Source: Aliivibrio sifiae
Lineage (GTDB): Bacteria > Pseudomonadota > Gammaproteobacteria > Enterobacterales > Vibrionaceae
Reading direction: 5' to 3'
Length of the DNA: 64,000 bases
Assembly (NCBI RefSeq): GCF_002954705.1
Contig: NZ_MSCO01000002.1
Location: forward strand, 1,106,956-1,170,955
The notes below the pieces were generated by a model. It had not been told where the DNA came from. It worked only from the letters and a program-made list of their open reading frames with translations, and searched no databases. The position numbers were made by a program, and so were the translations under genes. How positions within the stretch are numbered: position 1 is the first letter of the stretch; every line of letters starts with the position of its first letter. Below, piece after piece: positions 1 through 64,000 of this stretch.

Positions 1-624
1 TTTGGTCTGCAATACTTCATGGCACTTTTTCGTGTCATAAGCACCGTCTGCTGATACGGAATGCACCTTTCTACGAAGTGGGTTCAACAGAGTTGGGAGA
101 GCTTCACTATCACCAACATTGACGAGGCTAACTTCTGCGCTGACAACATCATGGGTATCGACATCAACGGCAAGATGCAGTTTACGCCACGTTCTACGCT
201 TTTCTGCGCCATGCTTTTTCACTTTCCATTCGCCTTCACCAAAGACTTTCAGACCTGTTGAATCAATTGAGATGTGACGAACTGGACCTTTAGATTTGTT
301 CTTATATTTGACCTTAACGGTCTTTGAACGCTTGCTGATACTAGTGTAGTTAGGGGATCGCAAAGGGACGTTCATCAAAGAAAATATAGAATCGATAAAA
401 CCTTGAAGCGCCCGTAAAGGGAGAGAGAAAATTCCTTTAATCATCAAAGCTGTTTCAATAGCTGTATCAGGAAATTGAAAGCCTCTACCACGTTTGCCAT
501 GGTGTTTTTTGCATTGCCACGCTTTAACGGCTGAGTCGTCAATCCAAAAAGTTACTGAGCCTCATTTGCACAAGGCTTCATTATACTCATTCCAGTTCGT
601 TATCTTCTTCTTCGATTTACCCAT
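1..624 (-). pseudogene. IS5-family transposase, interrupted by an in-frame stop, partial
   Basis: From an ATG at 624 the minus strand encodes MGKSKKKITNWNEYNEALCK, then a TGA at 562-564, after which the same frame stays open to the window edge. The downstream part has IS903-type transposase features: GKRGRGFQFPDTAIETALMI near the start, HISIDSTGLKVFGEGEW carrying the first catalytic Asp of the DDE triad, KKHGAEKRRTWRKLHLAVD, and SADGAYDTKKCHE carrying the second Asp. The family usually has a sense codon at the TGA position (CGA to TGA is a single change), so this copy is probably inactive unless the stop is suppressed. The C-terminal Glu lies outside the window. Confidence 0.85.
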
Positions 625-701
625 AACATCACTATGCTTCTGCTCCATGGGAGCAGATCGCAGGATTGAGGAAAGGTTCAACTTATTTAGTCAACAACGC
701 C
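1..701 (-). mobile_element. IS5-family (IS903-like) insertion sequence, partial
   Basis: The 5' part of an insertion sequence read on the minus strand; the rest lies left of the window. The outer end at about position 701 reads GGCGTTGTTGACTAAAT on the minus strand, which closely resembles the terminal inverted repeat of IS903-type elements (known motif GGCTTTGTTGAATAAAT). The transposase reading frame starts about 77 bases inside this end, as usual for the group. The other terminal repeat and a target duplication cannot be checked here. Confidence 0.8.
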
Positions 702-915
702 GTTATTTACTATAATTGGTATAAAAATTCAATGCATGGGACTTACCATGCAAGAAACATATTCCTCGCTATTTGGGAGAGTTTTGTTTTAAGCTCAATA
801 GACGCTTCAACCTTGAAAAAGTGCTTGTTCAGCTTAATTTACTCAAGTATTCAAACTGCACCGATGCCAGAACGACTGCTTAATCTGGCTAAATCTCGGT
901 GATAATCAAATAGCT
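702..915. other. Intergenic DNA beside the IS; possible remnant coding sequence
   Basis: A 214-base stretch between the IS end and the HAD phosphatase gene. A plus-strand frame reaches a TGA at 900-902 and ends MPERLLNLAKSR, but its only far-upstream start lies inside the IS end, and a competing frame from the ATG at 749 stops after 14 codons. I recognise no product. It may be the tail of a gene broken by the insertion or simply non-coding DNA. Confidence 0.3.
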
Positions 916-1575
916 TTAAGCGCATTGCATCTTTAAATGTTCAAGTACATTAATCATTGAAGGCTTAATGTCGTGTCCAAGATCTATGACTTCGGCACTA
1001 GGCTCAACAAGATCTGGAATTTGATATGTGATCATACTTGCAGCTACCGCAGCACGCGTCCCATTATTAGAATCTTCAAATGCCAAACATACTTCAGGAG
1101 CGATCCCCAAACGTTCAGCCGCTAATAAATAAATTTCAGGGTGAGGCTTACTGTTCTCCACCTCACACCCCGTTGCTAACACGTCAAAATAACCATTAAG
1201 ACCGGCTAATTCTAATTTTTTAATTGCAATATCATTTTGAGTTGATGTCGCGACAGCCATTGGGATCTTATTCACTTTTAACCATTCTAAAAGTTCAATC
1301 ACACCCTCTTTAACTGGAGTAGCTTGATTTTGTACGATAGAAAAATAACGAACACGCCACGCCTTATTCAATGCAGGATAATCAACCTCTGGACCATAAC
1401 CTTCACGGAAAAGCTCTTCAATACGCTTAGAGTTACAGCCAATACCAGAAAGATACACGTCTTCGAGAAATGGAACATTCTCAGCTTCACATGCTTGTTT
1501 AAAAACAGACATACAAACACGTTCTGTATCTAGAAGTAGTCCATCCATATCGAAAATTGCAGCTTGAAATGTCAT
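916..1575 (-). CDS. HAD-superfamily hydrolase, beta-phosphoglucomutase / sugar-phosphatase-like
   Basis: A 219-residue cytoplasmic HAD hydrolase of subfamily IA. Motif I is IFDMDGLLLD with nucleophile and acid Asp9 and Asp11; motif II is the ATST Thr/Ser; motif III is the Lys in SKPHPEIY; motif IV is FEDSNNG. The helical cap lies between about residues 15 and 90. Members of this group dephosphorylate small sugar phosphates or isomerise them; the sequence alone does not give the substrate. It stands alone, convergent with nothing obvious, and the neighbouring LysE gene is about 160 bases upstream on the same strand. Length is normal for the family. Confidence 0.85.
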   Translation of the reverse strand: MTFQAAIFDMDGLLLDTERVCMSVFKQACEAENVPFLEDVYLSGIGCNSKRIEELFREGYGPEVDYPALNKAWRVRYFSIVQNQATPVKEGVIELLEWLKVNKIPMAVATSTQNDIAIKKLELAGLNGYFDVLATGCEVENSKPHPEIYLLAAERLGIAPEVCLAFEDSNNGTRAAVAASMITYQIPDLVEPSAEVIDLGHDIKPSMINVLEHLKMQCA

Positions 1576-1738
1576 GAGAAACCTTATGTATTAATAACAA
1601 AAATAATAGAATGCTTTTACGCATACACTGTATGCTCTTGAAACTTATTCGTAATACTAAGTGAAAACAGCCATCAAAAAAAGTGAACACTTATTTTAAT
1701 CTCACTTCCTCTTTCGAGTCATACTTTAAATGAATAAG

Positions 1739-2353
1739 TTAAGTATAAAAAATAACTCGTAGTGCTAACAAAATTAAGACCACCCCAGAAAGGCGATCAA
1801 TCCATTTAGCTTGAGCTCTAAGCTTATCAACAATCTTAGGTGCTGATAATAAACAGCTAATAATGGTATACCACAGGCCATCAATGATAATAGGAGTAAC
1901 AACTATTATTGCTTTGTCTAATGGAGCGTTACCCACTGCAACAAATTGACTAAACAACGCTAAGAAAAATAATGCAATTTTAGGATTCAAAAGAGAGATA
2001 AGTAAGCCTTCTTTTGCGGATTCTAAAATTGACACTTGTTCTCCTGATTCAAGCTTTGCTGCTATTCCTCCAGTAGAACGCAATGCTCCATAGCCTAAAT
2101 AAGCCAGATACGCAACTCCCAAATAACTGATCGTTTTAAACAAAATCGGGGATTGTTGTAATACAACCGCTAATCCGATCACAGTAACAAACGCATAAAT
2201 TCCAATACCAATGGAGTGTGTCCATGCGGCAGCAATCCCATTAATTCGTCGACCAGATAACGTGTGCTTTGCAACTGTAGCTAAACTTGGCCCCGGCGAC
2301 ATTGCTCCCAACATTGATACCAATAATAATGAAAACCAAATAGTTAATGTCAT
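1739..2353 (-). CDS. LysE-family amino-acid/metabolite exporter
   Basis: A 204-residue integral membrane protein of the LysE/RhtB translocator family. The N terminus LLVSMLGAMSPGPSLATVAK carries the family hallmark SPGP motif after the first membrane segment, and five to six hydrophobic segments are visible along the chain. Members export amino acids or related metabolites by proton antiport across the inner membrane; the substrate cannot be told here. It is followed by the HAD gene on the same strand (gap about 160 bases) and divergent from the outer-membrane protein gene at 2431, with which it shares a short promoter region. Confidence 0.85.
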   Translation of the reverse strand: MTLTIWFSLLLVSMLGAMSPGPSLATVAKHTLSGRRINGIAAAWTHSIGIGIYAFVTVIGLAVVLQQSPILFKTISYLGVAYLAYLGYGALRSTGGIAAKLESGEQVSILESAKEGLLISLLNPKIALFFLALFSQFVAVGNAPLDKAIIVVTPIIIDGLWYTIISCLLSAPKIVDKLRAQAKWIDRLSGVVLILLALRVIFYT

Positions 2354-2430
2354 TTCTTCTTTAATTCCTCTTTACAACATTGTCTCATTCACAATAAAAT
2401 CACGCATTAGGTTAAAAAGACGAGTTTATA

Positions 2431-2955
2431 ATGAAAAGGTTACTCCCATTTTTGTTGCTAGGTGCTACAGCATCTGCACAAGCAACAGACACTTTACACC
2501 AAATCTATATTCAGCCAAGTTTTGCTAACCTGAAAATTGATGACTCACATGGTAGTGGTTTAATGACCCAAGTCGGTTATAACTATCATTTCGCGCCGAT
2601 GATAGCGATGGATCTAAGCTATTACATGACTGCATCAATGAATGATATCGCAATTGATAATGATAAAGCATCTGCTACGGGTGCGACTATTGCAGCAAAA
2701 ATGTATTTTCCTATGTCTTACTACGGCTCCTTCTATGGAAAATTCGGCTTAAACCGCACTAATGTTGAATACCAATATAAAGCGAATAATCAAACACTAA
2801 AACAAGAGGCGGTATCAACTAAACCTTATGTTGCTGTAGGTACGGTAATGAAGCTATTCCCTTCTGTTACTTTCAACCTTGAATATCAGTATATGCCATT
2901 GGCTTCGGACGATTACATCTCTTCGATTGGTGCTGGCGTAAACTTCATGTTTTAG
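2431..2955 (+). CDS. Small outer-membrane beta-barrel protein
   Basis: A 174-residue exported protein. The signal peptide MKRLLPFLLLGATASAQA is followed by TDTLHQIYIQPSF. The mature chain has alternating hydrophobic/polar strands (VGYNYHFAPMIAMDLSYYM, AAKMYFPMSYYGSFYGKFGL) and ends in the aromatic residue of GAGVNFMF, typical of an outer-membrane barrel terminus. It is of the OmpA/OmpW-like eight-strand barrel size and recalls AcfA-type vibrio proteins, but I cannot assign a specific family. Monocistronic, followed by a strong hairpin shared with fruA. Confidence 0.7.
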   Translation: MKRLLPFLLLGATASAQATDTLHQIYIQPSFANLKIDDSHGSGLMTQVGYNYHFAPMIAMDLSYYMTASMNDIAIDNDKASATGATIAAKMYFPMSYYGSFYGKFGLNRTNVEYQYKANNQTLKQEAVSTKPYVAVGTVMKLFPSVTFNLEYQYMPLASDDYISSIGAGVNFMF

Positions 2956-2973
2956 AACATTCTAAAAACATAA

Positions 2974-3011
2974 AAAATGGGCACTTCCATACATTTGGAA
3001 GCGCCCATTTT
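2974..3011. terminator. Bidirectional terminator between barrel gene and fruA
   Basis: Near-perfect hairpin: arms AAAATGGGC-A-CTTCC and GGAAG-C-GCCCATTTT around an 8-base loop, with A and T tracts on both sides, so it can end both convergent transcripts (the barrel gene on the plus strand and the fru operon on the minus strand). Confidence 0.85.
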
Positions 3012-3030
3012 GTTTTAAATTACCTGTTTA

Positions 3031-4773
3031 TTATGCAGCTACTGCATCTTTCTCATCCGCTTTGTTTTTCAAGAAAGCGTAAGTAAAACCAGTTACCGCA
3101 GTACCCGCTGCAATCGCTACCAAGTACATGAATACTGGCGTAATTGCGTTTGGAATAAGAAGTACGAACAGACCACCGTGTGGAGCAAGTAGTTGAGCAC
3201 CAAATAGCATCGATAGACCACCCGTTAATGCACCACCCGCCATACAGCTTGGGATAACACGCATTGGGTCTTTCGCTGCAAATGGAATCGCACCTTCAGA
3301 GATGAAGCATAGACCAAGAACAAATGACGCTTTACCCGCTTCACGCTCACCGGCTTCAAACTTGTTTTTAGCAAGGAATGTCGCTAAACCCATACCTAGC
3401 GCAGGAACCATACCTGCTGCCATGATAGCCGCCATTGGACCATATGTTTGAGAAGCCAGAAGACCAACACCAAATGTGTATGCCGCTTTATTTACTGGAC
3501 CACCTAAGTCGAAACACATCATACAACCAAGAATAACACCCAGAAGCACTGCGTTAGTTGAACCCATGTTGTTTAAGAACTCAGTCAGCGCAGACATGAT
3601 GCCTGATACTGGACCACCAACAACATAAATCATTACAAGACCTGTGAACAAACTCGCCACAAACGGAATGATTAGAATTGGTTTAAGTGCTTCCATAGAT
3701 TGAGGAAGAGATACTTTGTCCGCAATGAATTTTGCAGAGTAACCGGCAATGAAACCTGCCGCTATACCACCAAGGAAACCCGCACCAGTTGAGCTAGCCA
3801 ACATACCGCCGATTAGACCCGGAGCCAGACCCGGACGGTCAGCAATCGAGAACGCAATAAAACCCGCAAGAACAGGGATCATCAACGCAAATGCCGCGCC
3901 ACCACCAATATCCATTAATGTTGCTGCGATTGTATCCGGCTCTTTAAACGCTTCGATACCAAAGACAAATGACAGTGCAATTAGCAACCCACCCGCGATA
4001 ACAACAGGAAGCATGTGTGATACCCCTGTCATAAGGTGTTTGTACATGCCTTTTTTCTCTTCTGTTTGAGAAGATTGTGCCTTACCTGATGATTGGAAAA
4101 CAGTCGCATCAGAGAAGGCTTTATTCATCTCTTGTTCTGTTTTCTTTAATGCTAAGCCAGTGCTTGTTTTATATAGACGCTTACCATTAAAGCGATCAAG
4201 TGCGACTTCAATGTCAGCAGCAATGATAACTAAATCAGCTTCTGCAATTTCTTGGTCTGTTAATTGGTTTTTAGCACCAACAGAGCCACGAGTTTCTACT
4301 TTAATAATGTAGCCTTGACGTTTACCTTCTTCTTCTAGCGCTTCAGCTGCCATGAAAGTATGCGCGACCCCCGTTGGACATGCCGTAATCGCTACGATTT
4401 TCTTAGGCCCTGTTGCATCTGTCACTATTGCTGTTTCTGGTACAGTGACTTCAGATGCCGTTAGTTCTTTTGCATTGTTTACTGCATTTTCTAGCCAAAC
4501 TTCCGAGTTAATTGCACATTCAGAAATTGAACCTTGATGTACTTTTTTGCCAACAAAGCGAGACGTATCAACAATCGAATTTGCAGCAATAACAATTGCA
4601 TCCGCCGTATCAATTGCTTCTTGAGTTAAAACCTCAACTGGCAACACACTTGATTGACATTCAATCGTCGCTTTCCAATTTAGTTTAGTTGCTGCTTGCT
4701 CTAATAAACCTGCAGCAATGATGCTGTTTGCTACACCACTTGGGCATGCAGTAACGATAGCTATATTTTTCAT
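3031..4773 (-). CDS. fruA: Fructose PTS permease EIIB'BC
   Basis: A 580-residue fructose-specific enzyme II. The order is EIIB' (residues about 1-100, ACPSGVANS with Cys10), EIIB (about 125-225, ACPTGVAHTF with phosphorylated Cys132), then the EIIC membrane channel from about 245 with roughly eight to ten hydrophobic segments and the GGPVNKAAY and FISEGAIPFAAKDP signatures. It imports fructose and delivers fructose 1-phosphate, receiving phosphate from FruB. It is the last gene of fruBKA, 29 bases after fruK. The duplicated B domain is normal for enteric and vibrio FruA. Confidence 0.97.
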   Translation of the reverse strand: MKNIAIVTACPSGVANSIIAAGLLEQAATKLNWKATIECQSSVLPVEVLTQEAIDTADAIVIAANSIVDTSRFVGKKVHQGSISECAINSEVWLENAVNNAKELTASEVTVPETAIVTDATGPKKIVAITACPTGVAHTFMAAEALEEEGKRQGYIIKVETRGSVGAKNQLTDQEIAEADLVIIAADIEVALDRFNGKRLYKTSTGLALKKTEQEMNKAFSDATVFQSSGKAQSSQTEEKKGMYKHLMTGVSHMLPVVIAGGLLIALSFVFGIEAFKEPDTIAATLMDIGGGAAFALMIPVLAGFIAFSIADRPGLAPGLIGGMLASSTGAGFLGGIAAGFIAGYSAKFIADKVSLPQSMEALKPILIIPFVASLFTGLVMIYVVGGPVSGIMSALTEFLNNMGSTNAVLLGVILGCMMCFDLGGPVNKAAYTFGVGLLASQTYGPMAAIMAAGMVPALGMGLATFLAKNKFEAGEREAGKASFVLGLCFISEGAIPFAAKDPMRVIPSCMAGGALTGGLSMLFGAQLLAPHGGLFVLLIPNAITPVFMYLVAIAAGTAVTGFTYAFLKNKADEKDAVAA

Positions 4774-4802
4774 AATCTGTCCTTAAACTAAGTCTAAACG
4801 CA

Positions 4803-5786
4803 TTACTGCACGTTTGTAGAAATAGGGTTGTGTAGGGTTACTTGTTTTTGTAATTCTTTTACGTCTTCGACATTTGGTACACCAACGCCAACCTGCGATA
4901 CAGCTAAAGCAGATAAAGCGGTAGCAAAAGATAAGATTTGTGAACGATCCCAATCTTGCTGCATATGACCCCAGCAAAGACCAGCAACTAAAGTATCACC
5001 CGCACCAACGGTACTTACTACATTCATTTTTGGTGGTTGCGAATACATCCATTCTGGTTGTACTTCATCATTCTTACCAAGCCACATCACGCCTTTTGAG
5101 CCTAATGACACGACGATATTTTCAATGCCTTTTTGTGCAAGATCTTGAGCCGCTTGCTGACACGCTTCTGGCGTTTCTAAATCACGACCTACAAATTCAG
5201 ATAGCTCTTCATCGTTTGGTTTAATTAACCAAGGGTGAGCCTCTAAACCTGCTGCTAATGCCGCACGGCTGCTATCAAATAGGACTTTTTTACCCATTTG
5301 ATGCAGCTTTTCAATCCACTCTGCGCACTGCTCTGGAGAAATGCCTTTTGGTAAACTGCCCGCTAATACGAAAAATTCATGTGTTTTTGCTAATTCAAAT
5401 AAACGAACTTCAAACTCGGCGATAGCCTGCTGTGATACTTCAACTCCTGGGAAGTTGATGTCACTCACTCGACCGTCAGTTTCGACCAACTTCACATTAA
5501 TACGAGTTGCACCATCAACACGAATAAACTCATCGTTGGCATTCATTTCTTCAAACAATTGACAAAATAGCTCTTCATTATCACGGCCTAAAAAGCCAGT
5601 AACCGTAACTTTAGCACCTAAGTCAGACAGTACTTTTGCAACATTAACGCCTTTACCTGCTGCATGAAGTGAGCCTTTACTTACTAAACTTACAGAGCCA
5701 ACCGATAACGCATCTAAACTGCCTGTTAAATCTAAAGCAGGGTTTAGTGTGATAGTAACTACTTTGCTTTTTTGATTACTGCTCAT
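4803..5786 (-). CDS. fruK: 1-phosphofructokinase
   Basis: About 327 residues, PfkB/ribokinase family. It phosphorylates fructose 1-phosphate to fructose 1,6-bisphosphate. Visible: TLNPALDLT at the N terminus, the AAGKGVNVAKVL substrate loop, and the C-terminal STVGAGDTLVAGL motif with the catalytic Asp and anion hole. I prefer the ATG at 5786 (MSSNQKSK) over an in-frame TTG one codon upstream: it has GAGGG about 8 bases before it and directly follows the fruB stop at 5790-5792. Middle gene of fruBKA. Confidence 0.96.
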   Translation of the reverse strand: MSSNQKSKVVTITLNPALDLTGSLDALSVGSVSLVSKGSLHAAGKGVNVAKVLSDLGAKVTVTGFLGRDNEELFCQLFEEMNANDEFIRVDGATRINVKLVETDGRVSDINFPGVEVSQQAIAEFEVRLFELAKTHEFFVLAGSLPKGISPEQCAEWIEKLHQMGKKVLFDSSRAALAAGLEAHPWLIKPNDEELSEFVGRDLETPEACQQAAQDLAQKGIENIVVSLGSKGVMWLGKNDEVQPEWMYSQPPKMNVVSTVGAGDTLVAGLCWGHMQQDWDRSQILSFATALSALAVSQVGVGVPNVEDVKELQKQVTLHNPISTNVQ

Positions 5787-5789
5787 CAA

Positions 5790-6926
5790 TTAACCCTCAC
5801 CTAAACCAGAAGCAATTGCAGCACCAATACCAGCAAGCGCTTCTTTTGCATCTGAACCATCTGCTGTAAATTGCAGTTCATGACCGTGTTTAACGCCAAG
5901 CGCAATCACTTTCATTAAGCTTTTCGCATTCACCGCTTTTCCGTCACCATTTACGTTTAATACGGTGATTTTTGATTCGTATTTTTTCGCTTCAGCAACA
6001 AGCATTGCGCCCGGGCGAGCGTGTAAACCGTGTGTATTTTTAATTTTAAAGGTTGCAGTATTATCCGCATCAGCGCTTAGTACAGCTTCTTCAGTAGACG
6101 CCGAGAACATGGCAAGTAACTGCTCAGACGTTGCAGACAAAATTGATTCTTGCTGTTGCTCTGCAACCATTTTCGTAATCGTCGTTAAGAACGCTTGATG
6201 AGAAGCATTACAAGAAGCAATAGCAATCAAACCTTTTACAGGCAAACTATTAAACTCACACCCATTTGCTGTTGTTACAATAGACATACCAGAGCGTTTC
6301 ACTCCTTTGTCAGTACTTACCAACCATAAACCTTTACCTAGATGCGTAGGCTCTTTAGTGACTAACTCTGCAACAAATTGGCTTTCTGCATTACCACTGT
6401 TTTTTAGTAAACCACCCGCAACCGCACTCATTTGGATCATATCGCTTGCAGGGAATAATAATTGGATAAGTGATGCATCAAAATCGGCTTCAAACTGCAC
6501 TTCACCGTTAAGTAATGCAATGATGTCTGCTTCTGTTTTTGCTTGTTTTAGCTTCTCTTCTACGCCATCAGCAGACAACACTTTCGTTAATTGCTTAAGA
6601 ATACCTAGGTGCTCATCTGATTTAGCCGCAATACCAATGGCAACATAAACCACATTACTATCACCCCAATTAACACCTTGAGGAAAATGATGTACAGCAA
6701 CACCAGTGTTATTCACTAAATCACGGGTATCCGTTGTGCCGTGTGGAATCGCAATACCGTTACCTAAAAACGTTGAGTTTTGTTGCTCACGATCTAACAT
6801 TCCTTCTACGTACATCTCTGCAACTAAACCTTTCTCTGTCAGTTGCTTTGCAATCGCTTTGATTGCTGTTGTCTTATCTGTTGCTGCTTGCTGTAACGTA
6901 ATGTCATTCTTTGTCAATGTCAGCAT
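5790..6926 (-). CDS. fruB: Fructose PTS diphosphoryl transfer protein (EIIA-HPr)
   Basis: A 378-residue cytoplasmic phosphocarrier with an N-terminal EIIA-Fru domain (GIAIPHGTTDTRD, phospho-His62), a linker M domain, and a C-terminal HPr-like FPr domain (NTHGLHARPGAM, phospho-His302). It passes phosphate from enzyme I to FruA. The ATG at 6926 has AGAGG upstream. First gene of the fructose operon; translation is nearly coupled to fruK. The upstream region carries Cra-like palindromes. Confidence 0.96.
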   Translation of the reverse strand: MLTLTKNDITLQQAATDKTTAIKAIAKQLTEKGLVAEMYVEGMLDREQQNSTFLGNGIAIPHGTTDTRDLVNNTGVAVHHFPQGVNWGDSNVVYVAIGIAAKSDEHLGILKQLTKVLSADGVEEKLKQAKTEADIIALLNGEVQFEADFDASLIQLLFPASDMIQMSAVAGGLLKNSGNAESQFVAELVTKEPTHLGKGLWLVSTDKGVKRSGMSIVTTANGCEFNSLPVKGLIAIASCNASHQAFLTTITKMVAEQQQESILSATSEQLLAMFSASTEEAVLSADADNTATFKIKNTHGLHARPGAMLVAEAKKYESKITVLNVNGDGKAVNAKSLMKVIALGVKHGHELQFTADGSDAKEALAGIGAAIASGLGEG

Positions 6927-7000
6927 GGGTCTTAGCCTCTCGCTCTGTATTTGTGATTTATGCTCTGCTAAATCACCATTTTAGCCTTGCTTAAACGCAA

Positions 7001-7016
7001 GCTTAATCGATTCAGC
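7001..7016. promoter_or_regulatory. Cra/FruR-like operator 1
   Basis: Imperfect palindrome GCTTAATCGATTCAGC in the fruB-fruR divergent region, 75 bases before fruB. The core matches the known Cra half-site pattern TGAAnCGnTTCA on one arm. Binding by the adjacent FruR is inferred. Confidence 0.6.
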
Positions 7017-7109
7017 AAAACAGTTAAAAAAAGTTCAGCAAATGCTTTCTACTCAGTAATATGCTTTATAAAAAGTAAAAACAACGTAAATATCACGTTT
7101 TTCAAATTT

Positions 7110-7125
7110 GCTGAATCCTTTCAGC
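7110..7125. promoter_or_regulatory. Cra/FruR-like operator 2
   Basis: Palindrome GCTGAATCCTTTCAGC (arms GCTGAA / TTCAGC) between fruB and fruR, same motif as sites 1 and 3. Confidence 0.65.
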
Positions 7126-7131
7126 TTTTAT

Positions 7132-7147
7132 ACTGGAACGATTCAGC
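7132..7147. promoter_or_regulatory. Cra/FruR-like operator 3
   Basis: ACTGGAACGATTCAGC, matching the Cra pattern with one perfect GATTCAGC arm, 22 bases centre to centre from site 2 (about two helical turns) and about 75 bases before the fruR start, so it may also mediate autoregulation. Confidence 0.6.
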
Positions 7148-7220
7148 ATATAATTCAACTCATAAACTGATTGGATCTGAATTTATATGATCCGACCCAC
7201 AGAATTTAAGGATCTTAGCC

Positions 7221-8198
7221 ATGACATTAGATGAAGTAGCCAAACTTGCTGGCGTCTCAAAAACAACTGCAAGCTATGTCATTAATGGTAAAGCGCAGAA
7301 ATACCGCATCAGTGAAAAGACTCAATTAAAAGTAATGGCGGTTGTTGATGAGCATAACTATCGTCCTGATCACGCTGCTTCTGCATTACGAGCAGGCAGC
7401 AGCCGTTCATTTGGATTAATCATTCCAGATCTTGAAAATACCAGTTATGCCAAGCTTGCTAAACTTTTAGAGTTCAACTCTCGTCAAGCGGGTTATCAGA
7501 TTTTAATTGGTTGTTCGGACGATGATCCTGAAACTGAAAAGAACGTCGCTCATGCCTTAATTAGCCGTCGTATTGATGCACTCTTCGTGGCAAGTTGCTT
7601 ACCTGATGGCAGTGACTACTATTTAACGATTCAAGAGAAAGGTACTCCGATTATTGCAATTGACCGCTCGTTAGATGATGAACATTTTGGTTGTGTGATC
7701 AGTGAGGATTTTGATGCGGCTTACGAGCTAACCAAATCAGTGGTTAATGAAAACGTAAAATCAATTGGCTTAATTGGTGCTTTACCTGAACTGAATATAT
7801 CTCGTCAGCGTCTGCTGGGATTTGAAGCTAAAGCCAAAGAAAAAGAGTTAGTTAGTATTACAGGTCATGGTGAGCACTTTAACAGCGAATCGGGAAAAGC
7901 GGTTTTTGAACAGTGGATAAAAGAAGACACAGTACCAGATGCAATCATCACGACGTCTTATATTCTACTCGAAGGAATTTTGGATGTATTGATTGAGAAG
8001 CCAGAGTTAATGGGAACAGTAAAACTTGGCACCTTTGGTGATAATCGCTTGTTAGACTTTTTACCAATTAAGATTAACTCTCTACCACAACAGTTTGAAT
8101 TAATTGCAGATAGTGCCTTAGCATTGGGGTTGAATGCTTCAGCAAAACGCTATCAAGCAGGGATTGAGTTAATTCCTAGAAAGATTGTTATTCGTTGA
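7221..8198 (+). CDS. cra: LacI-family fructose regulator (FruR/Cra)
   Basis: A 325-residue LacI/GalR regulator: N-terminal helix-turn-helix (MTLDEVAKLAGVSKTTASYV) with the hinge following YRPDHAASALR, then a periplasmic-binding-protein-like effector domain (residues about 60-325). Cra-type proteins bind fructose 1-phosphate; in vibrios FruR is reported to act on the fru operon. It diverges from fruBKA across a 294-base region with three Cra-like palindromes. The start is supported by AAGGA 11 bases upstream. Cra (global) versus FruR (local) cannot be told from sequence alone. Confidence 0.9.
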   Translation: MTLDEVAKLAGVSKTTASYVINGKAQKYRISEKTQLKVMAVVDEHNYRPDHAASALRAGSSRSFGLIIPDLENTSYAKLAKLLEFNSRQAGYQILIGCSDDDPETEKNVAHALISRRIDALFVASCLPDGSDYYLTIQEKGTPIIAIDRSLDDEHFGCVISEDFDAAYELTKSVVNENVKSIGLIGALPELNISRQRLLGFEAKAKEKELVSITGHGEHFNSESGKAVFEQWIKEDTVPDAIITTSYILLEGILDVLIEKPELMGTVKLGTFGDNRLLDFLPIKINSLPQQFELIADSALALGLNASAKRYQAGIELIPRKIVIR

Positions 8199-8207
8199 TC
8201 ATTAAAT

Positions 8208-8225
8208 TGGCTGTTGCGGCAGCCA
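8208..8225 (+). terminator. fruR/cra terminator
   Basis: Hairpin TGGCTG-TTGCGG-CAGCCA followed by GTTTTT, ten bases after the fruR stop codon. Confidence 0.75.
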
Positions 8226-8236
8226 GTTTTTCTCAC

Positions 8237-8872
8237 TCACCAAATACCTACTGGAACGCCATGCTCATCAACATAAGCTTGGGCTTCTTCACTTAACTCT
8301 GGATACACAAAATCATCAGCTACTTTATACTCTACGGCTTGTACTTTAAATTGAAGCTCGTTATCAAAGCACCCACCATTAAGAAATACAGAAATCATTC
8401 CATCTGGAGCTAAGCCTAATAAAATATTATTTTTATATGGAAGTAATAAATCATAATAACCGCAGCGTATATCGTGGTATTCACGCATTTTATTTCGAAT
8501 ATCGTCGGAAATCCTAATTGCTTTATTGTAAGTGACTTTATTCGCTAATGAATGCCAACGAATATAGACTAGTCCAGGTAATTCAGTACTTTGAATTGAA
8601 TAACCTGAATGATAACGCTCAGCACCATCCCATTTCAAAGGACTCAAAGATTCAGTAGTATAATTACCAACCAAACCAGTCCATCCCCCTTCTTTCCTTT
8701 CTCCTGTAATAAGTAATATATCAGTAAGTGCTATATAGTTTTTAGGGGATACAGTTGAAACTGTCCACTCATCTAATTGCTGAGATTTAACTTGATGTTT
8801 AGCGGAACAAGCACTAATCAATAAACAAAAAGTAATGAGTAGATACGTTTTAACATTAATCACAATTCTCAC
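8237..8872 (-). CDS. Lipoprotein, probable type VI immunity protein (copy 2)
   Basis: About 208-211 residues. After the hydrophobic stretch YLLITFCLLISAC the lipobox LISAC predicts a lipidated periplasmic protein. The body is plainly paralogous to the next gene upstream: shared blocks include YIRWHSLANK, ILLGLAPDG, DNELQFKVQAVE and the C terminus YVDE-GVPVGIW. Start choice is uncertain: a GTG at 8872 overlaps the upstream stop, and a GTG at 8863 has GGTGAG at good distance. Last gene of the hcp-vgrG cluster. Position directly after a lipase effector and lipoprotein nature fit an immunity protein acting in the periplasm; this is inferred from context only. Confidence 0.7.
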   Translation of the reverse strand: MRIVINVKTYLLITFCLLISACSAKHQVKSQQLDEWTVSTVSPKNYIALTDILLITGERKEGGWTGLVGNYTTESLSPLKWDGAERYHSGYSIQSTELPGLVYIRWHSLANKVTYNKAIRISDDIRNKMREYHDIRCGYYDLLLPYKNNILLGLAPDGMISVFLNGGCFDNELQFKVQAVEYKVADDFVYPELSEEAQAYVDEHGVPVGIW

Positions 8873-9486
8873 CAAATACCAACGGGAACGCCATACTCAT
8901 CGACATAGGCTTGAGATTCTTTTTTTAACTTAGGATACACAAAATCATCAGCTACTTTATCTTCTACGGCTTGCACTTTAAATTGAAGCTCGTTATCAAA
9001 GCATGTCCCATTCAAAAATACTGATATTATCCCATCAGGAGCTAAACCTAATAAGATATTATCTTTATAAGGATATAAACCGTTATTAAAACCGCATCTC
9101 ATTTCATGAAATTCACGCATTTTATTACGGATATCTTCTGATACTTTGATAGTTTTATTGTATGTTTTTTTATTCGCTAATGAGTGCCAACGAATATAAA
9201 AAGAAGCAGGTAGTTTTGTACTACGAATTGTATAACCAGAATGATATCGATCTAACCCTTCCCAAGAGTTTGGATGTTTAGAGAACTTAGTGGATTTTGT
9301 AACCATCCCTCTCCATCCACCTTGCTTTTCCTCATCGACAATAAGTAAGATATCGACATATGCTGAATAATATTTTGGAGCCATCGTAGAAATCGTCCAT
9401 TCATCTAATTGTTTCGATTTTCCAAGCTGACTATCAACACATCCACCTAATAATAGACCAAAAATAATTAATAAAAATTGATTCAA
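8869..9486 (-). CDS. Lipoprotein, probable type VI immunity protein (copy 1)
   Basis: 205 residues; signal MNQFLLIIFGLLLGGC with lipobox LGGC, so probably a lipoprotein facing the periplasm. It shares most of its length with the gene at 8237 (for example DEWTIS, SGYTIRSTKLPASFYIRWHS, NKMREFHEMRCG), indicating a tandem duplication. Its start overlaps the end of the DUF2235 effector gene by four bases (ATGA), a coupling typical of effector-immunity pairs. I know no characterised family name. The likely role is neutralising the upstream phospholipase in the periplasm. Confidence 0.75.
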   Translation of the reverse strand: MNQFLLIIFGLLLGGCVDSQLGKSKQLDEWTISTMAPKYYSAYVDILLIVDEEKQGGWRGMVTKSTKFSKHPNSWEGLDRYHSGYTIRSTKLPASFYIRWHSLANKKTYNKTIKVSEDIRNKMREFHEMRCGFNNGLYPYKDNILLGLAPDGIISVFLNGTCFDNELQFKVQAVEDKVADDFVYPKLKKESQAYVDEYGVPVGIW

Positions 9487-11285
9487 AATGGATACCCTTT
9501 TTGTTTTTTATGAGACCAAATTTGCCTTTCACGTTCATCATGTTGATTAACCCTAGGCTTCATTGTGTACATCCCTGTATCTATAGCCCAATGGTCTGAG
9601 CAATGAACGTAGTGTTTTAAAACGTAAGATGATAAAGATTCCGAAATTTCTTTGATAATAGCTAAACCTGAAATATTTTTTGAATGACTATAACAATCTT
9701 CATAATATGAGTAGAGCTCAGTTAATTTATCATCAACATTTAGAGTATTATTAGAGAGTGGCACTTTATTTTCAATCGCTATTTTATGCATTAAATTAAA
9801 TGATAGTAGCTGAAGATCTGGCGAAATTTCTCGCGTCATGGATAGTGTTGCTCTAAATCGATAGTGCTTATTAGTGAGTATTGCTTTAACTATATTATTT
9901 TGCGAAAAACAACTTGTAGAAACAACATAAGGCAAAAATTCTTGTTTCATCTCTTCTATTTTATATGCTGCTTTATTATTAAATTGCTGTTCCGCATGCC
10001 AATCACCTTCACTAATGGTACGCAGATATGGTTTCATAATCATCACACTATCAATCGGATCTTTATATCCACCACCGATATCTGAATGAACGCCAAGTAA
10101 GGCGATTTCTTGATGTTCTGGGGCAACTGAATTTAATGAAAAATTATCTCTACACTCATGATGCGCGGTAAAATGCACCACTTTATTGGCAATGTCTTTA
10201 GGTAAATATAAATTTATACCATGATTATTTTCATCTGTTGTATCCAATAAATCTTTTATACAGCCAATAGCTGCCACAGTATCGTACAACCCTATAAAAT
10301 TAATACTTACTTTAGAAGAGCTGTTTAATTGTAATTTTTCATATACCAACCCATCCATTTTTTTATAGATCTCATTAGCAAAATGTCGGGCTGTAGCTGC
10401 CCCTCGACTAAAACCAAAAATATCAAAGACAATATTTGATAAATTATGGTTAATTTCATTTTCAATTATCAGAGAAGCTAATTTTTCACACGCTAATTGT
10501 GAAATCGAAATAACACCACGATCACCTGTCCCTAATCCCATATCAGGAAAACGCTCATCCTCTTCTAACGCTTTCGTTCCTACCCCTTCCATATATATAC
10601 TAAATACATTTTTTTGCTCTGAATCATAGGATTCACTTAAACGTCCTATATTCGTTATTGAATTATCATAACTACCGCGGTGTCTTTTCGAAAAGGAAGT
10701 TAAGTCTTCGCATACTCCTTGTATCTCATCCGGCACAAAATCGTCGTCTTCACACCGAGCGCCAAAATCAGCATTAAACGAATTGTTACCCGTTCCATCG
10801 AAGAAAACACCAAAGCGAATTTCTTGCTTAGTAAAATCTAAAATTTCAATAACGTAGCTTTCATTATGAACAAAACTTAGATTTCCTAGTTTTCCTTTAT
10901 GGTGTTCTTCAGGGAATTGATAATCAGGTGCTTTACTCCATAAATCACCCAGTGTGACCTGCTGGTATACCTTGTTTACATCACCTTTTAAGCCACCTTT
11001 TTCTTCTTTAGAAAAATCAACAACTGGGGAGCTTTCTGATTCAACTCGCTTATCCCTGCCTTCAACAAGATCAATTAACTCTTGAGGCTCCATGCTAACT
11101 TTTATTGGGCCACTCGCTATATTCTCAATAAGGTTCGGGCCTGCTTTTAAACTTATGGTTTGAATGGTTCCAACAGCGTCTTCAATGGTGACTTCAATGC
11201 CCTCATAAGGTTGATTATTTTCATCTCTGAAATCCAATTCAACCCAATTGGTGACTTTTTCACAGGGAATACAACGATCACTCAT
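9483..11285 (-). CDS. DUF2235 type VI lipase effector (Tle1-like)
   Basis: 600 residues with an N-terminal region (about 1-145) lacking a signal peptide, then an alpha/beta-hydrolase of the DUF2235 type: FGVFFDGTGNNS at 158-169, nucleophile elbow GFSRG with Ser293, IGLYDTVAAIG with Asp335, and GVHSDIGGGY with His400 and Asp402. Family members are phospholipases delivered into rival cells by type VI secretion to attack membranes. It lies after vgrG and a DUF4123 adaptor and before two lipoproteins, the standard order of a VgrG-loaded effector with periplasmic immunity. It overlaps both neighbours by four bases. Two Cys pairs at the N terminus (CIPC) are unexplained. Confidence 0.85.
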   Translation of the reverse strand: MSDRCIPCEKVTNWVELDFRDENNQPYEGIEVTIEDAVGTIQTISLKAGPNLIENIASGPIKVSMEPQELIDLVEGRDKRVESESSPVVDFSKEEKGGLKGDVNKVYQQVTLGDLWSKAPDYQFPEEHHKGKLGNLSFVHNESYVIEILDFTKQEIRFGVFFDGTGNNSFNADFGARCEDDDFVPDEIQGVCEDLTSFSKRHRGSYDNSITNIGRLSESYDSEQKNVFSIYMEGVGTKALEEDERFPDMGLGTGDRGVISISQLACEKLASLIIENEINHNLSNIVFDIFGFSRGAATARHFANEIYKKMDGLVYEKLQLNSSSKVSINFIGLYDTVAAIGCIKDLLDTTDENNHGINLYLPKDIANKVVHFTAHHECRDNFSLNSVAPEHQEIALLGVHSDIGGGYKDPIDSVMIMKPYLRTISEGDWHAEQQFNNKAAYKIEEMKQEFLPYVVSTSCFSQNNIVKAILTNKHYRFRATLSMTREISPDLQLLSFNLMHKIAIENKVPLSNNTLNVDDKLTELYSYYEDCYSHSKNISGLAIIKEISESLSSYVLKHYVHCSDHWAIDTGMYTMKPRVNQHDERERQIWSHKKQKGYPF

Positions 11286-12079
11286 ATTTCACTTCCTTGT
11301 TGAAGGGCATTACTCATTGCTAGCTTCCCTGCTTTTTTAACCGTATTTATTTGCTTATCATCCAGATACCAAGCATCAAAAACAATTTGGTCTTCCCATT
11401 GTGTATTTTTAGCAAGCTGAACCATAGAATAAGCTTCTAATTCTTCGTTACTAAGTTGGTAAGATCTACCTTGCTTAAGAAATCCAATTAGCTTCAACTG
11501 AATATCAAAATTTAAGTTATAAACTGTTTTCATTAATTCAGGGAAACGCTGCCACGCTAAGCGTTCAACAATCCATGCGTGCCTTTTAAGTGAATACTGA
11601 GAATGGTGCTTTTCTATTCTCCACCATGGTTCAAGCTGATGAGTAAGCCTTGGGGCGCTATTCTTAAAGCTAACAGGAATATCATTAGATATAATCTTAA
11701 TTCGATTTGCCGTCCCAAGAAACGTTGATAATTCTATTTGGCTAAAAGCTGACAGCATCGGCTCTAAAACCATACGATCATAGTAACGAAATAAAACTAA
11801 TTCACCATCAAGTCCTGCAAACGTTAAACTTTTCCAATGTTGTATATGTGTTTCAATATCATCTGAGAAATAAATATGAAAACCCGACGGTTTCTTAGCA
11901 AAATAAGCTAGAAAGTCTTTGGAAGGATAAGGCAATAACCATGGACCAATCTCTTTCTGTGCATCAAACTCAGAATCTAAATACAGAGGATAAGCATCAT
12001 TTCCACCAAAATGATAAAAGCGTTCAATAACATCCTTATCTTCAAGCGGATTAACAATAAGATAACTTTGCTCACGCAT
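11282..12079 (-). CDS. DUF4123 type VI effector adaptor (Tap/TEC-like)
   Basis: About 265 residues with a DUF4123-type N-terminal half (YLIVNPLEDKDVIERFY through RYYDRMVLEPML) and a C-terminal region of unknown role. DUF4123 proteins are chaperones that load a cognate effector onto VgrG. It sits exactly between vgrG and the lipase effector, so it most likely loads the latter. I choose the ATG at 12079 (MREQSYLIV), which has GGAGGG eight bases upstream, over an in-frame TTG at 12100 that overlaps vgrG. Confidence 0.8.
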   Translation of the reverse strand: MREQSYLIVNPLEDKDVIERFYHFGGNDAYPLYLDSEFDAQKEIGPWLLPYPSKDFLAYFAKKPSGFHIYFSDDIETHIQHWKSLTFAGLDGELVLFRYYDRMVLEPMLSAFSQIELSTFLGTANRIKIISNDIPVSFKNSAPRLTHQLEPWWRIEKHHSQYSLKRHAWIVERLAWQRFPELMKTVYNLNFDIQLKLIGFLKQGRSYQLSNEELEAYSMVQLAKNTQWEDQIVFDAWYLDDKQINTVKKAGKLAMSNALQQGSEI

Positions 12080-12084
12080 TGCTT

Positions 12085-14121
12085 TTATCCCTCCCCACAA
12101 GACTTAACTGCGATTGCATTGAGCTTTTGAGCATTCTGCATTGAACTTTTTGATGCTTTCATTGGCAGGGCGCCAGCTTTCTCTAACGCCTTCCCCATTG
12201 GTAACACAGCTGCTTTTCCTGCATAACCACTGCCACTTCCTGCGCTTCCGCCTGAGTTTAAATTAATGGCAGACCCAATAAGATGAACGCCTGCTGGGTC
12301 GATTTTTACTACACTGCCACCGGCTTTAATGGTGATTTCAGTTCCTGCCTCTAACACTATTTTTTGCCCTGATTTTAAGTGCAATTCAGAACCAATCTCT
12401 TCTAATCGTTTTTTTCCTACTTTGCTATGAACAGAACCATTAATTTGATGATGAGAATCTCCTTTAATGGTTTCGAATTGGCTTCCATCAACCGTGGTGT
12501 TTTTATTGTTTTTTATCTCATTAAACTGATTGTTATGTACTATTTTGTGCTCATCATTAAACACTTCTATCGTTTGGTTGTTCTGTATTTGGCCATCCAT
12601 GTCTTTGGCTGCATGAATATAAACTTGCTCGGCGTCTTTTTTATCTTCAAAACGTAATTCATTAAAATTCTCTCCACCGAGAGAGCTTGATGTTTTAAAG
12701 GTACTGCGTGTCTTGTGTTCAGGCAGGGAGTAAGGGGGTTTATTATTACCATTGTAAAGAGAGCCTGTGATGATTGGTTTATCAGGATCACCATGAATAA
12801 AACTAACAATGACTTCGTGGCCTATTCTTGGTAACACAAATTGACCATACTGATTGCCAGCCCACCCTTGTGATGTTCTCAACCAACACGTGGTTTTTTC
12901 ATTTGCTTGTCCATTTCTATCCCAGTGAAATTGTACTTTTACACGTCCAAATTCATCACAATAAATTTCTTCATTTTCAGGCCCTGTAACAATCGCTGTA
13001 TCTACATTATGAATAAGAGGTTTAGGCTCTGATTTTATTTTAAAAGGAATGTGCCAAGGCAAACAACGGAAACTAGCATGATATTGAGAATTACCATCAG
13101 CAAGCGCTTCAAGCACTTGAGGTTGTTGCCCACTATGAAAAACTTGCGTCAATAACCATGTATTATTCCATTCTGGATTTGGATGTTCTTGAATAGGTTG
13201 AAAGTGACCTACCGTTAATTGAGCACAATCACTCTCACCGACCAATTCTATATTGCTATTTCTATGCTGCAAAAGTGATAACTGAGCCTGTTTAATGGCC
13301 GTTTCCGATGTCTTTTTATTCGCAGGATAATAATACTGCTCTAGCCCCATTTCTGACGCTTGATTATCTTTCTCTTCTTGCTGAGCCGTACCAACAGGAT
13401 AACGTTGAGGGGTCTCAAAATGGTAATCTTTTACTGATACTTTACCAACACCTACCCTCTGTTTTTTAATTAATGAGGTAATGGTATTGCCATCTTTTAC
13501 CATCCCATTGTCAGCAGCCACACAAAGAGGCTGAAGCTCGGTATAGGTTTCAGGACCATCAGAAATAATCAATTTTGACCCTAGTTCGGCATGCTCATAA
13601 TAAGAAACGAGCCCTTCTTCTGCCATTAGCCTCTGTACAAACCCAAAATCCGATTCCCCATACTGCACACAATAATCACGAGGTTGATGAGTATTAAATA
13701 ACTCAATCTCAAAATGGTTCGTTAAAATCCCCGCTTGCTTATAAATCTCAGCAATGATGTCAGGGACTGCTTTGTTTTGGAAAATCTGAAAGTTAGTACG
13801 GTAATTAAGAAGGGAAAAAATAGGGATAAGATTTAATTTATAAGTACTGTAACGAAATGACGAGCCTAATTGTTCTATAGACTCAATAATACCATGTACA
13901 TATCTAGGAGCTAATGCAGGATCATTCTTATGATATAGAGTTAAGCAAACCGGTAATTGAAGCCACTCCCCTAAAGGTAATGCCGGATCTTCACATACAA
14001 AAGTAACGTCAAATTCATACCCATCACCCAGCGTCTCCTGTCCGGAAAACGCATAGACTTGTAAAGGCATATCTATCGTGGCGACATTAATTTCAAACTG
14101 AGCTTGGTTTGCATCCTGCAT
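12085..14121 (-). CDS. vgrG: VgrG type VI spike protein
   Basis: 678 residues: gp27/gp44-like N-terminal half (FEINVATIDMPLQVYAFSG to about 370), gp5 OB fold (GPENEEIYCDEFGRVKVQF, GWAGNQYGQFVLPRIGHEV), and a C-terminal beta-helix with repeating strands (QIQNNQTIEVFNDEHKIVHN, TVDGSQFETIKGDSHHQING). It ends in a short Gly/Ser and Ala/Lys tail, not an enzymatic domain, so it is a carrier rather than an evolved VgrG. The tail is a plausible docking site for the DUF4123 adaptor/effector. Preceded by hcp with a 164-base gap holding a long hairpin; RBS GGAAG upstream of the ATG. Confidence 0.95.
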   Translation of the reverse strand: MQDANQAQFEINVATIDMPLQVYAFSGQETLGDGYEFDVTFVCEDPALPLGEWLQLPVCLTLYHKNDPALAPRYVHGIIESIEQLGSSFRYSTYKLNLIPIFSLLNYRTNFQIFQNKAVPDIIAEIYKQAGILTNHFEIELFNTHQPRDYCVQYGESDFGFVQRLMAEEGLVSYYEHAELGSKLIISDGPETYTELQPLCVAADNGMVKDGNTITSLIKKQRVGVGKVSVKDYHFETPQRYPVGTAQQEEKDNQASEMGLEQYYYPANKKTSETAIKQAQLSLLQHRNSNIELVGESDCAQLTVGHFQPIQEHPNPEWNNTWLLTQVFHSGQQPQVLEALADGNSQYHASFRCLPWHIPFKIKSEPKPLIHNVDTAIVTGPENEEIYCDEFGRVKVQFHWDRNGQANEKTTCWLRTSQGWAGNQYGQFVLPRIGHEVIVSFIHGDPDKPIITGSLYNGNNKPPYSLPEHKTRSTFKTSSSLGGENFNELRFEDKKDAEQVYIHAAKDMDGQIQNNQTIEVFNDEHKIVHNNQFNEIKNNKNTTVDGSQFETIKGDSHHQINGSVHSKVGKKRLEEIGSELHLKSGQKIVLEAGTEITIKAGGSVVKIDPAGVHLIGSAINLNSGGSAGSGSGYAGKAAVLPMGKALEKAGALPMKASKSSMQNAQKLNAIAVKSCGEG

Positions 14122-14222
14122 AATGATTCTTCCTGAAACACAAATGTATATTTAACTCATATAACAATGACATATTATTAATCAGCTAGTTACGTGAAAA
14201 TTGGTAAACTAAAACGCAAAAA

Positions 14223-14271
14223 GGGAGAGCCATCATAAACAGCTAGGGTTGTTTATGATAATGACTCTCCC
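14223..14271. other. Long two-part hairpin in the hcp-vgrG gap
   Basis: Inverted repeat with outer arms GGGAGAG / CTCTCCC (14223-14229, 14265-14271) and inner arms ATCATAAACA / TGTTTATGAT (14232-14241, 14250-14259). It lies just after the hcp stop on the transcribed strand. It could protect the hcp 3' end or attenuate read-through into vgrG, giving more Hcp than VgrG; there is no strong U tract, so a simple terminator is not certain. Confidence 0.7.
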
Positions 14272-14285
14272 GAAAATGCGAGTGG

Positions 14286-14804
14286 CTACGCTTTCATTGC
14301 TGTACGCCAATCATCATTACCAGATGTACCTGCAACTTCATGTGTCCAATCAATAGCACGGTATGTCATGAATACGTCTTCTAAGTGTGTGAAGTGTGCT
14401 TGTGCAGGATCTTGACAGTTTGGCATTGATGCTGTGATATCAACGATAATCGCATCATGAAGAACTGTCGTGAAATAATGCTCTTGAGTACCCGTCGCTG
14501 AAGTGCGGTACCATTTGATTTCAACTTTTGGTAATTTTTCACCAGACGTTAATGCGTTATACATTAGCGGTGATGCTTTATCGAATACCTTAGTGATACG
14601 TACTGGCTTATGTACACGTTGACCTGTAGGTTGGCCAGATTGTGGATCGCGAGGCAATAACACTTGGTGTTCAAAACCTTGAACTAACACTTCATCTTCA
14701 TGGCCTTCTTGGTAAATGTTACCTACAGAATCTTCAGTAAAAGTACCTGCAGTGATCAGTCCTTGTTTTTCGCCTTCGATACGCATATAAGCTGGGGTTG
14801 GCAT
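14286..14804 (-). CDS. hcp: Hcp type VI tube protein
   Basis: 172 residues, normal Hcp size. Characteristic stretches: MPTPAYMRIEGEKQGLITAG at the N terminus, HKPVRITKVFDKASPLMYNA in the middle, and EHYFTTVLHDAIIVDI. Hcp hexamers stack into the expelled tube and carry small cargo. It is the first gene of the cluster hcp-vgrG-DUF4123-effector-lipoproteins; no sheath or baseplate genes are nearby, so this is an auxiliary cluster serving a main apparatus elsewhere. RBS AAGGAAG upstream; a sigma-54-like promoter lies 47 bases before the start. Confidence 0.97.
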   Translation of the reverse strand: MPTPAYMRIEGEKQGLITAGTFTEDSVGNIYQEGHEDEVLVQGFEHQVLLPRDPQSGQPTGQRVHKPVRITKVFDKASPLMYNALTSGEKLPKVEIKWYRTSATGTQEHYFTTVLHDAIIVDITASMPNCQDPAQAHFTHLEDVFMTYRAIDWTHEVAGTSGNDDWRTAMKA

Positions 14805-14850
14805 ACTATCTTCCTTTTAAATAAAATTAATAAATGTTCCCCCTCCCTAT

Positions 14851-14866
14851 TGCTAAAGGTGTGCCA
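14851..14866 (-). promoter_or_regulatory. Sigma-54-like promoter upstream of hcp
   Basis: Minus strand TGGCACACCTTTAGCA has the invariant GG and GC separated by exactly ten bases, close to the -24/-12 consensus TGGCAC-N5-TTGCA. It would start transcription about 35 bases before the hcp ATG. RpoN control of hcp clusters is known in Vibrio cholerae; use here is inferred. Confidence 0.6.
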
Positions 14867-15170
14867 ATTTTAATAACATTAAAAATCAATGAGTTGATAG
14901 AATAATAAATATATACGTAATAATTTTCGTTTGAAAAGCAATCAAAGAAGAACAAATTTGAATCAAACTAAAAAACATGCCAGATTAATTAGTATTAAAT
15001 ACCAAATACATTATTTTAGAACTGTTTCGCAAATACTCTCCCTACAATGCCAAGTTAACATTTCGAAACATTCTCTGCAAAAATAAACAAAAACCCACCT
15101 TTAATCACACTCTCATTTTAATTGGCACAGTATAAAGAATATACAGATGCGAACTTAAAAAGGAGAATAA
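14867..15170. other. AT-rich intergenic region between hcp and the DUF1538 operon
   Basis: About 300 bases carrying the divergent promoters of hcp and the DUF1538 operon. Apart from the sigma-54-like site just left of it I see no gene and no clear operator. TGGCAC occurs again at 15123-15128 on the plus strand but without a properly spaced GC. Confidence 0.5.
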
Positions 15171-15905
15171 GTGAACGCCATTAAAGCAATGTTAAGTGCC
15201 ATGCTTGGAAGTTTTCGCGATCTCCTGCCTATTATTCTTGTTATCGCTTTCTTTCAATTGGCCGTACTACAAGAGCCCTTACCAAACCTTGGTTCTATCC
15301 TTTTTGGTTTGCTACTTGTGGTATTGGGTTTGACCTTTTTTATCTTTGGTTTAGAGATGGGGTTATTCCCTATTGGCGAATCGATGGCACAAGCATTTGC
15401 CAGAAAAGGTAGCGTGGCTTGGTTATTACTTTTCTCTTTTTGTCTTGGATTTGGTACCACCATAGCAGAGCCCGCCCTTACTGCGGTCGCTGCCGAGGCT
15501 GCTGAAGTCGCCGCAGAAGGAGGAATGATCCCACATACTGAAAACGATATGGATGATTATACCAATGGGCTTCGACTCACCGTTGCTCTGTCCGTTGGTT
15601 TTTCTATCGTGCTCGGGGTGTTACGAATTTTAAAAGGTTGGCCAATTCATATCATGATCATCGGTGGTTATATTACCGTGGTCGCTCTTACGTGGTTCGC
15701 GCCAGAAAATATAATTGGCATTGCCTATGACTCTGGCGGCGTAACAACATCCACAATTACAGTTCCCTTAGTTACCGCTCTTGGTGTCGGCCTTGCTTCT
15801 ACCATTAAAGGGCGAAATCCCATGCTTGATGGTTTTGGTCTTATCGCTTTTGCTTCGTTACTACCTATGATTTTTGTCATGATCTATGGGATGGTATTAG
15901 CATGA
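15171..15905 (+). CDS. DUF1538 membrane protein, first copy
   Basis: 244-residue hydrophobic protein with about six membrane segments, DUF1538 type. The C-terminal signature [20 protein letters not shown] followed by [20 protein letters not shown] is repeated almost exactly in the next gene, so the pair arose by duplication and probably forms a two-subunit transporter. The [14 protein letters not shown] motif sits near residue 100. The start is a GTG with AGGAG seven bases upstream. The family is a predicted transporter of unknown substrate. First gene of a four-gene operon; overlaps the next by four bases. Confidence 0.8.
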
Positions 15906-16693
15906 ACAGTTTAACTCTATTTCTTGAAACCTTCTTATCAACCATTCGCGATGTATTACCGATTGTCGTTATTATTTTTGGCTTCCAATTTGCGGTACTA
16001 AAAAAACCAATAGCCAATTTACCTAAAGTCATTCTTGGCTTCTTTTACGTAATATTAGGGCTATCTCTATTTTTAATGGGATTAGAACTCGCACTCTTCC
16101 CGTTAGGTGAATCTATGGCTGCACAATTAACCGCGCCTGACTTTATCTATGACGGTAAAGATCTATTAAGCCAAACCTTTGATTGGGTCGATTACTATTG
16201 GGTTTATATTTTCGCTGCAACGATCGGATTTAGTACTACCATTGCAGAACCATCACTCATTGCCGTTGCTATAAAAGCCAATGCGGTTTCTGGAGGAAGT
16301 ATTAGCGTTAATGGATTACGTATTGCTGTTGCTTTGGGTGTCGCCTTTGGTATTTCTCTTGGTAGTTATCGAATTATTGTCGGTGATCCTATCCACTATT
16401 ACATCATGGTCGGCTACGTCATTGTGGTGATTCAAACCTTTTATGCACCAAAAATGATTATTCCACTTGCGTACGATTCTGGCGGCGTAACCACATCAAC
16501 CGTTACAGTACCTTTAGTCACCGCTCTGGGATTGGGGCTTGCCTCAACTATCCCCGGACGAAATCCCATGATTGATGGCTTTGGATTAATTGCCTTTGCC
16601 AGTTTATTTCCCATTATTTCCGTTATGACTTACGCACAAATCAGTGCTTATAAAGCCAAAACAAAATTTAGATCTCAAGAAAATACGAATTAA
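15902..16693 (+). CDS. DUF1538 membrane protein, second copy
   Basis: 263 residues, paralogue of the preceding gene with the same order of motifs: [54 protein letters not shown]. Six or so membrane segments. The ATGA overlap with the first copy implies co-translation. The glycine-rich [16 protein letters not shown] stretch looks like a re-entrant or substrate-path segment, though this is inference. The substrate is unknown; control by the downstream P-II-like protein is probable from gene order. Confidence 0.8.
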
Positions 16694-16708
16694 TTTAGGA
16701 GAAAGCCT

Positions 16709-17059
16709 ATGCGCTTTAAATTATTACTCGCTTTTGTAGAAGAAGCCAAAACAGATGCGGTTCTCGACGCTGCGCGTAATGCTGGAGCGACTGGTGCAAC
16801 CGTGATTAATCATGCTCGCGGAGAAGGCCTCAATAAGAAAAAGACTTTCTTTGGTCTAACACTCGAAGTCCAAAAAGATGTTTTATTATTCGTGGTTGAA
16901 GAACACCTTGCTCGCTCTATTTTAGAGACCATCAATGATGTCGGAGAGTTTGATACTGAATCCGGCCAAGGAATTGCGATTCAAATTGATATTGAAGATG
17001 CCGTTGGCGTTGCTCACCAAGTCGAGACATTAACCAAGGTCGTTGAGGAAAAGTTATGA
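16709..17059 (+). CDS. P-II-like signalling protein
   Basis: 116 residues with the P-II ferredoxin-like fold pattern: beta strand MRFKLLLAFVEEAK, helix, GATGATVINHARGEG, and the T-loop region around LNKKKTFFGLTLEVQ. It lacks the usual uridylylation Tyr context of GlnB/GlnK and so is a P-II-like protein rather than a nitrogen regulator proper. RBS AGGAG. It lies between membrane-protein genes and a CBS gene, as P-II proteins that gate a transporter do (compare AmtB-GlnK). Overlaps the CBS gene by four bases. Confidence 0.8.
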   Translation: MRFKLLLAFVEEAKTDAVLDAARNAGATGATVINHARGEGLNKKKTFFGLTLEVQKDVLLFVVEEHLARSILETINDVGEFDTESGQGIAIQIDIEDAVGVAHQVETLTKVVEEKL

Positions 17060-17454
17060 ATAAAGTAAAAGTAGAAAATGTTATGTCCAACACCTATGTC
17101 ATGGTTGATGGCTTAATGACGGTTGCTGAGGGAATTCAACTAGCAAAACAAAAACAGGTTAAAGCACTTATCGTAAAGAAACGTCACGATGATGATGAAT
17201 ATGGCATTGTTCTGATGAATGACATTGCCAAAAAAGTACTAGCTCAAAACCGTCCAACAGATCGTACTAATATCTATGAAATCATGACAAAACCAGCCCT
17301 TTCTGTCTCTCCTGATATGAACGTAAAGTACTGCGCTCGTCTGTTTGAGCGTTTTGGAATTAGTCGCGCGCCTGTTATTAAACATGGTGAAATAGTAGGG
17401 ATGGTAAGTTACAACAATATTGTATTAAATGGCATGGCAGATCTTAGTCATTAA
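17056..17454 (+). CDS. CBS-domain pair protein
   Basis: 132-residue cytoplasmic protein of two CBS motifs (a Bateman module): first about 8-60 (MSNTYVMVDGLMTVAEGIQL), second about 75-130 (IMTKPALSVSPDMNVKYCAR, RFGISRAPVIKHGEIVGMVS). Such modules bind adenine nucleotides and regulate partners. As the last gene of DUF1538-DUF1538-P-II-CBS it is likely a second energy or nucleotide sensor of the transporter. A hairpin terminator follows directly. Confidence 0.85.
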   Translation: MNKVKVENVMSNTYVMVDGLMTVAEGIQLAKQKQVKALIVKKRHDDDEYGIVLMNDIAKKVLAQNRPTDRTNIYEIMTKPALSVSPDMNVKYCARLFERFGISRAPVIKHGEIVGMVSYNNIVLNGMADLSH

Positions 17455-17460
17455 AAAAAA

Positions 17461-17490
17461 GTGACTTAAAAACATGAGCCTTTAAGTCAC
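17461..17490. terminator. Terminator after the DUF1538 operon
   Basis: Perfect 10-base arms GTGACTTAAA / TTTAAGTCAC with a 10-base loop, preceded by a run of A and followed by T-rich DNA; lies between convergent genes and may serve both strands. Confidence 0.8.
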
Positions 17491-17508
17491 TGTTATTATA
17501 ATAAATTA

Positions 17509-18636
17509 CTATTCTTTTTTTTGAATAATTAACGGTGCAAAATCCGCTGTGGCGTTGTTCCCTGCACCTGAATGGTCTGTGTATTCTGTATCTTTCATTA
17601 TGGTATAGAACACATCAACAAAATCATCATCATTAATGAACAAATCATCAGGAAGCAAAGCAATGATTGCACTTGTCATTTGAGGGATAATTAAATAAGC
17701 CTGCGCTTCTTTATCTGGAATAGTCGCTAAAAAGTCACTTGCTGCTTTTAGAATAGTTTGAGCTAATTCTTTGTAATCCGTTTTATCATCTTGTTCCATC
17801 AAGATAATATCCGCCGCACCCCAACGATAACGCTGCCAAAAAATCATGATTTGATTTGCAGGGTAAGATTGCTCGGCGTAATCAAGATACGGCATTTCAA
17901 TCAGATCAATCGTTGGTTCATCACGATCAGGACTGACACCAGAAACAATCGCATACACTTCTGCTTTACCAGAGATCCATGGTTCATGATCATCCTTTAG
18001 CTGAATTTTTTTCAATATAGTCGTATTGATTTCCGTTGGCTCTGCTGGTGCACTTTGCATCATAGAGTAACGAGCGATTTTTTGTGCTTTCGGCTGTTCT
18101 TGTAATGCTTTTAACTCATCACGCATTAACGCCAAACCAGCTTTCAGTTCTTCGCGGTTATTGGTATCAACCACTAAAACAGGACGCTCTGGAATATCAT
18201 AAATATCTAGGTAATGGACGTTGCCATCAACATCAAATGCTTCAATGTATTGCCATTCACTTTCTGCCCCTTCAGGTTCAAAAGCGAATAATGGACTTTG
18301 CCCCGCCTGCCAACGAGCAAGCATGCTTGGGTCAGCAAGACGCAATTCCAACAATTCGTCAGTATATTGCTGTAACCCGCGAGATTCGATCTCAGTATCA
18401 TTAGCCGCACTCATTGCTGCCATAAAAGTTCGAGCTTGAGGTTTAGGTTGAGTAGGTAAATCAGACAAAGAGGCACTTAATTGATACTGATTAATCGTAC
18501 CTTTTAAACTCTTCTCTAACTGTGGAAAAGCACGACTCAGCTCTTGAGCTAAGTCACGTTTAGACACTTCATCTTGCGCATTCGCTGAAACAGGAGTCAT
18601 CAAACAAAGTACGAGTAGCGCTGTTAATTTGTTCAT
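17509..18636 (-). CDS. Exported hypothetical protein (possibly DUF3103)
   Basis: 375 residues with signal peptide MNKLTALLVLCLMTPVSANA cleaved before QDEVSKRD. The mature protein is acidic, with no cysteine and no clear catalytic motif; LKDDHEPWISGKAEVYAIVS and YLDYAEQSYPANQIMIFWQR are notable conserved-looking blocks. It resembles the vibrio/Shewanella DUF3103 family in size and layout, from memory. Likely periplasmic or secreted, function unknown. Single gene with its own promoter region. Confidence 0.65.
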   Translation of the reverse strand: MNKLTALLVLCLMTPVSANAQDEVSKRDLAQELSRAFPQLEKSLKGTINQYQLSASLSDLPTQPKPQARTFMAAMSAANDTEIESRGLQQYTDELLELRLADPSMLARWQAGQSPLFAFEPEGAESEWQYIEAFDVDGNVHYLDIYDIPERPVLVVDTNNREELKAGLALMRDELKALQEQPKAQKIARYSMMQSAPAEPTEINTTILKKIQLKDDHEPWISGKAEVYAIVSGVSPDRDEPTIDLIEMPYLDYAEQSYPANQIMIFWQRYRWGAADIILMEQDDKTDYKELAQTILKAASDFLATIPDKEAQAYLIIPQMTSAIIALLPDDLFINDDDFVDVFYTIMKDTEYTDHSGAGNNATADFAPLIIQKKE

Positions 18637-18810
18637 ACAGCATTCCTTTTTATAATTATTGTATTTATTTACATCCGTTTACATTTGTCCTTCAAGCCTA
18701 CTGTAACAAAACCACGTAAAAATTAAAGTCAATACTCTAAAATAAATACTTAATGCAATATCTCACTATTGAAACAGATAAATATCAGGGGGGATTTCAC
18801 CAAAAAGTGA
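18637..18810. other. AT-rich spacer upstream of the exported protein
   Basis: Holds the promoter of the minus-strand gene at 18636. I see no gene, but the palindrome-like TTTCACCAAAAAGTGAAA lies at 18796-18813. Confidence 0.4.
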
Positions 18811-18957
18811 AATTTACCTTTTGGCAATTTGGTCGAAAATGAACCAAACTATTTTATAGACGCTGATGAAATACGAAAACGCAGCAGTATTGTAATAGAA
18901 GGGTGTAAGCAGGTTGGCGACAACCATTTCGTTAAACATTGGGATGAGGCAGCATAA
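18811..18957 (+). pseudogene. Open frame lacking an ATG, overlapping the next start
   Basis: A 48-codon open stretch ending HFVKHWDEAA whose TAA overlaps the ATG of the gene at 18957 (TAATG). It has a protein-like composition (NYFIDADEIRKRSSIVIEGC) but no ATG; the only in-frame alternative start is a TTG at 18829 with no clear RBS. It is either a short leader protein translated from a rare start or the 3' remnant of a deleted gene once coupled to the next. Product unknown. Confidence 0.35.
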
Positions 18958-19424
18958 TGACATTAGATACTTGGTTAATCTCGATTTCTAATTGGTATGA
19001 AGCAAAGCAATATGACCAAATAGAAACGCTTGAAATACTCTTATACTCTGCGCCTAATTCGGTGTGGGGGCCAACATTGACTGACGAGCAAAGTAAAGCA
19101 ATAGCCTGTTGGTTAGATGGCAGTTTAAGAGTATTTGAACACACCAAGTATCATGACAAAAAGAAAGCATACCAAATGTTGCAATACGCCAGTGCAAAGT
19201 TAGAAGTGGCCGCCTTTAACTCTGCAACGGATATTGATATTAAAGATTGGTGCTTAAAACGATTACAACACCTCACGGTACTCAGCTTGGAGTTTTGTAA
19301 TCAACAACAAGATCAATCCACATGGAATAAGAAAGCTCATTCACTCATTGAAATGCACGTTAAATTAATGGTGAGCCTTTCTTGGAATGAAAGTAGCGCA
19401 CCAAATTTAATATCCCCTCATTAA
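18957..19424 (+). CDS. Hypothetical protein, 155 residues
   Basis: A 155-residue soluble, helix-rich, Trp-containing protein (MTLDTWLISISNWYEAKQYD; KDWCLKRLQHLTVLSLEFC). No signal peptide or membrane segment. I do not recognise the family. The start overlaps the end of a preceding open frame as TAATG, and a terminator hairpin follows, which argues that it is a real gene. Neighbouring genes suggest accessory DNA. Confidence 0.55.
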   Translation: MTLDTWLISISNWYEAKQYDQIETLEILLYSAPNSVWGPTLTDEQSKAIACWLDGSLRVFEHTKYHDKKKAYQMLQYASAKLEVAAFNSATDIDIKDWCLKRLQHLTVLSLEFCNQQQDQSTWNKKAHSLIEMHVKLMVSLSWNESSAPNLISPH

Positions 19425-19445
19425 TACCTTATACAAAGACAATAA

Positions 19446-19475
19446 AAAAGCAGCAGATTAACCCCTGCTGCTTTT
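19446..19475. terminator. Bidirectional terminator
   Basis: AAAAAGCAGCAG / CTGCTGCTTTT hairpin with A and T tracts on both sides between convergent genes (the 155-residue hypothetical and the chemoreceptor). Confidence 0.8.
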
Positions 19476-19484
19476 CGTTTTTAT

Positions 19485-21116
19485 TTAACTCACCTTAAAG
19501 AAAGACAACTCTTCGCTTTGTTTTACAGCCAATAGCGCTAATTCTTTCGCAGCTTGTTGTGTCTGATTCACTGCCGCTACATTCTCATTTACTAAGTCGA
19601 ATGTTCTCGTGGTATTTTTAGCGATATCTTCCGTCACATTGTATTGCTCTTGTGAAGCCGTAGCCACTAAGGTATTTATATCTGAGATGGCTTGAACAGA
19701 TTGAGCAATATCATCAAAAGAAACTTTCACATTATGAGATAATGCCACTGACTCTTGAATAGAATTAACATTTGCTACCATATTGTCATTTGCTTTTTCT
19801 GATTGCGCTTGCAGTGTAGAAATAATGCCTTGAATATTTTTAGTCGACTCTTGAGTTTTACCCGCTAAGTTCCGCACTTCATCGGCTACCACCGCAAAAC
19901 CACGACCTTGTTCCCCAGCACGAGCTGCTTCAATCGCTGCATTCAAAGCCAGTAAGTTAGTTTGCTCAGAAATAGAACTAATCACATTTGTTACTTCTCC
20001 AATATCAATCGCGCTATTTTTTAGCTCTTCGATCATATAAGCCGTTTCTTGAACCGATTCATTAATGTTTTGAGTTAATAAAATAGATTGCTCTAGCGCT
20101 TTATTTCCTTCAGTTACATTATCAATTGCCTTTCTTGTTTCATCTTCAGCTTGAACCGCATTCGATGATACCTCTTTTGAAGTACTTGATAATTCACTAA
20201 TCGCCGTCGATATTTCTTCTACTTGAGCTAATTCACTTTGAGTATTTTTAGCGGTATTTTGCATAACAGCAGTCAACTCTTCAGAAGAAGAACTCGTATT
20301 ATCCGCTGAAATAGTGAGTTCATTAATAAGATTTGATAGCCTTCCAATCGATTTATTGAATTCTTGTTTAATTTTAAAAAATTCATTTCTAGATGGAACA
20401 ATAGGCAACGGTTTTAAAACACCATCCGCCAATAAAGCAATAGCCGACGACATTTCATTAACGTTCTTATTGATAATATTATTTATAATAAAGAATAAAA
20501 CGGCAGAAAAAAAACAACCTATAAACGTTAAGATTAATGTAATTGAAATTAATCCACTTAATGATTCATCCAACAACTCCGTTCTTTGAGCAAGGAATTT
20601 TTTTTCTTCAGCAGAAATTTTATCAAATACGATTCTAATTTCATTAACATATTTTTCTCCATCTGCTTTATCTATAAACTCTAGAGCTTCACTTAAACTT
20701 TTAGTATTCCGAATTTCTATCCCTTGATCTATAACGTTTTCTTTCCAATTTGAATAAGTTTTTATAAGTGCATTTAATCTATTCGTTTGATCTGTCGTAG
20801 AATTATTAGAAAAAAAGGTGGACAACCTCTCAAGATCTGAATTAATCGAACTTACTCCTATCTCATAAGGCATTAGTGATGATTTTTCATTAGTTAACAT
20901 ATACCCCCTGAAACCGGTTTCTATGTTAATCACTTGCTCTAAAGAATGCTGAACCAGTCCCATAATCGTGTATGTTTTTTCTACTGCGTCGCTGTTCTTT
21001 TTAATCTCTTCATTTGAATTATCTACAGAAACATAAATAGACATAAATGAAATGAATGTCACAAAGAAAGCAATAATCATGAGTAGTTTAGTTGGTAAAT
21101 TTGCTAGCTTATTCAT
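19485..21116 (-). CDS. Methyl-accepting chemotaxis protein with CHASE3 sensor
   Basis: 543 residues. First membrane segment about 10-30; periplasmic CHASE3-type four-helix domain about 30-185 ([20 protein letters not shown]); second membrane segment about 187-213; weak HAMP-like linker; cytoplasmic signalling domain about 270-543 with the hairpin tip [20 protein letters not shown] then [15 protein letters not shown]. It signals to CheA/CheW. The ligand is unknown; CHASE3 receptors often sense internal or membrane cues. Vibrios carry dozens of such receptors. A stand-alone gene. Confidence 0.93.
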
Positions 21117-21228
21117 TTTAACCTTATAATATATATTTTATAATTTGATGCGTCATCACGTTCTCCTAACAAACAATTAAGACTGCACATCACTTTTTTA
21201 TTTAATGTAAACATAAAGAAAATCGAAC

Positions 21229-21519
21229 TTAATCGGTTAATAATCGAATGAAAAAACAGAATAAAACCATAAAAAAAATAGCCATATAATATTGATTTGA
21301 TTTTTTATTAAACCCATTATTTTTCTCTTTCCTCTGAGGTATTGCTCTTAATAGAAGATCATGACCATGACTTCTTTTAAGGTTGTGTTTCATCCACCCC
21401 ATATCTTCTTCACAAACTTCAAACGTGCAATAAACATCACAGCCACTGACTAAATTATTAGTACATAAATCTAAAAATGATGTTTCAGAATTAGCGACTA
21501 ATATGTGTTTATTGCTCAT
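21229..21519 (-). CDS. Small hypothetical protein with C-terminal membrane anchor
   Basis: 96 residues: an N-terminal soluble part with four cysteines (LCTNNLVSGCDVYCTFEVC), a basic linker, and one C-terminal hydrophobic segment (YYMAIFFMVLFCFFIRLL) that predicts a tail-anchored inner-membrane protein. The cysteine arrangement could bind a metal. No family recognised. It lies upstream of the chemoreceptor on the same strand (112-base gap) in AT-rich DNA. Confidence 0.45.
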   Translation of the reverse strand: MSNKHILVANSETSFLDLCTNNLVSGCDVYCTFEVCEEDMGWMKHNLKRSHGHDLLLRAIPQRKEKNNGFNKKSNQYYMAIFFMVLFCFFIRLLTD

Positions 21520-21752
21520 TATATATATTCCTTAATTAACTAAAAATCCATAGAAAAATTAAAATTATAAAGACTAACCTCTATTTCTTTTTTGCAATCG
21601 CGATCAAACTCCAGAACCAATCCCCTTCTATTATACAGGCAGCGATTTACATTCACGAAAATAATGACAGTTTCGATTTCTTCACCACTAAAACATAAAA
21701 TTATACCTTAAATAAATAATTTTAATTGTGAATGTGGCTGCTTTCGATATAT

Positions 21753-22079
21753 CTATAGGTTATTTTTTAAAAAGCACATTAATGAATTAGCTGTATCTAA
21801 TTTATCAAAAGTACCGTTATGTTTAATACTTCTATTCCAATTGCTCATCTTTAGCGATTTTTCCATTTTCAAATATGAATACAGAGTAAGATTTTTTTTA
21901 GATTGAATAATGCTATTCATATTTACGTGATCCATTTCTATGGGATCAAATGAGTTATCAGTTCGATAACCAGATTGATATACAGAATAACTATCGATTA
22001 TTGACTCTAGAGATAAGTAGCCAAAAACATTGACCGCCTTATGAAATCGGCCGTAAACCCTTTTTCTCAACATGTCCAT
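21753..22079 (-). CDS. Hypothetical protein, 108 residues
   Basis: An open frame from MDMLRKRVYGRFHKAV to MCFLKNNL, soluble, basic, no signal peptide and no recognised domain. The surrounding DNA is very AT-rich and codon use looks less typical than in flanking operons. It could be a genuine accessory gene or a chance frame. Confidence 0.35.
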   Translation of the reverse strand: MDMLRKRVYGRFHKAVNVFGYLSLESIIDSYSVYQSGYRTDNSFDPIEMDHVNMNSIIQSKKNLTLYSYLKMEKSLKMSNWNRSIKHNGTFDKLDTANSLMCFLKNNL

Positions 22080-22478
22080 AATTAGAATTCATCGTAATAT
22101 CATGAATAAACACACAATTCCAAGACGTAACAGTACACCTCAAAATAAACTACTTTAATTTAAGGAAATATGAAGCCGTATATTAATAAAATCCTACTTA
22201 ACAAATGTAAGAAACTGTTCATTCCACATATTATCTATTAAATATCAATTAGTTACGGCTAAGTTGTTTCGGTGTATTAACGTTATCTTTTATACTAAAC
22301 TATTTCATCCTATCTTTGCAAACCACTGCCTATCTTACTTTCTTATCTTTATCTAACAATCTCTTACATCTGTTAAATAAAGCCGTGTTTAAAATACACA
22401 TGCATACATTTTTAATATGAAATACATTTGACTCATTATAAATAGTTAATATTAAGGTCATTATTTGTGGTCTAGTTA
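22080..22478. other. AT-rich gene-free region
   Basis: About 400 bases between the 108-residue frame and the recombinase remnant. No credible gene, repeat or terminator seen. It may contain an attachment site of the element that left the recombinase remnant, but no duplication was found by eye. Confidence 0.4.
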
Positions 22479-22892
22479 TCATATGCGAGTTTTTCTCGAT
22501 AAATAGACAATTAATTTTTTTTGAGCCAACTCAGTCTTATCTTTGAATAAACCTATATAGCGTAAACTCATGCTTTCAGATTGATGTCCAATAACGGTCA
22601 TCAACAATCCAATATCTTTACCCGTAGCAAAATACAAATGTCGAGCGAAGCTCTTCCTTAATGTATGACACCCTACCTTTACATCAACACCAATCTCTTT
22701 CAATATCGCGGCCAATTTAGAAAAAACATACCAACAAGCTTGTCGAGTCAACAGTCCCTCCCCTCCTTTTGCACGATTACTTGAGAGCGTCTGACGATTA
22801 AAGATATAGTCATTAGCTAGCTCTTTATACTCTTGTTTTCGTTGTTTAAGAGTTATTAGAATAAATTCACTTAAATAGAAAGTTCGTGTCAC
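22479..22892 (-). pseudogene. Tyrosine recombinase/integrase, C-terminal fragment
   Basis: 137 residues covering only the C-terminal catalytic half: CHTLRKSFARH gives the second-box His and Arg, VIGHQS the third-box His, and SLRYIGL the nucleophile Tyr. The N-terminal DNA-binding domain and the first catalytic Arg box are absent; just upstream the minus strand has residual protein-like sequence (NRKARNRLCF) in a different frame, so a frameshift plus deletion is likely. It cannot be a full recombinase, so it marks a decayed mobile element. Confidence 0.75.
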
Positions 22893-22955
22893 TGGTGAAG
22901 CAGAGTCTATTGCGTGCTTTTCTGTTTAGAGTAAACTCGCCAAATTTAGATCAGG

Positions 22956-23840
22956 CTATAACGCTAATTGCCATCTCTGTAATGGCGCTTTACTGTTTAT
23001 TCCTGCTCTGCCCCAACGATCAACCGCATCAACAACCAATACGCGATCCATAGGCAGCAATGCTTGCATCTGTTTGTTTGGCTTTTGAGTTGTGATAATC
23101 CAAACTGACTCATCTTCTTCAATTAATTCTTTCAACTGTGCTTTATCATCTTCTGTCCATTCAAGAGCAGGCTTTGTTAAGCGATCAACCACAAACAATT
23201 GATTACCAGAGGCAAAGTCTTCTAACTGCTCAGACAACAAAATAACTGAATCGATATCATTATCTAAAATCACTTTTTGTTGTTGATTAATTAATTGACG
23301 TACCGACAGCATAAATTGCTCTTGGTTTTTTTGGATCTGCTCTGATTTATCAGGCCAGATACGTTGAAAGTCATCACTAACAATCGCTACCATTCGGATT
23401 AAATTTGTTGGGTTTAACCATGCGTATTTTGAACTCGATCCATCAGATAAACGTAATGCTGCCACACCTTGTGCGCGAGGAGTGATTGCTTGAGAGGCAT
23501 CAACCTCAATAATCTGAATATTGCTGTATCTTGCGTTCACATACAGAGGATCATCAGCCCATACCGCACCAATCGTCACAACTGCTTGGGCTGTTTTTGC
23601 TGAATCTTGAACGGCTTTAGACCCCTTGTTGGCAAACCAATTGGGTAAACGTTCAATTCCATAACGGTTTGGTGGTAAATATTTTGTCGTTAATGAAGTC
23701 TCTTTTAATAGCTCGCTTGATAGCATATACGTCACAGGCGTTGCGGTTAATACATCGGCTGCCATTGCTGCTTTCATATTAAATAGCGAAGCTACACATA
23801 CACTAGCAATCACTATCCATTTCATTGAATTCTGTTTCAT
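22956..23840 (-). CDS. Divergent metal ABC transporter substrate-binding protein (FpvF-like)
   Basis: 294 residues with signal peptide MKQNSMKWIVIASVCVASLF to about AMAA. The chain follows the cluster-A (ZnuA) layout, including a VVTIGAVWADDPLY block and a C-terminal lobe, but lacks the spaced histidine ligands of ZnuA; the mature protein has almost no His. It is the last gene of the operon, after the permease, so the importer has two binding proteins as in P. aeruginosa FpvC/FpvF. It probably pairs with the ZnuA-like protein or recognises an apo- or ferri-siderophore; this is inference. Confidence 0.7.
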   Translation of the reverse strand: MKQNSMKWIVIASVCVASLFNMKAAMAADVLTATPVTYMLSSELLKETSLTTKYLPPNRYGIERLPNWFANKGSKAVQDSAKTAQAVVTIGAVWADDPLYVNARYSNIQIIEVDASQAITPRAQGVAALRLSDGSSSKYAWLNPTNLIRMVAIVSDDFQRIWPDKSEQIQKNQEQFMLSVRQLINQQQKVILDNDIDSVILLSEQLEDFASGNQLFVVDRLTKPALEWTEDDKAQLKELIEEDESVWIITTQKPNKQMQALLPMDRVLVVDAVDRWGRAGINSKAPLQRWQLAL

Positions 23841-23892
23841 TTCTGATCCTATCTATACCTATGTTCTTCGATTATTATTGAGTTCTATTCTG

Positions 23893-24768
23893 TTAATTCT
23901 TACGAATAATTCGGTAGCTCGTCGCAAGTAAAAAGAAGAAAGCTGAAACGATAATAATCGCTGCTCCAGAAGGCACTGGCATTTCTAATTCCATCGGTAA
24001 TACGGTGCCAATCAAGCACGATATTGTCGCTAATAACGCAGACATTAAGACAAAACTGCCCATGTTCTTAGTTAACAGTCGAGCTGTCGCACCAGGTATG
24101 AGTAATAACGCGCCAACTAAAACCGCACCGACAATTTTTACCGATGCAATCGTCACAAGAGTAATCATCATCACAAACAGGTAGTCATAAAAATTGGTTT
24201 TGTAGCCACGAACTCTGGCAATATCAGGGCTGATACAGGTTAATAAAATACGATTAAACGTCGGAATTAATACCACCACTATCAATAAACAACTGCCCGC
24301 TAAAATCGCAATATCTTGATCCGTCACCGTTAGGATGGAACCAAACAATACGTTCTCTAGCATGTGAATATTAATTTTACGTGCTACGTACATCAGTAAT
24401 GCAGCCCCCACAGCCAATGCTAAGGCAAGGAACACCCCAACTAACGTATCGTAAGGCACATTGGTTCGGTTTCTCACAAAATGCAGTAACAAAGCAAAGA
24501 TCATACAGAAACTAAATAAGCCGATAATTGGATTCTCTGCGGGCTCTCCCAATAACACGCCTAACGCGATACCTGTTAAGGCGGCGTGACCAACGGCTTC
24601 AGAGAAAAAGGCCAAACGCTTTGCAATCACTAACGTCCCCAACCCACCTAACAATGGTCCTAAAAGGACCGCAGCAACAATTGCATTAACCATAAAGGCA
24701 TACGAAAAACTGTCACTTAAGAAGCCTTGCTCGACGCCATATAACGCCCACTGACGAAACAGTTCCAT
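23893..24768 (-). CDS. Metal ABC transporter permease (ZnuB/FpvE-like)
   Basis: 291-residue inner-membrane permease of the ABC-3 family with about eight hydrophobic segments. Diagnostic stretches: GPLLGGLGTLVIAKRLAFFS, EAVGHAALTGIALGVLLGEP, and VKIVGAVLVGALLLIPGATA. It forms the import channel with the ATPase that overlaps its start by one base. Metal identity (Fe, Mn or Zn) is not decided by the permease; the Fur-box-like site before the operon and linkage to siderophore genes favour iron. Confidence 0.9.
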   Translation of the reverse strand: MELFRQWALYGVEQGFLSDSFSYAFMVNAIVAAVLLGPLLGGLGTLVIAKRLAFFSEAVGHAALTGIALGVLLGEPAENPIIGLFSFCMIFALLLHFVRNRTNVPYDTLVGVFLALALAVGAALLMYVARKINIHMLENVLFGSILTVTDQDIAILAGSCLLIVVVLIPTFNRILLTCISPDIARVRGYKTNFYDYLFVMMITLVTIASVKIVGAVLVGALLLIPGATARLLTKNMGSFVLMSALLATISCLIGTVLPMELEMPVPSGAAIIIVSAFFFLLATSYRIIRKN

Positions 24769-25532
24769 TATGCAGCCTCTCCATTATTAGTTTTTGATGC
24801 ATCATACTGAGCACTTGCACCCGTATAATGATTGAATAATCGCTCAATTTTCTCAGGTTTTAATACTTCTGAATAACAACCAGAATCAACCAAATTACGA
24901 TTAATAACATGCACATGTGCTTTAAGGCGACGAACAGCGGTGACATCATGATGAACAGCTAATACGGTTTTACCTTGCGCGATAAATTCATGCATTAAGG
25001 ATTCAAGATAGCGAACCCCGTGTTCATCCATTCCTGTGGTTGGTTCATCAAGAACAAGTAGATCAGGATTATCCAATAACGCTTGTGCGAATAACACGCG
25101 TTGTTGCTCGCCACCAGAAAGTTGACCCATGCGGCGATCGGCACGATTAGACATGCCAACACGCTCTAACTGTGCCATTGCAAATGCTTCTTGGCTGCTT
25201 TTCTTGCGCCATAGCGCACTTAAAAATAGAGGCACTCGCGTTTGATTCAATAAAATGAAATCTTTCACCGTTAGTGGCAAACTAGATTCAAAGACTGCTT
25301 TTTGTGGTACATAGCCAATCACGCCTTTCTGCTCTGGCCACTCAATATTAATTTCACCTTGAAACGCGGTTAATCCTAAAATTGAACGCAATAACGAGGT
25401 TTTACCACCGCCATTAGGCCCCATAATCACATGGCATTGACCGGCTTCAAGACGTTGGTTAACCCCTTCTAGAATGGTATTTTCACCATAAGAGAGCCCA
25501 ACATTGGTTAAGGAAATTGCTGGTCCTGACAT
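24768..25532 (-). CDS. Metal ABC transporter ATPase (ZnuC/FpvD-like)
   Basis: 254 residues: Walker A GPNGGGKTSL (about 39-48), Q-loop VIGYVPQKA, signature LSGGEQQRV, Walker B LLVLDEPTTGMD, H-loop VLAVHHDV. It powers the cluster-A importer with the downstream permease. It overlaps the upstream binding-protein gene and the downstream permease gene by single bases, so the three are translated together. Confidence 0.93.
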   Translation of the reverse strand: MSGPAISLTNVGLSYGENTILEGVNQRLEAGQCHVIMGPNGGGKTSLLRSILGLTAFQGEINIEWPEQKGVIGYVPQKAVFESSLPLTVKDFILLNQTRVPLFLSALWRKKSSQEAFAMAQLERVGMSNRADRRMGQLSGGEQQRVLFAQALLDNPDLLVLDEPTTGMDEHGVRYLESLMHEFIAQGKTVLAVHHDVTAVRRLKAHVHVINRNLVDSGCYSEVLKPEKIERLFNHYTGASAQYDASKTNNGEAA

Positions 25533-26455
25533 TATTTAGCATCCTTATCTGCAACGAATTTCATGGCTTCGATTAGAGTGTCTAAATTTGATTTCATCTC
25601 GATTTCAACTTTATTGTCTTCATAAGGGCCATGCGTCATGTGAGAAAAACGATACAGCTGAACGCCTGTTGCCTCTTCAATCGTATCGACAAAACGGTTT
25701 GGCATGTTCAATTCATAAAATAAAACATCAATGTCGGATTCACGGATCTTTTCAATCGTGCCTTGCAGTTGGCTCGCACTTGGCTCTACGCCGTGAGCGG
25801 GTTCAATGACTGCTGCCACATCCACACCAAACTCTTGAAGAATGTAACCATACGCATTGTGCGTAGTTGCGACCTTCATGCCCGCCGTATCTAATTCACC
25901 CAGAGAGAGCATTGCATCACGCTTCATTAATCGGAATTTTTTCGCGTATTTACGTGCATTTTTACGGTAGAACGAGGCATTTTCAGGATCAATTCGAGAT
26001 AACTCATTGGCAATGGTGTAAACCTTTTGAATTGTTGTAGATAAACCAACAAATGTGTGTGGGTTCACCGCACCTTTACCGACCGATTGCCCCATCGCGG
26101 GTAACAAAGGAACGTCTTTATTGGCTTCTAATACCATTAATTCGCTGTTGTTTGCCGCCGAAATTACTTTTAACGCAAAATCATCGTGTCCAATGCCATT
26201 AACAACAATTACATCCATTTTATTTAAACGTTTTAAATCGTTTGGTTGGGGTAAGTAATTGTGTGGATTAAACCCTGCATCAACCAAAGGAAGAATTTCT
26301 GCTTTATCTCCCACAACCGCTTTTACATAGCTGTAATAAGGCTGTAAGGTAATACCAATCACCAAAGGTTTTGTTGCCGACATCGCCGACGAAGAAAACA
26401 AAGAGAGTAAGCTAAGCAGAACAAAAGAACGTACGTATAAAATAGATTTCATCAT
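25532..26455 (-). CDS. Metal-binding ABC transporter protein (ZnuA/FpvC-like)
   Basis: 307 residues, signal peptide to about residue 26 (LLSLLSLFSSSAMSA). Cluster-A solute-binding protein: ligand residues visible are His65 (NPHNYLPQ), His133 (NPHTFVG), His199 (TTHNAYGY) and an acidic residue near 248 (FYELNMP). Lacks the His-rich loop of true zinc ZnuA. It binds a divalent metal in the periplasm and passes it to the permease. In this context ferrous iron released from a siderophore is the most likely cargo; Mn or Zn are alternatives. Confidence 0.88.
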   Translation of the reverse strand: MMKSILYVRSFVLLSLLSLFSSSAMSATKPLVIGITLQPYYSYVKAVVGDKAEILPLVDAGFNPHNYLPQPNDLKRLNKMDVIVVNGIGHDDFALKVISAANNSELMVLEANKDVPLLPAMGQSVGKGAVNPHTFVGLSTTIQKVYTIANELSRIDPENASFYRKNARKYAKKFRLMKRDAMLSLGELDTAGMKVATTHNAYGYILQEFGVDVAAVIEPAHGVEPSASQLQGTIEKIRESDIDVLFYELNMPNRFVDTIEEATGVQLYRFSHMTHGPYEDNKVEIEMKSNLDTLIEAMKFVADKDAK

Positions 26456-26477
26456 TATTATTTATCTTTTATTGGTA

Positions 26478-27035
26478 TCAATTTAAATGAGAGTCATGAG
26501 CAGGGAAGATAACTTGTACCCACTGCTGTTGAATGAGTTCGCTTTCATTCCAAGAGATAAAATCAGAAGAAGTAGACATCACATCAGAGTTCAGCCAAAG
26601 CTCAATATCATCGCCTTTCGCGTTAAAAATGAATGATGCAGCGCCTTCTTGTTTCGTTTTTAAACCCAAGTAAACCCCAGAGCCTAAATGCTGCCATTGG
26701 TGCATTCCACGGCGCTCCCAACTTTGGTCTTGTACAAAAGGCGGTAACCATTCATCTGCTAAGTAAGCAATCTCTGGCCATGAACTCTCTTTTGTTGATT
26801 CAGCCTGAATATCGTAAATTTCTTCATAGGCTAAACGTAGCTCAGCAATCATAGCTAAATCGTCTTGTGCTAAATCGGTGATAAGAACTTGGTGTGATTC
26901 AAGCTTTACGCCTTCATCGTTCGATTGATGATATGGCAACCCGACCACCGCAATAAGCAAAATGCACCCAATAATGAGTGCGATCCATTTGCCTTCTGCG
27001 CTTCCATTATCTGGAGTGACAGATTGAATAATCAT
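26478..27035 (-). CDS. Single-span membrane protein, DUF6162-like
   Basis: 185 residues. A short cytoplasmic N terminus, one membrane segment about 15-33 (WIALIIGCILLIAVVGLPYH), then a periplasmic domain with several Trp residues (SSWPEIAYLADEWLPPFVQD, MHQWQHLGSGVYLGL). It matches in size and topology the family placed beside metal ABC importers (DUF6162, from memory) and takes the place of FpvK in the Pseudomonas system. Function unknown; probably part of the periplasmic iron-release or handover complex. Overlaps the preceding gene by four bases. Confidence 0.65.
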   Translation of the reverse strand: MIIQSVTPDNGSAEGKWIALIIGCILLIAVVGLPYHQSNDEGVKLESHQVLITDLAQDDLAMIAELRLAYEEIYDIQAESTKESSWPEIAYLADEWLPPFVQDQSWERRGMHQWQHLGSGVYLGLKTKQEGAASFIFNAKGDDIELWLNSDVMSTSSDFISWNESELIQQQWVQVIFPAHDSHLN

Positions 27036-27349
27036 TTCTCTGAGATCTCGACAACATCGACTTCAACAGGGCTTTCGTGTCCTGAATCAAACACTAAATA
27101 AAAATCCGTTTCAGGGTTTGTAAATTCTGCAATTGAGCGTTTATCTGTGGTTACTTTTGCAATCAAATTATCATCGTAATCATACATATTTACATCGTAA
27201 TCAACGGCTTTACTGCCATCACTGTAGCCTGTTTCACACAGCACTTGATCCGATTCAAACCAACAGCTCATTAATGGAAAATGCGCAAAACTTGCAGAAG
27301 AAAAAAGAAGAGAAGAAACAAAAATGGTTTTCAGGTTTACTTTAGTCAT
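27032..27349 (-). CDS. Small periplasmic protein
   Basis: About 105 residues from the ATG at 27349 (MTKVNLKTIFVSSLLFSSAS signal peptide, cleavage near SFA). Mature part: HFPLMSCWFESDQVLCETGY with two cysteines that may form a disulfide, then a beta-rich domain resembling a small Ig-like/carboxypeptidase-regulatory fold (YDYDDNLIAKVTTDKRSIAE). The mature N-terminal His and acidic patches could bind metal. In the P. aeruginosa parallel it would take the place of FpvJ. Overlaps DUF6162-like gene by four bases. Confidence 0.65.
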   Translation of the reverse strand: MTKVNLKTIFVSSLLFSSASFAHFPLMSCWFESDQVLCETGYSDGSKAVDYDVNMYDYDDNLIAKVTTDKRSIAEFTNPETDFYLVFDSGHESPVEVDVVEISEK

Positions 27350-27406
27350 GGATAAATCTCGATAAAAAAGCACCACGCGCCCTTATGGGGAGTGGTGCTA
27401 ACTGCA

Positions 27407-28252
27407 TTATTGAAGTAGAGCTTCAAACGTTAAGTGAACATTTACGCTTGCTTGTTCTGCAAGTGGATGGTCTTTCAATTCACCTTTATAATTTGATTTC
27501 ATCAGGTAACGACCCGCAGTTTCAGGAGTAAAGGTGATCTTTCCTTCTTTATCACTCACTACGTCAATTTGTTCTTGATGATTGCGATATAGCGTCCCCT
27601 CACGAGTAATATCAGCCGTTACGCCCGCTTGAGGTTTACCATTAAAGAAGAATTGGAAAGTCACTGACTCGCCTTCAATAATGTCAGACGGGTGAGTTAA
27701 TGGTTTAAGCTCTAACAAGGTATTATCAAGCTTCATCGCTTCTGTTGTTGGCTTACCCACTGTCACATAGCTTTCAGCACGAGTGAAACTCACTTGGCTT
27801 ACGACATCACGCGATTTTTTAGGCAACACTAAATCACGATCAGCCTTGGTAGCTTTAATCCATTTCACCGTATCACGACGACCTGCTTTATATTGGGTGT
27901 AGTACGTCGGTTCATTATTGATACGAACTTTATGTGTGCCTTCTTCTTCAAAATAGAAATCGAACATTGAACGACGTTTGCCTTTAACCACAAAGTTTGG
28001 ACGCTCGGTACGACCATCAGGCATAACTACTTGTGCTTGATCACTTCCTGCTGGTTTATCGAAAACAAACGTTCCGTGTGACGCGGTCACATCAAACGTA
28101 AGCCAATCACCACCTTCTTTAGATACTGTAAAATGAGAAGGCAATACCCAACGAGGGTGAGCGTTCGCAGTAGTAGCAACCAGTAAACCTGCTGCCATCA
28201 CGCCAGTTAATACTGCGGCTTTGAACTTACTGTTCATTAATGTTGTTTTCAT
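27407..28252 (-). CDS. DUF4198 periplasmic protein
   Basis: About 281 residues from the ATG at 28252, with signal peptide ending ATTANA before HPRWVLPSHF. The mature protein is a DUF4198 (NikM-like) two-domain beta protein: LTFDVTASHGTFVFDKPAG, DIIEGESVTFQFFFNGKPQ, then KITFTPETAGRYLMKSNYKG. Family members sit next to metal transport genes and may bind metal via an N-terminal His; here His follows the cleavage site. An upstream ATG at 28282 is possible but would put a non-signal-like extension before the signal peptide. Confidence 0.8.
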   Translation of the reverse strand: MKTTLMNSKFKAAVLTGVMAAGLLVATTANAHPRWVLPSHFTVSKEGGDWLTFDVTASHGTFVFDKPAGSDQAQVVMPDGRTERPNFVVKGKRRSMFDFYFEEEGTHKVRINNEPTYYTQYKAGRRDTVKWIKATKADRDLVLPKKSRDVVSQVSFTRAESYVTVGKPTTEAMKLDNTLLELKPLTHPSDIIEGESVTFQFFFNGKPQAGVTADITREGTLYRNHQEQIDVVSDKEGKITFTPETAGRYLMKSNYKGELKDHPLAEQASVNVHLTFEALLQ

Positions 28253-28287
28253 AATATGTTTAATTCCCTGATAAATAGACATCTAAA

Positions 28288-28812
28288 TTATTTTTTATAA
28301 TGGATGGTGATTTCGCCAGTCTCTTCTGTTGGCTTTAACTGATAAGTCATATCACTATTACCGAGTGTCATTTTTTGACGTAGGTAATTACGGCCACCAT
28401 GTTCACGTACGACTTCAATGTGTAACGTGTAATCACCTTGCGGTAAGGCTTGACCAGAATCATCTTTGCCATCCCAACTAAACTTATATTTTCCTGCTGG
28501 TCGTGTTGCTGATGTAACTGCATCGATTAACTCGCGATCATAACGACCAACTTTTCTCCACCAGCTTCTTAAATCTTTTAGCCACTCATCTTTACCAACC
28601 CAAAGCTCAATCGTTTTTACTGACTTACGCTCGCTGTTTTCAATCCACACCGCTACATAAGGGCGTGCATACATGGTGGTCGTAATCGTCGGAAGCTCAA
28701 AAGCAACATCGACTTTTGCACTCTCAGAAATAGTCGCTGAATTAACCAAAAGAGGCGTCGTTACTATCATCGCTGCAATTGAATGACGTAAATAGGTAGA
28801 GAGTGAAGCCAT
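28288..28812 (-). CDS. DUF2271 periplasmic protein
   Basis: 174 residues from the ATG at 28812 (MASLSTYLRHSIAAMIVTTP; RBS AAGGA eight bases before). A longer upstream reading frame exists but overlaps the PepSY gene. DUF2271 features: YVAVWIENSERKSVKTIELW, WLKDLRSWWRK, FSWDGKDDSGQALPQGDYTL and the FlgD-like fold implied by the last. DUF2271 proteins follow PepSY proteins in many bacteria and are linked to flavin or heme/iron redox biology. In this operon it likely works with the PepSY protein in periplasmic iron release (FpvH position). Confidence 0.8.
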   Translation of the reverse strand: MASLSTYLRHSIAAMIVTTPLLVNSATISESAKVDVAFELPTITTTMYARPYVAVWIENSERKSVKTIELWVGKDEWLKDLRSWWRKVGRYDRELIDAVTSATRPAGKYKFSWDGKDDSGQALPQGDYTLHIEVVREHGGRNYLRQKMTLGNSDMTYQLKPTEETGEITIHYKK

Positions 28813-28844
28813 TGTGATGTCCTTATGGATACAAGATAAAAGGG

Positions 28845-29489
28845 TTAAGGTACGGCAATAAAATACAATGCAAGCGTGATTGATGAGCCAAATGCCATCC
28901 ACTTCATTGATGTCATCAGTGTTCTTTTTTTCGGTAAAATTAAGCACACGCCCGTAAGTACAAAAAAGACCATTAATAGCGCGGTAATATCAATGAATGC
29001 CTTCCAGACCTCACCGCTGTTTCGTCCTTTGTGTAAATCATTTAATAACGCAACAACGCCATAATTTGAGCTTTCGATGTCTGCTATGCCTGTCGTTAAA
29101 TCAATATAAACAGACGCGTTATAACCAGGTCCTTTATAGTTTAATGACAATTCACCCTCAACTAATTCACCGTCTTCAACCTCGGTAAAAACATCGACAT
29201 TAGAAGGCGTTCCAGAGAGGTCGGAATGCTGATTTAAGTAATTAAGCAAAGCGGCAGTGTTTGGTTTATTCCAAAATACTTTCTGATTTTCATCTAGAGA
29301 AAAAAGCACATTATTAGGAACAGAAAGAGTGGTATTTTTGATGTCTGGAGAACTGCTGACAAACCAATCAGGGCGATTTAGCGTGATCCCTGTGATCGAG
29401 AAAAATAAGACAACGAGTAGAAGCGCCATTGATACGTAGACATGTAAGCGACGCGCCCACAATTGTACTTGTTTATTTTTAAGCAGCAT
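28845..29489 (-). CDS. PepSY-associated membrane protein (FpvG-like)
   Basis: 214 residues: membrane segment about 16-36 (VYVSMALLLVVLFFSITGIT), a periplasmic domain about 40-160 with LNDLHKGRNSGEVWKAFIDI, and two C-terminal segments (ALLMVFFVLTGVCLILPK and WMAFGSSITLALYFIAV). The layout and LHKGR motif are typical of PepSY membrane proteins. Relatives include inner-membrane reductases such as FpvG that reduce ferric siderophores. First gene of the nine-gene operon, preceded by a Fur-box-like site. Confidence 0.8.
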   Translation of the reverse strand: MLLKNKQVQLWARRLHVYVSMALLLVVLFFSITGITLNRPDWFVSSSPDIKNTTLSVPNNVLFSLDENQKVFWNKPNTAALLNYLNQHSDLSGTPSNVDVFTEVEDGELVEGELSLNYKGPGYNASVYIDLTTGIADIESSNYGVVALLNDLHKGRNSGEVWKAFIDITALLMVFFVLTGVCLILPKKRTLMTSMKWMAFGSSITLALYFIAVP

Positions 29490-29527
29490 GAATAGACAGG
29501 ATCAATTAATTATAATGGACGCCAATG

Positions 29528-29546
29528 TAATTGATAATGATTTGCG
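29528..29546. promoter_or_regulatory. Fur-box-like site before the PepSY-ABC operon
   Basis: TAATTGATAATGATTTGCG contains TGATAATGAT, matching the left part of the Fur consensus GATAATGATAATCATTATC. It lies about 40-57 bases before the PepSY gene start, where Fur would block the promoter. Match is by eye. Confidence 0.6.
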
Positions 29547-29615
29547 TTGACATTCAATTTACATTATTTACGTTTGTGGAAATTGTTAACGTCTATATTT
29601 ATTGAAGAAGTGAAA

Positions 29616-29637
29616 GCCCTCATCATTAAATAAGGGC
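29616..29637 (-). terminator. Weak hairpin after the TPR gene
   Basis: GCCCT / AGGGC arms with a 12-base AT-rich loop and a short T tract on the minus strand, just after the TPR stop; a plausible but weak terminator of the TonB operon. Confidence 0.45.
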
Positions 29638-29649
29638 ATTAAAGAAAGT

Positions 29650-30852
29650 TTACACTGAATTATTGGCTGTTTTTCTCAGTTGCGACAAATACTTTATCCA
29701 TCCTTTTGCTTCATTTGATGGGGTAAAATCATTGGCTCTTTTCGCATGAAGTAACGCTGAATCTATTTGGTTCAATTTGTAATAAGCTCTTACTTTCGCT
29801 AACGCGATATCCTCGGTCTTTTTGTAATCTTTTACTTTATCTAAAGTTTTCAAGCCCTGTTTGTGGCGACCTTCTTGAATTTGCAATTGTGCAACCTGCC
29901 AATAAAAACGTGAATCTAGCGTCGCGGCTTTTGACCAAGTAACAATGGCTTTATCCCACTCTTTTGCTGCTTGCCAATAACTTGCTTGCATGGTCAGTAA
30001 ATCAATATCACTTTGCGCTTCATCTAACTGACTTAGTACTTCAGCGGCTTTCTCTGGGATACCGCGTTGAGCATAAAGTTGAGCCAATAACTTCAGTTCT
30101 GATTGACTCAATTCTATCCCTTGTCGTTGAGCGAGAACCAAGGTATTTAACGCCTCTTTAGGTTGATTTAAGCGAAGTTGAATACTTGATAACTGCTGCC
30201 ACCACGTCGCTTTATTTGGTTCTAATTCCAATAAGCTGTTTAATGTTGGGATGGCCGATTTCCATTGTTTTAATTGTAATTGTGCGCCTAGCTTAAGCAC
30301 TAACGATTGGCTTTTTTCGCTTTCTTTCTTATATTTAGCAACACGTTCATGCTTATTTAATGCAGAAAGGACCTTTTCCCATTGAGCCAACTGGTAATGG
30401 GTTTGAGAAATACGGAACCATAAATCCCCAATATTCTGCTTTTCAGGGAGTGTTTTTGTTAATTGGTAATAATGCGGTAAGGCATCAGAAAAGCGTTGCT
30501 CAGTAAGTAAAAGATCCGCCAACATACGCTGAGTTACCCATGCCTGCTCATCGGCTAACTGCTTACTATTCACCGCTTTTGAAAGATAACTAACCGCTGA
30601 ATTACTGTTGCCTGATTGCCAATAAAAAACACCCAACATACGTTGAATATAAGCTTTATCGTAATCGTTAGAAGGCGTGAGTACTGCCAATACATTAATC
30701 GCCTCTGGTATTTTTTCTTGCTGTTGTAATTGCAACGCTCGCTGTACTTTGCCCGCATTGTATTGACTAAGTTGCTGAGCTTGCACAGCCTCTGCAAAAA
30801 ATAAAGCGGCGCTAAGAATAAGAACAGAAGCATGTAATTTTAATTTCATCAT
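29650..30852 (-). CDS. TPR-repeat protein of the TonB operon
   Basis: About 400 residues from the ATG at 30852, whose ATGA overlaps the tonB stop. Signal peptide LHASVLILSAALFFAEAVQA, then helical tetratricopeptide repeats through most of the chain (AWVTQRMLADLLLTEQRFSD, ATWWQQLSSIQLRLNQPKEA, EDIALAKVRAYYKLNQIDSA). Periplasmic. In vibrio TonB2/TonB3 clusters a TPR protein follows tonB and supports function of the complex. Longer upstream in-frame start (30936) overlaps tonB and is unlikely. Confidence 0.85.
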   Translation of the reverse strand: MMKLKLHASVLILSAALFFAEAVQAQQLSQYNAGKVQRALQLQQQEKIPEAINVLAVLTPSNDYDKAYIQRMLGVFYWQSGNSNSAVSYLSKAVNSKQLADEQAWVTQRMLADLLLTEQRFSDALPHYYQLTKTLPEKQNIGDLWFRISQTHYQLAQWEKVLSALNKHERVAKYKKESEKSQSLVLKLGAQLQLKQWKSAIPTLNSLLELEPNKATWWQQLSSIQLRLNQPKEALNTLVLAQRQGIELSQSELKLLAQLYAQRGIPEKAAEVLSQLDEAQSDIDLLTMQASYWQAAKEWDKAIVTWSKAATLDSRFYWQVAQLQIQEGRHKQGLKTLDKVKDYKKTEDIALAKVRAYYKLNQIDSALLHAKRANDFTPSNEAKGWIKYLSQLRKTANNSV

Positions 30853-31469
30853 TTTGCTAACGTAAACTCCAATTTCACCGTTTGTCCAACTTGAGCAATG
30901 GCTTTCCCACCGACTATTTTTGGTTGATATTTCCATTTTTTCAACGCTTTAACGGCTTCTCTTTCAAACATTCTACGCGGTTTAGCGTCCGCCACTTTTA
31001 CATCGGTTGGACGCCCTTGTTCATCAATGGTAAATGACATAACAACAAAGCCTTCAGCGCCTCTTTTCATTGCTTTTGATGGATAGCGAGGCTCAACACG
31101 ATACAAAGGCATCGCTTGTTGATTACCGGTAAAATCTGCAAAACTCGGTGCATTAATCGCTAACCCTGAAATACCAGAATCCAAGCTCATTGGTGGCATT
31201 GAACTTTGTGGCGTCGCCATTGAGGTTTGAGTTTGAGACGCCATCGGTTTTGCCTCTGGTGGCGGCTCTGGTGTCTCTGGTTTTTCAGGCACTCGACGTT
31301 GACGACGTTGAACATCTTGATCTTGCTCTACCATCACCATATCAAAGCGAATCGTTTCACTGCTTTCAGGTTTACCGTTATGACCGTTGTCTACCATCCA
31401 CGCCATAAACGTGAATAGCCCTACCGTCATAGAAAGCGCAATAGGCACTGCCAACAATAATCGCCACAT
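30849..31469 (-). CDS. tonB: TonB energy transducer
   Basis: 206 residues: N-terminal membrane anchor (LLLAVPIALSMTVGLFTFMA), proline-rich periplasmic linker (PEKPETPEPPPEAKP), and C-terminal TonB domain (YRVEPRYPSKAMKRGAEGFV, VKALKKWKYQPKIVGGKAIA). The short length and domain style match TonB2/TonB3 of vibrios rather than the classical TonB1. It couples the proton gradient via ExbB/ExbD to outer-membrane receptors, here probably the one at 34614. Confidence 0.93.
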   Translation of the reverse strand: MWRLLLAVPIALSMTVGLFTFMAWMVDNGHNGKPESSETIRFDMVMVEQDQDVQRRQRRVPEKPETPEPPPEAKPMASQTQTSMATPQSSMPPMSLDSGISGLAINAPSFADFTGNQQAMPLYRVEPRYPSKAMKRGAEGFVVMSFTIDEQGRPTDVKVADAKPRRMFEREAVKALKKWKYQPKIVGGKAIAQVGQTVKLEFTLAK

Positions 31470-31873
31470 TAATTTTTCTCCGCAGCCAATGCGATGCCTT
31501 TAACTCCCGCACCTTTAGCCGCATCCATGACTTTCACAACCGTACCGTTGTACGCATGTTCATCTGCTTGGATCACTAACGATACATCTGGTTGCTCTAG
31601 TAATAAATGCTCTAATGTCGCTTGAACTCGCTCTGCATCCACCATACGTTTATCAATGAAGATATCGTTAGACGCCGTGATTGCAACAAAGATACCGGCG
31701 TCTTTTTGACTTGATACATTACTCGCTTGAGGGCGATTTACTTCTACCCCTGATTCCCGAACAAATGAACTGGTTACGATAAAAAAGATCAGCATGATAA
31801 ATACGATATCAAGCATTGACGTTAAATCGATTTGTGCTTCTTCTTGATTTGAAGAACGACGGCCAAGTCTCAT
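31469..31873 (-). CDS. exbD: ExbD
   Basis: 134 residues; one membrane segment about 20-38 (LTSMLDIVFIMLIFFIVTSS) with the conserved Asp25-type proton-path residue (SMLD), then a periplasmic domain. Member of ExbD/TolR. Start overlaps nothing but is two bases after exbB; overlaps tonB start by one base. Works with ExbB as the proton-driven motor of TonB. Confidence 0.93.
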   Translation of the reverse strand: MRLGRRSSNQEEAQIDLTSMLDIVFIMLIFFIVTSSFVRESGVEVNRPQASNVSSQKDAGIFVAITASNDIFIDKRMVDAERVQATLEHLLLEQPDVSLVIQADEHAYNGTVVKVMDAAKGAGVKGIALAAEKN

Positions 31874-31875
31874 GA

Positions 31876-32379
31876 CTAACTCCTTAATGCTTTTTCTAAA
31901 TGATGTTCTTTACGGCGGCATACTTTGGCTAAACGGGCATGGACAAACATACCCGCTAGCGCAGCAACCATGCCTGCCATGGTTGGTAATGTGGCTAATG
32001 AGATACCAGAAGCCATCAATTTAGGCTGGCTGCTGCCTTGATTTGCCATCACATCAAACACTGAGATCATGCCTGTTACTGTGCCTAACAAACCGATCAT
32101 TGGGCAAATAGCAACAAGCACTTTGATGAAATTCATATATTGATTGAGCTGAAGATGTGCTTCACTTATCCAGCCATCACGGATCGTTTTTGCGTACCAC
32201 GAATCGTGGTCGTCTCGCTGTTGCCATTTTTCTAAAAATACTTTTCGTTGCGCAGGAAAAGTAAATAATAAGAAAAACACACGCTCAACCACCAATAGCC
32301 AACACACGGCAACAACTGCACCCAACCACCATAAAATGGGGCCGCCTTGTGCCATAAAGTGAGAGAGAAAAGCCGTCAT
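31876..32379 (-). CDS. exbB: ExbB (MotA/TolQ/ExbB family, short)
   Basis: 167 residues with three membrane segments: about 15-35 (ILWWLGAVVAVCWLLVVERV), about 95-115 (VAICPMIGLLGTVTGMISVF) and about 125-150. The GLLGTVTGMI motif is the family hallmark. The second, short ExbB of a TtpC-type system. Overlaps the TtpC stop by one base. Confidence 0.92.
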   Translation of the reverse strand: MTAFLSHFMAQGGPILWWLGAVVAVCWLLVVERVFFLLFTFPAQRKVFLEKWQQRDDHDSWYAKTIRDGWISEAHLQLNQYMNFIKVLVAICPMIGLLGTVTGMISVFDVMANQGSSQPKLMASGISLATLPTMAGMVAALAGMFVHARLAKVCRRKEHHLEKALRS

Positions 32380-33734
32380 TACGCTGCCATTCCCATTGGT
32401 TTATTCAACGTTTCTTTTTCTGCTTGCTCAGCCACCAAACTCAAGCCTTGTTTTTCAAGAATAGTACGAATACTTTCCGCTTGTGAGCTTAAAATATTGT
32501 GAGTTAGTAACAATGGCATCGCTGCAACTAAGCCAAGCACCGTCGTCACTAGCGCCATTGAAATACCACCCGCCATCACTTTAGGGTCGCCATTACCAAA
32601 TTGCGTGATCACTTGGAACGTTTCGATCATGCCTGTAACTGTACCTAAAAGACCTAACATTGGTGCCAATGCTGCTAATAGCTTCAGCATCGAAAGGCCT
32701 TTTTCTAGCCCTTGTTGCTCATCAACAATAGTTTCTAATAAGCGCAACTCTAAAGCTTCTACTGAACGATTCTGCTCTGCATCATAAACAGACAACACAC
32801 GGCCTAGTGGATTCTGTCCTATGTTTTTTGGATCTTTTAATTGAGTACGGATTTGCTGGCGAACAACAAGCAATCTAACCCCATTAAATAATGAAATAAG
32901 TAAACCAATCGACAATAAACCCAAGATAATTTTACCCACAACACCACCCGCTTGAAGGCGATCTTTTAGGGTTGGGGAATTTGCTAGTTGATCAAGCATA
33001 ATCCCACGAGAAGGGTCAGCAACCATCATCATTACTTGCTGCTGCTCCATTATAGATAATGTAGCTACAGAAGGAGCGAGATCGGGTTGTTGTGCATAAT
33101 ACGTCGCAACTTGTTTTTTGTTATCCCAATGTAAAAAGCCTTCATCACCAATCAATGCCATATTACCCAAGCGATACGCATTGATTTCAGAACGATGACC
33201 AGCACCATTAATAACAGTTATTGGTATTAACGATAAATCCGAACTTGCTTGCGCTTGTTGGGCCATGGTTTGCCATAAAGCCGTTAGTTGGCTCATTGAT
33301 GGCAAAGATTTAGCCGCAACAATATCATTAATTATCTCAGCATTATTAGCATCAGTCATGCCTGTTACTGAGTTTTTCAATTCAACATCAAGGTCTTTTG
33401 CCGTCTGTCTAACCACACCAAAAAGCTCACCTAAACTGCCTGTCTCTAAATGCAATTGCTGCTCTAAAGTTGCTAATGTCTTTTCATTTTTACTAAACGT
33501 TGCGCTTAAAACATCACTCTCTTTTTGCAGTTGTTTACGTTCTGCAATGAGTGCATTTTTTTGAGCCTTCAAGCTCTGTTCAGTTTGCTTAAAACCAGAT
33601 TCTCGCTGAGCATTATGTTGTTTTTGATCTTGGCTTGCTTGTTTTGTTTCTTGAACTAATTCTGAACTTGCCGCTACGCCATAAGTAGAAAAGCCCAGCA
33701 GTGAAATAGCTAAAATAAGTGGTTTAATCGTCAT
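32379..33734 (-). CDS. TtpC-like long MotA/TolQ/ExbB protein
   Basis: 451 residues. Signal-like N terminus (MTIKPLILAISLLGFSTYGV AA), a periplasmic coiled-coil part about 25-130 rich in Gln/Glu/Lys, a middle domain, a membrane segment about 270-290 (VGKIILGLLSIGLLISLFNG), and an ExbB-like core with LGLLGTVTGMIETF and GISMALVTTVLGLVAAMP. TtpC is required with ExbB2-ExbD2-TonB2 in vibrios. The MotA/TolQ core and coiled coil agree with TtpC. Two bases after the DUF3450 gene. Confidence 0.88.
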   Translation of the reverse strand: MTIKPLILAISLLGFSTYGVAASSELVQETKQASQDQKQHNAQRESGFKQTEQSLKAQKNALIAERKQLQKESDVLSATFSKNEKTLATLEQQLHLETGSLGELFGVVRQTAKDLDVELKNSVTGMTDANNAEIINDIVAAKSLPSMSQLTALWQTMAQQAQASSDLSLIPITVINGAGHRSEINAYRLGNMALIGDEGFLHWDNKKQVATYYAQQPDLAPSVATLSIMEQQQVMMMVADPSRGIMLDQLANSPTLKDRLQAGGVVGKIILGLLSIGLLISLFNGVRLLVVRQQIRTQLKDPKNIGQNPLGRVLSVYDAEQNRSVEALELRLLETIVDEQQGLEKGLSMLKLLAALAPMLGLLGTVTGMIETFQVITQFGNGDPKVMAGGISMALVTTVLGLVAAMPLLLTHNILSSQAESIRTILEKQGLSLVAEQAEKETLNKPMGMAA

Positions 33735-33735
33735 G

Positions 33736-34503
33736 TTATTTCACCTCTTTTAAAGATAAAGAGATAGGAAGAACCAATAAACTTGGTGCAATTTGTTTGT
33801 AAGCTAATGCGTAAGCTTTACCTAGCTCATCATTGAATGAAGAGTCAACCGCTTGCCATTGGTTGGTGTAGGTATTCCAACTCCAATATTGCGATGAATC
33901 TAAACGGCGAGCCATCAATGAAACACGACCTAAATGCAGCATATCGGCATCAATTAGTTCATCATTTTCTACGGTAATTTGCGTTTGATATGAACCTAAT
34001 TTTGAACCGTAATCCATTTCAATTTGATACGCTTCAAGAATACGACGGTACTTCTCGGCATCGCTAACATCTGCTCTTGTCATCATATGCTCAAGCTTTT
34101 CGATGCGTAGTTGACGCTCTTCAATCTTGATTGGTTTATCTTGCTCAACAAGGTCGGTTAATCCTGAAAGCATTTTATACATCAATGGAACAACGCCTTG
34201 GCGAGTGTCTTTGATGGTTTCAATTTGAGTATTTAAGTTAGTCATTTCTTGTTGCTGACTATTCACCAAACCAGTGAGGTGATCACGATAGACCGCAAGA
34301 TTCTTTACTTCTTCTTGAAGTCGCTCAATATCCGCTTTATACGCTAGCGTTGCTTCTGCGCTTTTATCAATTTTGCTTTGGCTAACTGCTGAAGCCGTAT
34401 TTGATTTACTCTCGATAGATCGAGCTTGATCAAGAGTGTTCGCTTGAGCGGTTGTGATCACGGTAGCTAACGCTATTCCAATACTGGTTTTTAAAATATT
34501 CAT
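33736..34503 (-). CDS. DUF3450 periplasmic coiled-coil protein
   Basis: 255 residues with signal peptide MNILKTSIGIALATVITTAQ (cleaved near AQA). Long coiled-coil region about 45-110 (EATLAYKADIERLQEEVKNL, VNSQQQEMTNLNTQIETIKD), then a globular C-terminal part with DSSQYWSWNTYTNQW. DUF3450 genes precede ttpC in vibrio and Shewanella TonB clusters. Likely a periplasmic partner of TtpC. First gene of the TonB operon. Confidence 0.82.
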   Translation of the reverse strand: MNILKTSIGIALATVITTAQANTLDQARSIESKSNTASAVSQSKIDKSAEATLAYKADIERLQEEVKNLAVYRDHLTGLVNSQQQEMTNLNTQIETIKDTRQGVVPLMYKMLSGLTDLVEQDKPIKIEERQLRIEKLEHMMTRADVSDAEKYRRILEAYQIEMDYGSKLGSYQTQITVENDELIDADMLHLGRVSLMARRLDSSQYWSWNTYTNQWQAVDSSFNDELGKAYALAYKQIAPSLLVLPISLSLKEVK

Positions 34504-34574
34504 ATCATCTATTTCTTAACTGTTATTTTTTAAGATCTATCTCTTAAAGAATTTGCCTTCAAATAAACGCACTA

Positions 34575-34596
34575 AAGGGAGACCGAAGCCTCCCTT
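34575..34596 (-). terminator. Hairpin after the TonB-dependent receptor
   Basis: AAGGGAG / CTCCCTT perfect arms with an 8-base loop, just after the receptor stop (34614); T tract on the minus strand is short, so termination may be partial and allow read-through into the TonB operon. Confidence 0.6.
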
Positions 34597-34613
34597 ATAT
34601 TTAATGCGCTAAA

Positions 34614-36716
34614 TTAGTATTTAACTTGCAGTGTCGCCATGTAGTTTCGGCCCTCGCCAATAACAACATTTTGCGCACCATCGGTTGCATAACCATTTTT
34701 ACCCGTTGAACCGCCACCCGCTAAATAATCAGTATCGAATAAGTTTTCAACATTAAAACGAGCTACAAAGGTTAAATCTTGATCGTATTTAATCGTATGT
34801 GCTAAACCTAAATCAAAACGAGTGTAGCCATCTTTCTTAAAGGTATTCGCTGCATCTCCGTAACGCTCACCCACATAAATAGCACCTAGATTTGCATTGG
34901 TATTATTTGTGAATGCATAACGAGTCCACACCGTAGCTGAATACTCAGGTACATCCGCAGGGCGGTTACCTTCATATTTTTCATCTTTTGCATATTCAGC
35001 ATCTAAATAAGTAGCAGAACCACTCATAGATAACTGCTCAGTAATAAAGCCTTGTACTGCTAACTCAGCACCACGGTGAACTCGCTCTCCTGATTGTGTT
35101 TTTTCTTTCTTACCATTACCTAAATCAACATCAATCATAGAGTTTTCTTGTGTAATATCAAACACAGCACCAGATACGAACAATTGGTTATCCATTAGCT
35201 CCCATTTAGTACCTAGTTCATATAGTTTACCGCGTAATGGATCTAACTTTTGACCATCATTTACATATTCATTACCAGAAACTTCACCTTGCATTTCAAA
35301 GCTTTCAGAATACGTGGCATAAATAGAACCGGAATCTGTTGGGTGATAAATTACAGCCAATTTAGGAGAAGTAGCCTCTTCAGCTAAACCTTCTTCAACT
35401 TGTCGATCAAAACGAACACCCACAAGTGCTTGCCATTGCTCATTAAATGTAATCATATCTTGAGCATAGAAACCCCATGTATCGTATTCTGAATGAGTAT
35501 CTCGAGGATCTTTATTTGGGTTACGAACAGGGGCTTGAGCTGGTTCACCAACCGTTGCTGTTGTACTGTTGAATGAATACTCTAAACGATCATAGCTATA
35601 ACCTAACCAGTTGCTACCAAACAACATTTGGTGGCTTACACCTAATGCATCGAATTCACCAATAAGATCAATACTTGCTGTTTGGAATACCCAATTATCA
35701 GTACGATCACTACCACCCTGAGTATAAGTACCCGTCGTTGGATCATATGTTTCTTCTTTCGGGAAGCTTTCTACATCATGACGGTTAAAATCTTGGTAAT
35801 TATAACTTGCATTAATACGCCATGTATCTGTTAGATTTGCAGCAACATCAATACCTATATTTTCAACATCATTTTCAATTTTTGACCACTGCGCATCCCA
35901 GATATGATCATCACCAATTACTGTTTTGCCATCTTTGATATATGCGCCAGAATCGACACTACCATCATCAATTGTACGGTCGTAATGCAGTGAAACAGTC
36001 ACGTCTTCTGTTACATCATAATCTAAGAATAAACCACCAACAAAACGTTCAGTTGATGGGACTGTTCCATCACTGTATTCACGCCATGAGTTGTAAGTTT
36101 GTTTTGAAACAATTGCACGACCACGTAACGTTTGAGCATCATTTAATGAGCCACTCACATCAGCAGTTGTTCGTGAATCATTATTTGAGCCAAGATCTTG
36201 GCTAACACTTACTTGAGTTTCATAGGTTGGCTTCTTAGCCACCATATTAACTAACCCCCCCGGAGCTGATTGACCATAAAGCAAACCAGATGGACCTTTA
36301 AGAATTTCAACACGTTCTAGTAATTCAATTGGTTGACGGTAATGAGACCAATGCTGTTTTCCATCACGCAAAAAACCAGAGCTGCTGCTTAGCTCGAAGC
36401 CTCGTAACGTAAATTGTTCACGGTTACGTGTTGTTGCACCTGCACCAATACTCGCGTCATTCTTCAACACTTCACCAAGCGTACTTGCACGTTGCTCATC
36501 GATAAGCTGCTCATCAATCACGCTCACTTGCCCTGGAGTTTCTAGTTGAGTTGCCTCCATACGCATTGATGTTGAGTTTGTGTCGGCTTTATAACCGTAA
36601 TCACGGCCTGTAACGACCATGTGCTCATCAGTAGTTGATGTGTCTGTTTCAGCGTAAGCAAGAGGGGTAGATAAAACTGCGCCAATAACGAGAGCCAACT
36701 GACTTTTAGAAAACAT
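34614..36716 (-). CDS. TonB-dependent siderophore receptor (FhuA-like)
   Basis: 700 residues. Signal peptide MFSKSQLALVIGAVLSTPLA; TonB box region DEHMVVTGRD; plug domain with ETPGQVSVIDEQLIDEQRAS, QFTLRGFEL and ERVEILKGPSGLLYGQSAPG GLVNMV, typical of hydroxamate siderophore receptors; 22-strand barrel ending MATLQVKY with terminal aromatic. Imports a ferric siderophore using TonB, probably the TonB encoded next door. Ligand unknown: ferrichrome or ferrioxamine types are candidates. A Fur-box-like site lies about 60-77 bases upstream of the start. Confidence 0.92.
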   Translation of the reverse strand: MFSKSQLALVIGAVLSTPLAYAETDTSTTDEHMVVTGRDYGYKADTNSTSMRMEATQLETPGQVSVIDEQLIDEQRASTLGEVLKNDASIGAGATTRNREQFTLRGFELSSSSGFLRDGKQHWSHYRQPIELLERVEILKGPSGLLYGQSAPGGLVNMVAKKPTYETQVSVSQDLGSNNDSRTTADVSGSLNDAQTLRGRAIVSKQTYNSWREYSDGTVPSTERFVGGLFLDYDVTEDVTVSLHYDRTIDDGSVDSGAYIKDGKTVIGDDHIWDAQWSKIENDVENIGIDVAANLTDTWRINASYNYQDFNRHDVESFPKEETYDPTTGTYTQGGSDRTDNWVFQTASIDLIGEFDALGVSHQMLFGSNWLGYSYDRLEYSFNSTTATVGEPAQAPVRNPNKDPRDTHSEYDTWGFYAQDMITFNEQWQALVGVRFDRQVEEGLAEEATSPKLAVIYHPTDSGSIYATYSESFEMQGEVSGNEYVNDGQKLDPLRGKLYELGTKWELMDNQLFVSGAVFDITQENSMIDVDLGNGKKEKTQSGERVHRGAELAVQGFITEQLSMSGSATYLDAEYAKDEKYEGNRPADVPEYSATVWTRYAFTNNTNANLGAIYVGERYGDAANTFKKDGYTRFDLGLAHTIKYDQDLTFVARFNVENLFDTDYLAGGGSTGKNGYATDGAQNVVIGEGRNYMATLQVKY

Positions 36717-37074
36717 ATTCCATTATCTCCAAATCTTTTATTAAACAAGTGATTAAATTCTGAGATGGAATATAAATGATAATTGTTACTATTTGCATTA
36801 AATTTACATTCTTTGCATTTGTATAGAAACCTCACTCTATTTAAACCAACCAATTTTATTAGTAACAAAATAAAAGCAAAGTTATCACAAACTAAGCAAA
36901 CGTTTTATTTCGATAAAATAAAATCAAACATACCGCTATTAATAGAATTCTCAATTTTGAGCTTAACATTACACTTTCTGACATATATAAACTTTTTCTT
37001 ACACGAAATTAACCCCAAAGTGGTAATATAAATTATGACCACACAAAGAATGTGGCTAAATTAAGGATCATATT
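36717..37074. other. Divergent intergenic region, receptor / torY
   Basis: About 358 AT-rich bases between the minus-strand receptor and plus-strand torY. It contains the Fur-like site at 36775-36793 near the receptor. No gene; I see no confident TorR, Fnr or NarP site by eye. Confidence 0.5.
36775..36793. promoter_or_regulatory. Fur-box-like site before the FhuA-like receptor
   Basis: AATGATAATTGTTACTATT matches ATGATAAT of the Fur consensus with a partial inverted arm. Position fits iron repression of the receptor. Confidence 0.6.
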
Positions 37075-38166
37075 ATGAACAAACGCTATATTGCTTTAAT
37101 CGCTGCCATTGGTATTGCCATTGGTTGGATAACCTTGGGCGGTACACAAGCCGTACTCCACGCAACGTCAACCACTGAATTTTGTGTCTCATGCCATACG
37201 ATGGAAAAACCATTGCATGAATATCAAGGTTCTGTTCACTTTAGTAACCAAAAAGGCATTCGTGCCGAATGTGCTGATTGTCATATTCCTGAAGAACCAA
37301 TTGATTACCTAATTACGAAAATTCGTGCGTCGAAAGACATCTATCACGAGTTTGTTACTGGCAAAATTGACACCGATGAAAAGTATGAAGAACATCGTTT
37401 AGCGATGGCTGAAACTGTATGGGAACAAATGCGTGCAAATGATTCTGCTACTTGTCGTTCTTGCCACAGCTTTGATGCGATGGAAACTTACGACCAATCA
37501 GCAAGTGCACAAAAAATGCATGCTTACGGAAGAGAAAACAACCAAACCTGTATTGATTGTCACAAAGGCGTCGCTCACTTTGCACCACAAGCAACATTAG
37601 ATACCTCTGCGTTTGACCACCTTTTTGACATGGCGAAAAACACCAAAGCTGATGCTGAAAAAGTTTACCCTATCGAAAGCATCAAAATGGCTGACTTAGC
37701 AACAATCAATCCAACGGTTGAACTAACTACCGTAAGTAATGATGAAGGCAAACGTACAGTGACTGTTTCTGGCTACCAAATGAAGGGCGCAGAATCTGTT
37801 ATCTACATGGGTGAAGGCCAACGTTCAATCATTGCGACTCTTACTGATACAGGCATCAAATCGCTGACACTAGGTGAAGCGAACACAGATGCTTATGGCA
37901 ATGAATGGCGCACCGCTGAACTGACTGGCACAATCGAATCTCCTGTTCTTGCCTCTAATCAACCATTATGGGATTACGCAGAAGAGCTAGATAATGTCTA
38001 CTGTGCAACGTGTCACGCGAAAATTCCGGCAAATCACTTCACAGTTAACTCTTGGGGCCCTGTTGCAAAAAGCATGGGTGCACGTACTGATATCTCTGAG
38101 CTAAATCTTGAGATCTTAACTAAATTCTTCCAAAACCACGCGAAAGACGTGGCAACTCATCAATAA
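37075..38166 (+). CDS. torY: Pentaheme c-type cytochrome, TMAO reductase electron donor
   Basis: 363 residues. N-terminal anchor ([19 protein letters not shown]), then NapC/NirT domain with four heme motifs: CVSCH (37-41), CADCH (66-70), CRSCH (127-131), CIDCH (159-163), and a C-terminal mono-heme domain with CATCH (310-314). It takes electrons from menaquinol and feeds the periplasmic reductase downstream. Length and pairing with an 817-residue reductase fit TorY better than the longer TorC; A. fischeri is known to have torYZ. Confidence 0.9.
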
Positions 38167-38176
38167 GGGAGTGACT

Positions 38177-40630
38177 ATGACTACTATTACTCGTCGCGGC
38201 TTTTTAAAAGGCGCAGGTGCATCTGCTGGTGCATTAGCGATCACGTCAATCGCTCCGTTATCTGTGAACGCCTCTACGCTTGGTCGTACAGATTCATTAA
38301 TTCTAACCGCTGGTCGTATGGGTCCATTACTTTGTGAAGTCAAAGATGGCCAACTTATCTCAACCAAAAGTGGCTTAGCGCAAACGGTACCAAACAGCTT
38401 GCAACAAACTGGTCCATCACAGGTTTACACTAAAGCTCGTGTTAAATACCCAATGGTTCGTAAAGGCTATTTAGAAAACCCAAGCAACCCTCAAGGTCTA
38501 CGTGGCAGTGATGAATTTGTGCAAGTGTCATGGGATGATGCTTACAAGCTAATCCACGAGCAACATATGCGTATTCGTGAAAGCTACGGTCCAGAATCAA
38601 TCTTTGCTGGTTCTTACGGTTGGCGTTCAAGTGGTGTATTACATAAAGCTCAAACGCTACTGCAACGTTACATGAGCATGTCTGGTGGCTATGCAGGTCA
38701 CCTAGGTGATTACTCAACGGGTGCAGCTCAAGTTATCATGCCGCACGTTGTTGGCTCTATCGAAGTATATGAACAACAAACGACTTACCCTGTGATCTTA
38801 GAAAACAGTGAAGTGGTTGTGCTATGGGGCTTAAACCCAATTAATACCTTAAAAATCGCATGGTCTTCAACCGATGGTCAAGGTCTTGAGTTTTTCCACC
38901 AACTGAAAAAATCGGGCAAGACCGTTATTATCATTGACCCAATGCGTTCAGAAACCGCTGAATTCTTTGGTGATAAAGCAGAATGGATCGCGCCTAATCC
39001 GCAATCTGATGTAGCTATGATGATGGGTATTGCTTACCAGTTAATCAAAACACAACAGCACGACACTGAATTCCTTGCTAAATATACGGTCGGCTTTGAA
39101 CAATTTGAAGCCTACCTAATGGGTAAAGAAGACGGCATCGAGAAAACCCCACAATGGGCTGAAGCTATTTGTGGCGTTCCTGCAAAACAGATGGAGCTAC
39201 TGGCTAAGATCTTCAAAGAAAACCGCACCATGCTAATGGCTGGTTGGGGTATGCAACGTCAACAACATGGTGAACAGCGTCACTGGATGCTGACGGTTCT
39301 TGCTTCTATGCTTGGTCAAGTTGGTCTACCGGGCGGTGGTTTTGGTTATTCATACCACTACTCAAATGGCGGTAACCCAACACGTGACGCAGGCGTACTA
39401 CCAGCAATGTCTCCTACGCTAGGCGGAAGCTCTGCAGGTGGTAATGATTGGGCTGTTCAAGGTTCAGTTACGGCTTTCCCTGTTGCTCGTATTGTTGAGT
39501 GTTTAGAAAAACCGGGAACAGAATATCAACACAATGGCCATACGCTAACTTTCCCAGAGCTGAAAATGATCTGGTGGGCGGGCGGTGCTAACTTTACGCA
39601 TCACCAAGATACTAACCGTTTGATCAAAGCATGGCAGAAACCTGAGCTGATCGTTATTTCAGAACCGTACTGGACTGCTGCAGCTAAACACGCAGATATT
39701 GTTCTACCAATTACGACCTCATTTGAGCGTAATGATATGACGATGACGGGCGATTACTCTAACCAACACCTTGTTCCTATGAAGCAAGTGGTTGAGCCAC
39801 AAAACGAAGCTCGTAGTGATTTAGACGTATTCGCAGATATGGCTGAGCACCTAAAACCAGGTGGCCGAAATGTGTATATGGAAAACAAAACGGAGATGGA
39901 ATGGCTTCGTGATTTCTATAAAACAGCACAAAAAGGCGGTCGTAACGCACGCGTACCAATGATGAATTTCTCTAAGTTCTGGGAAGCAAACAAGCTTATC
40001 GAAATGAAATGGAATGCGAAAAACGCAGAGTTTGTGCGTTTTGGTGACTTCCGTAAAGATCCGATCATGAATCCACTAGGGACGCCAAGTGGTAAGATTG
40101 AGATCTTCTCTAAAACCATCGAAAGTTACAAACTGGATGATTGTCCTCCACACCCAGTATGGATGGAACCAACTGAGTGGATGTTCAACTACACAGATGG
40201 TGAATTGCAGTTAATGACATCGCACTCAGCACACCGTTTGCACAGTCAATTTAACTATGCAGATCTTCGTAAGGAATATGCGGTACAAAACCGTGAACCA
40301 ATTACGATTCACCCTGAAGATGCAAAAGCTCGCGGTATTAAAGATGGTGATTTAGTTCGCGCTTACAACCAACGTGGTCAAGTTCTGGTTGGTGCTTTTG
40401 TTTCTGATGGCATTAAAAAAGGCAGCGTATGTATCCACGAAGGAGCATGGCCTGATTTAGATCCTAAGACAGGTATGTGTAAAAACGGCGGACCAAACGT
40501 ACTAACGATGGATATTCCAACCTCTCGTTTAGGTAATGGTAACTGCGGTAACTCTGGGGTTGTAAAAATTGAAAAATTCACAGGTGTAGCACCAACATTA
40601 ACCGCGTTTACACCACCAATGAATGGGTAA
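38177..40630 (+). CDS. torZ: Periplasmic TMAO/biotin-sulfoxide-type molybdoenzyme
   Basis: About 817 residues from the ATG at 38177 (AAGGGAG upstream), two codons inside a longer frame. Twin-arginine signal [18 protein letters not shown] for Tat export of the folded enzyme. Bis-MGD family: [11 protein letters not shown] with the probable Mo ligand Ser, [13 protein letters not shown], and C-terminal molydopterin-binding block with [17 protein letters not shown]. It reduces TMAO or related N/S-oxides as terminal oxidase of anaerobic respiration using TorY. Four bases gap-class coupling with torY; no torD chaperone here. Confidence 0.9.
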
Positions 40631-40658
40631 TATGATTTAGTTCATACCTATAAATAAC

Positions 40659-40687
40659 AAACCCGAGCACGTAATGTGCTCGGGTTT
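40659..40687. terminator. torZ terminator
   Basis: Perfect 12-base arms AAACCCGAGCAC / GTGCTCGGGTTT with a 5-base loop followed by ATTTTT; also usable for the convergent histidine kinase gene. Confidence 0.9.
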
Positions 40688-40740
40688 ATTTTTATATCGC
40701 TATAAATTTTTCAATCTCTTTATCGTCACTCGAATAAACG

Positions 40741-42132
40741 TTAAATAGGGAACAAAAGTGCTATTCTCAAGCCACCCTCTTTTCTATTCTCAGCAATGAC
40801 TTTTCCTTTCATCACGACCATCGCTTCTTTCACAATCGCAAGTCCTAATCCATAACCTCCCGATTGTTTATCTCTCGCGGATTCTAATCGAGTAAATGGA
40901 GAAAAAATATCTGAAAGTTGATGCTCTGGAATGCCGAAGCCATCGTCTTCAACAATGACTGCAACATATTCTTTATCTTGCTCTAAATATGGCATAACGA
41001 CCACCTGGATCGTCGCTGTTTCACCTGCATATTTAATCGCATTACCAATTAAATTACTGATAACACGAGTCACTAAACGTGGGTCTGCCATCACCATAGG
41101 GATAGGCTTTGTTGATGTCATTTCTAAGGTTTGATTTGGCTTTAAATCCACATGACGTTGAGCCACTTGAGCACTGCAGTGGCTTTCTAACATAACCGCT
41201 TCTAATTTTGTAGAGTACCGCGCATTCTCTAAACGGCTAAACTCTAAGATTTCACCAACTAACGTATTCATTTCTGTTGATTCATTATCTAAGCGATCCA
41301 ACAAATGAACATGTTCGTTATCCGTTTTTTTTCTTAATAAATGCAAAGCTAAGTTATGTCGTGCGAGTGGTGTTCTTAATTCATGTGAAACATCACGAAT
41401 AAGACGTTTTTGTTTCTCAGCCAGAGAGTGTATTTCACTCGTCATATTATCAAAGTCATGCGCAAGTTCACTAAATTCTCGTACCGAATGGCCAATTTCA
41501 TCAGCAACTTTAATCGTAAAATCCCCTTCAGATAAACGGTGGCTTACTTCTCTTAATTTATCTAATGGTCTTTGCAAATAACGTGCGATTACCCATGAAA
41601 ATAATCCTAATATTGCGCCTGATATTAGAATTTTAATAATACTAAAATACAACGAGAAATTATGTGCCGGATGATATTTATACGGCATTTGCATCACTAT
41701 CGTGAGCCCATTATTAAGTGGGATTCCAATAATGGGTTGATTCACTTCACTATCAAGTTGGGTATTTAATGGACGTAAATACTTTAACTTAAATTCAAAA
41801 TGAGGATGCATGTCTCTGTGTGTAATTGGATGATTGTTCTTATCCAATACGAACAAATAATATTCTTGAGCATTAGCCCAGTCAGCTAACTCATCCATGT
41901 CTCCCTCATCAATCAACACATTAGCTTGATAAGCAAGATCCAACATTTCCTCTTGAATTGATGATGGAATACGCAACATCGATTTCATCAACGCAATTTC
42001 AGCAAGACTTTGTAATGAAATAATAAGAAACAAACTCACAGCAAAAGCACTGAATAAGCGAAAAGCCAATCCGTTCTTATGCTTACGTATAAAAGGAGGG
42101 CAAGAACTAAACCAACGAGAAATCATCGCCAT
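40741..42132 (-). CDS. Sensor histidine kinase (CpxA-like)
   Basis: 463 residues. Membrane segments about 25-48 and 160-185; periplasmic sensor between; HAMP about 185-235 (RYLQRPLDKLREVSHRLSEG); HisKA with phospho-His in RDVSHELRTPLARH; catalytic domain with N box VISNLIGNAIKYAGE, G1 DDGFGIP and G2 GGYGLGLAIVKEAM. Immediately downstream of the response regulator, no gap. It resembles CpxA by domain layout and by the regulator it accompanies; the signal is unknown. Confidence 0.9.
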   Translation of the reverse strand: MAMISRWFSSCPPFIRKHKNGLAFRLFSAFAVSLFLIISLQSLAEIALMKSMLRIPSSIQEEMLDLAYQANVLIDEGDMDELADWANAQEYYLFVLDKNNHPITHRDMHPHFEFKLKYLRPLNTQLDSEVNQPIIGIPLNNGLTIVMQMPYKYHPAHNFSLYFSIIKILISGAILGLFSWVIARYLQRPLDKLREVSHRLSEGDFTIKVADEIGHSVREFSELAHDFDNMTSEIHSLAEKQKRLIRDVSHELRTPLARHNLALHLLRKKTDNEHVHLLDRLDNESTEMNTLVGEILEFSRLENARYSTKLEAVMLESHCSAQVAQRHVDLKPNQTLEMTSTKPIPMVMADPRLVTRVISNLIGNAIKYAGETATIQVVVMPYLEQDKEYVAVIVEDDGFGIPEHQLSDIFSPFTRLESARDKQSGGYGLGLAIVKEAMVVMKGKVIAENRKEGGLRIALLFPI

Positions 42133-42798
42133 TTATCCATTAACCACTTTAATAAAGCTATATCCTCGACCACGCACTGTTTTTATATGCTGTTTTGATA
42201 AACCAGATTGCAATAACTTACGACGAATATTACTGATATGCATATCCAAATTACGATCAAACGGGCAAAGTTCTTTTTTCAGGATATTAACTTGAAGATC
42301 TGACTTAGAGACAACAACATCCATATTTTTAATTAGATATTGCAATAACTCCGATTCAGTTTCAGTTAGCGGTAAACGTAAAAATTGCTCAGAAAGATCT
42401 TCAGTCGCTCCCACATAACTTTGGCGCTGACGCTCTAACCCTACACGACGTAAAATAGCAGTAATACGAACTAACAATTCTGGCACATTAAAAGGCTTAG
42501 CAATAAAATGATCGGCCCCTGCTTGCAAGCCATCAAGCATCGACGCTTCATCACCCAATGCAGTCAGCATAAGAATAGGTGTAGCAAAGCGCTGGCAAAT
42601 ACGTCGTGCTACTTGATAACCATCAAGCTTAGGAAGCATCACATCTAATAAAACAAGAACAACAGAATGGCTCTGAATATACTCTAGAGCACTTTCACCA
42701 CAATGCACACAATCAACATCATAGCCTTCATCTTGTAATACTTCTTTTAATAGATTACATAGCTCAATGTCGTCATCGACTACTAAAATACGGGACAC
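42133..42798 (-). CDS. OmpR-family response regulator (CpxR-like)
   Basis: 221 residues: receiver domain 1-120 (VVDDDIELCNLLKEVL, phosphoacceptor in VLLDVMLPKLDGYQ, Lys in IAKPFNVPEL) and a winged-helix DNA-binding domain about 130-221 (LTETESELLQYLI, PFDRNLDMHISNIRRKL, TVRGRGYSFI). The PFDRxxDMHISNxRRKL stretch is CpxR-like. Partner of the next kinase gene. Divergent from a small periplasmic protein gene as cpxR is from cpxP. Confidence 0.9.
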   Translation of the reverse strand: MSRILVVDDDIELCNLLKEVLQDEGYDVDCVHCGESALEYIQSHSVVLVLLDVMLPKLDGYQVARRICQRFATPILMLTALGDEASMLDGLQAGADHFIAKPFNVPELLVRITAILRRVGLERQRQSYVGATEDLSEQFLRLPLTETESELLQYLIKNMDVVVSKSDLQVNILKKELCPFDRNLDMHISNIRRKLLQSGLSKQHIKTVRGRGYSFIKVVNG

Positions 42799-43036
42799 GT
42801 TTACTTACCATACAAATAAAAATCGTTCGCATTCTAATCTCACCATCACATCAGCGCAATAAAGAATTTCAAATGACGCTTGTTTCTTCCTTCTTAACGA
42901 TATTAATCATAAAAAAGCACAATAGATTACTTAAAAGCAAACATGACAAAAATGTCATATAACAGACCCCTTTATGTCACTTTCACCCAGCTATTATGAA
43001 CCTACTTAAACAAAACAGCTCATTAAGGAATTTATT

Positions 43037-43396
43037 ATGAAATCATTTAAAACACTGGCTCTATCAACCATTATTATTCTTGCAAGCTCAAGTGCAATGG
43101 CAAACCCAGTCGTTACTAGCGGTAACTACATCAGTAAGGCAAGCCACACTATTCTTTATACTGACCACGTTACAACTAAAGAGATAGCTTACAATCAAGC
43201 CTTAACTCAATTAAATAAGCTTGATAACAGCTCATCAGCTGAGCTGAAGAAAATATTAAAAGTCACTTCACAAAACATCAGCTTAGATGACCAGAGTTAT
43301 ATTACGGTTCAAGAAACCATGAACATGCAAGGACAAATACAATACACAGGGTTAATACACGCGAACTATCACTATTTAGAACATACCTCTAACTAA
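43037..43396 (+). CDS. Small exported protein (DUF3316-like)
   Basis: 119 residues with signal peptide FKTLALSTIIILASSSAMA before NPVVTSGNYI. The remainder (TTKEIAYNQALTQLNKLDNS, YITVQETMNMQGQIQYTGL) looks like the vibrio DUF3316 family, from memory. Periplasmic, function unknown. It diverges from the CpxRA-like pair with a 238-base gap, the position occupied by cpxP in enterics, but shows no CpxP LTxxQ motifs, so it is not CpxP. Probably controlled by one of the flanking two-component systems. Confidence 0.6.
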   Translation: MKSFKTLALSTIIILASSSAMANPVVTSGNYISKASHTILYTDHVTTKEIAYNQALTQLNKLDNSSSAELKKILKVTSQNISLDDQSYITVQETMNMQGQIQYTGLIHANYHYLEHTSN

Positions 43397-43506
43397 TGAT
43401 TAATTTTTTGCCCTATTATTTATTAATAAAGATATCATATAAGAGATATGCGACTATATTGTATTGATACCCAATGATTGTTCTCCAGATTAAAAGAAGT
43501 GACACG

Positions 43507-44190
43507 ATGAAACTACTTATAATAGAAGACGAAACAAAAGCTGGAGATTATCTCAAAAAGGGATTAACAGAATCTGGTTACACTGTTGATCTGTCGCGTG
43601 ATGGCGTTGATGGTTTATATAACGCAACGACATATCAATACGATTTAATCATCTTAGATGTCATGCTACCCAAACTAAATGGGTGGCAAATTTTACAAAC
43701 TCTTAGAAATTGTGAAAATAACACGCCTATTATAATGCTCACGGCAAAAGACCAAATAGACGACAGAGTGAAAGGATTTGAACTCGGCGCGAATGATTAC
43801 CTAATCAAGCCCTTTGCTTTTGCTGAATTAAAAGCTCGTATTGAAAATGCATTGAGATCTCAAGTACCCCATCCGCACTCTCAAAAAGTTAACGAATTAG
43901 TTTTATGTGATTTAAAGCTCGATCTTTTAAAGCACACCGCCACAAGAAATCACGATAATATCCTCTTAACAGCAAAAGAGTTCTCACTGCTTGAATTATT
44001 CATGCGTAAACAAGGTGAAGTACTCTCAAGAACGACCATTGCATCTCTTATTTGGGATATGAATTTTGACAGCGATACCAATGTTATTGATGTCGCAGTG
44101 AAACGACTCAGAGCGAAAATCGATAAGCCTTATGATACTCAACTCATTCATACTATCCGTGGAATGGGTTACAAAATGGATGAACTATAA
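43507..44190 (+). CDS. OmpR-family response regulator (CusR-like)
   Basis: About 227 residues from the ATG at 43507 (MKLLIIEDETKAGDYLKKGL); a longer frame from 43474 adds a non-domain extension. Receiver with phosphoacceptor Asp in LIILDVMLPKLNGW and Lys in LIKPFAFAELKAR; winged helix with LLTAKEFSLLELFMRK and TIRGMGYKMDE. The DETKAGDYLKKGLTESGY style is typical of heavy-metal regulators CusR/CopR. Four bases before its kinase. Targets unknown. Confidence 0.88.
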   Translation: MKLLIIEDETKAGDYLKKGLTESGYTVDLSRDGVDGLYNATTYQYDLIILDVMLPKLNGWQILQTLRNCENNTPIIMLTAKDQIDDRVKGFELGANDYLIKPFAFAELKARIENALRSQVPHPHSQKVNELVLCDLKLDLLKHTATRNHDNILLTAKEFSLLELFMRKQGEVLSRTTIASLIWDMNFDSDTNVIDVAVKRLRAKIDKPYDTQLIHTIRGMGYKMDEL

Positions 44191-44194
44191 CTAG

Positions 44195-45532
44195 ATGAAA
44201 AAGCATTATCTTTCAATGAAATTGAAGCTCACACTGATGTTTTTTGCAACCTCGGTGTTTGTTTTTATCAGTTTAGGTTTTACTATTCAATATCTAGTTC
44301 AATCCCATTTTTATGAAGAAGACCTTCGGTTAATCGATTCTAATCGCACTTCTATTTTTGTATTATTAGAGAATACAAACATTAGCAGCTCCGAGATTTT
44401 TGCCTCATTAAAAAGCCGAGGAATATATATTTGGCTTGAAAAAAATGACGCTACTCTCAATCAAAATACCAATATAATTCCTAATGACAGTGCATTTATA
44501 CAATCCAAAAAAATGAATGAATGGCGTTATAATGACGGTACATTTCGAACGCTGTATTATCCATTAAATAATGACAATTATATCGGGTTTCTAATGGGTA
44601 TTAATATTGACCACCACATTAGATTTAATAAAAGGCTCAATGGTATTTTGATGTGGTCTATCGGTATTGCGAGCCTGCTTTCTTTTCTTTATAGCTTTAT
44701 GATTGTAAATATGGGGTTTAAACCACTTCAATCTTTGCAAGACCGAATTAAACAAGTACAGCCGAATAAACTAAACATTCGACTTTCTGATGCTAGCTTA
44801 CCTAATGAGCTGATTGAGTTTGCAAAGATACAAAACCAAATGCTTGAACGATTAGAGCTTGGGTTTGAGCGATTAAGTGATTTTTCATCTGACATTGCTC
44901 ATGAGTTAAAAACACCGTTGGCTAACATTGTCACTCAAACGCACGTTACCCTCTCTCAACCAAGAGCTCCTCATGAGTATCAAGAGATATTATCATCCAA
45001 TCTAGAAGAACTAGAGCGTATTAATAAAACCATAAACGACACTCTTTATCTGGCAAAATCAGAGAATGACTTATTATTAAAAGATAATGTCCAATTAAAT
45101 CTGAATGAATTATTTATGCCGATTGTTGAGTATTACAGCATTGTTTCGGAAGAGTCCGGTAACACTATCTACCTTTCAGGCGAAGGGACGCTATTTGGTG
45201 ATAAATCGATGTTCCAACGTGTAGCGAACAACTTATTATCAAACGCAATTCGTCATGCCGAGCCACACAGCTCAATCTATATTGATATCAAAGACACTGT
45301 AGATGAAGTGGCAATATCTATTTCAAATACTGGGGATTGCATCTCACCAAAAGATCTTCCATTTATTTTTGAACGCTTCTATCGAGCAGATAAATCTAGA
45401 CAACATGTAAGCAGCTCAGGTGCTGGGCTTGGTCTTTCTATCGTCCGAGCAATAGTGAACGCTCACAACGGTAATATTACTGTTCAATCTTCTAATCGAA
45501 AAACAGTATTTACCTCCGTATTTTACAAATGA
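44195..45532 (+). CDS. Sensor histidine kinase (CusS-like)
   Basis: 445 residues with two membrane segments (about 12-32 and 148-170), HAMP, HisKA with phospho-His in DFSSDIAHELKTPLANI, and ATPase domain with N box NNLLSNAIRHAEPHS and G2 SGAGLGLSIVRAIV. The SDxAHELKTPLxN motif is that of heavy-metal sensor kinases. Partner of the upstream regulator, separated by four bases. No metal-resistance operon lies next to it, so the output is open; the siderophore cluster is 387 bases downstream. Confidence 0.88.
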   Translation: MKKHYLSMKLKLTLMFFATSVFVFISLGFTIQYLVQSHFYEEDLRLIDSNRTSIFVLLENTNISSSEIFASLKSRGIYIWLEKNDATLNQNTNIIPNDSAFIQSKKMNEWRYNDGTFRTLYYPLNNDNYIGFLMGINIDHHIRFNKRLNGILMWSIGIASLLSFLYSFMIVNMGFKPLQSLQDRIKQVQPNKLNIRLSDASLPNELIEFAKIQNQMLERLELGFERLSDFSSDIAHELKTPLANIVTQTHVTLSQPRAPHEYQEILSSNLEELERINKTINDTLYLAKSENDLLLKDNVQLNLNELFMPIVEYYSIVSEESGNTIYLSGEGTLFGDKSMFQRVANNLLSNAIRHAEPHSSIYIDIKDTVDEVAISISNTGDCISPKDLPFIFERFYRADKSRQHVSSSGAGLGLSIVRAIVNAHNGNITVQSSNRKTVFTSVFYK

Positions 45533-45919
45533 CCAATGATATAAAAATCTAATTAACCATATATTATTTGATCAAGCCAAAATAAAAACATAACTTGTCA
45601 TTATTCTTAATAAAAATATATATTCTTATCATCATCTCCTCACAAAATTCAATCTTAGTATTGATATAACCCCTATATTTATCTATTAATTAAAAATATA
45701 TAAAAAAAATAATCTCTTTTAAAATAAGCTCAAGCCTTATTCTAACTAGGTAGAAGATAAATTTAAGTAAAACCACAAAATAATAATGGCAATGATAACT
45801 ATTCCCATTTGTACTTTATCATGATAGATTCCTGTCACTCTAAAAAATAGAGATAAATGTTATATCTCAGTTAATTACATGAGATTTCATTCGACATTGA
45901 TAAATGCATAGAGAAAAGT
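45533..45919. other. AT-rich region upstream of siderophore operon
   Basis: About 387 bases, no gene. Holds the promoter and Fur-like site of the siderophore operon; the first 250 bases show no recognisable signal. Confidence 0.5.
45788..45806. promoter_or_regulatory. Fur-box-like site before the siderophore operon
   Basis: GGCAATGATAACTATTCCC shares AATGATAA and an inverted ATT arm with the Fur consensus; about 115-132 bases before the decarboxylase start. Iron repression of the operon is inferred. Confidence 0.6.
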
Positions 45920-47467
45920 ATGGATTCTAACTATTTTGAAAAAAACGCCAATGATGACCATTGTTTTGAGAAAAATAACGATTTAAATAATATGGATTTC
46001 TTTAATTCCAGCTCTTTAGATCGTTATAAACACATAACAGAACTCGGCCTCAATACACTTATTAAAACATTAAATTCAACATCTCATCCTAACTCTGGAA
46101 TCTCACCAATAGAGCTAAAGGAATCTTTTAATAAAATAGATTTAGATTCGCCTCTAATTAATATTAATGATGTTATTAACGAACTTGATGACCTCTACCT
46201 GAAGCATGCCGTCTATTTCCATCATAAAGATTACTTAGCCCATTTAAATTGTCCTGTATTATTAACATCGTTATTAGCAGAACAAATCAGTAGTGCAATT
46301 AATACCGCTGTAGAAACATGGGATCAAAGTGCTGGTGGAACTTTCATTGAACAGAAAGTAATAGATTGGCTTGCATACCGTATAGGTTATTTAAAATCCG
46401 CAGATGGTGTATTTACCACGGGTGGCACACAATCTAATTTAATGGCATTACTACTGGCTAGAGAGCAATGCAGCGCGAAACTTAATGATGCGCAGAAAAA
46501 ATCATTACACGCCAATACCAACAAGTTTCGTATTCTTTGTTCTGAATACAGCCATTATAGTATTCAAAAAGCGGCATTCGTTTTAGGCTTAGGTCAAGAT
46601 GCAGTGGTGAGTATTCCAAGTAATAAACAACGCCAAATGGACCCCGAAGCATTGTCATCAACATTAAATTCATTGGTAGAACAAGAGTTAATTCCAATCG
46701 CTGTCGTTGCTACCGCAGGCACAACCGATTTTGGTTCTATCGATCCTATTGAAGATATTGCTTCTCTTTGCCAGCAATATCAGTGCTGGTTGCATGTAGA
46801 TGCTGCATACGGTGGTGTACTATTGATTTCTAATCAATTTCCTCACTTACTCAACAGCATCGAAAAAGCGGATTCTGTTAGTATCGACTTTCATAAATCA
46901 TTCTTCCAACCTTTATGTTGTTCAGCCCTTGTAGTAAGTAATGGTAAATCACTTTCTCACCTTACCTATCATGCTGATTACCTTAACCCAAAACACCAAG
47001 CGGATAATGGTATTCCAGATCTTGCTAATAAAAGCCTACAAACATCACGTCGATTCGACGCTTTAAAGATTTGGCTCACTTTACGAGCTTGTGGGCCTGA
47101 AGCCATCGGAAAACTGTTTGATGACTTAATCCTCAATACTAAAGCTGTCTACCAAGGCGTCCAACATCTAACTGATATTGAATTTGCCCAAGAACCACAG
47201 CTAACTACGCTAGTCTTTAGGTTTGTCGATCATCGCCTAACCCCAACCGAACAAGACACCTGTAACAAGGCAATTCGAGAGACGCTTTCTAAATCAAGAA
47301 GAGCATTAATTGCAGCAACCGTAGTTCAAGGTAGTCAATATCTAAAGACAACAATGCTAAATCCTCAAACTCCCATTGAAAGCATCATTGAGGTATTTGA
47401 GGTCATTAATGCTTATGGTCACTCAATCGCCGAGCAACTTCTCACTAACGTAAAACAAAGTGCCTAA
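45920..47467 (+). CDS. bibA: PLP-dependent decarboxylase of siderophore pathway (BibA-like)
   Basis: 515 residues, group II pyridoxal-phosphate decarboxylase. Features: GVFTTGGTQSNLMALLLARE (PLP phosphate site), ATAGTTDFGSIDPIEDI, HVDAAYGGVL (PLP-nitrogen Asp), and SIDFHKSFFQPLCCSAL with the Schiff-base Lys. In bisucaberin synthesis BibA turns lysine into cadaverine. The first 60 residues have no domain. First gene of the cluster, 17 bases from the hydroxylase. The substrate (lysine rather than diaminobutyrate or ornithine) is inferred from the cluster. Confidence 0.88.
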   Translation: MDSNYFEKNANDDHCFEKNNDLNNMDFFNSSSLDRYKHITELGLNTLIKTLNSTSHPNSGISPIELKESFNKIDLDSPLININDVINELDDLYLKHAVYFHHKDYLAHLNCPVLLTSLLAEQISSAINTAVETWDQSAGGTFIEQKVIDWLAYRIGYLKSADGVFTTGGTQSNLMALLLAREQCSAKLNDAQKKSLHANTNKFRILCSEYSHYSIQKAAFVLGLGQDAVVSIPSNKQRQMDPEALSSTLNSLVEQELIPIAVVATAGTTDFGSIDPIEDIASLCQQYQCWLHVDAAYGGVLLISNQFPHLLNSIEKADSVSIDFHKSFFQPLCCSALVVSNGKSLSHLTYHADYLNPKHQADNGIPDLANKSLQTSRRFDALKIWLTLRACGPEAIGKLFDDLILNTKAVYQGVQHLTDIEFAQEPQLTTLVFRFVDHRLTPTEQDTCNKAIRETLSKSRRALIAATVVQGSQYLKTTMLNPQTPIESIIEVFEVINAYGHSIAEQLLTNVKQSA

Positions 47468-47484
47468 CTATAAAAGGATATACA

Positions 47485-48810
47485 ATGAACAAAACAATAT
47501 ATGATATTTTAGGTGTTGGTATTGGGCCATTTAATCTTAGCCTTGCCGCCCTATCATCCTCTATTTCTGATTGTAAAAGCATTTTTCTTGATGCACGTAG
47601 TCGCTTCAATTGGCACCCAGGGATGATGCTTGAAGGAACAAGATTACAGACACCTTTTATGTCTGATCTCGTCACCATGGCTGACCCAACCAATGAATAC
47701 AGTTTTCTTAACTATTCAAAGTTAAATGGTCACCTTTATCCTTTTTATATAAGAGAAAACTTCTTTTTAGTAAGAAAAGAGTATAACCAATATTGCCAAT
47801 GGGCTTGTAACCGCTTATCAAACCTAAAGTTTAATAGTTGCGTTACTATGATCAGTTATGACGAAAATGAAGCACTATATTGTGTACAAACACAAGATAC
47901 CTTACTTAACCGTGAAGAAACTTACTACTGCCATCATTTGGTTTTAGGGACAGGAACACAACCTTACCTACCTGACTTTTGTAATGAGAAGGAGCATGAA
48001 GTTATCCATTCAGCTAATTACCTAATGCATAAAGCTGAATTGAAAAAATCTACGTGCATTACTGTTGTCGGGAGTGGCCAAAGTGCCGCTGAAATTTTCT
48101 ATGATTTATTAACCGATATTGATATAGAAAAATACCGCCTTCGCTGGTTAACTCGTTCTCCCAGATTCTTTCCACTAGAGTACACAAAACTCACATTAGA
48201 AATGACGTCTCCGGAATATATTGACTATTTCCATCAACTTGAACCAGAACAACGCCGAGCCTTAATTAAAAAGCAAAAACACTTATATAAAGGCATTAAC
48301 GCCGATTTAATTAATGATATTTATGATCTTTTATATATTAAACGGTTATCACATGATTGTGCTGTCGAGATGATGACGAACATATCAGTTAACGCTTTAT
48401 CACACGAAAAATCACACGTAATACTTAAATGCCAACATAGTGAAACTCACAATAATTTCCAATTAGAAAGTGAACATATTGTGATGGCAACAGGTTATGA
48501 ATATCAATTGCCTCAATTTTTGGATGGCATTAGTAGCCATTTACGCTTTGATTCACATGGAGAACTTGATGTTCAGCGAAACTACAGCGTTGATAGAAAC
48601 AACAAAATCTTCGTACAAAACGTTGGATTACATACTCATGGACTTACTTCCCCTGACCTTGGAATGGTGTGCTATAGAAACGCCACAATTTTAAATCAGG
48701 TACTTGGCAGAACCCACTATAAAGTAGAAAAATCCATCGCCTTTCAGCAATTCTCTCCTCCAAATTGCGAAAGTCATTTATATAACGCAACCACTGAAGA
48801 CTCACTCTAA
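47485..48810 (+). CDS. bibB: Lysine/ornithine N-monooxygenase family, cadaverine hydroxylase (BibB-like)
   Basis: 441 residues, flavin-dependent N-hydroxylase: FAD site DILGVGIGPFNLSLAALSS near residue 7, substrate-domain block FNWHPGMMLEGTRLQTPFMS, NADPH site TVVGSGQSAAEIFYDLL, and C-terminal ATGYEYQLP. It adds the hydroxyl group to the terminal amine of the diamine. RBS AGGATA upstream. Between decarboxylase and fused synthetase, the order of bibA-bibB-bibC in A. salmonicida. Confidence 0.9.
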   Translation: MNKTIYDILGVGIGPFNLSLAALSSSISDCKSIFLDARSRFNWHPGMMLEGTRLQTPFMSDLVTMADPTNEYSFLNYSKLNGHLYPFYIRENFFLVRKEYNQYCQWACNRLSNLKFNSCVTMISYDENEALYCVQTQDTLLNREETYYCHHLVLGTGTQPYLPDFCNEKEHEVIHSANYLMHKAELKKSTCITVVGSGQSAAEIFYDLLTDIDIEKYRLRWLTRSPRFFPLEYTKLTLEMTSPEYIDYFHQLEPEQRRALIKKQKHLYKGINADLINDIYDLLYIKRLSHDCAVEMMTNISVNALSHEKSHVILKCQHSETHNNFQLESEHIVMATGYEYQLPQFLDGISSHLRFDSHGELDVQRNYSVDRNNKIFVQNVGLHTHGLTSPDLGMVCYRNATILNQVLGRTHYKVEKSIAFQQFSPPNCESHLYNATTEDSL

Positions 48811-48822
48811 AAAGAGATAACG

Positions 48823-51282
48823 ATGACAAATTTAGTAACTAAGGCTCAATGCAGCTTTACGGATCGTTACGCGCTAAAAAAAAGAAAAACAATCAACATC
48901 TCTGAATTTGAATTCAGAAATTACAATGAAGACACCGATTTTAACGTTATAAATCAGTGGCTATCTCTGAGTTACTCAAAATATTGGGGAATGAATGATC
49001 TTTCCACAAAAGCACGTAAAGCAGAACTAAAAAACACAGACCATAAATTTGGATTGGTGGGGATAAAACACGGAAAAATACTCTTTTATACAGAATTATA
49101 TCATCCAGAAAAAGACGAAATAGGTGGGCACTACCCTGTACACGAAGGAGACTGTGGCATGCACCTAATTATCGCTCCTGTTGATATACCAGAGCATGGT
49201 TTAAGTCAAAAAGTCATTACCGCAATCTCGTCATTAATTTTAGAACACTTGTCTTTTACAAGACTTGTTGTTGAACCTGATATTAACAACGAAAAAGTGC
49301 ATCGTTTAAATCATTCCGTTGGCATCGAATACAGCCAAATCGTTCCACTTATTAGCAAAACTGCAAAGTTAGGTTTTGCGACTAAATATCAATTTTTACA
49401 ATCACAAGGGAAAGTATCTCCAATGAAAAACAGCAATAAAAAGCCATCACTATCTCTCGCCACTTCTCATTTAACGGCTGAATATTGGCAAAAAGCAAAT
49501 CAACACTTAATCGCAAAAATGATCACAGAGTTAAGCCATGAGCAAATCATCACTCCTCAAAAATTAGACGACGAATCAAATACAGAAGTCGCCTCTTGGC
49601 ACATCACGTTCAATTTAGACTCAGGAACATCAGAATACCTCTTCCGCGCTCGTCAATATCAACTTGATCATTTATTGGTTGAACCGCAATCAATATGCTG
49701 CACCAAGGATGATAAACCTCAACCACTTGATGCCATCTCTTTTATTCTTTCTTGTCGCCATCTTCTCGAGATCACGGATGCATTATTACCTACATATTTA
49801 GAGGAGATCACCAGCACCCTTTACAGCAAAGCTTATAAGCTAATGCATCAACATAAAACCGCTGACCAATTAGCAACAGCAAGTTATCAAGAAATTGAAG
49901 CTGCCATGACTGAGGGGCACCCAGTCTTTATTGCCAATAACGGCAGGATTGGCTTTGATATGTTGGATCATGTTGAATTTTCACCAGAAAGTGGGCAACC
50001 ATTAAACTTACAATGGATTGCGGTACTGCGTGAGAAAACAAGCTTCGCAGCCATCGAATCACTAAATTACGACACGCTCATTTTTGATGAGTTAGGGGAA
50101 TCACAGCTGAATGCATTTAATCAACAACTCTCCCTGCTGGGGCTTGAACCATCACATTATTACTTAATGCCTATCCACCCATGGCAATGGAGAGAAAAAG
50201 TATCACGTATCTTCGCGGCTGATATTGCTAACCAATATTTAGTACCGCTAGGCACCACAGAGGATAAATATCAAGCGCAGCAATCTATTCGAACCTTTTT
50301 TAATCTGTCATCGCCAGAAAAGTGCTATGTAAAAACAGCCTTATCCATTTTAAACATGGGGTTCATGCGTGGCTTATCTCCGTATTACATGAGTCGAACG
50401 CCAGCGATCAATACGTTCATTGCAAACCTTATTGAAGATGACCCTTACTTTACTAAAAAGCAGTTTTTTGTTCTTAAAGAAATCGCAGCAATTGGGTATC
50501 ACCACGACTATTATGAGCAAGCCACTCAAACAGATAGCCCTTATAAAAAAATGCTTTCTTCTTTATGGCGCGAAAGCCCATACGCACCAGATCAACATGG
50601 CAATGTACTGGTAAAAAAACAGCAAAAACTAATGACAATGGCAGCACTGCTACATATTGATGAGCAGGGTAAAAGTTTAATTTCAGCATTAATGGCTGAT
50701 TCTCCACTTTCTGATCACCAATGGCTCAAACAATACATGGATCTTTACCTACACCCCCTTCTGCACAGTTTTTTTGCTTATGATCTTGTCTTTATGCCAC
50801 ACGGTGAAAACTTAATTTTAGTCCTTGAAGATAACGTTCCAGTAAAAATAATAATGAAAGATATCGGAGAAGAAGTTGCCATTCTCAATGGTGAAAAAAC
50901 ACTGCCAAGTGACATGACTTGCTTAGCGGTTGAATTGGAAGAACCGATGAAGCTTAATTATATCTTACTCGATATTTTTGATTGTATTTTCCGTTTTATC
51001 GCTCCATTACTTGATCAACAAACTGAGGTTTCGGAGTCTGACTTCTGGGAGATAGTTTCAAATTCAGTCAAAGATTACCAACAAGAACATCCACAATTTA
51101 ATGCTAAATATCAACGTTACGATCTTTATTGCAGCACGTTTGCACGTACTTGCCTAAATAGAATTCAGTTAAACAATAATCAGCAAATGATTGATCTTGA
51201 AGATAGAGAAAAAAACTTACGTTTTGCTGAGGATATTGCAAACCCTCTCGCTCTATTTGCTGAGACTCATCGCATTACTTAG
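48823..51282 (+). CDS. bibC: Fused acyltransferase / NIS siderophore synthetase (BibC-like)
   Basis: 819 residues in two domains. N-terminal about 1-200: GNAT-like IucB-type acyltransferase ([60 protein letters not shown]). C-terminal about 220-819: IucA/IucC-type NIS synthetase with [73 protein letters not shown]. It would succinylate hydroxy-cadaverine and then join and cyclise two units to bisucaberin, or more units to desferrioxamine-type products. The fusion of acyltransferase and synthetase is a feature reported for A. salmonicida BibC. Confidence 0.9.
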
Positions 51283-51305
51283 TCCACTGACTTTTAGGCC
51301 AAACA

Positions 51306-53465
51306 ATGAAACATAATAAAAGAACAGTATCAACGACGATCCCAGCACAGTCACTCATTTATGGTTTTTCTTGTGTTTTCGCTTTACCAGTAATAGCTGA
51401 AGACAGCGACACAATGGAAGTCATGACGATTACCGCTCACAAACAAGATATCGCAAACTACAAGACAGGAGAAACCTCTACCTCAACAGGAATGGATTTA
51501 TCCTACTTAGAAACTCCACAATCAGTCACATCAGTCAGTGAAGAAGCAATGAAAGAGCAGCAACTCAATAGTGTTGTTGATGTAATGAATAGTGTATCAA
51601 GTGTTTATGCTCGCCCTATGGACAACGATAGGTATACCGTATCAGCACGTGGTGTAGACATCAGTACTATTCTTTACGACGGTGTCCCAATAACTTATGA
51701 CACCCGCTTTAATTACGGTGATAACTTAATGGACACCGCTATTTATGAGCGTATAGAAGTTGTGCGCGGTGCCAATGGTTTAATGATTGGTGCTGGGGAA
51801 CCCTCAGCATCTATCAACCTCATAAGAAAACGTCCTACTCATGATTTTAATGCCAACGTTAGCGTAGGTACGGGATCTTGGAATTTAAAACGAGGTGTTG
51901 TTGATATCTCTGGCAGTGTGAATCGCGATGAAAATATCAGAGCTCGTCTTGTTGCTGTTCACCAAGAGCGTGACTCCTACTTAGACAGATATGAACAAAA
52001 AAGAAGTACATTGTACGGGGTCATTGAGGCTGATTTAACCAATGACACCTTATTAACAATCGGAGCTGATTATCAGAATAACGAACCAAAAGGAACTATG
52101 GCAGGGGGGCTTCCTCTGTTTAATAGTGATGGTACAAGAACAAATTACAGCACCTCAGCAACGACGGCGCCCGACTGGGCATCAGCCAAAACAAAGTCAT
52201 TAAATTCTTTTGTGAGCCTTGAGCATAACTTCAATCAAGATTGGTCATTAAAAGGAACTTATACCTATGGCAATAATGAGCTAGATTTTAATTATTTATG
52301 GCCAACGGGATTCCCCGACCCAGATACGAATCAAGGCATGATTCCTGGGACAATTAATTATATTGATGGAAGTCGAAAAATTAATAACCTCAACCTTGCC
52401 CTCAACGGTTATTTTTCTTTATTTGGGCAAGAACATCAAATGATCGCAGGTTTTAACAACCAAAAAATGACATTTGAGAATACTTATTATAAGGGACTAA
52501 ACCCGCAATCTGATATTGGTGATTTTACTGACCCTAATTGGTCTTACCCTCAACCAGAATGGAGCAAAGAAAAAAGTTGGGAATCAACGGGAGAAACAAC
52601 ACAACAAGGGTTTTATATCACCTCTCAAATCAATGTCACAGAACAATGGTCTTTAGTGCTTGGTGGGCGATTGAGTAATTGGGAAACAGACATGAATGAC
52701 TTTGGAAGCATTCATCAAAATAAAATCAGCAATGAATTTACCTCATTCCTTGGTACTACCTATGCAATAACCCCAGCACTTGCTTTATATGCAAGTTATT
52801 CTGATATTTTCACTCCACAAAACGTAAAAGGTAAAAATAATACCTACCTTGATCCAATTGAAGGAAAAAACTATGAGACAGGAATTAAAGCGAGTCTTTT
52901 AGATGAGCAATTAAACCTATCTCTCAATAGGTTCAATACCCTACAAGATAATTTAGGCATCAAAACTGATGAAACAGATCCAAACACAAATATGCCTATT
53001 TATCGTGGCGTTGACGGAACCGAAACCAAGGGGGTTGAGTTTGAAACCAATGGTGCTATTACTAACAATTGGAACGTAATGCTTGGTTACACCTATTTCA
53101 AAACAACAGATCAACAAGGAAATAGACTCAAAACAGATGTTCCTAATAAACAATTAAAACTATTTACGACGTATGAACTAGATGGTGTTTTACAAGGACT
53201 TAAACTTGGCGGTGGTGCTCGTTGGTATGGCAGTATTTATAAGGAGGTAAGCGGTATTCCTAATATAGGAGATACTACAGTGAAACAAGACAGCTATGCT
53301 ATATACGACCTAATGATGAGCTATGAAATAAATAAACACTTTAACGTAAATGCAAATGTGAAAAACCTTCTTGATAAACAGTATTACAGTCAAATGGGGA
53401 TTTATAACCAATATCATGCAGGAGAGCCTCGCAACATGAGCGTTAACCTTAACTACCAATTTTAA
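51306..53465 (+). CDS. TonB-dependent siderophore receptor (FhuE-like)
   Basis: 719 residues. Signal-like N terminus (SLIYGFSCVFALPVIA), TonB box near MEVMTITAHK, plug with ETPQSVTSVSEEAMKEQQL and ERIEVVRGANGLMIGAGEPS, then SINLIRKRPT, typical of FhuE/FpvA receptors of linear or cyclic hydroxamates; barrel ends MSVNLNYQF. 24 bases after the synthetase gene, so it should be the uptake receptor for the product of the cluster. It is the last gene of the operon; a hairpin follows. Confidence 0.92.
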   Translation: MKHNKRTVSTTIPAQSLIYGFSCVFALPVIAEDSDTMEVMTITAHKQDIANYKTGETSTSTGMDLSYLETPQSVTSVSEEAMKEQQLNSVVDVMNSVSSVYARPMDNDRYTVSARGVDISTILYDGVPITYDTRFNYGDNLMDTAIYERIEVVRGANGLMIGAGEPSASINLIRKRPTHDFNANVSVGTGSWNLKRGVVDISGSVNRDENIRARLVAVHQERDSYLDRYEQKRSTLYGVIEADLTNDTLLTIGADYQNNEPKGTMAGGLPLFNSDGTRTNYSTSATTAPDWASAKTKSLNSFVSLEHNFNQDWSLKGTYTYGNNELDFNYLWPTGFPDPDTNQGMIPGTINYIDGSRKINNLNLALNGYFSLFGQEHQMIAGFNNQKMTFENTYYKGLNPQSDIGDFTDPNWSYPQPEWSKEKSWESTGETTQQGFYITSQINVTEQWSLVLGGRLSNWETDMNDFGSIHQNKISNEFTSFLGTTYAITPALALYASYSDIFTPQNVKGKNNTYLDPIEGKNYETGIKASLLDEQLNLSLNRFNTLQDNLGIKTDETDPNTNMPIYRGVDGTETKGVEFETNGAITNNWNVMLGYTYFKTTDQQGNRLKTDVPNKQLKLFTTYELDGVLQGLKLGGGARWYGSIYKEVSGIPNIGDTTVKQDSYAIYDLMMSYEINKHFNVNANVKNLLDKQYYSQMGIYNQYHAGEPRNMSVNLNYQF

Positions 53466-53508
53466 GATCTGAATTTTTCATTAAGTTACTATTAACATTT
53501 AATTGGAC

Positions 53509-53530
53509 CACCCTGCCTTGCGGTAGGGTG
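53509..53530. terminator. Hairpin after siderophore receptor
   Basis: CACCCTGCC / GGTAGGGTG arms (one G-T pair) with a 4-base loop, about 45 bases after the receptor stop; no strong T tract on the plus strand, so it may act with RNA 3'-end trimming. Confidence 0.55.
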
Positions 53531-53583
53531 ACGACCATAATTATATTTAAATGCTTAGTCTTTTGCTTTTTATTTATAAATCA

Positions 53584-54630
53584 CTAATTACCCGTAATTC
53601 GTTTCCAATCAAGATCAATAATTCGTTCATCAGCAATGTAATAAATCATATCACCAGACAACAGCACGGTATCTAAACTTGGGTTAATTTTGCAGCCTGT
53701 ATTCTTTGTCTGAATAGCAATAATAATGGCTTCATATTGCGCTTTGAATGGTGAGTATACTGATTCAATCGTAAACGCATCAACACCACTTGGCACTTCA
53801 ATCGAATATTGAGTTTGACCTTCATGAGCACTAACTAACTCAGAATGAATAAAACTAGAGCCTTTATCCATAACGGATTTAGCGACCAACTCTGTAGAAA
53901 GAGAAGATATACATTCTGAATTTGGACAATACTTATGTAATAAATCACGCTTAATTGGATCTTCAAAATGAGCCACTAAATGTGCATCACTGTTTTGCTC
54001 GGCAACAAACAAGCTTACCGTAAGTGTTACGTCATCTAAATCAGTATCCACAATCACAGCACTGGCTTTTGAGAGATTTGAGCGTTCCATTTCTATGGCA
54101 TCAGTAAATGAATTAACACGTACAAAATGAACATCTGAATCAAATGGCGACTCTTCATATTCGCAAGAGACCACCACCACCTCACGACGACCTTGTTCTT
54201 CACGTTTTAACATTTCGAGCAAATGAGAGGTTCTCGCACTATTGATGCCAATAACGATAATGTGATTTTCTAAGTTCAAATTTTGTTTCCCTCTTCTATT
54301 TGTTCGCCAAAAATCGGTAAAAAACACTGCGGCTCGACCTACAGATAATGCAAATAATCCCACACCACATGGGATAATAAACAACCCTGAAAAAAGACGG
54401 CCATGATCGCTTGTTGGACTCAGATCGCCATATCCCACCGTACTACTCGTTGTCACTAAGTAATAAAAGAAATTAGCAACATTCTCTGTTAAATGCAGTT
54501 CATTTGTCAGTAATAATCCAGCCCAACTAAGTAATACATAACAAGAAATTAAAAGCATTAACGTATATGCATTTATTGCCATAAAATGCTTATTTACTAG
54601 ATTAGTAAGAACTTTAATAATGGCGTGCAT
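53584..54630 (-). CDS. Potassium-channel-like protein with RCK domain
   Basis: 348 residues: first membrane helix about 22-42, pore helix and selectivity filter TTSSTVGYGDLSP (about 60-72), second helix about 82-105, then two RCK/TrkA-N halves (NHIIVIGINSARTSHLLEML with Rossmann GxGxxx-like start; second near residues 235-340). A two-helix K+ channel gated by ligand binding, similar to Kch/MthK types. Stand-alone gene in the minus direction. Confidence 0.88.
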   Translation of the reverse strand: MHAIIKVLTNLVNKHFMAINAYTLMLLISCYVLLSWAGLLLTNELHLTENVANFFYYLVTTSSTVGYGDLSPTSDHGRLFSGLFIIPCGVGLFALSVGRAAVFFTDFWRTNRRGKQNLNLENHIIVIGINSARTSHLLEMLKREEQGRREVVVVSCEYEESPFDSDVHFVRVNSFTDAIEMERSNLSKASAVIVDTDLDDVTLTVSLFVAEQNSDAHLVAHFEDPIKRDLLHKYCPNSECISSLSTELVAKSVMDKGSSFIHSELVSAHEGQTQYSIEVPSGVDAFTIESVYSPFKAQYEAIIIAIQTKNTGCKINPSLDTVLLSGDMIYYIADERIIDLDWKRITGN

Positions 54631-54711
54631 GTCGTCCTCTATTGTGTACTTCTTGGATAAATTTCATCGTATCGTTAAATCCTTATCTCTGAAATACGAA
54701 AATCAAATAAA

Positions 54712-55872
54712 CTAAAACCCCGTCCCAACTTGAAAGTATAGAGCGTTATCTTCCTCGCTTTTTGCCACATCAATTCCAGCTCGCATTCCATAGCGACGCG
54801 CAATTAAATAGCGAAAACCTGCACCATACGCATAATGATTATCTTGTGAAAACAGAGGGGTTTCTGTATCAGTCGCTGAACCTACCCCACCAAAAATTGA
54901 CGTTGACCAACGAGAAGTGAATTGCCACGTTAATTGAGACTCAATCGTTGCTGTCACCTCTCCTTGATAGCGGTTACGAGCAATTCCTCTCATGTCTATA
55001 TCTGGATAAGCTGATGGGGGTAACGCTCTTTCATCAGTGGTGATCCCTTTAAAACTTCCTTTAACACCAACATTCCATTCCTTGTTTATCGGGAAATAAT
55101 GCTTACCGTTAAGTGAAATCAGCTCAAAATCATAATCACTGCCAATAACGTCATTAAACACATTATATTCTGCGACATAATTTCCCCCCTCGGTAGGGTA
55201 TAAGAAACTATTTTGGGTATCGTATTCTGCGATCAATCCTAAGCCAGAGACATTCGGTGTTAAATTTAACCATTTGGCGGCAATTTCATTGAGATATTTA
55301 CGATTATTCACGCTTAATTCAGGACGAATAAAGGTTTGTGTTATTCCTAGAAAAAGAGGGGTATCCTTAATTCTAAATTGGAGTTTTTGCATCGCCCCTC
55401 CACCTTTCATATTCATTTCAAATCCGTTTGATGATTGTGCATAAGAACCATAAAAGTTCATATTCATATCACCATAGAACATACCTCCCATATAACGAAT
55501 ATGATCTTTATTCCACGAACGTCTGTGGCCAATAAACATCGCTTTTGTGCCATTTTCAGTAGTAAAGCCACCGGCAACGGTAATCGCAGGGGTTAATAAT
55601 TGAGCCCCACCATCGACCGATTTTTCTGCCATGCTTTTCCGTTTTAATTTTTGCTCTTCAGATTCATGTAAGAAAACGCCCATAAAGCCACCACCATAAC
55701 CCAATGCGGGCTCAGTAATAACAATAGGTACAGGCAGAAAACCATAAGCATTTTCCGCAAGGTATTCCCCCATGTCTAATTGACCATCTAAGGGATCAAA
55801 AAAACTCACTGCGATAGCTGAGCAACTTACCGACATAAGAAAGGAAATGCAGATGGCACGACACTTTGACAT
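54712..55872 (-). CDS. BamA/TamA-family surface antigen-like outer-membrane protein
   Basis: About 386 residues from the ATG at 55872 with GGGAAG upstream (an in-frame TTG at 55893 is less likely). Signal peptide CRAICISFLMSVSCSAIAVS. The rest is a 16-strand barrel-like C-terminal domain (VPIVITEPALGYGGGFMGVF, YAYGAGFRYLIARRYGMRAG) with no POTRA repeats visible, ending LYFQVGTGF. Such POTRA-less barrels are common in vibrios and their function is not known. Confidence 0.78.
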   Translation of the reverse strand: MSKCRAICISFLMSVSCSAIAVSFFDPLDGQLDMGEYLAENAYGFLPVPIVITEPALGYGGGFMGVFLHESEEQKLKRKSMAEKSVDGGAQLLTPAITVAGGFTTENGTKAMFIGHRRSWNKDHIRYMGGMFYGDMNMNFYGSYAQSSNGFEMNMKGGGAMQKLQFRIKDTPLFLGITQTFIRPELSVNNRKYLNEIAAKWLNLTPNVSGLGLIAEYDTQNSFLYPTEGGNYVAEYNVFNDVIGSDYDFELISLNGKHYFPINKEWNVGVKGSFKGITTDERALPPSAYPDIDMRGIARNRYQGEVTATIESQLTWQFTSRWSTSIFGGVGSATDTETPLFSQDNHYAYGAGFRYLIARRYGMRAGIDVAKSEEDNALYFQVGTGF

Positions 55873-55974
55873 AACTTCCCTTTTAAATAACAAATAGACT
55901 CCCTTTCTATTTATAGACCATTTTTTACTTTAACTAATCTTCTTTATTTTAACGATGATAGGTTAAACAAAAAA

Positions 55975-56457
55975 TTAAACTGTGTTGTGTTTTTTCTCAA
56001 GCGCTAATAATGCTTGTTTAATGTCTAATCCCCCAGCATAACCCGTTAAACTGCCATTTTTACCAATCACTCGATGACATGGCACAATAATAGAGATTGG
56101 ATTTTTACCATTAGCGCCACCTACCGCTTGAGACCCCTTTGGATTTCCTACCGCAATCGCAAGATCTTTGTAACACCAGGTTTCACCATAAGGAATCGTA
56201 GTTAGCGCTTTCCATACTTTGTTTTGAAACTCAGTACCACTTGCAGCAAGCGGAATAGAAAACTCACTACGTTTACCGGAAAAATACTCTTGTAGCTGAG
56301 TAACGGTTAATTTCAGTATAGGATGATCATCTGCTTGTGTTCCAAAATCACTAAGCTCTCTAGTATGACTCTCATACCATACCCCTAACAGCCCATCATC
56401 ATTCGCATTAACAGTAACAAGACCTATCGGACTTTTAAATTGTGTATACACATTCAT
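55975..56457 (-). CDS. ogt: Methylated-DNA--protein-cysteine methyltransferase
   Basis: 160 residues. C-terminal active site IIVPCHRVIGKNGSLTGYAG with acceptor Cys, upstream FQNKVWKALTTIPYGETWCY DNA-binding helix. It repairs O6-alkylguanine by transferring the alkyl group to its own Cys. Lacks the Ada regulatory half. 19 bases after the ArsR gene, so both may be co-transcribed. Confidence 0.94.
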   Translation of the reverse strand: MNVYTQFKSPIGLVTVNANDDGLLGVWYESHTRELSDFGTQADDHPILKLTVTQLQEYFSGKRSEFSIPLAASGTEFQNKVWKALTTIPYGETWCYKDLAIAVGNPKGSQAVGGANGKNPISIIVPCHRVIGKNGSLTGYAGGLDIKQALLALEKKHNTV

Positions 56458-56475
56458 TTTATCATTCCTTATGAT

Positions 56476-56769
56476 TTAACACGTTTCGTCAAAACAACAC
56501 TCATCTTGTAAAAAACCTATTACGGAAGTTAGGTTCTCATATTCTGCCACACAAAAAAGAATCCTTCCTTCTCGACGCTGAGAGACGAGCCCTGCAGAGA
56601 CTAAACCTGAAAGATGATGAGAAAGTGTTGAGCCCGGAATGCCTAATTGTTCTTGAATAGAACCAACAGCAGCCCCTTGATGCCCCGCTCTTACTACCTG
56701 TTTAAAAATGGCTAAACGTGTGGGATGCCCTAATTCTTTCAATGCTTTAGCAATAACTTCAATATCCAT
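56476..56769 (-). CDS. ArsR-family regulator
   Basis: 97 residues, winged-helix repressor: ALKELGHPTRLAIFKQVVRA, IPGSTLSHHLSGLVSAGLVS (recognition helix) and RREGRILFCVAEYEN wing. Cysteines at the C terminus (DECCFDETC) could form an As(III) or thiol-reactive sensor site. Divergent from the permease gene with twin dyads between. Likely represses itself, ogt and the permease. Confidence 0.88.
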   Translation of the reverse strand: MDIEVIAKALKELGHPTRLAIFKQVVRAGHQGAAVGSIQEQLGIPGSTLSHHLSGLVSAGLVSQRREGRILFCVAEYENLTSVIGFLQDECCFDETC

Positions 56770-56791
56770 GATTACATACTCTTAAAAACTA

Positions 56792-56813
56792 TATTTCGAT
56801 ATTACTAGAAATA
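56792..56813. promoter_or_regulatory. ArsR operator-like dyad 1
   Basis: TATTTCGATATTACTAGAAAT: ATTTC / GAAAT arms with a 10-base spacer. Lies 24 bases before the ArsR start. Confidence 0.55.
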
Positions 56814-56839
56814 ACTTGATCACGCCAATAATTACGAGT

Positions 56840-56863
56840 ATATTTCGACTATTCCAGAAATAT
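56840..56863. promoter_or_regulatory. ArsR operator-like dyad 2
   Basis: ATATTTC / GAAATAT arms with a 10-base spacer (GACTATTCCA), same pattern as dyad 1 forty-nine bases away. Lies just before the permease start, so binding would block its transcription and translation start region. Confidence 0.6.
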
Positions 56864-56876
56864 AGAGATTTAAATT

Positions 56877-57797
56877 ATGTTTACAATTACACAAGATATG
56901 GTGATGGACACCTTAAATATGTTCGCTTTCTTAGCGGCTGAATTAACCGTATTGTTCCTTTTAATTAGTTACCTTGTTGGTGTATTGCAGGAGTACATTC
57001 CACCAGCGAAGATCCAAAGTATTCTTAGTGGTAAAAACGGCAGAGGTTACATCGTTGCTGGTTTGCTAGGCGCAATAACGCCATTCTGCTCATGCTCAAC
57101 CATTCCTTTCCTGAAGGGGCTACTACGAGCTAAAGCCGGTTTTGGTACAATGATGGTGTTCTTGTTTGCAAGCCCATTATTAAACCCAATCATTATTGGT
57201 CTATTCGCTGTCACGTTTGGACTGAAAGTAACTGTGTTCTACTTTGCTATCGCAATGGGTGTTTCCGTTATTGCTGGCTACACGTTAGAAAAATTAGGCT
57301 TTGAGAAATACGTAAAAGAAACTGCGTATATCGAACCTGAAGCAAAAGGTTGCGGCTCAACGTGTGGTGGTGCGAAAAAAGCACCAGAAAGTAAGTGGAT
57401 GAAAATTTGGAAAAGCACATGGGCTGACTTTAAAAAAGTATTACCTTACTTAATTGGTGGTATTGCTCTTGGTTCAATGATTTATGGTTTCATGCCAACA
57501 GAATTTGTGGCAAAAATTGCAAGTGAAGATAATCCATTTGCTATCCCTGTAGCGGCTGTTATTGGTATCCCACTTTACATTCGTGCTGAAGCGGTTATCC
57601 CACTAAGTGCAGCACTAGCAGCAAAAGGAATAAGCCTTGGTGCAGTAATGGCGTTAATCATTGGCAGTGCTGGCGCAAGTTTAACCGAAGTGATTTTACT
57701 TAAATCTATCTTCAAAAACCAAATGATTGCGGCATTTCTAATAGTAATTTTAGGTATGGCAGTAAGTGCTGGTTATTTATATCAATTTATCTTTTAA
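56877..57797 (+). CDS. DUF318/YraQ-like permease (possibly ArsP)
   Basis: 306 residues, about eight membrane segments in two homologous halves. The TPFCSCSTIPFLKGLLRAKA motif of the family (Cys-Ser-Cys-Ser) is in the first half; a cytoplasmic loop carries GCGSTCGGAKK. Members include ArsP, an exporter of methylated trivalent arsenicals, and other thiol-linked permeases. Divergent ArsR with Cys residues supports an export role for arsenic or similar, but this is not proven. Confidence 0.8.
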   Translation: MFTITQDMVMDTLNMFAFLAAELTVLFLLISYLVGVLQEYIPPAKIQSILSGKNGRGYIVAGLLGAITPFCSCSTIPFLKGLLRAKAGFGTMMVFLFASPLLNPIIIGLFAVTFGLKVTVFYFAIAMGVSVIAGYTLEKLGFEKYVKETAYIEPEAKGCGSTCGGAKKAPESKWMKIWKSTWADFKKVLPYLIGGIALGSMIYGFMPTEFVAKIASEDNPFAIPVAAVIGIPLYIRAEAVIPLSAALAAKGISLGAVMALIIGSAGASLTEVILLKSIFKNQMIAAFLIVILGMAVSAGYLYQFIF

Positions 57798-57845
57798 ACT
57801 AAAAAGCTGTTTACTGATAACAATGTCTAATCCTTGATATGAAAA

Positions 57846-57872
57846 AAGCCGTCTTCAAAAAGAAGGCGGCTT
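57846..57872. terminator. Bidirectional terminator permease / MARTX
   Basis: AAGCCGTCTTC / GAAGGCGGCTT arms with a 5-base loop (one G-T pair), A tract before and T-rich DNA after, between convergent genes. Confidence 0.85.
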
Positions 57873-57901
57873 ACATTATTGTTGAAATTTTAAATAATTA
57901 G

Positions 57902-60900
57902 TTAGGCAAAAGCTCTTTCCCCTTGAGACACATCAGACCATGCTGTTGTTATCGCTACACGAGATTGACTATTGAGATTGTCGATAAAACCATTGTCACC
58001 AACCTGGGGCTCAAAGCCACTCATGGCTTGCACCAGTGCATCAATCGCATTATCAGATAACGAAGTATATTCTCGTTCACCTTCAATATTTTTCTCACCC
58101 ATCGCTATAACGACTTGTGCACGATTATCATTGAAATAACCATTGAAGGTTACAGAACCGATGTGTTCAAACTTCGCTTGGTCAGTATCGCTCACAGGAT
58201 CACGCAAGATAGACAGTTTTAGATCATAGCCACTGCGTTCTAACCACAATTTCTGCCAGTCAATCCCATTGAAAACAATGTTGTCTTCGCTGCGAATGTC
58301 TTCAACGAGGTTGTCAATGACGTCACCACTTACAACAAAGCTATCTACACCAGTGCCGCCCTTAAAGGTATTTTGGAATCCACCAAGTACCATCATGTCA
58401 CTTCCTTCTCCACCATTGAACTGGCTAAACTTAGAAAGCGCAGCAGCAATTAGGTGATCATCACCTTCGCCACCGTTGAGCACCGCGTTATAACCCATTA
58501 ACTTAACAACATCATTGCCGCCACTAGCATTGATACGGTTGTAATTACCAAAGACATTGGCGAAGTCATTACCAGCCCCCAACTCAACTTGGTTAGTATT
58601 ACCAATCGTAACTGAGTAGTCTTGGTCGCCGCCTGTATCAACACGGTTATAGTTACCAGATGTGACGACATAATCACGGCCAGTTCCAGTGTCAATCTCG
58701 CCACCTTCACCAAAGACAAACGACTCATCATCACCCCCGCCCAAGAACACGTGATTGATTCGTCCAGCAACGACGGCAGTATCATTTCCTTCGCCACCGA
58801 ACATCATATTTTCACGTCCCATTAGCACGCCCATATCATTGCCTTCACCGCCGGTAAAGATATTAGATGTTCCTGTTGCATAGTAGACATCATCACCTCG
58901 ACCACCCCAGAAGTTATTGTTATCTCCTAGATACGCGCCGAGATCTTTACCATCACCACCCCAATTGAAGTTGTAATTACCTAAAGAAACGTTGATGTCT
59001 CCATCGCCTTGCAAATGGCCGCTATTACGAAGGAAATCAAATATTTTCTCCTTCATATTCAGTAGATCAGCCGTCAGGTTTTCTTTTAAGTTTTCCACCA
59101 GAGACTTCATTTCTGTTTGCTTATTTTCACTGAAAATAGTCGCAAACAAATTAGGTAGATTTAGCGAATTAAAACCAAATGCACGGTCTTCTTTAGCAGA
59201 ACTATCTGCCGTTATTGCATCGCCGTTATCCTGAGCTCCAGTAACATTAGTGCCATTAACAGAAACGGATGAATTATCTTCTTCCTCTTCCGGTGCTTTT
59301 TCTTTCAAGCCGTGTGTTTCTGCGAACGTCTTAATACCGTCAGCACCCATATTGACGCCCGACTCTAGGCTGTCTAGCAACTTGGCTGGGTCAACGAAGG
59401 CTTGTAATTGATCGCCACTAAACTCACCAACAACTTCCAGCATTTCTTTTAGGATTGCGACACCATCTACTGATTCGCCTGTACGAGACACAATATGTCC
59501 TGCTGCTGTGTAATCCACACCGAAGATATCACCTAACGTCGTCTCTGTACCTACATCGGCAAGTTGGCCTAGGAGCTTGTTTTTTAACTGACGAGGAAGA
59601 TCTTCGGGGCTGTAAGTAAACGTTGTTTTAGCTTGCCCCGTTGTAGAAAATTGTTGAGTCATAAGACCAAACAACGAACCCAAGTTGGTATCAAGAATCG
59701 ACTGAATATTATCACCGAACATAAAGTTCCAGTTACCCGTCGTCACTTGAATATCAGCACCTTGGCCACCAACAGCAAAGTTAAACGTTAGCTTCTCATT
59801 CGCTTGACGGAACTTATCTGCACGACTCATTTTACTTGAGTCAGAGTTATCACTTCCGCCTAACCACTGGTTATATTGCTTGTTTAACGTCGCTTCAGCG
59901 TCATTTTTCAAGCCACGGCTACTGCGTTCATTTTGAGAATCCAAATCAACCAAGCTTGTGTAATCAACACTGCTACTCTGATCTAAGCCAGACATATCTT
60001 TAACGAACTTTTTAGCCCCAGATAATGTCCACTGCTGCTCTTGAGCGGCTAACCAATCTTGACCTTCACCTGAACTCGCTATGCTTTTTAACACACCGGA
60101 GATTCGAGAGGCGCCGTCAAACGGATTAACCAGAGGAGGCGTAGGAATTGATTTATCCATCATCACAATAAGATCGTTACTTTGCCCTAAATTGAAGCTC
60201 ACGTTGCGATTACCGATGAACATCTGTGCGCCTTCTAGAGCTTGATACCCACCAATATCAAAGCTGTGTTTACTTTCCCCATCACCAACATGAACCATCA
60301 CATTGTTGTCACCAAAAGCTAGAGATTTAAAGCCACCTGTACCTACTTTAATACCTACGTTCGAAGTACCCCAGTTAACCGCGGTAAACTCACCATCACC
60401 AACATTGACTTGAATATTGCCAGAATAGCTGAGCTTATTACTGCTACTATCAGATGAAGTGGATTCAGTCTCATTCTTACGTTTTTCTGGGGCATTAAAC
60501 ACCTCGCGATTATTGCCAATCGCACCGTTTTCCGAATCATCAACATCTCGAACACCCACGCGAGAAAGATTGATATCGCCTTCTGCTATGCCATTCCTGA
60601 TACGCTCATCTTTTGTTGTCACTTCACCTTCTTCATTCCAACTAAGTGTGACTTTATTACTTTCAGCCTTCTGTACCCAATTACCATTTTCATCACGGGT
60701 ATGTTTACGACCAGTGACATCAACTGCAATATCTGAGCTACGAACAGAAACATCGCTGCGAATACCATTCGTATCCATCGATTCAATAAACAGTCTTCCG
60801 AAGCCTTTCTGTTTATCATCACTGATTAACGAACAACCCACTACACTAATATGCTCAGGTTTAGTGTTCACATTTTCCGCTTCGCTAAACTCTTGATTGA

Positions 60901-63900
60901 ATTTAGCCAGTTTCACGGCTAACTCATCGGCGCTGTAACCACTTAAATGCGTATTATTGTTTTCAGATTCATTTCGGCCATGCCCAACCAATTGCCAGCG
61001 TAATTTTCCAGATAACGTAGACGGGTCACCGTAAACCACACGATAGTTACCGTCTGAATCGAGTTGTACAACCACGCTGCTATCAGGGTGTTTTCCTGCT
61101 AGATTTTCCGCAGCTTTAGCAACCGAAGAATCATTCTCCATTTGAACAATTATTTGGCCATCAAAGCGAGTATCACCCCCATCAGATTGCGGAGATACAG
61201 CAATACGTTCCCAACGGTTAACGTCTTTGTTTTTAACCGTTTCATCCGAGCCATTTAAGCTCACTTGGAAATCAATCTTAGGTTTATTCACCGCAGTTGT
61301 GTCTGGTTTTGGTTCTTCACCGTCGCGAGAAAGATCGCTTTTGGTGCCTTTTAGTACTTCGCTTGCATCAGCTGATACGCGGTCTGCGTCAAACAAACCA
61401 GATACGATTTGTTCAGCGTATTGGCTCATTAAGCGATTACTCGCCTCGTGTCCATAGAAGGTTTGCTCACCGGTTACGTTAAAGCCAGATACCGCTAGCT
61501 TGGCACGAAGCTTCTCACCTTCACCGCCTAAACCTTCATTATCCGTTAAAAGCATGATCGGTGTATCTTTCGATAAACCTTTCAAGTTTTTCTCTACGGA
61601 GAACTGGCCATTAACCGCCTTAGACAAAGCTCCAACAATCCCTGCCGGATTCGCCACTTCATGTGCAGTGATCGCTTTGGTCATACTTGGCATTGGTCTA
61701 TCCAATAACAAGCCAGAGACCGCTTGACCATTTTGTGCAGCAAAACGCGCGAGATCGGCGGCAATTGGACCGCCCATTGAGTAGCCGTGAATAATAATGT
61801 TACTTGGATCGATACCCTTATCATTCACGAGATACTTGAACATAGTGCGGGCATCTTGATAGAGACCTTTTTCACTCGGCCCACCATCACTTTCACCATA
61901 CCCACGCATATTGACAGCCAACATATCAATATTTTGCTTGTGATAATGATTGCGAATTGCGCTCGCTTGCTCTTCTGAAGATGAACCAGAACCATGTAGA
62001 AATAACACTACTTTGCCATTTCTTTCATTATCTTTGCCTTCAGGTGCTTTAGCCCCCTGATGGAAGTAACCAGACAGGCGACCAGCTTCACCTTTTAGAG
62101 TCACTTTTTGAGATTCGCCTTTTTCGACGGCAAGCCCTAGTAATGTTTGGGTGATATCACCAACCTTACGACGAGCATCTTTAGTTCCGAACAATTCATT
62201 GTTTAGGAAACGAGTTAACGGACTTAGAGACTCTTTGTCTCGAGGTGGCGTACTATCATTTTCGATTGCAACTGTTTCACTCTGCTTATCTTTCCCAGAT
62301 AGAAAATCAAGCTCTTCCGTTTCTTTACGATTCTGCTTTTTAACCGTAATTTCAAGCTGCGCTTCTTGCAGTGCTTGACCAAAGTTAAATAATTCTGTTG
62401 GAGTCCAAACACCAAACTTAGGTCGCCATGTATAACCTATTAACTTATCGGCACCACCAGCTTTAAGCACTTTCGCCACGGTACTCGAGCAATTTTTTGT
62501 TAGCAACTGGTAACGTGCATCAGGATCGTTACTTAAGCGATGCCATTCTGCTTGCATAGCTGAAGAGTCCAGACCTTCTAGGTTAATACGGAATACCCGA
62601 CCTTGATCCGCTTCGCTCATTTGGAACGTTTCAATCTGCTCCAATGATCTTTCAGCAAATTGGCGAATCACATTCTCGATACGTTTTTCCATCATCGCGG
62701 GGTCGCTGGTTGCTTGCGCTTGTTTCTTTAATTCTTCAGAAAAACGGTTCGCAACGTCCGCCATTTCGTAACTGGTGTCATTCCACTGTTCAACAAAGAC
62801 TTGAGACACATGTGGAGGAATACCTGCAGATTCCAACATATCCGGGTTCATCAATGCTGCCATTGCGTACGCTTCAGACACATCTTTAAAAGACGCATCA
62901 ATACCTTTGACGGCCTTGAGTTTCTCGATAAAACGTTTCAGCTTCAGAGACCCATCTTTCAAGCCAAACTCATCGTTTTCTTCAGATGCCATATCATGTT
63001 CAAGCGTGCCATTTTGATGAGCAGGTTGACTCAAATCGCTCCAACGGAGCTTCAGATCCGGTTGGTCTTTTGTTGCTATATCGAAGAGGCGGCTAATATT
63101 GGATGACTTACTCCCCAAAGGCCACCAACTAACGTAATTTTTCTTGTTAGAATCAACAGCAGATTGACCTTCCAGTTGTGTTCTTCCTTGGCCAATTTGC
63201 AACGCAGCATGACCAAGAGAGCTGTGTTTACTTGGCTTCCAAATGAACATAGTACCGCTGACAGGAGAAAGATGTTGCTCAATCGCTTGGTGAACTTTGT
63301 TTAGTCCCGCGATATCAATGCCTTTACCATCCTTAGCCAATTCATTAGGCGAAAAATCAGTAAATACAGTATCCGCAATCACTTGACCATACTCTTTGCT
63401 TACAGTTGCTTTCACTTTTTCTATTGCCAAACTGCCACTGTCAAGCTTATTTACGTCCGTTAGATTTTCTTTACCTTTGGTAACCAGATCACCATTACTA
63501 TCAACATACAAATGCTTATTTAATTTCAAGTTGGCATTTTCAAGCTGGCCATACAGATGACTAAAACTACCTTGTGCTTTAATTATGTTCTCAGAAACAG
63601 CAAGAACAGAGACTTCATCTACACGTGCATTTACTTGACTAAGTAACGAGTTAATAGCTTCAACTCGACCGGAATCTGGATGACCTAATACGTAACCTTC
63701 AGCCTGTTTTTGCAAGTTAACCAGTTTTTCTACTGACTCAAGTTCATAATCAGCATGCTCTAAAGTGCTCGCGTGATACTTAGCCAGAGCATCAATCACC
63801 TTCTGGTAACTTTCGCCGCGGACCTTACCGCTAACACTGGCGGTATCCAGAAGATCAGAAACAGACATAAGTTCCGTTTTTGCACTGTACTTCCACTCAC

Positions 63901-64000
63901 CGTCTTCTTTTTCAGCAAGAACTCGAGTGTACCCTTTTTGGTGTGAGATCACCTTGTCATCGACTAGAAAGAGTTCACTTGGCAGTTGGTCGAAATTGTC
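57902..64000 (-). CDS. rtxA: MARTX toxin RtxA, C-terminal part (RID-ABH-CPD and RTX repeats)
   Basis: Open frame from the right edge to a stop at 57902, about 2,032 residues; residue numbers here start at the GTG at 63952, and the protein continues N-terminally outside the window. Visible in order: Rho-inactivation domain with His248 (SLGHAAL) and Cys488 (KNCSSTVAK), 240 residues apart; alpha/beta hydrolase with VVLFLHGSGSS and nucleophile Ser725 (GYSMGGP); cysteine protease domain with His991 (VGHGR) and Cys1040 (VGCSL), spaced 49; acidic linkers; C-terminal glycine-rich repeats. These catalytic residues are all present. CPD is activated by inositol hexakisphosphate in host cells and frees the effectors. 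Confidence 0.95.
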   Translation of the reverse strand, partial: DNFDQLPSELFLVDDKVISHQKGYTRVLAEKEDGEWKYSAKTELMSVSDLLDTASVSGKVRGESYQKVIDALAKYHASTLEHADYELESVEKLVNLQKQAEGYVLGHPDSGRVEAINSLLSQVNARVDEVSVLAVSENIIKAQGSFSHLYGQLENANLKLNKHLYVDSNGDLVTKGKENLTDVNKLDSGSLAIEKVKATVSKEYGQVIADTVFTDFSPNELAKDGKGIDIAGLNKVHQAIEQHLSPVSGTMFIWKPSKHSSLGHAALQIGQGRTQLEGQSAVDSNKKNYVSWWPLGSKSSNISRLFDIATKDQPDLKLRWSDLSQPAHQNGTLEHDMASEENDEFGLKDGSLKLKRFIEKLKAVKGIDASFKDVSEAYAMAALMNPDMLESAGIPPHVSQVFVEQWNDTSYEMADVANRFSEELKKQAQATSDPAMMEKRIENVIRQFAERSLEQIETFQMSEADQGRVFRINLEGLDSSAMQAEWHRLSNDPDARYQLLTKNCSSTVAKVLKAGGADKLIGYTWRPKFGVWTPTELFNFGQALQEAQLEITVKKQNRKETEELDFLSGKDKQSETVAIENDSTPPRDKESLSPLTRFLNNELFGTKDARRKVGDITQTLLGLAVEKGESQKVTLKGEAGRLSGYFHQGAKAPEGKDNERNGKVVLFLHGSGSSSEEQASAIRNHYHKQNIDMLAVNMRGYGESDGGPSEKGLYQDARTMFKYLVNDKGIDPSNIIIHGYSMGGPIAADLARFAAQNGQAVSGLLLDRPMPSMTKAITAHEVANPAGIVGALSKAVNGQFSVEKNLKGLSKDTPIMLLTDNEGLGGEGEKLRAKLAVSGFNVTGEQTFYGHEASNRLMSQYAEQIVSGLFDADRVSADASEVLKGTKSDLSRDGEEPKPDTTAVNKPKIDFQVSLNGSDETVKNKDVNRWERIAVSPQSDGGDTRFDGQIIVQMENDSSVAKAAENLAGKHPDSSVVVQLDSDGNYRVVYGDPSTLSGKLRWQLVGHGRNESENNNTHLSGYSADELAVKLAKFNQEFSEAENVNTKPEHISVVGCSLISDDKQKGFGRLFIESMDTNGIRSDVSVRSSDIAVDVTGRKHTRDENGNWVQKAESNKVTLSWNEEGEVTTKDERIRNGIAEGDINLSRVGVRDVDDSENGAIGNNREVFNAPEKRKNETESTSSDSSSNKLSYSGNIQVNVGDGEFTAVNWGTSNVGIKVGTGGFKSLAFGDNNVMVHVGDGESKHSFDIGGYQALEGAQMFIGNRNVSFNLGQSNDLIVMMDKSIPTPPLVNPFDGASRISGVLKSIASSGEGQDWLAAQEQQWTLSGAKKFVKDMSGLDQSSSVDYTSLVDLDSQNERSSRGLKNDAEATLNKQYNQWLGGSDNSDSSKMSRADKFRQANEKLTFNFAVGGQGADIQVTTGNWNFMFGDNIQSILDTNLGSLFGLMTQQFSTTGQAKTTFTYSPEDLPRQLKNKLLGQLADVGTETTLGDIFGVDYTAAGHIVSRTGESVDGVAILKEMLEVVGEFSGDQLQAFVDPAKLLDSLESGVNMGADGIKTFAETHGLKEKAPEEEEDNSSVSVNGTNVTGAQDNGDAITADSSAKEDRAFGFNSLNLPNLFATIFSENKQTEMKSLVENLKENLTADLLNMKEKIFDFLRNSGHLQGDGDINVSLGNYNFNWGGDGKDLGAYLGDNNNFWGGRGDDVYYATGTSNIFTGGEGNDMGVLMGRENMMFGGEGNDTAVVAGRINHVFLGGGDDESFVFGEGGEIDTGTGRDYVVTSGNYNRVDTGGDQDYSVTIGNTNQVELGAGNDFANVFGNYNRINASGGNDVVKLMGYNAVLNGGEGDDHLIAAALSKFSQFNGGEGSDMMVLGGFQNTFKGGTGVDSFVVSGDVIDNLVEDIRSEDNIVFNGIDWQKLWLERSGYDLKLSILRDPVSDTDQAKFEHIGSVTFNGYFNDNRAQVVIAMGEKNIEGEREYTSLSDNAIDALVQAMSGFEPQVGDNGFIDNLNSQSRVAITTAWSDVSQGERAFA
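58330..58990 (-). repeat. C-terminal RTX-type glycine-rich repeats of MARTX
   Basis: Inside rtxA, tandem repeats of the GGxGND style, for example GGEGNDMGVLMGRENMMFGG and the GGEGND blocks after it, then GNTNQVELGAGNDFANVFGN and NGGEGDDHLIAA. Calcium-binding MARTX C-terminal repeats assist secretion and host-membrane translocation. Confidence 0.9.

Follow-up and report, generated by a model that had tools for sequence, protein, structure and literature searches.

The window analysed is a 64,000-nucleotide stretch of Aliivibrio sifiae DNA (contig NZ_MSCO01000002.1). It contains nine real ORFs, all on the minus strand at 22956-29489, as given by the ORF list with translations (Table 1). The families assigned to them in the original prediction agree with the Pfam matches; the Pfam search of the nine proteins gave no match for the 114-aa Cys-pair protein. 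The label "vibrio" used there applies in a wide sense only, and the genome groups with Aliivibrio. Overlaps of 1-4 bases had been described as joining many of the genes, and they are present at three of the eight joins: 1-base overlaps at FpvC/FpvD and FpvD/FpvE, and a 4-base overlap between the small Cys-pair protein and the DUF6162 protein. The DUF2271 ORF seems to run into the PepSY gene, but this was rejected as an artefact of an early GTG: translation likely begins at 28812, clear of that gene. The small Cys-pair protein likely starts at 27349. The start sites of these two genes and the signal-peptide ends were chosen by eye, and the membrane spans by eye or from models.

Table 1. Features of the operon and of the region upstream of it (positions in the window).
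Feature	Position	Strand	Basis
FpvF-like second binding protein	22956..23840	-	27% to Pseudomonas FpvF, E 4.6e-28
FpvE-like ABC-3 permease	23893..24768	-	52% to Pseudomonas FpvE; ABC-3 184.5 bits
FpvD-like ABC ATPase	24768..25532	-	44% to Pseudomonas FpvD
FpvC-like metal-binding periplasmic protein	25532..26455	-	51% to Pseudomonas FpvC, E 6.5e-106; ZnuA Pfam 166.5
FpvK-like DUF6162 protein	26478..27035	-	PF19659 53.6 bits; 30% to Pseudomonas FpvK, E 4.5e-21; single span (by eye)
FpvJ-like small periplasmic protein	27032..27349	-	29% to Pseudomonas FpvJ, E 1.7e-17
DUF4198 protein	27407..28282	-	PF10670 159.4 bits; putative His-brace metal site
DUF2271 periplasmic protein	28288..28812 (listed ORF to 28947)	-	PF10029 159.7 bits; putative flavinylated electron carrier
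DAVTSAT flavinylation-like motif in DUF2271	28504..28524	-	motif kind kept in 53/53 rows
PepSY_TM_like_2 protein, 214 aa	28845..29489	-	PF16357 185.5 bits; putative one-heme transmembrane electron carrier
Fur-like site upstream of PepSY gene	29530..29548	.	3 mismatches
TtpD-like TPR protein, last TonB2-set gene	29650..30936	-	TPR families; position as in PMC6957404
TonB, ExbD, ExbB, TtpC, TtpB (TonB2 system)	30849..34503	-	names by position and by eye
TonB-dependent siderophore receptor, PeuA position	34614..36716	-	TIGR01783 293 bits, cut-off 223.5
Fur-like site upstream of receptor	36775..36793	.	3 mismatches

Of the best 80 of 560 loci, 77 have the nine genes in identical order, as do 49 of the 60 loci of a second set. 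Of the 11 others in the second set, one is truncated at a contig end and two have a single gene split into two; five are fpvGHJKCDEF loci, one has the order K-C-D-E-F-J, and two lack the block. Because the order is kept in both sets, the grouping is not due to chance, and by comparison of sequences the predicted nine-gene operon is conserved across many marine bacteria. An FpvF profile (E 1e-30 or better) placed it in 83 of the 197 Vibrionaceae genomes sampled, often with the gene adjoining TonB2; Photobacterium angustum (L099, L139) is one of the species that have the block.

The last six genes match Pseudomonas fpvJ-K-C-D-E-F with the order kept (blastp E 2e-17 to 7e-106), the Pseudomonas side being genomes recognised by the fpvGHJKCDEF gene set other than P. 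aeruginosa itself. The FpvJ-like protein has a His directly after the likely signal peptide and two Cys, all kept in 138 of 138 rows; row counts of 132-138 here and below include some genomes repeated via two routes, and the 138 rows of FpvC are 108 distinct strings. Its structural model is a β-sandwich (pLDDT 89.5). FpvC has six invariant His (H65, H90, H133, H199, H221, and H272; 138/138 rows), which are Gly in the deposited mutant sequence 6r6k. We take the entries 6r3z, 6ru4, and 6r6k to be FpvC, on a near match to the Pseudomonas gene judged by eye and on the name of PA2407. FpvC scores 309 bits to 6ru4/6r3z; the highest-scoring manganese protein reaches 97 bits, zinc AdcA 76, and ZnuA-named proteins at most 48. 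The genome's own ZnuA is encoded elsewhere (C1:773497), is 22% identical to FpvC, and has three of the six His. The FpvF-like protein scores 28.1 bits to the ZnuA family, just below the cut-off of 29, has no conserved His in the conserved-residue comparison, and was found in 80/80 loci (the best 80 of 560). Across a sample of 398 genomes the FpvF profile scores are bimodal: 11 genomes, this one among them and five of them contributors of profile rows, have 315-434 bits, and the others at most 53.

The first three genes encode a different module. The PepSY protein belongs to the PepSY_TM superfamily and is a plausible reductase, as predicted earlier. Structure prediction (pLDDT 91.6) gave three long helices (6-38, 159-184, and 188-212), and both H16 and H153 are kept in 132/132 rows. 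It also matches PF03929, with 47 bits versus 209 for FpvG; no further PF03929 protein was found elsewhere in the genome. A flavin-attachment-like motif is present in DUF2271 in 53/53 loci, and in 78 of 79 rows of a separate locus set (best 80 of 560 loci). The motif in the window is TSAT, which differs from the canonical [S/T]GA[S/T] given in PMC8238504; the canonical form occurs in the relatives L164, L169, L170, L176, and L178, and in the block copy of L177, a cluster that also carries an ApbE-DUF2271 fusion. In the DUF4198 protein, H42 (132/132 rows) lies directly after the likely signal peptide, the end of which was placed by eye, and H69 is kept in 131/132 rows. A single ApbE match was found in the genome, adjoining an NqrF-like ORF/nqr, and none within the operon locus. 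The PepSY-DUF2271-DUF4198 module has been published as a flavinylated reductase cluster (PMC8238504). The adjacency of a PF16357/PF03929 protein and DUF2271, a feature of PepSY-like flavinylation clusters, was also found here by the Pfam search.

A one-to-one parallel had been proposed with the P. aeruginosa system, where iron release involves interactions among FpvG, FpvH, FpvJ, FpvC, and FpvF (PMC6954188). The parallel holds for genes 4-9, which correspond to fpvJ-K-C-D-E-F both in sequence and in their arrangement. There is no fpvG or fpvH, and PepSY-DUF2271-DUF4198 takes their place. The PepSY protein shares a superfamily with FpvG, yet it is not FpvG: it has 214 aa and three model helices versus 399 aa, no BLAST match, and a profile match of 33 columns only (probability 0.6%). 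No operon protein had a BLAST match to FpvH. Profile comparisons of DUF2271 and DUF4198 with FpvH, the alignment of which has five close rows, were also negative, and the two were rejected as FpvH; the FpvJ counterpart is the small Cys-pair protein. The operon is an FpvJ-K-C-D-E-F-type module joined to a PepSY_TM_like_2-DUF2271-DUF4198 module, which replaces FpvG-FpvH.

A TonB2 set and a siderophore receptor precede the operon. The TonB-ExbD-ExbB-TtpC-TtpB order is common to many relatives, and the nearest solved structure to the receptor is FhuA (154 bits). The expected Fur-like box before the first gene was found. Fur-like sites, scored against a 19-mer consensus, precede the PepSY gene with at most 3 mismatches in 29/53 loci versus 0.8% of shuffles, and are present in 33/36 receptor promoters. 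Zur-like sites were scored against a 13-mer pattern; with at most 2 mismatches the window has one only, at 2155, far from the operon, and the genome's own znu locus has one with 1 mismatch. TonB2, the siderophore receptor, and the Fur-like sites adjoining the operon indicate an iron-type setting. The V. parahaemolyticus peuA-TonB2 operon, in the same position, is iron/Fur-regulated (PMC4141801), and A. salmonicida VSAL_II0110-0112, with the same annotation and order, is up on chelation (PMC4324432).

These analyses suggest that the operon probably serves to release iron in the periplasm and import it in the ferrous form, the supply coming through the adjoining TonB2-driven receptor. Electrons would cross the inner membrane via the PepSY protein, with one bis-His heme at H16/H153, and would then pass to a covalent flavin (FMN) on DUF2271, for which the single ApbE found in the genome would be the attaching enzyme. 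This flavin might reduce the Fe(III) of an FpvF-associated siderophore, metal and substrate both being presumed. DUF4198 and FpvJ, through N-terminal-His metal sites, and then FpvC may take Fe(II) to the FpvDE importer. The apo-siderophore would remain periplasmic, with possible re-export, and putative siderophore recycling by this operon is plausible. The chances seem about even that it represents a second, heme-to-covalent-flavin way of periplasmic siderophore-iron release, in which FpvJKCDEF works with a different reductase and a NikK/NikL-like N-terminal-His pair shuttles Fe(II).

It is unlikely that the operon is a general system of periplasmic ferric reduction and ferrous import, acting on any weak chelate and without siderophore dedication. 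In favour of this reading, in eight Aliivibrio loci the compared block and TonB2 proteins are 87-100% identical, whereas the adjacent receptor is of two kinds (~60% identical), and therefore the machine does not depend on one particular receptor; in some loci neither receptor nor TonB2 is present in the stretch examined. VciB of V. cholerae reportedly reduces iron, and a Caulobacter PepSY cluster aids growth in EDTA (PMC8238504 and PMC12004947). However, a homologue of FpvF, which binds pyoverdine in Pseudomonas (PMC6954188), was present in every one of the 80 best loci, and many loci have TonB2 and a siderophore receptor as the immediate upstream neighbours.

A nickel/cobalt system, with a NikK/NikL-like DUF4198 and small protein and an ABC importer of Ni(II)/Co(II), perhaps from a metallophore, seems still less likely. 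The small protein weakly matches the NikL model (39 bits; Pseudomonas FpvJ 29.5, L050 44, and L177 36), which is far under the 100-bit cut-off for NikL family membership. In favour of nickel, the N-terminal His and His18 of a DUF4198 protein from Ideonella bind Ni(II) (PMC12537917), and VPA0159 (COG5266) of V. parahaemolyticus, which we take as the DUF4198 gene of the block there, is called a nickel-transporter orthologue in PMC3895804. However, the importer half is homologous to the pyoverdine-iron importer (PMC6954188), Ni(II) has no obvious need for a reductase module, and the Fur-like sites and TonB2/siderophore-receptor surroundings indicate iron. Ordinary Zn or Mn ABC uptake with unrelated neighbours, favoured by the Pfam labels ZnuA and ABC-3 and by the nearest NCBIfam models being zinc AztC, AztA, and AztB (133, 148, and 138 bits, under cut-offs of 350, 220, and 280), is very improbable because the six His of FpvC are invariant while the genome's own ZnuA keeps three; the ZnuA-type binding protein and Zur site of a Zur-type ZnuABC were not found in the operon, and FpvC is distant from ZnuA, in agreement with the original prediction.

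The iron-release reading suggests that the pyoverdine machine is modular, with one importer/iron-handling core and two different electron inputs. It also offers a likely substrate and importer for flavinylated PepSY-DUF2271-DUF4198 clusters, whose role is so far no more than a proposal, and makes Fe(II) transfer a likely function of FpvJ and DUF4198. In the open-licence papers searched, as far as their available text goes, no description of the operon as a unit was found.

Compared with known systems, the import half is common with the Pseudomonas pyoverdine system (PMC6954188), and the reductase appears to be different and flavin-linked. Both have homologous J-K-C-D-E-F in the same order, a six-His FpvC, and a leading PepSY-superfamily protein. 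However, this operon is without FpvG and FpvH, has PepSY, DUF2271, and DUF4198 instead, and sits downstream of TonB2 and a receptor; FpvG has 399 aa and four membrane helices (PMC8891985), and in its place stands a 214-aa two-His PepSY protein. A second Pseudomonas-like cluster in L050 has K-C-D-E-F, J, and a DUF4198 protein (178 bits) in common, but neither PepSY nor DUF2271 was recognised in its stretch. The NikKLMQO nickel/cobalt ECF transporters share DUF4198 and a NikL-like small protein; in contrast, the importer here is of FpvDE type, and the Pfam search of the nine proteins gave no NikM, NikQ, or NikO family. The siderophore reductase FoxB (7abw) belongs to the PepSY_TM superfamily, and 155 of 214 residues aligned with it, the most among 50 rows shown; it differs in its 365-residue chain, weak structural score, and two heme sites (PMC11334425). 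The flavinylation clusters of PF16357/PF03929, DUF2271, and DUF4198, often with ApbE (PMC8238504), share the adjacency of the three genes with the present locus and are grouped here with Caulobacter CCNA_03155-03159 (PMC12004947) and the Alteromonas pairs (PMC7190382); a link of such clusters to iron had been proposed before. The present locus differs from the published clusters in forming one operon with an FpvJKCDEF importer, in having ApbE outside the locus, and in carrying TSAT instead of [S/T]GA[S/T].

The block lies on contig C2 of the 4.46-Mb A. sifiae genome, in a stretch with a GC content of 39%. It is read after a siderophore receptor and a TonB2 set, and a 160-base gap containing a Fur-like site separates it from TtpD. 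The coordinates are collected in the table.

Features of the window and of related loci, with coordinates
Feature	Location	Coordinates	Strand
Siderophore receptor, first in reading order ahead of the TonB2 set	window	34614-36716	-
TtpB, TtpC, ExbB, ExbD, TonB, TtpD (reading order after receptor)	window	ending at 29650	-
PepSY, DUF2271, DUF4198, small His/Cys protein, DUF6162, ZnuA-like, ATPase, ABC-3 permease, second binding protein (reading order)	window	29489 to 22956	-
TorC/TorA-like TMAO reductase pair, adjoining the receptor	window	37075-40630	+
Integrase-like C-terminal fragment (by eye), immediately past the end of the operon	window	22479-22892	-
VgrG/Hcp-like genes and likely effector set (by eye)	window	8237-14804	-
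Long ORF with MARTX/RTX-like features, close to the window end (by eye)	window	57902-63952	-
bibABC-like dihydroxamate siderophore genes (decarboxylase, N-monooxygenase, acyltransferase-NIS synthetase) and FauA-like receptor	window	45920-53465	+
Fur-like site of the bib genes	window	45791	
Aerobactin-like biosynthesis set, receptor, FhuB/C/D-like importer (by eye), Fur-like sites	own genome, L201	C2:1200000-1216000	
Block of Colwellia sp. D2M02	L177	7148-15934	
Second Fpv-like cluster, K-C-D-E-F-J-DUF4198, without recognised reductase	L050, Pseudomonas-like genome G476	13369-18869	

The nine genes occur in full order in 77 of the 80 named loci, including Vibrio, Photobacterium, Aliivibrio, Moritella, Psychromonas, Ferrimonas, Motilimonas, Neptuniibacter, and others; distant types are under-sampled because these are the best-scoring 80 of at least 560 confirmed. 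Of the remaining three, L102 is cut by a contig end, L152 has its FpvD split into two pieces, and L177 lacks a recognised DUF6162. In L177, an ORF without a Pfam hit occupies the FpvK place, and the block carries an attached EF-hand protein and an ApbE-DUF2271 fusion. Another A. sifiae locus (L099) has an FpvC 99% identical to that of the window. Of 197 family genomes, 83 have an FpvF match (E 1e-30) and 82 a DUF6162 match (E 0.001), 80 of the latter over the DUF6162 cut-off. The FpvF profile scored 315-434 bits in 11 of 398 phylum genomes (own included; five of the 11 supplied rows to the profile) and at most 53 bits in all others; in a 369-genome class sample only the own genome was positive. 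An FpvF match with one internal stop codon was seen in two genomes, G133 and G119.

Complete fpvGHJKCDEF layouts (the reference L049 and four others) were reached via a DUF6162 search of genomes. Their gene-product sizes agree with the Fpv sizes in the available text of PMC6954188, which places FpvG (46 kDa) and FpvH (21 kDa) in the inner membrane and FpvJ (15 kDa) in the periplasm. The window proteins match their L049 counterparts as follows: FpvJ, 29% identity (E 1.7e-17); FpvK (DUF6162), 30% (E 4.5e-21); FpvC, 51% (E 6.5e-106); FpvD, 44% (E 1.5e-68); FpvE, 52% (E 2.4e-97); and FpvF, 27% (E 4.6e-28). The PepSY, DUF2271, and DUF4198 proteins showed no match to FpvG or FpvH of L049, and profile comparisons gave nothing convincing, the Pseudomonas alignments consisting of five close rows only. 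Pfam PF03929 is common to the window PepSY protein (47 bits) and FpvG (209 bits). The original prediction of a one-to-one fpv mapping thus holds for J to F but is wrong for G and H, because the last six products match L049 and the first three match neither FpvG nor FpvH.

A histidine stands just past the likely signal-peptide end (judged by eye) of both DUF4198 (AHPRW) and FpvJ (AHFPL). H42 and H69 of DUF4198 are kept in 132/132 and 131/132 rows; H32, C38, and C47 of FpvJ are kept in 138/138. The A-x-A-H-type spelling is found in 72/79 named FpvJ rows and 75/79 DUF4198 rows, the remainder differing next to the histidine, and the N-terminal histidine is also present in Pseudomonas FpvJ rows. 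According to the available text of PMC12537917, an Ideonella DUF4198 protein binds Ni(II) by its N-terminal His and His18. FpvJ from four sources scored 29-44 bits against the NikL model, below its 100-bit cut-off. We read DUF4198 and FpvJ as a reused NikK/NikL-like metal-carrier pair. The same N-terminal histidines and NikL-likeness also lend support to the rival view that the block handles nickel.

Plain zinc or manganese uptake, which the original prediction had disfavoured, is argued against by FpvC, which by sequence is not ZnuA. Among solved proteins it scores highest with 6ru4/6r3z, at 309 bits, whereas the best manganese protein reaches 97 bits, AdcA 76, and proteins named ZnuA at most 48; the nearest NCBIfam models are the zinc AztC/A/B, every one under its cut-off. 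Six histidines (H65, H90, H133, H199, H221, and H272) are kept in 138/138 FpvC rows, and three of them in the own-genome ZnuA; glycine stands at all six equivalent positions in the related sequence 6r6k. A search of open-licence literature for this six-His site found no description of it. The conserved-residue check of the FpvF-like protein showed no conserved histidine.

In eight Aliivibrio loci (L030 without FpvC and FpvF), the receptor is of two kinds, with identities of 95-96% and 89-97% within kinds and 59-62% between them. This split is not seen in TtpB, TonB, and the compared block proteins, which share 87-100% identity, so the release machine seems not to be bound to a single receptor kind. 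Many block loci, though not all, show the receptor link: the stretch covered includes a receptor or a TonB2 gene in 45/52 and 55/79 of them. As to the other siderophore genes, BibC is at full length in 2/14 Aliivibrio genomes, and the FauA-like receptor scores 621 bits (cut-off 900).

Fur-like sites were defined by at most three mismatches to what we take to be the Vibrio Fur 19-mer. Five were found in the window (ten shuffles gave 0-4). Three stand ahead of genes (PepSY, receptor, and bibA), one lies beside a response-regulator start near 42798, and one is within bibB. The predicted box ahead of the first gene is present in the window. Across loci, the PepSY gene has such a site in 29/53 (0.8% of shuffles) and the receptor in 33/36 (1.8% of shuffles). 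The inner genes FpvC, FpvF, DUF4198, and FpvE have none (0/58, 0/58, 0/53, and 0/58). However, the PepSY site has 4-7 mismatches in 6/7 Aliivibrio relatives, which speaks against Fur control. Published expression data match the window genes by position and annotation, and concern single genes or smaller gene sets rather than the nine-gene unit. In the available texts, peuA-VPA0156 is an iron/Fur-regulated operon (PMC4141801), and VSAL_II0110-0112 are up on chelation (PMC4324432), the available part of whose chelation table has no gene recognisable as the block. VPA0159 (COG5266), which we take as the DUF4198 gene and which stands three places after VPA0156, changed at least 5-fold between DMEM and LB-S and also between exsA and exsD, a secretion-regulator experiment (available text of PMC3895804).

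For the block we infer reduction, flavinylation, the identity of the metal, and the siderophore. Compared with the Pseudomonas Fpv system, the fpvJKCDEF import module is common to both, whereas the block is a variant of the Fpv kind in which a flavin-type PepSY reductase module replaces FpvGH.
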